Shown here: positions 1 through 23,708 of the stretch, piece after piece
How positions within the stretch are numbered: the stretch's first letter is position 1
Layout: the number at the start of each line of letters is the position of its first letter
Virus record (IMG/VR): IMGVR_UViG_3300025151_000305
Location: 1-23,708 of that record
From: a virus
DNA length: 23,708 bases
Direction: 5' to 3' (one strand)
Made by a program: the position numbers and the translations under genes
The notes under the pieces: generated by a model
Seen by the model: the letters and a program-made list of their open reading frames with translations, nothing else
Told to the model about the DNA's origin: nothing
Database searches by the model: none

Positions 1-44
1 TCGTAAGAAAGAAGAATAAAACCCAAGCGATAAGGAGGAATGAC

Positions 45-2552
45 TTGAATGAAAAAAATAAGGAACTTAAACAACAGATAGAGATAGAACAGAGTACCCT
101 TAACTATTCTTTAGAGAAGTATGATAACGACTTTAAGACCACTATAAGACAAGGTAGAGTAGGAGATACTAAAGAAGCTACGTTAATAATCAAAGGAAAC
201 CTTAAGCTAGTAGAGGATTATTTAGATAGTCTATATACTACTAAGGGTTTAAAAGGAAAACAGAAACTAGCTGTATCGGTCTTTAAAGACTTCTACAAGG
301 TTAAGAAAGACCTAGCCTATGTCATCATTAAGAACGTTATAGCATTGGCTTTAAAGACTCCTGAGACACCTTTACTAAGGTTTTCTAAGAAGCTGTTTGA
401 TTCTTTTATTATGACAACTAAAGTTATTCAGTTAAAGGAAACAGATCCTAATTATTATTCTTATATTGAGAATAGGTATAAGGATTCCAAAAGTATTATG
501 GATAGTAATAAGATCAAGGCCTCTAAGGACTATAGGATAGAAGCACTAGAGAAAGAAGAAGTAGCTAATTATGTTGGTATACTCCTTATGGATATAATTA
601 CTAAGTCAGGCTGTGATCTTATAGAAGTGTTTAGAGCAGAAGGTAATGCCTTGATGGTTAAACCTAGTAGTAATGTTATTAGTATATTGTTGATGAGTAA
701 AAACTATTTCTTAACTAATAATATAATATACAAGCCTATGGTTTATCCTCCTAAAGACTGGATGGAACTAAAGGATACTGGAGGTTACTATAGTTATCCT
801 AAAGTAACAAAGTTTATAAAAGCCCATGATAAGGACTTTGATTACATTTGTTATAGGATTCAACCAGACCTTAGCAGACTTCTAGGGGTAGTTAATAAGT
901 TACAGAAAGTACCTTTTAGAATAAATAAGAGAGTATTAGAGGTTATAAACTATATTAGCGATAAGAACCTTGTAGATCCTTCAAGTACTGAAACTAATCC
1001 TATCCTATATGGAGACATTCCTTATGGTGATGTATTAAATAGTTATGATTTACACCCTAAAGAGAGGTTTGGCTTACTTGATAGTAATGGTATGTTTAAG
1101 GATAAGCAGGACTATATAAGATGGAAGAAGGTGTTTGAAGATCAAGAACTTAGAAATAAAAGAATACAGTCTAAGAGATTATCTTTTTCTATGGCTTTAC
1201 AGTTAGCTAATATATATAAGGAATATGATAGGTTCTATTATACATACCAATTAGACTTTAGAGGTAGGTTATACCCTCTACAACAACACTTAAATCCACA
1301 AGGTAATTGTGTTATTAAGTCCATGTTGGAGTTCGCTGACGGAGAGCCCCTAACTGATGAAGGAGTCTATTGGTTAAAGATACATGGTGCTAATTGTTAT
1401 GGTTATGATAAGTTAAGCTATGAAGATAGAATAAGGAGAATAGATGAGAAAGAAGAAGAAATCAAGAAGATCGCAGAAGACCCCTATACGTTCCTTAAAA
1501 GTTGGAATGAAGCAAAAGAGCCGTTACTATACCTCAGCTTTTGTTTTAGTTACGCTGATTACCTCGCTGATCCTACAAGTATATGCGTTAATCCAGTAGC
1601 CTTAGACGCTACTTGTAGTGGTATCCAGATCTATAGTGGATTACTTAAGGATAAGAAAGGAGCTATGGCTGTAAATGTTATTAATGGAGATCAAGATAAA
1701 CCTAATGATATTTATAAGGACGTAGCAGATCAGGTAGAGCTAGATTTAGCTAATGAGGAGTTTGATAAAACTATAGACTATACTACTAAAGATAAAGTAT
1801 CTCACAGTACTTCTACATTAATAGAAGCTAATAGTTTAAAGGGCAGGGTGACTAGAAAGCTCACTAAAAGGAATGTTATGACTCAACCGTACTCTGTTAC
1901 TAGGTTAGGTATGGTTAATCAACTTAAAGAGTTACTAACAGAATATGAAGATAATAACGATATATTTTGGAAGGGAGATAAATGGGTAGTAGCTACTTTG
2001 TTAGCTAACATGAATCATAAAGCTATCAGTAAAGTAGTTAAAGGGGCTATTATAGGTCAAAGTCTTATAAAGGAAGTCCTTAGAGAACATCTTAAAGATC
2101 ACGATAGAGCCTTATGGTTTACTCCTTTTTTTAGATTTCCTGTTCTACAAAATATAAAGAAGTCTAAAAGAAAGAGACTTAATAGTCCTTTTGGGAGTTT
2201 AGTACTATATTCAAGAACTAAGGAGGTACACTATAGGAAGATGATAAATGGAATAGCTCCTAATTATATACATTCATTAGATGAGACATTACTTTTCAGG
2301 ACTGTGGAGCTATGTCAAGAGCAGGATAAGAATGATTTTATGTTAATACATGATAGTTTTGGGATGAAACCTAATGATATACCTACTATGAATGTAGCTG
2401 TTAGACAAGCATATTATGAGTTGTTTAGTAGCAATCCATTAGAAGATTGGTGTAATCAATTAAGTCCTGATATAATACATAAAATAAAGGAGGGTATGAT
2501 TAATGATTTAGATCTTGAAGAAGTTAAGGATTCTAGGTATATTTTCAGCTAA
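45..2552 (+). CDS. T7-type single-subunit DNA-directed RNA polymerase
   Basis: Phage RNA polymerase that would transcribe middle and late genes from phage-specific promoters. At 835 residues it is slightly shorter than T7 gp1 (883). Family motifs are visible in order: DFRGRLYPL (residues 404-412); DATCSGIQ with the metal-binding Asp521 (T7 D537); the motif B helix with Arg604, Lys608 and Tyr616 in the spacing of T7 R627/K631/Y639; GIAPNYIHSLD (736-746); and LIHDSFG with His769/Asp770 (T7 H811/D812). The segment of about 30 residues before GIAPNY, which holds the T7 promoter specificity loop, is rich in Lys/Arg and does not resemble T7. The chain ends YIFS where T7 ends FAFA. The start is a TTG at 45, seven bases after AAGGAGG (32-38); ATGs at 40 and 49 hit stops almost at once. 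The 44 bases before it contain no recognisable gene. Confidence 0.97.
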   Translation: MNEKNKELKQQIEIEQSTLNYSLEKYDNDFKTTIRQGRVGDTKEATLIIKGNLKLVEDYLDSLYTTKGLKGKQKLAVSVFKDFYKVKKDLAYVIIKNVIALALKTPETPLLRFSKKLFDSFIMTTKVIQLKETDPNYYSYIENRYKDSKSIMDSNKIKASKDYRIEALEKEEVANYVGILLMDIITKSGCDLIEVFRAEGNALMVKPSSNVISILLMSKNYFLTNNIIYKPMVYPPKDWMELKDTGGYYSYPKVTKFIKAHDKDFDYICYRIQPDLSRLLGVVNKLQKVPFRINKRVLEVINYISDKNLVDPSSTETNPILYGDIPYGDVLNSYDLHPKERFGLLDSNGMFKDKQDYIRWKKVFEDQELRNKRIQSKRLSFSMALQLANIYKEYDRFYYTYQLDFRGRLYPLQQHLNPQGNCVIKSMLEFADGEPLTDEGVYWLKIHGANCYGYDKLSYEDRIRRIDEKEEEIKKIAEDPYTFLKSWNEAKEPLLYLSFCFSYADYLADPTSICVNPVALDATCSGIQIYSGLLKDKKGAMAVNVINGDQDKPNDIYKDVADQVELDLANEEFDKTIDYTTKDKVSHSTSTLIEANSLKGRVTRKLTKRNVMTQPYSVTRLGMVNQLKELLTEYEDNNDIFWKGDKWVVATLLANMNHKAISKVVKGAIIGQSLIKEVLREHLKDHDRALWFTPFFRFPVLQNIKKSKRKRLNSPFGSLVLYSRTKEVHYRKMINGIAPNYIHSLDETLLFRTVELCQEQDKNDFMLIHDSFGMKPNDIPTMNVAVRQAYYELFSSNPLEDWCNQLSPDIIHKIKEGMINDLDLEEVKDSRYIFS

Positions 2553-2636
2553 CCTTAAAGTTTCCTTAAAGCGTTGCCCATAAGGGGATAACTAAAAGAA
2601 AAGATAAAGACACTTATAGATACTAAAGGAGAGTAT
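2553..2636 (+). promoter_or_regulatory. Middle-region control segment and possible replication origin
   Basis: This 84-base gap follows the RNA polymerase gene. It carries two direct copies of CCTTAAAG (2553-2560 and 2564-2571), then the 17-base promoter-like element (2572-2588), then an A-rich, almost C-free stretch up to the ribosome site AAAGGAGAG (2625-2633). In T7 the primary replication origin lies just downstream of gene 1 and consists of phage promoters followed by AT-rich DNA; the arrangement here is similar. The promoter reading rests on a repeat seen in the sequence. The origin reading is inference from position and composition. Confidence 0.5.
2572..2588 (+). promoter_or_regulatory. 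Putative phage RNA polymerase promoter, copy 1
   Basis: CGTTGCCCATAAGGGGA occurs here and again, with all 17 bases identical, at 13702-13718. Both copies sit in non-coding DNA on the same strand directly ahead of a gene block. It ends in a purine run (GGGGA) preceded by an A/T tetrad, like the T7 promoter core, where TATA precedes the +1 GGGA. Transcripts would start at about 2584 with GGGG. No U-run follows and the internal stem is only 3 bp, so a terminator is unlikely. Confidence 0.6.
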
Positions 2637-3629
2637 ATGAGTAAATTAAAATTATTACCTGAGTTTTATGAGAGGATAGATAAAGCTGAGGAAGACTTAG
2701 GTAAGATATGTAATGACTTAAATATAAGCCTTCGTACTGGATATAGATGGCTTAAGAGACCTAAAGTAGAGGAGAAACCTACTACATCATTATCTATTGA
2801 TGAGTTATTATCTATTAGAGATACAATATTTAAAAACAAAACTAGATCAGAAAACTACAAGTCAGGAACTGATGTAGAGTTTAAGGATAATCTACCTATT
2901 GGTATCCTTCACTTTGGAGATATGCACTTAGATAGTGATGGGGTAGATCTACAATTAGTTGATTCCCATATAAAACTACTAAAAGAGACTCAAGGTCTTT
3001 ATGGAGGTAACTTAGGTGATACCACTAACAACTGGGTAGGGTTCTTAGGTAAACTATATGGTGAACAACACACTACAGTTGAAGAGAGTATACAGCTAAT
3101 TGAGCATTATATTGGTAAGAATTATTGGCTATATACTATTGTAGGTAATCATGATAAATGGAATGGAGGTGAATATGTAATAAGACAAGCAACTAAATAT
3201 AGTGGAGTCACAGGTGATGATATTAGGCTTATCCTTAAGTTTCCTAATGGTTCTGAGAATACCCTAAGAGCACGTCATCACTTCAAAGGATCTTCACAAT
3301 ATAACAATGCACAAGGATCGGTTAAGGAAGCCTTATTAGGAACTAGAGACGATATTATAATTCATGGGCACACTCATAGCTTAGGTTATTCTATAGTACC
3401 TCAACCAGAGACTAAGAAAATCTCCCATGCTTTATCTGTAGGTAGTTATAAACAGATAGATAGTTATAAGATAGATATGGGGTTTAGAGATGATAATATT
3501 AGTCCTTGTGTGGTTACTATTATAGATCCTAATCTACCTATGACTAACCTCGATAGGATTAAGGTGTTCTTTGATCCTTATGTGGGAGCTAATTATTTAA
3601 CAAAATTAAGGAAAGGATATGACTTATAA
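2637..3629 (+). CDS. Calcineurin-like metallophosphoesterase with N-terminal HTH-like segment
   Basis: Predicted binuclear-metal phosphoesterase of 330 residues. The core signatures are all present and in order: GDMHLD (94-99, DxH), NLGD (125-128), GNHD (170-173) and GHTH (244-247). These supply the Asp, His and Asn metal ligands of the family, so the protein is probably active as a phosphodiesterase or nuclease on nucleic acid. Residues about 21-41 (LGKICNDLNISLRTGYRWLKR) look like a helix-turn-helix, which would tether the enzyme to DNA. The start is supported by AAAGGAGAG at 2625-2633. It is the first gene after the promoter-like element, in the place where T7 has DNA ligase and small early genes. 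The substrate is unknown; SbcD/Mre11-like DNA processing is one possibility. Confidence 0.85.
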   Translation: MSKLKLLPEFYERIDKAEEDLGKICNDLNISLRTGYRWLKRPKVEEKPTTSLSIDELLSIRDTIFKNKTRSENYKSGTDVEFKDNLPIGILHFGDMHLDSDGVDLQLVDSHIKLLKETQGLYGGNLGDTTNNWVGFLGKLYGEQHTTVEESIQLIEHYIGKNYWLYTIVGNHDKWNGGEYVIRQATKYSGVTGDDIRLILKFPNGSENTLRARHHFKGSSQYNNAQGSVKEALLGTRDDIIIHGHTHSLGYSIVPQPETKKISHALSVGSYKQIDSYKIDMGFRDDNISPCVVTIIDPNLPMTNLDRIKVFFDPYVGANYLTKLRKGYDL

Positions 3630-3789
3630 AGAGAAAGTTAGAGAGCTATTGAATGATGTCTTTATTGATATAGATCAGATAAAAGACGAAGTAAAGAAGT
3701 TAAGGGCTAGGTTAGGTGTATTACACACCTTACAAGATATAGTATTTGAGAATTATACATTAAAAACAAAGGAAGAGAACAATGAATAG
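3619..3789 (+). CDS. Small 56-aa charged, probably helical protein
   Basis: Short gene of 57 codons starting at ATG 3619 behind AAGGAAAGGA (3608-3617). It overlaps the phosphoesterase end by 11 bases and the SSB start by 8, so it fills the gap between them exactly. The product is highly charged (for example YKEKVRELLNDVFIDIDQIK near the N terminus) with heptad-like spacing of I/V/L, suggesting a short coiled coil. There is no Cys and no membrane segment. I do not recognise a family. Overlaps of this type at both ends, like those of neighbouring genes, favour a real coupled gene over chance. Confidence 0.7.
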   Translation: MTYKEKVRELLNDVFIDIDQIKDEVKKLRARLGVLHTLQDIVFENYTLKTKEENNE

Positions 3790-4429
3790 ACCAGAAAAAC
3801 CATTCACAGTCAAAGGACAAAGATTAGTAAGCCCTAAAGGTAATGCTAAATGGTGTCATATTCAAGAGCCTGATAGATCTTTTGAACCTTTAGGAGACTA
3901 TAAGGTAGATTTAGTATGTGACCCTGATGATCCTACAGTTAAAGCTTTTATTGATAAGTTAGAGAAACTTAGAGATCAAGCATTCATTGAGACTAAAGGA
4001 AACCTTAAAGGGGCTAAGGCTAAACAGTTGAATAAAGCAGAAGTCTTTAAAGAAGAGGAAGATCAAGAGGGAGAACTTACTGGTAATGTTATCTTTAAGT
4101 TTAAATTAGGTAAAGTAGATAATAGAAAGAAAGGGCAGGATAGAGTATCTGTTATTGATGCTGATCGTAATGTTATAGCTGTACAAGATATTCCTCTAAT
4201 TGGTAATGGTTCTGTTATTAGATGTAAAGCCTATGTTAATCCTTATTATATGGCTAGTACTGTTACTGTAGGTGTTAGTCTTATCTGGGAAGTAGTACAG
4301 ATCATTGATCTTGTAGAGTATGGAGGAGGCTCTACTACAGATGGGTTTGATGACGAAGATGGTTATACTTCTGTGAGTGAAGAAGCTAGTGGGTTTGATG
4401 ATGAAGGAGATCAAGAAGATGACTTCTAG
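3782..4429 (+). CDS. Single-stranded DNA-binding protein, T7 gp2.5-like
   Basis: A 215-residue protein in the T7 gene 2.5 position. After a basic N-terminal half (KPFTVKGQRLVSPKGNAKW) with beta-strand-like segments, it ends in a long Asp/Glu tail (from about residue 180) that terminates in Phe. That design, an acidic tail with a C-terminal aromatic residue, is the hallmark of gp2.5, whose tail contacts DNA polymerase and helicase and competes with DNA for the OB-fold. Its role would be to coat single-stranded DNA at the fork and help annealing. The start has AAAGGAAGAG at 3768-3777. The length is close to T7 gp2.5 (232). The identification rests on position, length and tail rather than a strong sequence motif. 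Confidence 0.85.
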   Translation: MNRPEKPFTVKGQRLVSPKGNAKWCHIQEPDRSFEPLGDYKVDLVCDPDDPTVKAFIDKLEKLRDQAFIETKGNLKGAKAKQLNKAEVFKEEEDQEGELTGNVIFKFKLGKVDNRKKGQDRVSVIDADRNVIAVQDIPLIGNGSVIRCKAYVNPYYMASTVTVGVSLIWEVVQIIDLVEYGGGSTTDGFDDEDGYTSVSEEASGFDDEGDQEDDF

Positions 4430-4820
4430 GATACTTTATGTATCCTTACCTTTATACATAGAGACCGGTGTTAGAAAGAAGAAGAAACACTATTTAACTC
4501 TTAATAACTACCGTAACTGGCAGTTTAGAGTTAGTAATAATATTAAGAAGGTATATACAGCACAAGTAGGGAAGTTGCTTAAGGATATTCCTAATCTTTC
4601 CACGCCTATCAGCTTATCTTATACTATATATTATATGAATAGACGTAAGTTTGATTTAGATAATTATGGTGCAGTAGCTTCTAAGTTCTTTCAAGATACT
4701 TTAGTTACCTTTAATAAGATACCTGATGATGATTATGATAATGTAGTAGAGGTAGTCTTTAAGTTTGGTGGGATAGATAAAGAAAATCCTAGAATTGAAT
4801 GCAGTATAAAGGAGATTTAG
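4419..4820 (+). CDS. RusA-like Holliday junction endonuclease
   Basis: Small basic protein of 133 residues matching the RusA family pattern: FDLDN (78-82, carboxylates Asp79/Asp81), then Lys89 and Asp93 in SKFFQDTL, then IPDDDYDNVV (101-110). These acidic residues bind the metal for cutting branched DNA. It sits where T7 has gene 3 endonuclease I, and would resolve junctions and debranch DNA before packaging, so it is probably a non-orthologous replacement. The spacing between DLDN and the Lys is about four residues longer than in E. coli RusA, as I recall that sequence. I chose ATG 4419, behind AAGGAGA (4404-4410) and overlapping the SSB end by 11 bases. A GTG 42 bases upstream in the same frame has no ribosome site and would add an acidic-tail overlap. 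Confidence 0.8.
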   Translation: MTSRILYVSLPLYIETGVRKKKKHYLTLNNYRNWQFRVSNNIKKVYTAQVGKLLKDIPNLSTPISLSYTIYYMNRRKFDLDNYGAVASKFFQDTLVTFNKIPDDDYDNVVEVVFKFGGIDKENPRIECSIKEI

Positions 4821-5108
4821 ATGGATTACTATAATGAGTTTTGCTACATTATGAATTCTTTAGTTAATGAAGTAAAATACCTAGAACGTAGAGTAGAATA
4901 CCTAGATGAAAAGTGTAAAATAGAACAAGAAGCACTTAAGCAGATGGAGAAGGAAGGCTTAAGAGTTTCTAGGATAGATAAAAGAGATGAGTATTCTGTT
5001 GAGGCAAGGGCTCTAGGAAAAGTTGCTAAAAACCTGAGAGCAGCCCTAGAAAGTTCTGATAGATATTCAGAGCTCTTAGACGATTATGGTGTACAAAAGG
5101 GAGATTAA
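4821..5108 (+). CDS. 95-aa coiled-coil protein sharing a segment with the portal
   Basis: Highly charged, helical protein whose ATG directly follows the RusA stop; AAGGAG at 4809-4814 gives a six-base spacer. Residues 13-50 have heptad-like hydrophobic spacing typical of a coiled coil. Residues 34-49 (IEQEALKQMEKEGLRV) are almost identical to residues 117-132 of the portal protein encoded at 14294-15817 (IEQEALKQMEKEALRV). The rest is unlike the portal, and I know no family for it. It occupies the T7 gene 3.5 position but shows no amidase zinc motif and is too short to be a lysozyme. Function is unknown; a structural or regulatory partner is possible. Confidence 0.8.
   Translation: MDYYNEFCYIMNSLVNEVKYLERRVEYLDEKCKIEQEALKQMEKEGLRVSRIDKRDEYSVEARALGKVAKNLRAALESSDRYSELLDDYGVQKGD
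4920..4973 (+). repeat. 54-base near-repeat shared with the portal gene, copy 1
   Basis: Eighteen codons that match 14642-14695 at 45 of 54 bases by my base-by-base count. Translated, 15 of the first 16 residues are identical. The differences are mostly at third positions or synonymous leucine codons, so the protein sequence is better conserved than the DNA. Confidence 0.75.
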
Positions 5109-5111
5109 CGT

Positions 5112-6770
5112 GTGGAAAGAGAGAATCAAGGAGAGTTTCTATACCATACTTCATGTCCTAAATGTGGTTCTTCAGACGGTAATAGTGTCTATTCTAGTAA
5201 CACTACTTTTTGCTTTAGCTGTAATACTTGGTCTACTTTGGATGGTGTACAACCCCAAAGAAAGACCTCTAAGGATTCCATAATGGGTAAAGAAGTAGAA
5301 CTATTAGAAGGTGAGTATACTGAACTAAAGAAACGTAAGATACCACAGAAGATATGTAATAAGTATGATTATACTTTAGGGACTGATAAAAATGGTAATA
5401 AATGTCAGATAGCTAATTACTATAATAAAGAATCTCAATCTATAGCCCAAAAGCTTAGATATAGTGATAAAAGCTTTAAGTTTATAGGGAAACCTAAAGA
5501 GACTTTATTGTTTGGACAACAGTTATTTGGTGAAGGTGGTAAGGTAGTAACTATTACTGAGGGAGAATTAGATGCCTTATCTGTAGCTACTGCTTGGGAA
5601 GGTAAGTATCCTGTAGTATCTATACAGAATGGAGCAGGATCCGCTAAGAAAGAGATCTCTAAACAGATAGATTGGCTAAATACTTTTGAAAGTATAGTTA
5701 TATGGTTTGATAATGATGATGCAGGTAAGGAAGCAATAGAACAAGTAGTACCTTTATTTCCATCAGGTAAGGTTAAAGTAGTAACCCATAGTAAATATAA
5801 AGATGCTAATGAAGTATTAGTTAATGAAGGTATCTCTGGTATTGTAGATACTTTCTATAAGGCTAAAGAGTTTAGACCTGATGGTATTGTAGTAGCTAGT
5901 GATTTAGTAGAAGATGCTATAAAACCTACTGAATGGGGAACATCATGGGTCTTTGAAGGTATTACTAAGGCTACTTATGGTAGGCGATTAGGAGAACTTC
6001 ATCTACTAGGTGCAGGTGTAGGTATAGGTAAGACTGATTTTATTATGACTCAAATAGCCCATGATACAACTAAAGCTAATCTTAAGGTAGGTACTTTTAT
6101 GTTGGAACAAACACCTATAGAGACCCTTAAGCGTATAGCAGGTAAATTAGACGGTAAGCATTATCATTTACCTAATGATGGTGAAGGTCTATATAAGAAC
6201 TCAGAACTTAAAGATACTATAGAATCCATCAATAGTAGCGGTAATCTGTTTATGTATGATAGCTTTGGTGCTATCGATTGGGAAGTAATTAAGAGTAAGA
6301 TAAGGATTATGCACCATAACTTAGGAGTCGATTACTTCTACTTAGATAATATAACAGCTATTACGGCACAAGCTAGTGATGAGAGAAGATTCTTAGATGG
6401 TTTTATGGAAGAGTTAGCTAGTCTTTGTAAAGAATTAAATATATGGATACTAGCTATTAGCCATCTTACTACTCCTTCTAAGGGAGCTTCACATGAAGAA
6501 GGTGGTAGAGTAGAAGCTAAACAGTTCACAGGCTCTAGGGCTATTATGAGATGGGCACACTATATGTTTGGACTAGAGCGTAATAACCAACACGCAGATA
6601 AAGAGGAACGTAAGAAGACTATCTTTAGGTGTCTTAAGGATAGGTTTAGTGGTCAAGCAACTGGCAAGACTTTTAGTCTAAGGTATGATGATTCTAATGG
6701 ACTTCTTAGGGAAGTAGATGAGGAATGGGATAGTGTGGCACAAGAGGAGGAAGTGAATGAAGACTTCTAA
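5112..6770 (+). CDS. Primase-helicase, T7 gp4-like
   Basis: Bifunctional replication protein of 552 residues (T7 gp4A 566). The N-terminal Zn ribbon has Cys15/Cys18 (CPKC) and Cys34/Cys37 (CFSC). The TOPRIM primase core shows TEGELDA (149-155, Glu150) and WFDNDDAG (198-205). The RecA-like helicase has Walker A GAGVGIGKT (300-308), FMLEQ (329-333, catalytic-type Glu332), Walker B YFYLDN (408-413), a HLTTP segment (451-455) and QFTGSRAIMRW (471-481). The acidic tail ends in Phe552, like T7 gp4, whose tail docks on the polymerase. The start is GTG 5112, eight bases after AAGGGAG (5098-5104 region); it is needed to include the Zn ribbon. An internal start at 5283 is likely (separate entry). It makes primers and unwinds DNA ahead of the polymerase encoded at 7029. 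Confidence 0.97.
   Translation: MERENQGEFLYHTSCPKCGSSDGNSVYSSNTTFCFSCNTWSTLDGVQPQRKTSKDSIMGKEVELLEGEYTELKKRKIPQKICNKYDYTLGTDKNGNKCQIANYYNKESQSIAQKLRYSDKSFKFIGKPKETLLFGQQLFGEGGKVVTITEGELDALSVATAWEGKYPVVSIQNGAGSAKKEISKQIDWLNTFESIVIWFDNDDAGKEAIEQVVPLFPSGKVKVVTHSKYKDANEVLVNEGISGIVDTFYKAKEFRPDGIVVASDLVEDAIKPTEWGTSWVFEGITKATYGRRLGELHLLGAGVGIGKTDFIMTQIAHDTTKANLKVGTFMLEQTPIETLKRIAGKLDGKHYHLPNDGEGLYKNSELKDTIESINSSGNLFMYDSFGAIDWEVIKSKIRIMHHNLGVDYFYLDNITAITAQASDERRFLDGFMEELASLCKELNIWILAISHLTTPSKGASHEEGGRVEAKQFTGSRAIMRWAHYMFGLERNNQHADKEERKKTIFRCLKDRFSGQATGKTFSLRYDDSNGLLREVDEEWDSVAQEEEVNEDF
5271..5285 (+). promoter_or_regulatory. Internal ribosome site and ATG within primase-helicase (4B-like start)
   Basis: AAGGA at 5271-5275 lies seven bases before an in-frame ATG at 5283 (Met58, the first internal Met). 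Starting here would remove the whole Zn ribbon and give 495 residues. T7 makes the same pair, gp4A and the shorter gp4B from an internal start at Met64. The geometry is seen in the sequence; use of the site is inferred. Confidence 0.55.
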
Positions 6771-6969
6771 AGGTAGATACTTAATTAAAACAAAATATAA
6801 CCGTGATGACTATAAGGTATTTCATATATTTGATACTCGAAAATGGTTCTACAGATTAAGAGGCAAAACAATAAACTTAAATCCATACGTTTATGGTAGA
6901 CCGCACTGTACTGAAGAAAATGCCTTGAAAAGGTATAAAGAAATATATGAAGGAGTATATTATGATTAA
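6757..6969 (+). CDS. 70-aa basic hypothetical protein
   Basis: Small gene overlapping the end of the helicase gene by 14 bases, with a strong ribosome site GAGGAGG at 6744-6750. The product is basic and aromatic-rich (many Tyr, Phe and Trp, KWFYRLRGKTI near the middle) and has one Cys. There is no membrane segment. I do not recognise a family. Its place between helicase and polymerase suggests a replication or host-modification accessory protein, as with the small genes 4.x of T7, but nothing in the sequence shows a function. Confidence 0.75.
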   Translation: MKTSKGRYLIKTKYNRDDYKVFHIFDTRKWFYRLRGKTINLNPYVYGRPHCTEENALKRYKEIYEGVYYD

Positions 6970-7048
6970 AATGAGAGACGAGTTATATACTTTAAGAGCT
7001 GAGGTTAAAATATATAGGAAACATTTCAATGAACCAGATAGTCTTTGA
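6962..7048 (+). CDS. 28-aa peptide bridging into the DNA polymerase gene
   Basis: ATG 6962 follows AAGGAG (6950-6955) with a six-base spacer, better than the site of the polymerase itself (ATAGGAA, 7014-7020). It overlaps the 70-aa gene by 8 bases and runs 20 bases into the polymerase gene before TGA. The peptide is charged (MRDELYTLRAEVKIYRKH). It could be a real microprotein or a leader whose translation delivers ribosomes to the polymerase start. Confidence 0.5.
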   Translation: MIKMRDELYTLRAEVKIYRKHFNEPDSL

Positions 7049-8870
7049 TATAGAAACAGATGGTCTCCTCCTAGACTGCACTACTGTATGGTGTATAGCT
7101 ATCAAAGTTAATGATAATCCTACAGAAGTCTATACCCTTAATCCTATTAAAGGCTCAGCAGGGGGTATAGAAGACGCTCTAAGGCTTTTAAAGACAGCAG
7201 ACGTACTAATAGGTCATAATATTATAAACTTCGATCTACCTGCCTTATTTAAGCTTTATGAGGTATCTTATGATTGTAAATTATTTGATACTATTATAGC
7301 TAGTAAACTAGTCTATCCTAATATGCTTATGATAGATAGTAATAATAGTAAGCTAGGTAAGCTTATGGGATCTCATAGTCTTAAGGCTTGGGGAATTAGA
7401 TTAGGTAACTATAAAGATCAACATGAGGACTGGACTAAGCTTACTGAAGATATGGTAGAATATTGTAGACAAGATGTAGAGGTTAACTATACTCTCTATA
7501 ATAAGCTATTAACTAAGAATATTCCTGATGAAGCTATGAGACTAGAGCAAGAGTTTGCTAAGATCATACAGAGACAAGAAGCTAAGGGTTGGCTGTTTGA
7601 TGTTGAGAAGGCTAAAGAGCTTCATGTAGAATTGCTTAAGGAGAAGGAGAAGGCTCTTGAAGAATTACTTAAGGTCTTTAAGCCTATTAAGACTTGGTTT
7701 CCTTTAAATGAGATAAATAAGTATAAGAAAGATGGAAGCTTAACAGTTAACTATCAAAAACAATTAGATAAAGGAGCTTGTTATAATGATGCTTTAGAAT
7801 GGGGGTACTATCAAGAAGTAGGGTTTAATCCAGGCAGTGGTGCTCAGATATATAGGTGGGTGACTCATTACTTTGGTAAGCAGGATTGGGAGTTTACAGA
7901 GAAGGGAAGCCCTAAGACTGGTGAGAAAGATATACTTAAGTTATTCTCTGATAAGGATTGGGCTAAACCTTTAGTTCATTACTTCAATGTTAAAAAGTTA
8001 CTAGGACAACTAGCCGAAGGCAGCAATGCTTGGCTTAAGCTAGTAAGGGATGACAATAGAATACATGGTAGTGTAGATACTTTAGGAGCAGTTAGTCGTA
8101 GATGTACCCACAGGTATCCTAATGTAGCACAAGTACCTTCTAATAAAGCTTATAAAGGACATGAGTGTAGGTCATTATTTATATGTCCTGAAGGTTATAA
8201 GATAGTGGGGTGTGATGCTGATGGTTTAGAGCTTAGAACACTTAGTCACTACATGGCTAAATATGATGGAGGTAAATATGCTGAAGCTGTAGATAAAGGA
8301 GATAAGGATCAAGGTACTGATATTCATACAATGAATCAGAAAAGTGCAGGACTTCCTACGAAAGAGGACGCTAAGACATTTATCTATGCCTTCCTTTATG
8401 GGGCAGGTGATGAGAAGATAGGTAGTATTGTAGGAGGTTCTTCTAAAGAAGGTAAGAAACTTAAGAATAAGTTCTTTAAACAGATACCTGCCATTAAACA
8501 GTTAGTAGAAGCTGTTAAGACTAAAGTAGATCAACAAGGGTACTTAAAGGCTCTTGACGGTAATAAGTATTTTATTAGATCCTCTCATATTGCTCTTAAT
8601 ACTCTGCTACAAGGAGCAGGTGCTTTAGTAATGAAATACTACTGTGTCTTACTAGATAAAGAATTACAACTTCTTTTTAAGGAAGGTGTAGATTATGAGT
8701 TTATAGGTAACATCCATGATGAAGTACAGATAGAATGCATGGAAGATATAGCTGACTTGGTAGCTAAGATATGCGAGAGAACTTTTGATTTAGTTACAGA
8801 GGAACTTAACTTTAGGATACCTCTAAGAGGGTCAGCCGATATAGGCGATAACTGGTCAGAAACACATTAA
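7029..8870 (+). CDS. DNA polymerase, family A, T7 gp5-like
   Basis: Replicative polymerase with proofreading, 613 residues (T7 gp5 704). The exonuclease domain has FDIET (6-10, Asp7/Glu9), GHNIINFD (62-69) and YCRQD (145-149). The polymerase domain has motif A CDADGLELR (395-403, Asp396), motif B KTFIYAFLYGAG (449-460, with Tyr453 in the place of T7 Tyr526) and motif C HDE (563-565). The segment between the thumb helix (about 216) and FNPGS (266-270), where T7 carries its thioredoxin-binding insertion, is about 50 residues against about 75 in T7, so processivity-factor binding may differ. No thioredoxin gene is seen in the window. The start ATG 7029 places the DxE motif at the N terminus, as expected. 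Confidence 0.97.
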   Translation: MNQIVFDIETDGLLLDCTTVWCIAIKVNDNPTEVYTLNPIKGSAGGIEDALRLLKTADVLIGHNIINFDLPALFKLYEVSYDCKLFDTIIASKLVYPNMLMIDSNNSKLGKLMGSHSLKAWGIRLGNYKDQHEDWTKLTEDMVEYCRQDVEVNYTLYNKLLTKNIPDEAMRLEQEFAKIIQRQEAKGWLFDVEKAKELHVELLKEKEKALEELLKVFKPIKTWFPLNEINKYKKDGSLTVNYQKQLDKGACYNDALEWGYYQEVGFNPGSGAQIYRWVTHYFGKQDWEFTEKGSPKTGEKDILKLFSDKDWAKPLVHYFNVKKLLGQLAEGSNAWLKLVRDDNRIHGSVDTLGAVSRRCTHRYPNVAQVPSNKAYKGHECRSLFICPEGYKIVGCDADGLELRTLSHYMAKYDGGKYAEAVDKGDKDQGTDIHTMNQKSAGLPTKEDAKTFIYAFLYGAGDEKIGSIVGGSSKEGKKLKNKFFKQIPAIKQLVEAVKTKVDQQGYLKALDGNKYFIRSSHIALNTLLQGAGALVMKYYCVLLDKELQLLFKEGVDYEFIGNIHDEVQIECMEDIADLVAKICERTFDLVTEELNFRIPLRGSADIGDNWSETH

Positions 8871-8879
8871 GGAGTAGTT

Positions 8880-8960
8880 ATGGAGTATGAATTAGTTACA
8901 AGTTTTATTTTAATAGATAGTAAATATCAAGTTACTACTATGATGTATATATTATTTTAA
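8880..8960 (+). CDS. 26-aa hydrophobic peptide
   Basis: ATG 8880 is preceded by AAGGAG (8869-8874, overlapping the polymerase stop) with a five-base spacer, and the reading frame ends at TAA 8960, inside the ribosome site of the next gene. The peptide starts MEYELVTSFILIDSK and ends hydrophobic (MMYILF). It fills an otherwise empty 101-base gap. It is too short to assign; the good ribosome site and exact fit support translation. Confidence 0.5.
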   Translation: MEYELVTSFILIDSKYQVTTMMYILF

Positions 8961-8971
8961 GGAGAAAAAGA

Positions 8972-9568
8972 ATGAGTTTGATTGAGATTGCTAAATGGAA
9001 TTATGATAGAAATGATTTAGAGTGTGACTTTGAGTTAGAAGAGAATATGTTTGATGAGGAAGCTTACGAGTTTAAAATAGCTCTTAAGGATTATTTAAGA
9101 GATGATAACTTATTTAAACAAACAGCTGTTGTTGACATGATTGATGCTTATTGTGATTGTAACTTTGTACATAGTGGATCTATAGCTAAAGCCATAAATA
9201 ACTTTATGTATCTTAATGTTGAGGATAGAGAAAAACAGATGATCTATATGAATACCTTCATCATAGAAGCCTTAGTACGTCATGGGGTTAAAGTATATGA
9301 TAAAAAAGGTAAATCTATTATTGATTACGCTATGGGTTATGTTATTGAAGCTAATAAGAATAAACCTAAGGATAAAACAAAAAATAAGGTAGAGAAAGGG
9401 AAGGATTGGGTAGACCCTAAGAAGCGTATTGAGGATCTATTAGATGAACGAGGGTTTAATAGTGATGTTGAAGAAGTTAAGAGACTACGTGAACAAGAGA
9501 AGAACACTAAGACAGTTCCTGGAACTCTTGAAGCGTTTAATGAGTTAGAAGGAGAAGAAGATGAGTAG
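8972..9568 (+). CDS. Probable MazG/HisE-like NTP pyrophosphohydrolase
   Basis: Acidic protein of 198 residues with AAGGAG at 8959-8964. The pattern EExxE (Glu29, Glu30, Glu33 in FDEEAYEFK) followed by a DMID segment (55-58) resembles the Mg-binding helices of the all-alpha NTP pyrophosphohydrolase superfamily (MazG, HisE, dimeric dUTPase). The later VIEANKNK (124-131), followed by KGKDWVDP (142-149), fits the phage phosphoribosyl-ATP pyrophosphohydrolase-like branch, as I know it. The role would be to remove unwanted nucleotides or a nucleotide alarmone, next to the RNR and DUF3310 genes. The C-terminal 60 residues are charged and low complexity. The family call is moderate; the exact substrate cannot be read from the sequence. 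Confidence 0.6.
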   Translation: MSLIEIAKWNYDRNDLECDFELEENMFDEEAYEFKIALKDYLRDDNLFKQTAVVDMIDAYCDCNFVHSGSIAKAINNFMYLNVEDREKQMIYMNTFIIEALVRHGVKVYDKKGKSIIDYAMGYVIEANKNKPKDKTKNKVEKGKDWVDPKKRIEDLLDERGFNSDVEEVKRLREQEKNTKTVPGTLEAFNELEGEEDE

Positions 9569-9863
9569 TCCACAAGCCCACATCCATGAGATAACGAGTA
9601 CTGATACGATCTTACCATCAACATCACTTAACTTAAATTCTAATGAGATTGATTTAAGACCTAAACAAGTAGGGGGTAATCACTATAGAGATATGAGAAT
9701 ACAACCTATTGATTATACATTAGCTAATGACTTAGGTTATTGTGAAGGTAATGTTATTAAATATGTGTCTAGGTATAGAAAGAAGAATGGATTAGAGGAT
9801 TTAGAGAAAGCTAAGCACTACATTGAGATTCTTATAGGGAGGTATAAAAATGAAAAAATCTAA
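9561..9863 (+). CDS. DUF3310 protein, possibly related to T7 gp1.7 nucleotide kinase
   Basis: A 100-residue protein with a poorly conserved Ser/Thr-rich N terminus (1-33) and the compact DUF3310 pattern after it: GGNHY (38-42), IQPIDY (47-52), GNVIKYVSRYRKK (63-75) and DLEKAKHYIE (80-89). This domain is common in phages; T7 gp1.7, reported as a nucleotide kinase, is placed in the same family as far as I recall. It overlaps the preceding gene by 8 bases (ATGAGTAG) and has AAGGAG at 9549-9554. The setting, between a pyrophosphohydrolase and RNR, fits nucleotide metabolism. No Walker A motif is visible, so a kinase role is uncertain. Confidence 0.8.
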   Translation: MSSPQAHIHEITSTDTILPSTSLNLNSNEIDLRPKQVGGNHYRDMRIQPIDYTLANDLGYCEGNVIKYVSRYRKKNGLEDLEKAKHYIEILIGRYKNEKI

Positions 9864-10035
9864 ACTTTTAAATGTACTAGGATGGGTATGCTTATTTATC
9901 GCAATAGGGATTACTATAACAGCTATGGTGTCTCCTGATCTTGTTGCCCTTAAGGATGAAGCTAATTGGTTTATTATGATGAGTATGATATTTTCAGTAC
10001 ATAGTAGTGTTGAGAGAGGACTAGAACGTGGCTAG
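9850..10035 (+). CDS. 61-aa two-TM membrane protein
   Basis: Small protein with a basic N terminus (MKKSK), a hydrophobic helix at about 8-27 (VLGWVCLFIAIGITITAMV region) and a second at about 38-53 (ANWFIMMSMIFSV), joined by a short acidic loop, so both ends would face the same side. It overlaps the DUF3310 gene by 14 bases and nrdA by 8; GGGAGG at 9837-9842 is the ribosome site. It looks somewhat like a small holin, but placement among replication genes argues for early or middle expression. It contains the promoter-like near match at 9943-9959. No family recognised. Confidence 0.7.
   Translation: MKKSKLLNVLGWVCLFIAIGITITAMVSPDLVALKDEANWFIMMSMIFSVHSSVERGLERG
9943..9959 (+). promoter_or_regulatory. 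Degenerate copy of the promoter-like element upstream of nrdA
   Basis: GTTGCCCTTAAGGATGA matches the two intergenic elements at 12 of 13 bases over GTTGCCC-N-TAAGG, then diverges. It is on the same strand, inside the 61-aa gene and about 70 bases before the nrdA start. It may be a weaker phage promoter for the RNR genes. It is also fully coding (residues V-A-L-K-D-E), so chance is possible. Confidence 0.35.
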
Positions 10036-11797
10036 AGTTAAGATTGATTTAACAAGAGACAACTTACTAGATGATTTTGCTAAGAATCTAATCAGTAAGC
10101 ATTATCTATTAGAAGGAGAGACAAGTCCTCAAGAAGCCTTTGCTAGGACAGCAGAGTATTTCTGTAAGGATAAAATTTCACCTGATGGTATACTACCTCA
10201 AAGGATATATGATTATGTATCTAAGGGTTGGTTTATGTTCTCTAGTCCTATCCTCTCTAACTCACATGATGGGAAAGGTATGCCTATTAGTTGTTTCTTA
10301 AACTATGTAGAGGATTCAATAGACGGACTCAATAACCATACAGTAGAGACTAGACTACTATCAGTAGCAGGCGGAGGAGTAGGAGGTCATTGGAGTGATA
10401 TAAGGTCTCTTAATGATATTAGTCCCGGAGTTCCCGGATGGCTACATACAGTAGATTCTGATATGGTTGCTTACAAACAAGGAGCTACTAGACGAGGGGC
10501 TTATGCAGGGTATTTAGACATTAGTCATCCTGATATTGTAGAGTTTATTAAGATGAGAACACCTACCGGTGATGTTAATAGGAAGTCCCTTAACTTACAT
10601 CATGGTGTTAATATAACTGATGAATTTTTAGAAGCTGTTAAGGAGGACTTAGATTTTGATCTAGTAGACCCTCATAACAACGAGACTAAAGAGACCGTAA
10701 GGGCTAGAGACCTTTGGGAACTACTATTAACTACTAGGTTCAGAACAGGAGAACCTTATCTTAATTATATAGATGAAGCCAATAGAAAGTTAAACCCTTA
10801 TTTAAAAAGTAGAGGATTACAAATAAATGGTAGTAATCTTTGTAATGAAATACATCTTCCTACAGGTAAGGATTACACAGCTGTGTGTTGTTTATCAAGT
10901 GTTAATATAGCTAGGTATGATGAATGGAAAGATACAGATATGGTTAACGACTTAGTATTCTTCTTAGACCGAGTACTAGATAATTTCATAAAGAAAGGAG
11001 TTAAGCTCCCTAGTGCAGTTAAAAGTGCTAAGAGTGAAAGAAGTATTGGATTAGGGGCTATGGGGTTTGCTGATTATTTACAAAATAAAGGAATTCCTTT
11101 TGAGAGTAGTATAGCTATCTCATTGAATAGAAGTATATTTAAGCAAATAAAAGATGAAGCTGTTAATAGGTCAGGAAGAGCGGCTACAATATATGGAGAA
11201 CCTGAGTACCTTAGAGGATCTAATAGACGTAATGCTCACTTACTAGCTATTGCTCCCAATGCTAATTCAAGTATTATGTTAGGGTGTTCTCCTTCTATTG
11301 AACCTAGGCTATCTAATTGCTATACTCAAAAGACTAGAGTAGGTAGCTACCTTGTTAAAAATCCTGAGCTTAAGGAATTGCTATTCTGTATAGGTAAGGA
11401 TACTGATGAAGTTTGGAAGGATATTCTTAATAATGATGGATCAGTACAACACTTAGATTTCTTAAGTGATTCAGATAAGGAAATATTTAAGACAGCTTAT
11501 GAACTAGATCAACGGTGGGTAGTAGATATGGCTAGAAGCAGACAAGAGTATATATGCCAAGGGCAGTCTGTTAATGTATTCTTTCCTTCTGGTACAGATA
11601 AAGGATACTTAAACTCAGTACATTTAAGAGCATTCTCTAGGGACGATAACGCTATAGGAGACCCTCTAAAAGGTCTTTATTATCTTAGGACGTCTAGCGG
11701 TGCTACAGTTGAGAAAGTATCCTTAAAGGTACAGAGAGATGCCTTAAAGGACGGAGTAGCAGGTTCTACTAATGAGTGCCTCGCTTGTGAGGGATAG
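10028..11797 (+). CDS. nrdA: Class I ribonucleoside-diphosphate reductase, alpha subunit
   Basis: Converts ribonucleotides to deoxyribonucleotides, together with the beta subunit at 11906. The three catalytic-site cysteines are present: Cys89 (PISCF), Cys272 in the N-x-C-x-E triad (Asn270, Cys272, Glu274), and Cys287 (AVCCLS). The paired tyrosines Tyr551/Tyr552 (GLYYLRT) match the radical-transfer pair of E. coli NrdA. The tail CLAC (584-587) would be the redox shuttle regenerated by host thioredoxin or glutaredoxin. At 589 residues it is well short of E. coli NrdA (761), and no N-terminal ATP-cone is visible, so overall dATP inhibition should be absent. The start is GTG 10028, overlapping the preceding stop by 8 bases, with GAGAGGA at 10014-10020. 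Confidence 0.95.
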   Translation: MARVKIDLTRDNLLDDFAKNLISKHYLLEGETSPQEAFARTAEYFCKDKISPDGILPQRIYDYVSKGWFMFSSPILSNSHDGKGMPISCFLNYVEDSIDGLNNHTVETRLLSVAGGGVGGHWSDIRSLNDISPGVPGWLHTVDSDMVAYKQGATRRGAYAGYLDISHPDIVEFIKMRTPTGDVNRKSLNLHHGVNITDEFLEAVKEDLDFDLVDPHNNETKETVRARDLWELLLTTRFRTGEPYLNYIDEANRKLNPYLKSRGLQINGSNLCNEIHLPTGKDYTAVCCLSSVNIARYDEWKDTDMVNDLVFFLDRVLDNFIKKGVKLPSAVKSAKSERSIGLGAMGFADYLQNKGIPFESSIAISLNRSIFKQIKDEAVNRSGRAATIYGEPEYLRGSNRRNAHLLAIAPNANSSIMLGCSPSIEPRLSNCYTQKTRVGSYLVKNPELKELLFCIGKDTDEVWKDILNNDGSVQHLDFLSDSDKEIFKTAYELDQRWVVDMARSRQEYICQGQSVNVFFPSGTDKGYLNSVHLRAFSRDDNAIGDPLKGLYYLRTSSGATVEKVSLKVQRDALKDGVAGSTNECLACEG

Positions 11798-11799
11798 TT

Positions 11800-11892
11800 A
11801 TGGGAGTAGTAGAGTACGAATCTCCTATCTTAGCTGTATTAATAATTATATTTTTATTGACTGTGACATTAGATTATATAGATTCAAAATAG
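11800..11892 (+). CDS. 30-aa single-TM membrane peptide between nrdA and nrdB
   Basis: ATG 11800 lies two bases after the nrdA stop, with GAGGGA (11789-11794) five bases upstream, and the frame ends at TAG 11892 just before the nrdB ribosome site. The peptide has an acidic N terminus, one strongly hydrophobic helix (PILAVLIIIFLLTVTL, about residues 9-24) and a polar end. It fills the 108-base gap. A very short transmembrane peptide is a plausible host-interaction product, but no function can be assigned. Confidence 0.6.
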   Translation: MGVVEYESPILAVLIIIFLLTVTLDYIDSK

Positions 11893-11905
11893 ATAAAGGA
11901 TATAG

Positions 11906-12844
11906 ATGAGCAGAAGCATTTTTAAAAAGAGTAATGTATATAAGCCTTTCGACTACAGTTGGGCTGATGAGTACCGTAAGGTATCAGAAAACTCTCATTG
12001 GATAGTTGAAGAAGTAGATATGACTAAAGACTTAGAAGACTTTAGGATGGCTGATGAAGGCACTAGGCAGTTTATTAAGAATATCTTAAGTATCTTTACA
12101 GAGTCAGATCATGCAGTAGGTAATGGATACATAGGACTGATGAATGAGGTTAGGAATAGTGAGATAAGAGGGATGTTGACTAGCTTTGCGGCTAGAGAGT
12201 GGATACATCAAGAAGGATATGCTTATCTTAATGAGTCTTTAGGTCTTCCTGAGAACTACTATTCAGAGTTCTTAAAGTATCCTGAGACTGTAGCTAAAGC
12301 TGAAGCCGCTTGGTTTGAAGGATATGATAATATACAACATAAATTAGCTAAACAGGTATGCCTTGAAGGTATCTCTTTGTTTGGTTCTTTTATAATGCTT
12401 AAGAATTTTGAAAGGTTAGGTAAGTTCTTAGGGACTTGTAAGATTAATGAATGGAGTCTTAAAGATGAGACACTCCATGTACAAGGACTGTCTAGGCTAT
12501 TCAGAGAGATCTGTAATGAGAGACCTGAGACAGTTAATGATGGGTTTAAAAAAGAGATATATAAGATGGTTAGGACTATAGTTAATATAGAACATTCCTT
12601 TATTGATTTTGCTTTTAAAGGATTCTCTCCTGAGGGACTAGATAAAAGAGATGTTAAGACCTATATAGAATATATAGCTGATAGACGATTAATACAATTA
12701 GGACTCAAAGAGAATTATAAGATAGGAGAGAATCCTTTATCTTGGTTCGATGAACTGACTAACGGTTCTAGCTTACAGAATTTCTTTGAAGGGAGATCAG
12801 CTGATTATGATGTAGCAGGACTAACAGGGGAATGGAGGTATTAG
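11906..12844 (+). CDS. nrdB: Class I ribonucleoside-diphosphate reductase, beta subunit
   Basis: Ferritin-fold radical-generating subunit, 312 residues (E. coli NrdB 376). All expected metal ligands are visible: Asp68 (TESD), Glu98 and His101 (REWIH), Glu154 (CLEG), Glu188 and His191 (KDETLH). Tyr105, four residues after His101, is in the position of the E. coli radical tyrosine Tyr122, so this looks like a tyrosyl-radical enzyme rather than a Phe-type one. The C-terminal end (GLTGEWRY) would dock on NrdA. The start ATG follows AAAGGA (11895-11900). It sits in one operon with nrdA, separated only by the 30-aa membrane peptide. Confidence 0.96.
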   Translation: MSRSIFKKSNVYKPFDYSWADEYRKVSENSHWIVEEVDMTKDLEDFRMADEGTRQFIKNILSIFTESDHAVGNGYIGLMNEVRNSEIRGMLTSFAAREWIHQEGYAYLNESLGLPENYYSEFLKYPETVAKAEAAWFEGYDNIQHKLAKQVCLEGISLFGSFIMLKNFERLGKFLGTCKINEWSLKDETLHVQGLSRLFREICNERPETVNDGFKKEIYKMVRTIVNIEHSFIDFAFKGFSPEGLDKRDVKTYIEYIADRRLIQLGLKENYKIGENPLSWFDELTNGSSLQNFFEGRSADYDVAGLTGEWRY

Positions 12845-13624
12845 ATGATAGCCTTAGTAGATGCTGACTCTCTTATTTACAAAGCAGGATTTACCTTTGA
12901 GGATAAGTTCTGTTGGAATGAACTAGAGTTAGAATTAGGTATAGATGAAGTCAGAGAAGAGCAAGTAACTTATGATGTCCTCCTAGCTAAGAATGCTATA
13001 GATGCTTGTATAGAAAACATAAAGTTTAATACTGGATGTGATGAGGTAGAGTTATGGCTTACATCAGGTAGTAATTTCAGATACGAGGTCTATGAGGACT
13101 ATAAGAGTAATAGGAAGTCAGGAGGTAAACCTTTAGCCTATGATAGCTTATTCAAGTACCTCATAGATAAATATAAAGCTAATGTAGCCTACGGTGTAGA
13201 AGCTGATGATATAGTAGTTTTTAAGAAGACTAAGTACCCTGATGATTATTACTTATGTGCTATAGATAAGGATGTCTTACTACAGACTGAAGGGTCTCAC
13301 CTTAATTATAATAATAATGATATAGTAAAGGTAACCTCTAAGGAAGCTGAAAGGTTCTTTTATTTTCAAACATTAATGGGAGATGTGACAGATGGTTATC
13401 CCGGATGTAAGGGTATAGGTAAAGTAAAAGCTAATAAGATCCTAGATGAATGCGAGAAGGAAGGGTTAGATTATTGGGAGACTATAGTAACCACTTATGA
13501 ATCTAAAGGTCTTACTGAAGAGTTTGCTCTGTCTCAGGCTAGATGTGCTTCAATGCATCAAGTTTCTATAGATAAAGAAGGAAAATTTAAGATAGACTTA
13601 TGGTCTCCTGAAAGTCACAAATAA
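12845..13624 (+). CDS. 5'-3' exonuclease, FEN/T7 gp6-like
   Basis: Flap/5' nuclease family protein of 259 residues (T7 gp6 about 300). Metal-binding acidic residues appear in the usual order: VDADS (5-9), VEADD (118-122), AIDKD (139-143) and GDVTDG (179-184). The last leads into a helix-hairpin-helix-like segment, YPGCKGIGKVKANKIL (185-200). YKSNRK (86-91) corresponds to the basic helical arch. Its likely roles are primer removal, degradation of host DNA and processing of concatemers. Its ATG abuts the nrdB stop, and GGAGG (12834-12838) is the ribosome site. It is the last gene before the large non-coding gap. Confidence 0.92.
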   Translation: MIALVDADSLIYKAGFTFEDKFCWNELELELGIDEVREEQVTYDVLLAKNAIDACIENIKFNTGCDEVELWLTSGSNFRYEVYEDYKSNRKSGGKPLAYDSLFKYLIDKYKANVAYGVEADDIVVFKKTKYPDDYYLCAIDKDVLLQTEGSHLNYNNNDIVKVTSKEAERFFYFQTLMGDVTDGYPGCKGIGKVKANKILDECEKEGLDYWETIVTTYESKGLTEEFALSQARCASMHQVSIDKEGKFKIDLWSPESHK

Positions 13625-13701
13625 TACTTTAATGTGTCTTAAATGTATTAAACCTAAAAAACACCCTCTAAGTACCACCATTAAGGGCTTGGCTGAAGAT
13701 A

Positions 13702-13718
13702 CGTTGCCCATAAGGGGA
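13702..13718 (+). promoter_or_regulatory. Putative phage RNA polymerase promoter, copy 2 (late)
   Basis: Exact 17-base copy of the element at 2572-2588, placed ahead of the virion genes. A transcript starting in the GGGG (13714-13717) would begin with the 8-bp hairpin described in the next entry. Confidence 0.6.
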
Positions 13719-13736
13719 GAAGATTTTTATCTTTTC
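13717..13736 (+). other. Hairpin at the predicted 5' end of the late transcript
   Basis: GAGAAGAT (13717-13724) pairs with ATCTTTTC (13729-13736) around a TTTT loop: 8 bp with one G-U pair. It begins within the last G of the promoter-like element, so it could cap and stabilise the late mRNA. It is not followed by a U-run, which argues against a terminator. Confidence 0.45.
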
Positions 13737-13784
13737 AATTTATGTTCTTTTATTATTAAAATAAATAGAGCAATATAAAACACT

Positions 13785-13853
13785 TAAGGGGGTAAGGGGG
13801 TTACCTTAAAGAATACTATAAGACTCTTAAAGAGACTTAAAGAGGCTATAAGA
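13785..13853 (+). repeat. Cluster of short direct repeats in the late leader
   Basis: TAAGGGGG occurs twice in tandem (13785-13792, 13793-13800). CTTAAAGAG(A/G) occurs twice in tandem (13826-13835, 13836-13845). CTATAAGA flanks the latter pair (13816-13823, 13846-13853). The purine tracts with CTTAAAG steps may bind a protein or form RNA structure; function unknown. Confidence 0.5.
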
Positions 13854-13875
13854 TATTACTACTAATTACTATTAT

Positions 13876-13888
13876 AATTAATAATAAA
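13876..13888 (+). repeat. AT leader motif AATTAATAATAAA, copy 1
   Basis: The same 13 bases occur twice more in tandem before the capsid gene (17162-17189). Here they lead directly into the ribosome site of the first late gene. An unstructured A/U-rich leader would favour ribosome loading. Confidence 0.5.
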
Positions 13889-13896
13889 GGAACTAT

Positions 13897-14085
13897 ATGG
13901 TAAATCATAAACAAGGTAAGATAAAGATAAATCAAGACACTGAAGGTATCTTAGAGACTCTTAAAGAGAGGTTTCCTGATAAACTCCCTAAGAAAGTTAA
14001 AGACATAGAGGAGGTTAATAAGTTAATTGGTAATCAAGAGGTAATCTCTTATTTAGAAGCATATTTAAATACAAAGGATAATTAA
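13897..14085 (+). CDS. 62-aa hypothetical protein, first gene of the late block
   Basis: Small lysine-rich helical protein starting behind AAAGG (13886-13890), with the AT leader motif just upstream. It contains KLPKKVKDIEEVNKLIG and a predicted amphipathic C-terminal helix (SYLEAYLN); no Cys and no membrane segment. Its stop overlaps the next start (TAATG). Its position between the late control region and the gp7.3-like gene suggests a virion or assembly role, such as that of small T7 genes 6.5-7, but I recognise no family. Confidence 0.7.
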   Translation: MVNHKQGKIKINQDTEGILETLKERFPDKLPKKVKDIEEVNKLIGNQEVISYLEAYLNTKDN

Positions 14086-14297
14086 TGGGAGGACTATTTG
14101 GAGGTACTCCATCAGTACAACCTATAGCGGCTACACCTGAACAAGCACCTCAGGAGTCTGAAGCTAGTGCTGTATTAGAGGAGTTTACTGATGAGGAAGC
14201 AGAAAAGAAAAAAAGAGAGACTAAAACTAAGGGTACTTCAGCTCTACAAATACCCTTAGGTACAACAACAGGTGGTAGTACTGTAGGTGTGGTATGA
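14085..14297 (+). CDS. Small T7 gp7.3-like virion/assembly protein
   Basis: A 70-residue low-complexity protein: Gly-rich N terminus (MGGLFGG), Pro/Glu/Ala middle, a KKKRETKTKG basic patch, then a TSALQIPLG segment and a Gly/Thr-rich end. T7 gp7.3, encoded just before gene 8, has the same organisation: a basic patch followed by a short serine/glycine tail. The position immediately before the portal also matches. In T7 that protein takes part in tail assembly and is ejected with the DNA. The similarity is in composition and order rather than a strict motif, so the call is tentative. The start overlaps the previous stop by one base and the end overlaps the portal start by four (ATGA). Confidence 0.5.
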   Translation: MGGLFGGTPSVQPIAATPEQAPQESEASAVLEEFTDEEAEKKKRETKTKGTSALQIPLGTTTGGSTVGVV

Positions 14298-15817
14298 GTT
14301 TTGATATAAACAAAGAACTAGAGGACACTACAGCTAAAAGTAGATTCACTCAGTTAGATCAGAATAGATCTAGTGTATTAACTAGAGCTAGAGACTGCTC
14401 ATCTCTAACACTACCTTCTGTATTACCTGCTGACGGTCATACAGAAGAGACTACCTTAGAGACTCCTTATCAGGGTCTAGGAGCTAGGTTAGTGAATGGC
14501 TTAGCTAGTAAATTATTATTAGCTTTACTTCCTCCTAACACTAACTTCTTTAGATTAATGATTAAGGAAGAAGTTAGAGACACAGCAGAACGTACTGGAC
14601 GTACTCAGGAACTAGATAGAGCAGAGAACACATTGGTGTCTATCGAACAAGAAGCTTTAAAGCAGATGGAGAAGGAAGCCCTAAGAGTCCCTAGCTTTGA
14701 ACTATTTAAGTCTCTTATTATAACCGGTAATTCTTTAGGTTATAAGACACCTACTGGACTTAAATCCTATAAACTGGATCAGTATGTAGTACAAAGAGAC
14801 TTTGAAGGCAGTGTTACAGAGATTATAACTAAAGAGATGAAATCTAAATACTCCTTACCTGACGATTTACTTAATGCTATTGAGTTTGAATCTGAAGAAG
14901 AAACAGAAGTAGCTATATATACTAGAGCTGTGTTGAGAGAAGGTACTTGGTATGAGTGGCAAGAGGTAGGAGATACCCTTGTAAATAATTCATTAACTAA
15001 TTACAAAAAAGAAAAGAACCCTTATATACCCTTACGGTGGACTTCTATCAATGGTGAGAACTACGGTAGAGGTCTAGTAGAACAATACTTAGGGGACTTT
15101 AGAAATCTTGAGGCATTATATCAACTAACCGTAGAGACAGCCGCCGTACAAGCTAGGACTATCTTTGGTATTAGACCCGGATCTTTAACCGACATGGATG
15201 CTTTAAACAAAGCTACTAATGGTGAGGTAGTATCTGGTGATCTGGAAGAAGATCTAACTGTATTAAGAGTAGAGAAAGGAAGTGATCTAAATATCCCTTT
15301 AAATCTAATCGAGACTTTAACTAGACGATTAGAACAAGCCTTCTTATCAGCAACAAGTGCTGTTAGGGACTCTGAAAGGACTACACTAGGTGAGATTAGA
15401 TTCTTAGCTAGTGATCTTGAAGAGTCTCTAGGAGGTGTTTATTCAATATTAAGCCAAGAGTTCCAACTACCTTTAGCTAATGTTATGCTGAATAATATAG
15501 AGACTCAGGTAGATATGGAAGGGCTTGACCTAATTATTGTAACTGGTGTAGAAGCACTAGGACGTAATAACGATATTGAAAAACTTAGACAACTTAATGG
15601 TCTCCTTCAAGAGTTAGGAAGCCCTGAGCGAGTCTTAGAAAAAATGAATATTGATAACTATATCAACGATATAGCTAAGAACTTAGGGTTACCTGAAGGT
15701 AGGTACATAAAAGGTCAGGAGCAGTTACAAGCTGAACAACAACAAGCGGCTTCACAGCAACTAGAACAACAAGCGGCTACTAATATGGTAGATAACGCAA
15801 CACAACAACAAGGATAA
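14294..15817 (+). CDS. Portal (head-tail connector), T7 gp8-like
   Basis: Dodecameric portal through which DNA is packaged and ejected; 507 residues (T7 gp8 536). Landmarks of T7-type portals are visible: an N-terminal RDCSSLTLPSVLP segment (33-45), QGLGARLVNGLASKLLLALLPP (60-81, shared hydrophobic helix), a helical stretch leading to FELFKSLIITGNS (135-147), RWTSINGENYGRG (250-262) and a long C-terminal helical domain. The end is Gln/Ala-rich, with two near copies of EQQ(Q)AA. Residues 117-132 are nearly identical to part of the 95-aa protein encoded at 4821. There is no strong ribosome site; an ATGA overlap suggests coupling to the gp7.3-like gene. Confidence 0.93.
   Translation: MSFDINKELEDTTAKSRFTQLDQNRSSVLTRARDCSSLTLPSVLPADGHTEETTLETPYQGLGARLVNGLASKLLLALLPPNTNFFRLMIKEEVRDTAERTGRTQELDRAENTLVSIEQEALKQMEKEALRVPSFELFKSLIITGNSLGYKTPTGLKSYKLDQYVVQRDFEGSVTEIITKEMKSKYSLPDDLLNAIEFESEEETEVAIYTRAVLREGTWYEWQEVGDTLVNNSLTNYKKEKNPYIPLRWTSINGENYGRGLVEQYLGDFRNLEALYQLTVETAAVQARTIFGIRPGSLTDMDALNKATNGEVVSGDLEEDLTVLRVEKGSDLNIPLNLIETLTRRLEQAFLSATSAVRDSERTTLGEIRFLASDLEESLGGVYSILSQEFQLPLANVMLNNIETQVDMEGLDLIIVTGVEALGRNNDIEKLRQLNGLLQELGSPERVLEKMNIDNYINDIAKNLGLPEGRYIKGQEQLQAEQQQAASQQLEQQAATNMVDNATQQQG
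14642..14695 (+). repeat. 54-base near-repeat shared with the 95-aa gene, copy 2
   Basis: Counterpart of 4920-4973, within the portal gene (residues 117-134). In the portal the segment belongs to a helix just before the conserved FELFKSLIITGN stretch, so this copy is the likelier ancestral one. Confidence 0.75.
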
Positions 15818-15820
15818 TTA

Positions 15821-15967
15821 ATGGCTAAAGAACAGACTAAAGAAGAACTCCCTAAGGTTAATGGAATGATCTCAAATGGAACAGCAGATCTTAAAGGCGA
15901 AGCTAAAGCTAAAGCTAGGGTAAAGAAGAATAAGAAGAAAGTAGTAGACGGTAAGAAAACTAAGTAA
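15821..15967 (+). CDS. 48-aa lysine-rich microprotein
   Basis: ATG 15821 lies three bases after the portal stop with AAGGA about six bases upstream. The product is strongly basic, especially at the C terminus (AKAKARVKKNKKKVVDGKKT), with no hydrophobic segment. It resembles a nucleic-acid-binding tail. With the next gene it fills the 349-base gap between portal and scaffold. It could be a packaged or ejected DNA-binding protein. No family recognised. Confidence 0.6.
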   Translation: MAKEQTKEELPKVNGMISNGTADLKGEAKAKARVKKNKKKVVDGKKTK

Positions 15968-15987
15968 TTAAACTAAAGGAGAGTATA

Positions 15988-16167
15988 ATGGCAGGTAAAT
16001 CACTACACACAATTAAACTAGAGCAGAGAGCTAAGAAGTCTAAAAAAGATAACATCATCACAGATATGGACTATGTTCTTAGAGATAAAAAAGATGATAA
16101 AGACTCTAAGAACTTTATTGATATGACACCTAAAGCAACTACACCTAAGGCTAAGAAGGCATCCTAA
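15988..16167 (+). CDS. 59-aa charged microprotein
   Basis: Starts behind a strong AAAGGAGAG (15975-15983) and ends in TAATG overlapping the scaffold start. The product is rich in Lys and Asp with a basic N-terminal third (KLEQRAKKSKKD), an acidic/basic middle (RDKKDDKDSK) and a Lys/Pro/Thr-rich end. Probably partly disordered. The strong ribosome site and exact fit between neighbours make it a confident gene. Function unknown; a minor virion or assembly component is likely from its position. Confidence 0.75.
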   Translation: MAGKSLHTIKLEQRAKKSKKDNIITDMDYVLRDKKDDKDSKNFIDMTPKATTPKAKKAS

Positions 16168-17012
16168 TGGCTGATAATCCTTCCTTAACACCTGAACAAC
16201 AACAGGTACAAGAACAAGCCTTAGCAAGACATCAAGAGTCTCAGGAGACAGCTAGGGAACAGGCTACTGGTGTTGCTGAAGGAGTACCTGAGGGATATAA
16301 TCAAGACGGTACTCCTAAAGAGGAATTAATCTTAGGTAAGTTTAAGACACAAGAGGATCTGATTAAGGCTTATCAAGAAGCTGAAAGGAAGATCACTACA
16401 AATGAAGAAACACCTAAGGAAACTAATAATGACATTACTATTGATAACTCATCTAATGAGGAAGTTAAAGAAGAAAAGGTAGAACCTAAAGGACTATCTC
16501 AGGAAGACTTTAACGGATACTATCAAGAGTTTATAGATAATGGAACACTTAGTGAAGAGACTTATAAGAATTTAGAGAAACAAGGACTTCCTAAAGATGT
16601 TGTAGATGCTTATATATCAGGACAACAAGCTATTACTGATAATGCTAGGCAACAAGTACAACAAGTAGTAGGAGGTCAAGAAGCCTATACAGAACTTATT
16701 GAATGGGCTAAGGAGTCTCTAACAGACATTCAGAAGGAAGACTTTAACTCTAAGGTTACATCAGGTAATATAGAAGCGGCTAAAGAAGCCACTAACTACC
16801 TTGTGTACCTTAGACAACAAGCAGTAGGTAACACAAACCCTACAAGGATTCAAGGAGAGTCCTATAGTGGTAATCCTAATGCTCTTAAAGCATTCTCTGA
16901 TAGAAATGAGTATGGTAAAGCAGTAGCTAATAGACTGTATGGTAAAGATGCTAAGTATACCAATATGGTAGATAAGCGTTACTTAGAGAGTAAGAAACAA
17001 GGGACTATTTAA
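16167..17012 (+). CDS. Capsid scaffolding (assembly) protein, T7 gp9-like
   Basis: A 281-residue acidic, Gln/Glu-rich, helical protein directly before the capsid gene (T7 gp9 307 residues). It starts with a Gln-rich stretch (PEQQQVQEQALARHQESQE), continues with GKFKTQEDLIKAYQEAERK (52-70), a motif often seen in podovirus scaffolds, and ends with a small basic domain (RNEYGKAVANRLYGKDAKY) expected to contact the capsid. It guides prohead assembly and is removed before DNA fills the head. The identification combines position, composition and the GKFKTxEDL segment. Confidence 0.9.
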   Translation: MADNPSLTPEQQQVQEQALARHQESQETAREQATGVAEGVPEGYNQDGTPKEELILGKFKTQEDLIKAYQEAERKITTNEETPKETNNDITIDNSSNEEVKEEKVEPKGLSQEDFNGYYQEFIDNGTLSEETYKNLEKQGLPKDVVDAYISGQQAITDNARQQVQQVVGGQEAYTELIEWAKESLTDIQKEDFNSKVTSGNIEAAKEATNYLVYLRQQAVGNTNPTRIQGESYSGNPNALKAFSDRNEYGKAVANRLYGKDAKYTNMVDKRYLESKKQGTI

Positions 17013-17019
17013 TAGTACT

Positions 17020-17071
17020 ATAGGCTAGAGTAATACAAGGGATTTCCTCCTTTACCCTTGTACTAGCCTAT
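17020..17071 (+). other. Long hairpin between scaffold and capsid genes
   Basis: ATAGGCTAG (17020-17028) and TACAAGGG (17034-17041) pair with CCCTTGTA (17055-17062) and CTAGCCTAT (17063-17071), about 17 bp with a five-base bulge (17029-17033) and a 13-base loop. No U-run follows, so it is more likely an RNase III-type processing or stability element than an intrinsic terminator. Confidence 0.65.
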
Positions 17072-17161
17072 TATTGATAAATGAGGAGAAGTTTTGATTT
17101 ATGAGTAATTTAGCCCTAAAGCTACTTAGATGCGTTCGGAAGCTTATGGATAACTTTAAGA

Positions 17162-17189
17162 AATTAATAATAAACAATTAATAATAAAC
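17162..17189 (+). repeat. Perfect 14-base tandem repeat before the capsid gene
   Basis: AATTAATAATAAAC occurs twice with no gap (17162-17175, 17176-17189). The first 13 bases recur at 13876-13888, before the first late gene. All copies sit just upstream of a ribosome site. Confidence 0.7.
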
Positions 17190-17205
17190 AAAACAAGGAT
17201 ATATA

Positions 17206-18213
17206 ATGGCAATTAGCCCAGTAAATATTGGTAATAACTCAGGTACACGAGGTGTACCTACAGATATGGATAATGCCCTAGAGATCTACTCAGGGTTAGT
17301 ATTAACAGCCTTTGATCGTAAGAACATGGGACTAGGTATGGTTAAGGTTAAGACTATTGAATCAGGTTCTTCTTATCCTTTTCCTGTTATTGCAAGATCG
17401 TTAGATAACTCTGATGTTGTCCGTACACACACACCCGGAACTGAGATTTCTACGAACGAGATTCCTGTAAAAGAACGTATCATTAATATTGATACCTTAG
17501 AGTATTATTCTTTAGCTATCAATAAGTTTGAAGAAAAGATCCTCCACTTTGAGACCCGAAGTGAGTTAGGAAAACAAGCAGGTGAGGCATTAGCAGAGAC
17601 TATCGATAAAGATGTATTCTCTCAAGTTCTATTAGCTTCTCAAACATCAGGTATTATCGGTGGAGCTGTTATGCAACCTGATGGTTCTGAGGTAAATAAT
17701 GATGTTATTGACTCAGGATCGGATGCAGAAGCTAAAGGTGATGCTATTTTAGAAGCACTATATGAAGCATCTACATTGATGACTGAGAAGAATGTCTCAG
17801 GAACTAAGTACTTTGTTACTACTCCTCGTAACTATAACTACCTCGTACAGTCTCAAAAGGCTGTTAATGGTGATTATACATCAGGTAATGGAGGGATTGA
17901 CTCAGGAACAGTCCTTAAGGTAGCAGGTATCGACATCATGTGGTCTAACCACTTACCTGTTACGGATACTATTGCTAACGATACAGCAAACGGTGTAGAG
18001 ACTGGTGTAGATGTTGGAGGAACTGATAAGAAGTTTCAAGGACTTCTATTTACAGAAGATTGTATAGGTGTTCTTAAGCTTATGGATATTACTTCAGAGT
18101 CTAACTACTTACCAAAACAGTTGGATACTTTATTAACCTCTTACTATTCTTATGGTATGGGTGTATTGAATCCGGGTGCATCTTGTGTTATTACAGGTGG
18201 TACACAAGCATAA
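17206..18213 (+). CDS. Major capsid protein, T7 gp10-like
   Basis: HK97-fold shell protein of 335 residues (T7 gp10A 345). The N-terminal part, with LEIYSGLVLTAFDRKN (26-41), then the SYPFPVIAR segment and the HTPGTEI loop, is typical of T7-type capsids, followed by the DTLEYYSLAINKFEEK spine-helix region and a C-terminal domain ending with LGMV-like TSYYSYGMGVLNP. The start ATG 17206 follows AAGGA with a six-base spacer. It directly follows the scaffold gene and is bracketed by hairpins on both sides, as expected for the most highly expressed late gene. No clear slippery sequence for a gp10B-type frameshift was seen near the end. Confidence 0.94.
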   Translation: MAISPVNIGNNSGTRGVPTDMDNALEIYSGLVLTAFDRKNMGLGMVKVKTIESGSSYPFPVIARSLDNSDVVRTHTPGTEISTNEIPVKERIINIDTLEYYSLAINKFEEKILHFETRSELGKQAGEALAETIDKDVFSQVLLASQTSGIIGGAVMQPDGSEVNNDVIDSGSDAEAKGDAILEALYEASTLMTEKNVSGTKYFVTTPRNYNYLVQSQKAVNGDYTSGNGGIDSGTVLKVAGIDIMWSNHLPVTDTIANDTANGVETGVDVGGTDKKFQGLLFTEDCIGVLKLMDITSESNYLPKQLDTLLTSYYSYGMGVLNPGASCVITGGTQA

Positions 18214-18215
18214 AG

Positions 18216-18238
18216 TATTCTAGGAGACGTCCTAGAGT
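18216..18238 (+). terminator. Hairpin after the capsid gene (possible T-phi-like terminator)
   Basis: TATTCTAGGA pairs with TCCTAGAGTA around GACG, about 10 bp with one G-U pair. It lies within a few bases of the capsid stop and is followed by ATCTTTAT, only a weak U-run. T7 has its main terminator at the same place, after gene 10. Partial termination or RNA processing are both possible. Confidence 0.5.
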
Positions 18239-18280
18239 ATCTTTATAGAGTCTTATAGATCTATAGGGTTCTATAAAGAT
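18239..18280 (+). other. Second hairpin after the capsid gene
   Basis: ATCTTTATAG (18239-18248) and CTATAAAGAT (18271-18280) are perfect 10-base inverted arms. Inside them CTTATA/TATAGG (18252-18257, 18262-18267) form a further 6-bp stem on a GATC loop, separated by a 3x3 internal loop. It sits back to back with the previous hairpin and just before the tail gene ribosome site. This is like RNase III processing stems in T7 mRNA, but the role is inferred. Confidence 0.6.
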
Positions 18281-18301
18281 ATAAAACAATAAAGGAAACA
18301 A

Positions 18302-18877
18302 ATGATACTTACAGATGGTGTTAATCAATGTTTAAGGGCTATAGGAGAAATAAAGATTCCTGATGGAGTAGATTTAGACTCTTTAGATCCACTGCATGAA
18401 GCAGTACAAATTAGAGATATAATTAATGAATTTAGTAAAGAAGCCCAGACAACTGGATGGTGGTTCAATAAAGAGGATTGGACGTTCATACCTGATGTGA
18501 CTACTGGTAAGATCTCTATACCGGTTAATGTTTTATCTATTAGAGGGACTACTAGGAATGTTATATTACAAGGTAACAATTTATATGATGTAGATGAACA
18601 AACACTTATCTTTGAAGATGATGTAGTATGTGAAACAGTCTTTGAAAGAGATTTTGAACAAGCCCCTGAGAGCTTTGCTAAGTGGGTAGTCTTAAAGTCA
18701 GCTCAGGAAGCTCAATTTACCTTTAAGGGAGATACCTTTACGGATAAGAAACTAGAGCAGAGGATAAGAGAAGCTTATATAGTACTTGAAAGAGAACAAC
18801 ATAGAAATAAATCCTATAACTTAATCACTTCAAGTAGATTAGTAGATAGAGGGTCTAACCCTACTCCGGTGGCTTAA
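18302..18877 (+). CDS. Tail tubular protein A, T7 gp11-like
   Basis: A 191-residue gatekeeper/adaptor protein (T7 gp11 196) forming the ring below the portal. The N-terminal LTDGVNQCLRAIGE (3-16), then EFSKEAQTTGWWFNKE (43-58), and the helical C-terminal part (VLKSAQEAQFTFKGD, LEQRIREAY) are the family pattern. The ribosome site AAAGGA (18291-18296) lies right after the post-capsid hairpin. It is followed one base later by the tail tubular B gene, the T7 order. Confidence 0.93.
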   Translation: MILTDGVNQCLRAIGEIKIPDGVDLDSLDPLHEAVQIRDIINEFSKEAQTTGWWFNKEDWTFIPDVTTGKISIPVNVLSIRGTTRNVILQGNNLYDVDEQTLIFEDDVVCETVFERDFEQAPESFAKWVVLKSAQEAQFTFKGDTFTDKKLEQRIREAYIVLEREQHRNKSYNLITSSRLVDRGSNPTPVA

Positions 18878-18878
18878 G

Positions 18879-20942
18879 ATGCCTTTGGTTAATAAATTAT
18901 TTCCTGCTTTCTATAATGGTATCTCAGAACAAGCAGATGAGTTGGTGTTAGATACACAATGTAGAGATATGGTTAATTGTATCCCTAGTATTATTACTGG
19001 GGTTAATAGACGTAATGGTACTACTTTTGTAGAAGACTTTAACGAAGTTTCTATAGCTTCTAATGTATTCCATACCTATGATAGAGGAGAAGGAAACGAA
19101 CAATATGTTTTTGTTAAATCCTCATCTCCTACTAACCCTTTAAGGATATTTGATAAAGACGGAATAGAGAAAACAGTTAATTATATTAACGTAACAGAAG
19201 CTAATAACTACTTAGGAACTGTAGGAAACCTTAAGGCTCTTACGTTACAAGATAGAACCTTTATAGTGTCCTCAGATAAAACCGTAGGACAGACAACAGT
19301 AACAGCTGATGATAATGATTATCAAAAAGTAGCTTACTATTGGCTAAAGAGATCTTCTAATGATTCTAACAACCCTTACAACTATGCGGTATATTTAGAT
19401 GGTAGTACCACATATCAAGCATCAGGAGATGATTCTCAAACAGTTGCTACTACATTAGCAGGGCTTATTAATGGAGACGCTGACTATACAGCTACTTCTT
19501 TAGGTTCTGTAATAGAGATAAGAAAAACAGATAATAGTGATTTTACTTTTAGTTTCTGGGATTCTTGGGGAACACAAGCATCTATAGGATTTAAAGGAAT
19601 CGCTAGAAAACTTACAGATCTTCCTGCTGAGATGCCTTTTGATGATGTATATATTAAGATAACAGGTGATGATAGTAATGAGTTCAATAACTATTATGTT
19701 AAGTGGACTGGAGATAATTGGACTGAATGGAAAGACCCTACAAGCACTAGAGGTACTCTAAATAATATGCCTTTAAGAGTAGATAGGTTGGCTAATGGAG
19801 AGTTTGAAGTAGATACTTTACAATGGGAAACTCCTAATGTAGGAGACACAGATACTAATCCTGATCCTAGTTTCTATAATAGTACTATAACAGATATATT
19901 CTTTTATAAGAATAGATTAGGGTTTGCTTCAGGAGATAATGTAGTCCTCAGTGAGACAGGAGGTTATTATAACTTCTATATAGCTACAGTACTTAATGTA
20001 CTAGATGATGATCCTATAGACGTAGCTATAGCTTCTACAACAGCCAGTAAGATATACCATGTAAAGCCTTTTCAAAGAGGTCTTTATATATTTACAGCTG
20101 ATAGTCAGTTTGAATTAATATCTGAGGGAGCTTTAAGCCCTGCTTCAGTATCTATAGTTAATGTTAGTAGTTATTCTATGGATGTAAACGTAGAGCCTAT
20201 AGTATCTGGAACAAGTCTTTATTTTATCAGTAAGACAAGTGATAGTAGATCTCAATTAAGAGAGTATCTAAAAGATGAAGATAGTTTAGTATCTAAAGGA
20301 TTTGATACGACTTTAAATGTTCCTAACCTACTTCCTAGTATAGATAAGTTATTATTATCTAGCACATTAGGCTATGTTATAGCTTATAGTGAGACAGTTA
20401 AAGATACTCTTTATATATTTAAAGTAGAATCTACTGGTACTGAAAGAGTACAATCAGCTTGGATTAAGTTTAACTTTAGCTTTGATATAGAGAATATTTA
20501 TATATTTGATAATAGTTTATACCTATATACTGAGGAAGGATCTACTACTAATATATTAAAACTAGATATACTTCCATTAGATAGTACTAAGTCTGATATT
20601 ATAGACTCTGTAGGGTCTACAGTATCTTTTGAAAGTTACGTTAAACTACCTAGATTTATGCCTAAGTTATTAGAGATTAAGAGTCCTGTAGATAATGTTC
20701 AACTTAAGAACTTAAAGATTAAAGGCATAGGAAGCTTTATAGTAGATGTTAAGAGAATAGGTTATAATGTAACTTCTACAAAGACTTATGATAGTGGAAG
20801 CTTAAGGGATATGGGAGCTACTATACTAGCACGTAGTGATGACGTAGAAATAACAGTTAAGAACAATGGTAATAATAACTTTAGAATAGAATCATTATCT
20901 TTAAGTGGTTCTTATAGACAATCAAGTAGAGAGGTAAGATAA
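18879..20942 (+). CDS. Tail tubular protein B (nozzle), T7 gp12-like
   Basis: Large beta-rich tail protein of 687 residues (T7 gp12 794). The N-terminal SEQADELVLDTQCRDMVN (15-32) followed by GVNRRNGTTFV is the usual start of this family; KNRLGFASGDNVVLSETGGYYNFY (in the middle, about 345-370) and PIDVAIAS are further typical stretches. It forms the tail nozzle to which fibres attach. The ribosome site is weak, suggesting coupling with the preceding gene, whose stop is one base away. It overlaps the next gene by one base (TAATG). Confidence 0.92.
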   Translation: MPLVNKLFPAFYNGISEQADELVLDTQCRDMVNCIPSIITGVNRRNGTTFVEDFNEVSIASNVFHTYDRGEGNEQYVFVKSSSPTNPLRIFDKDGIEKTVNYINVTEANNYLGTVGNLKALTLQDRTFIVSSDKTVGQTTVTADDNDYQKVAYYWLKRSSNDSNNPYNYAVYLDGSTTYQASGDDSQTVATTLAGLINGDADYTATSLGSVIEIRKTDNSDFTFSFWDSWGTQASIGFKGIARKLTDLPAEMPFDDVYIKITGDDSNEFNNYYVKWTGDNWTEWKDPTSTRGTLNNMPLRVDRLANGEFEVDTLQWETPNVGDTDTNPDPSFYNSTITDIFFYKNRLGFASGDNVVLSETGGYYNFYIATVLNVLDDDPIDVAIASTTASKIYHVKPFQRGLYIFTADSQFELISEGALSPASVSIVNVSSYSMDVNVEPIVSGTSLYFISKTSDSRSQLREYLKDEDSLVSKGFDTTLNVPNLLPSIDKLLLSSTLGYVIAYSETVKDTLYIFKVESTGTERVQSAWIKFNFSFDIENIYIFDNSLYLYTEEGSTTNILKLDILPLDSTKSDIIDSVGSTVSFESYVKLPRFMPKLLEIKSPVDNVQLKNLKIKGIGSFIVDVKRIGYNVTSTKTYDSGSLRDMGATILARSDDVEITVKNNGNNNFRIESLSLSGSYRQSSREVR

Positions 20943-22543
20943 TGGTAAGTGAAAAAAGGTTTAATGGTGATGGTGCTACAAGGATCTTTCCTTTAGAGTT
21001 TAAGATATTAGGAGAACAATTTATTAGGGTATATGTAGGAGGAACTCTAATATCTGATTTAACTACTTATGATATAGTTAATAACTCTGTGGTGTTTACA
21101 GAGGATAACATACCAGTAACCGGTACAGAAAACGTACAGATATATGTAGCTACTTCTGTAGGAGACTTAGGAGACCTTCCTAATACTCAAACTAATATAG
21201 ATATAGTGGCTAATAATATAACAGCTATCAATAGTATTAATGATAATATGAGTGATGTTAACTATTTTGCTGATAGATACTTAGGTGATAAAGCTACAGA
21301 TCCTACTACTAGAAATGATGGAAATGCTTTAGTAGTAGGAGACCTATATTATAATACTACTGATTTAGAGATGAGGGTGTATAATGGAACTATATTTGAA
21401 CTCGCAGGGTCTGTTATTAGTGGTCTTATAGATATAACACCTTTTGTAGCCACACAGGATCAGACAGTGTTTACTGGTCTTACTTATGATGCTAACAGTG
21501 CTTCGTTAGTTACTAGAGCAGGTAATATATTAGTTCCTACAGTAGACTATACAGCTAATGATGGGAGTACCTTAACATTAACAACAGGGGCTAGAGCAGG
21601 AGATAATATTCTTTTCTTTGCCTTTGGTGCTTTTAACGGCAGTCTTTCAGACCTTCAAGCAGAAATAGATACTAATACAGCTAGTATAACTACTATTAAT
21701 ACTAATGGGGCTTTTAAGAATCAAGCTAATGTTTTCACAGAAGCTCAAAGAATAAATAGTAACTTAGGACTGAACACAGCTGATTATGGAAGTGGGACTG
21801 GGGTTTTAGGACTACTAGACGCTTCTGTACTGCCTACTACTAATCCTACTGGAGGGTTAATCCTTTATAGTGAAGGAGGAGTATTAAAGTATAGAAAACC
21901 TGATGGAAGTGTATTTGATTCTTCAGATAAACTACAGTTAGCTACTACTCAGGAAAACTTTGATATTAGCACAACAACAGCTGTAAGCCCTAGTATTTTA
22001 TTTAATGATAATAGAGTAAGAGACTACATTATATACAATGAAACAGGGACTGTTAACACGTCATTAACACCTGGAAGTACCTATAAGATAAATTCAGGTC
22101 TTTTAGCTACAAATGAGACTAGGAATGGGCTTACGTTCCAACTAAAAGATAAGAATAATGCTAATCAAGCTACTTATACAGTAAACAACGATAAGTTTTT
22201 ATTCCCTAGTAATCTGTATACACATAACCATAGTTATAAAACTTATATGCTTAGAATTATAAGCACCTTTGATAGGCCACTTGTAGGAAGTAATGAATCT
22301 ACTATTATTCATATAAACCTAAGAAGAGAAGTAGACGACTCTCTAGTATCCTCAAAGGACATAGTATATCACAACGTATCAGCAAACACAGCTGATGTTA
22401 AGACTAGAGAGTTTACTACATTTGTAGGAGGGGAAACAGACCCTTATGTAGTTGATGGGATGTATGTAGAAATAGAAAATGATTCGGACTCAGACACTAA
22501 CATAACTGTTGTTTCGGCTAATGTTAGAATTTGGGCTATATAG
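20942..22543 (+). CDS. Tail fibre protein with T7 gp17-like N-terminal domain
   Basis: A 533-residue protein. Residues 1-75 (starting KRFNGDGATRIFPLEFKIL, with FIRVYVGG and TYDIVNNSVVFTE) fit the T7 gp17 N-terminal attachment domain, which docks on the gp11/gp12 tail. A GDLYYNTTDLEMRVYNG segment (about 136-152) is common in marine phage fibres. Residues about 168-230 look like a second copy of the small beta domain (TQDQTVFTGLTY, then VPTVDYTANDGSTLTL). A short helical linker (LQAEIDTNTASITTINTN) precedes a C-terminal beta-rich part (about 350-533) that may be the trimeric tip. In T7 the fibre gene follows the internal virion genes; here it directly follows the nozzle gene. Confidence 0.8.
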   Translation: MVSEKRFNGDGATRIFPLEFKILGEQFIRVYVGGTLISDLTTYDIVNNSVVFTEDNIPVTGTENVQIYVATSVGDLGDLPNTQTNIDIVANNITAINSINDNMSDVNYFADRYLGDKATDPTTRNDGNALVVGDLYYNTTDLEMRVYNGTIFELAGSVISGLIDITPFVATQDQTVFTGLTYDANSASLVTRAGNILVPTVDYTANDGSTLTLTTGARAGDNILFFAFGAFNGSLSDLQAEIDTNTASITTINTNGAFKNQANVFTEAQRINSNLGLNTADYGSGTGVLGLLDASVLPTTNPTGGLILYSEGGVLKYRKPDGSVFDSSDKLQLATTQENFDISTTTAVSPSILFNDNRVRDYIIYNETGTVNTSLTPGSTYKINSGLLATNETRNGLTFQLKDKNNANQATYTVNNDKFLFPSNLYTHNHSYKTYMLRIISTFDRPLVGSNESTIIHINLRREVDDSLVSSKDIVYHNVSANTADVKTREFTTFVGGETDPYVVDGMYVEIENDSDSDTNITVVSANVRIWAI

Positions 22544-22551
22544 GAGGACTA

Positions 22552-23427
22552 ATGAGTAATACAACAGATAGGATAGATAATACAGTCCATACAGATGGTA
22601 GTGGATTAGGTAATGAAATAAGTACATTAGTTTCTACTATATCGTTACAAGGAGCTAATGGCATTATCAGTGGTACTGTTATAGCTAATGGTAGTAATCA
22701 ACCAGAAGTTAATGGATTAGCTATAGGAGCTAATGGAAATAATACAACTAAAGGTTTTAATAACTTTAACCAGTCTTTTACTAATCAAGCATATACAACT
22801 ACTTTACCAGATGGGGATAGTTGGTTATATTGCGATAATACTGGAACATTAGGGGTTACACAAAGTCTTCCTCAGTTTAATGGTAAAGATGCTACTAATT
22901 ACCCTAATAGTGATTATTATGATTTATCTACAAATGAATGGAAAAATAGTAGTGATGTAGTATATGCAAACGGAAGATCTTATTTAGCTAAGATCGTAGG
23001 GGTTTCTAGTGGAGTGCCTACAAGTGTTGAGCAACTAGATTATACCCCACTAGGGATAACCGATAGTTTTAAATTAGACTCTAATAAAGCTCTTGTAACT
23101 AATCAAGGAAATATTCCTAAAAATGTAGCCACCGCTTGGGTCAAGTTTGATGGAACTACTACTCCTCCTACTATTATAGATAGTTATAATATAAGTAGTG
23201 TTAGCAGAACGTCCACTGGGCTTTATGTGGTATCTCCTGAAACCCCGTTCAGTAATTCTAATTATAGTACAAGTACTGGAGGGTCTCGTACTGGAACAGA
23301 TACATCAGGATGGATTCATATATATGATGAGACAGTTAACGATTTTACAGTTTATACCACCTATATTAATGGAGCAGCTACAAATTGGACTGATATAAGC
23401 ATTCAAGTTTTTGGAGGTAAAGATTAA
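22552..23427 (+). CDS. Second tail-fibre-like / receptor-binding protein
   Basis: A 291-residue Asn/Ser/Thr/Gly-rich, beta-predicted protein. The N-terminal SGLGNEISTLVSTISLQGA stretch looks like a short trimerising linker. The C-terminal part, VATAWVKFDGTTTPPTIIDSYN followed by FSNSNYSTSTGGSR and a final VQVFGGKD-like strand, matches the small beta tip module often found at the ends of phage fibres and host-attachment proteins. I chose ATG 22552, behind TAGGAGG (22541-22547), rather than the TTG at 22531. It probably binds the host surface directly or forms the distal part of the fibre encoded just upstream. Confidence 0.65.
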   Translation: MSNTTDRIDNTVHTDGSGLGNEISTLVSTISLQGANGIISGTVIANGSNQPEVNGLAIGANGNNTTKGFNNFNQSFTNQAYTTTLPDGDSWLYCDNTGTLGVTQSLPQFNGKDATNYPNSDYYDLSTNEWKNSSDVVYANGRSYLAKIVGVSSGVPTSVEQLDYTPLGITDSFKLDSNKALVTNQGNIPKNVATAWVKFDGTTTPPTIIDSYNISSVSRTSTGLYVVSPETPFSNSNYSTSTGGSRTGTDTSGWIHIYDETVNDFTVYTTYINGAATNWTDISIQVFGGKD

Positions 23428-23708
23428 TGAGCGGATATGGTAAAGTAAATATAAACGGTTACTTAGAAAGTAGCCAAGTATGGTGGAATGGTTTTGTTAG
23501 TTTAGATAAATTTGCTAAAGATGGCGATAATAACCATTATGAATATTATAATTTAACCCCAGATGAAAACGGTATTTTTCAACCTGATTATAATGCTATA
23601 AAGTCTAAGCTAATAGAAGAGTTTGAAGCTTATTACGATGGAGAAGGTTTTAGAACTCTTACTGTAAACGGTTATCCTATATTAAACTACTCAGGGTTTA
23701 GAAGCTTT
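23427..23708 (+). CDS. Start of an unrecognised gene (cut by the window end)
   Basis: Open frame of 94 codons from ATG 23427 (TAATG overlap with the preceding stop; GGAGG at 23413-23417) running off the window. The visible part is Tyr/Asn/Asp-rich and starts with GYGKVNINGYLESSQVWWNG, includes a short charged helix (KSKLIEEFEAYYD), and ends in the middle of FRTLTVNGYPILNYSG. It is in the fibre gene cluster, so a fibre, fibre chaperone or other tail component is most likely. Identity cannot be given from the part seen. Confidence 0.6.
   Translation, partial: MSGYGKVNINGYLESSQVWWNGFVSLDKFAKDGDNNHYEYYNLTPDENGIFQPDYNAIKSKLIEEFEAYYDGEGFRTLTVNGYPILNYSGFRSF

Follow-up and report, generated by a model that had tools for sequence, protein, structure and literature searches.

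A 17-bp repeat as the predicted promoter of an adjacent T7-type RNA polymerase in an uncultivated phage

We propose that the 17-bp sequence CGTTGCCCATAAGGGGA is the core (approximately -12 to +5) of a promoter used by the T7-type single-subunit RNA polymerase whose gene lies beside it, and we consider this prediction very likely to be right. The repeat was found in a 23,708-nt stretch of viral DNA (hereafter the window), which is the entire 23.7-kb virus record IMGVR_UViG_3300025151_000305. An earlier note had read it as a candidate phage promoter, and this reading is supported by four sites at the starts of gene blocks, by syntenic motifs in related phages, by PWM ranking and by covariation with the specificity hairpin of the polymerase. 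Elements of this kind are already known; what the evidence supports is a T7-type promoter of new specificity. The result is a testable polymerase-promoter pair from an uncultivated phage, in which transcription of the whole genome would run from four sites.

The repeat and its positions

Exactly two copies of CGTTGCCCATAAGGGGA are present in the window, both on the + strand and with 0 mismatches, at the positions and on the strand where they had been claimed. Their identity extends over exactly 17 bases and the neighbouring letters differ at both ends. No further match with up to three mismatches occurs in the window (0 expected from 100 shuffles), and the window is equally free of other matches when four mismatches are allowed. 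The copies and their surroundings are as follows.

2566-2571, + strand: A/T-rich TTAAAG upstream of copy 1, at -18 to -13, as in T7-type promoters
2572-2588, + strand: putative promoter copy 1, CGTTGCCCATAA followed by GGGGA, 20 nt past the stop codon of the RNA polymerase gene
2584: predicted +1 of copy 1, with a leader of 53 nt to the gene at 2637
2589-2648, + strand: A/T-rich stretch 3' of copy 1 (60 bp, 77% A+T, 94th percentile)
13696-13701: AAGATA upstream of copy 2, the counterpart of TTAAAG at copy 1
13702-13718, + strand: putative promoter copy 2, the same 17-mer as copy 1, upstream of the virion block
13714: predicted +1 of copy 2, with a leader of 183 nt to the gene at 13897
13719-13778, + strand: A/T-rich stretch 3' of copy 2 (60 bp, 85% A+T, top of the genome)

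From the end of copy 1 to the gene at 2637 there are 49 nt. Copy 2 is situated between a 5'-3' exonuclease-like gene, which ends at 13624, and the virion genes, with portal at 14294 and capsid at 17206. The two gaps hosting the repeat had been described as the only sizeable ones outside the capsid region. This is not correct: 8871-8971 is also a gap and 3630-3781 is without an ORF of at least 60 aa; neither carries a copy of the 17-mer.

Only two direct repeats of at least 17 bp exist in the window, the 17-mer and a pair at 4938/14660. The latter was rejected as a candidate, both copies being coding and in the same reading frame. It consists of 19 exactly repeated bp (4938-4956 and 14660-14678) within a 53-bp stretch that is 87% alike, and because both copies are translated in the same frame (EALKQMEKE-LRV), a small unknown ORF (4821-5108) and the portal gene share a segment. 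The best partial match to the 17-mer, TGTTGCCCTTAAGGATG at 9942, was rejected as well; it falls within an ORF and has no conserved counterpart in the near-identical virus described below.

Copies in a near-identical virus

The window being a whole record, a relative is needed to read the early region. We used IMGVR_UViG_3300031977_002617, which has 44,727 bp and is 93-98% identical across most of the window. The polymerases of the two viruses are 100% identical in the best segment and their translations differ in one residue. The right end of the window continues into the other end of the relative, so the record of the latter appears nearly closed. It harbors four copies of the 17-mer, three of them exact and one with C-12 changed to T, at the following places.

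53 nt past the large terminase gene
before an early gene block (gene at 14769)
after the RNA polymerase gene
before the virion block

All four copies lie outside genes and on the coding strand. The 17-mer is found at the start of a gene block at 4 of 4 sites in the full-length relative and at both sites in the window. The earlier note had proposed a genome search of this kind and had named many copies inside genes or on both strands as the pattern that would speak against a promoter. Such a pattern is absent from the 44.7-kb virus, where 4 of 4 copies are intergenic and co-directional and 0 are in reverse. Since the two viruses are close kin and not phylogenetically independent, the relative adds sites, not independent lineages. 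An exact 17-mer in IMGVR_UViG_3300037455_000184, an unrelated virus, was taken as chance, as it falls within a gene in antisense orientation. Scans for host promoters in the early region of the 44.7-kb virus gave no more matches than shuffles.

The surroundings of the copies bear on a different idea, namely that the repeat is mainly a replication element. It would then be a transcription-primed origin like that at T7 phi1.1A/B, where a promoter and an A/T-rich stretch start DNA synthesis. The primary origin of T7 is situated at the phi1.1A/B place, right after the polymerase gene, and copy 1 directly follows the polymerase gene too. In A+T content, the 60 bp 3' of copy 1 reach the 94th percentile and those 3' of copy 2 the top one, and related A/T-rich blocks trail several copies. 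However, 3' of the other two copies the A+T content is unremarkable (58th and 77th percentile), and four copies at gene-block starts exceed what origins need. A mainly replicative role therefore appears unlikely to us. Because the origin role in T7 depends on the site being a promoter, the origin reading adds to the promoter reading rather than replaces it, and the A/T-rich sequence 3' of copies 1 and 2 may leave room for such an extra role.

Comparison of the two viruses yielded several minor observations. A 39-bp in-frame stretch of the window (9604-9643) is missing from the near-identical virus. Together with its edges, it matches 41 bp of an early gene of that virus exactly, in reverse complement (IMGVR_UViG_3300031977_002617 reversed, 14000-14040), and it looks like a templated, strand-switching insertion. 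Few parts differ as much between the two viruses as the tail-fibre end of the window (23065-23701), and the contig of the other virus is broken there. In the same reversed numbering, a noncoding A/T-rich gap of 867 bp follows the terminase gene (12237-13103). It is rich in short repeats, one of them a unit of about 33 bp that occurs twice, and is probably the genome-end region. Early genes at 17418-18176 and 19480-19908 (reversed) are built from short peptide repeats; one product is pentapeptide-repeat-like (AN/DL units) and one has AQVHGE/VSDNA units.

The polymerase and its specificity hairpin

The gene preceding copy 1 encodes a polymerase of the T7 family (Pfam RNA_pol, 2e-82; T7 RNAP fold, TMq up to 0.79), and T7 RNAP is its best match both by sequence and by predicted fold. 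No ATG is present near the 5' end of the gene and TTG at position 45 is the likely start.

45-2552, + strand: T7-type single-subunit RNA polymerase gene, presumed cognate (835 aa, TTG start)
2157-2228, + strand: specificity hairpin, residues 705-728
2175-2177: R711, aligned with T7 R746
2181-2183: N713, aligned with T7 N748
2208-2210: Y722 at a 758-like place, 11 residues past R711, as Tyr in GTTGC-type phages

The predicted model has a beta-hairpin (705-714 and 717-728) at the place of the T7 specificity loop, with pLDDT below 50 at its tip (712-721). The specificity loop had been said to differ from that of T7. Overall this is true, but the T7 residues R746 and N748 are retained.

Among named polymerases, those of Lau218 (36% identity) and Roseobacter phage CRP-143 (33%) are the nearest. 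The nearest relatives are 32-36% identical and no named polymerase exceeds approximately 36%; in a tree, the window polymerase forms a long branch. Megablast of the window against named phages gave 0 matches.

Motifs in related phages

An automated repeat search was performed at about 115 related RNA polymerase loci. Repeat blocks were picked by a script blind to polymerase residues, and the register was set by an EM motif model seeded from T7, T3, SP6, K11, Syn5 and VSW-3, where for T3, SP6 and K11 we used what we take to be their promoter sequences. With a cut-off at EM score 4, 14 loci fell below, and some repeat blocks (e.g. L145 and L152) were dropped by this score, not manually. The sites that passed number 55 including T7, or 40 representatives once polymerases at least 80% alike were removed. 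Because a motif had to be a repeat beside RNAP to be chosen, and was then registered with T7-like anchors, this selection favours fits and T7-like answers.

A short direct repeat directly before or after RNAP was encountered repeatedly in the IMG/VR relatives of the polymerase. The repeats of related loci occupy the same places as the window copies and, once registered on known phage promoters, fit one -13/+3 model. For example, in Roseobacter phage CRP-171 GATTAGGTTGCACCATAG flanks RNAP on both sides and also precedes the virion block; partial copies are found at further places, among them the region 3' of the terminase gene. The window motif aligns in register with motifs of the GGTTGCAC type, and the closest ones are GTTGCCCACAAGG (locus L105) and GTTGCCCAATAG (locus L065). 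When a PWM was trained with the window left out, the two copies came 2nd and 11th among 47,386 positions.

CRP-143 has a different motif, TGTGTCAAGTCTACGCTATA, at the same kinds of place. The motifs of CRP-143 and L022 were rejected; they find no placement in the T7 register and do not fit the model (EM score -2.6). In Lau218 there is no comparable clear motif, only A/T-rich repeats beside RNAP. The nearest polymerase relatives thus do not share the motif or its register, which counts against the promoter reading.

Synteny also bears on the simplest explanation, that the repeat arose by chance or by recent duplication and has no function. Some copies did arise by duplication, since the flanks of some align as well (73-84% over 49-94 bp). 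Yet shuffles lead one to expect 0 matches, the 17-mer is fully kept while the flanks diverge, and motifs of distant phages occupy syntenic places. We regard a functionless repeat as extremely improbable.

Covariation of polymerase and promoter

Among the 40 representatives, an acidic residue 748 goes with C at -11 in 11 of 11 cases and Lys, Arg or Asn goes with G in 20 of 24 (Fisher p 3e-6). Further, Tyr in the 758 column is associated with G-8 (p 1e-4). When the window and T7 are left out, 748/-11 ranks first and 758/-8 sixth of 3,480 column-position pairs; permutation of the named pairs gave 0 of 100,000 for the former and 8e-5 for the latter. Both are known contact positions in T7, where N748 is reported to contact -10/-11 and Q758 to contact -8 (PMC5937735).

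There are two important aspects of these numbers. Firstly, the unrestricted covariation maximum is only borderline when compared with shuffles, whose own maximum is 0.41 (observed 0.42) at one cut-off and 0.51 (observed 0.46) at the other, so the significance is carried by the a priori pairs. Residue 746 hardly varies and its pairing with -7 is therefore uninformative (rank 100 or lower). Secondly, there are 12 changes of acidic 748 on a tree for which the loop columns were left out. Five supported independent pairs show C-11 in the same direction in 4.6 (average) and in the opposite one in 0, a number of pairs that alone cannot reach p<0.05.

The other phages also allow predictions for the window. 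Its equivalents of R746, N748 and the Tyr predict C-7 (31 of 33), G-11 (18 of 22) and G-8 (11 of 13), and the 17-mer carries all three bases. When possible starts were compared, only +1 at the first G of GGGG gave all three together with C-5 and G+1. The start within GGGG suggested in the earlier note is thus the sole register that fits the residue predictions.

We find it reasonably probable that promoter and polymerase have co-switched specificity many times across uncultivated T7-like phages under a simple code, in which residue 748 sets -11 (acidic for C; Lys, Arg or Asn for G) and the 758-like residue sets -8 (Tyr for G, Lys for C). The window pair would then be one solved instance, with a shortened specificity hairpin, and a phage promoter would be largely predictable from the polymerase sequence. 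Through natural covariation at 748/-11 and 758/-8, what is known of these contacts in T7 is extended to dozens of wild pairs. Such covariation can aid promoter annotation in unannotated phages and serve as a source of orthogonal transcription pairs.

Comparison with known promoters

The site displays the core pattern of a T7-type promoter, CGTTGCCC followed by ATAA and GGGGA, that is, an A/T-rich upstream part, C-7, C-5, A/T-rich -4 to -1 and a G start. With the T7 class III promoter (Autographiviridae), TAATACGACTCACTATA followed by GGGAGA, it has C-12, G-11, C-7, C-5, A-1 and G+1 to G+3 in common. Both systems have A/T-rich sequence upstream, use one coding strand and place sites after RNAP, before virion genes and after terminase (phi1.1A/B, phi6.5 and phiOR in T7). 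They differ at -10 to -8, which is TTG here and ACT in T7, and in number, with four copies of the window type, one per block, against more than 12 annotated T7 promoters. We do not expect T7 polymerase to use the window-type promoter.

The putative promoters of CRP-171 and related IMG/VR phages (GGTTGCAC core) are identical to the window site in GTTGC-C at -11 to -5, in the same register and at the same genome places. Positions -12 and -6 differ, the polymerases are only about 27-30% identical, and these promoters are likewise putative.

The mapped Syn5 promoter is ATTGGGCACCCGTAA followed by GGG; Syn5 has two promoters, the main one inside the RNAP gene (PMC3950665). It resembles the window site in CCC at -7 to -5, TAA at -3 to -1, the GGG start and the very low number of promoters per genome, but has GGCA at -11 to -8 instead of GTTG and its main promoter lies within RNAP. 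In VSW-3, the promoter TTAATTGGGCCACCTATA followed by GTA, with its TSS determined by 5' RACE, occurs in four copies, one just after RNAP and three intergenic elsewhere (PMC9624206). It was discovered by the same logic and agrees in the four copies and in the one directly 3' of RNAP, but it has other specificity bases and A at -7.

In KP34, a strong mapped promoter, T(A/G)ATGTTACAGGAGTA, is located directly behind the RNAP gene, whereas the only long repeat of that phage, a predicted promoter, failed in vitro (PMC6834552). The position behind RNAP is shared with the window. In contrast to the window site, the KP34 promoter is without C-7 and C-5, and the longer KP34 repeat is inactive. This inert repeat illustrates that a repeat alone can mislead.

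It also raises the question whether the 17-mer might be a site for something else, such as a host sigma factor, a repressor, RNase III, a terminator or a packaging signal. Like such sites, it is short, intergenic and near genome landmarks, and, as seen in KP34, repeats can be non-promoters. Nevertheless, the 600 bp around copy 2 (13500-14100) are without a sigma-70-like + strand element or a terminator-like element, Rfam and tRNA scans gave 0 matches, and RNA around copies 1 and 2 folds ordinarily (z -0.1 to -1.7). Moreover, the copies are strictly one-directional, and covariation of homologous sites with residues 748 and 758 of the polymerase would not be expected if their role were a different one. 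Any such role seems very unlikely to us.

A possible model of transcription

A promoter read by the adjacent polymerase can be placed in a mechanism modelled on T7. The copies, their places and strand, the family of the polymerase and the covariation are observed; the start of transcription at the site, its exact +1 and the order in time are what we infer here. Host polymerase would first produce the phage polymerase. Its specificity hairpin would then read CGTTGCCC (-12 to -5) in the major groove, with presumed contacts of the N748-equivalent at -11, of the R746-equivalent at -7 and of Y722 near -8. The A/T-rich ATAA (-4 to -1) beside CGTTGCCC would melt and RNA would begin at the first G of GGGG, at 2584 and 13714. 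The DNA-metabolism block that follows the polymerase gene would be transcribed from copy 1 and the virion block from copy 2; two further copies in the full genome, after the terminase gene and before an early gene block, would complete the set of four. Four sites for a whole genome would require long transcripts, as is the case in Syn5.

Two RNA structures were observed in the virion block. A strong fold (z -3.0) lies between the scaffold and capsid genes (17020-17070), where no promoter copy is present. Directly after the capsid gene, at the place of the T7 terminator Tphi, are two stacked hairpins (18219-18282), the second with a 21-bp stem (z -6.5), which could be a terminator or an RNase III site.
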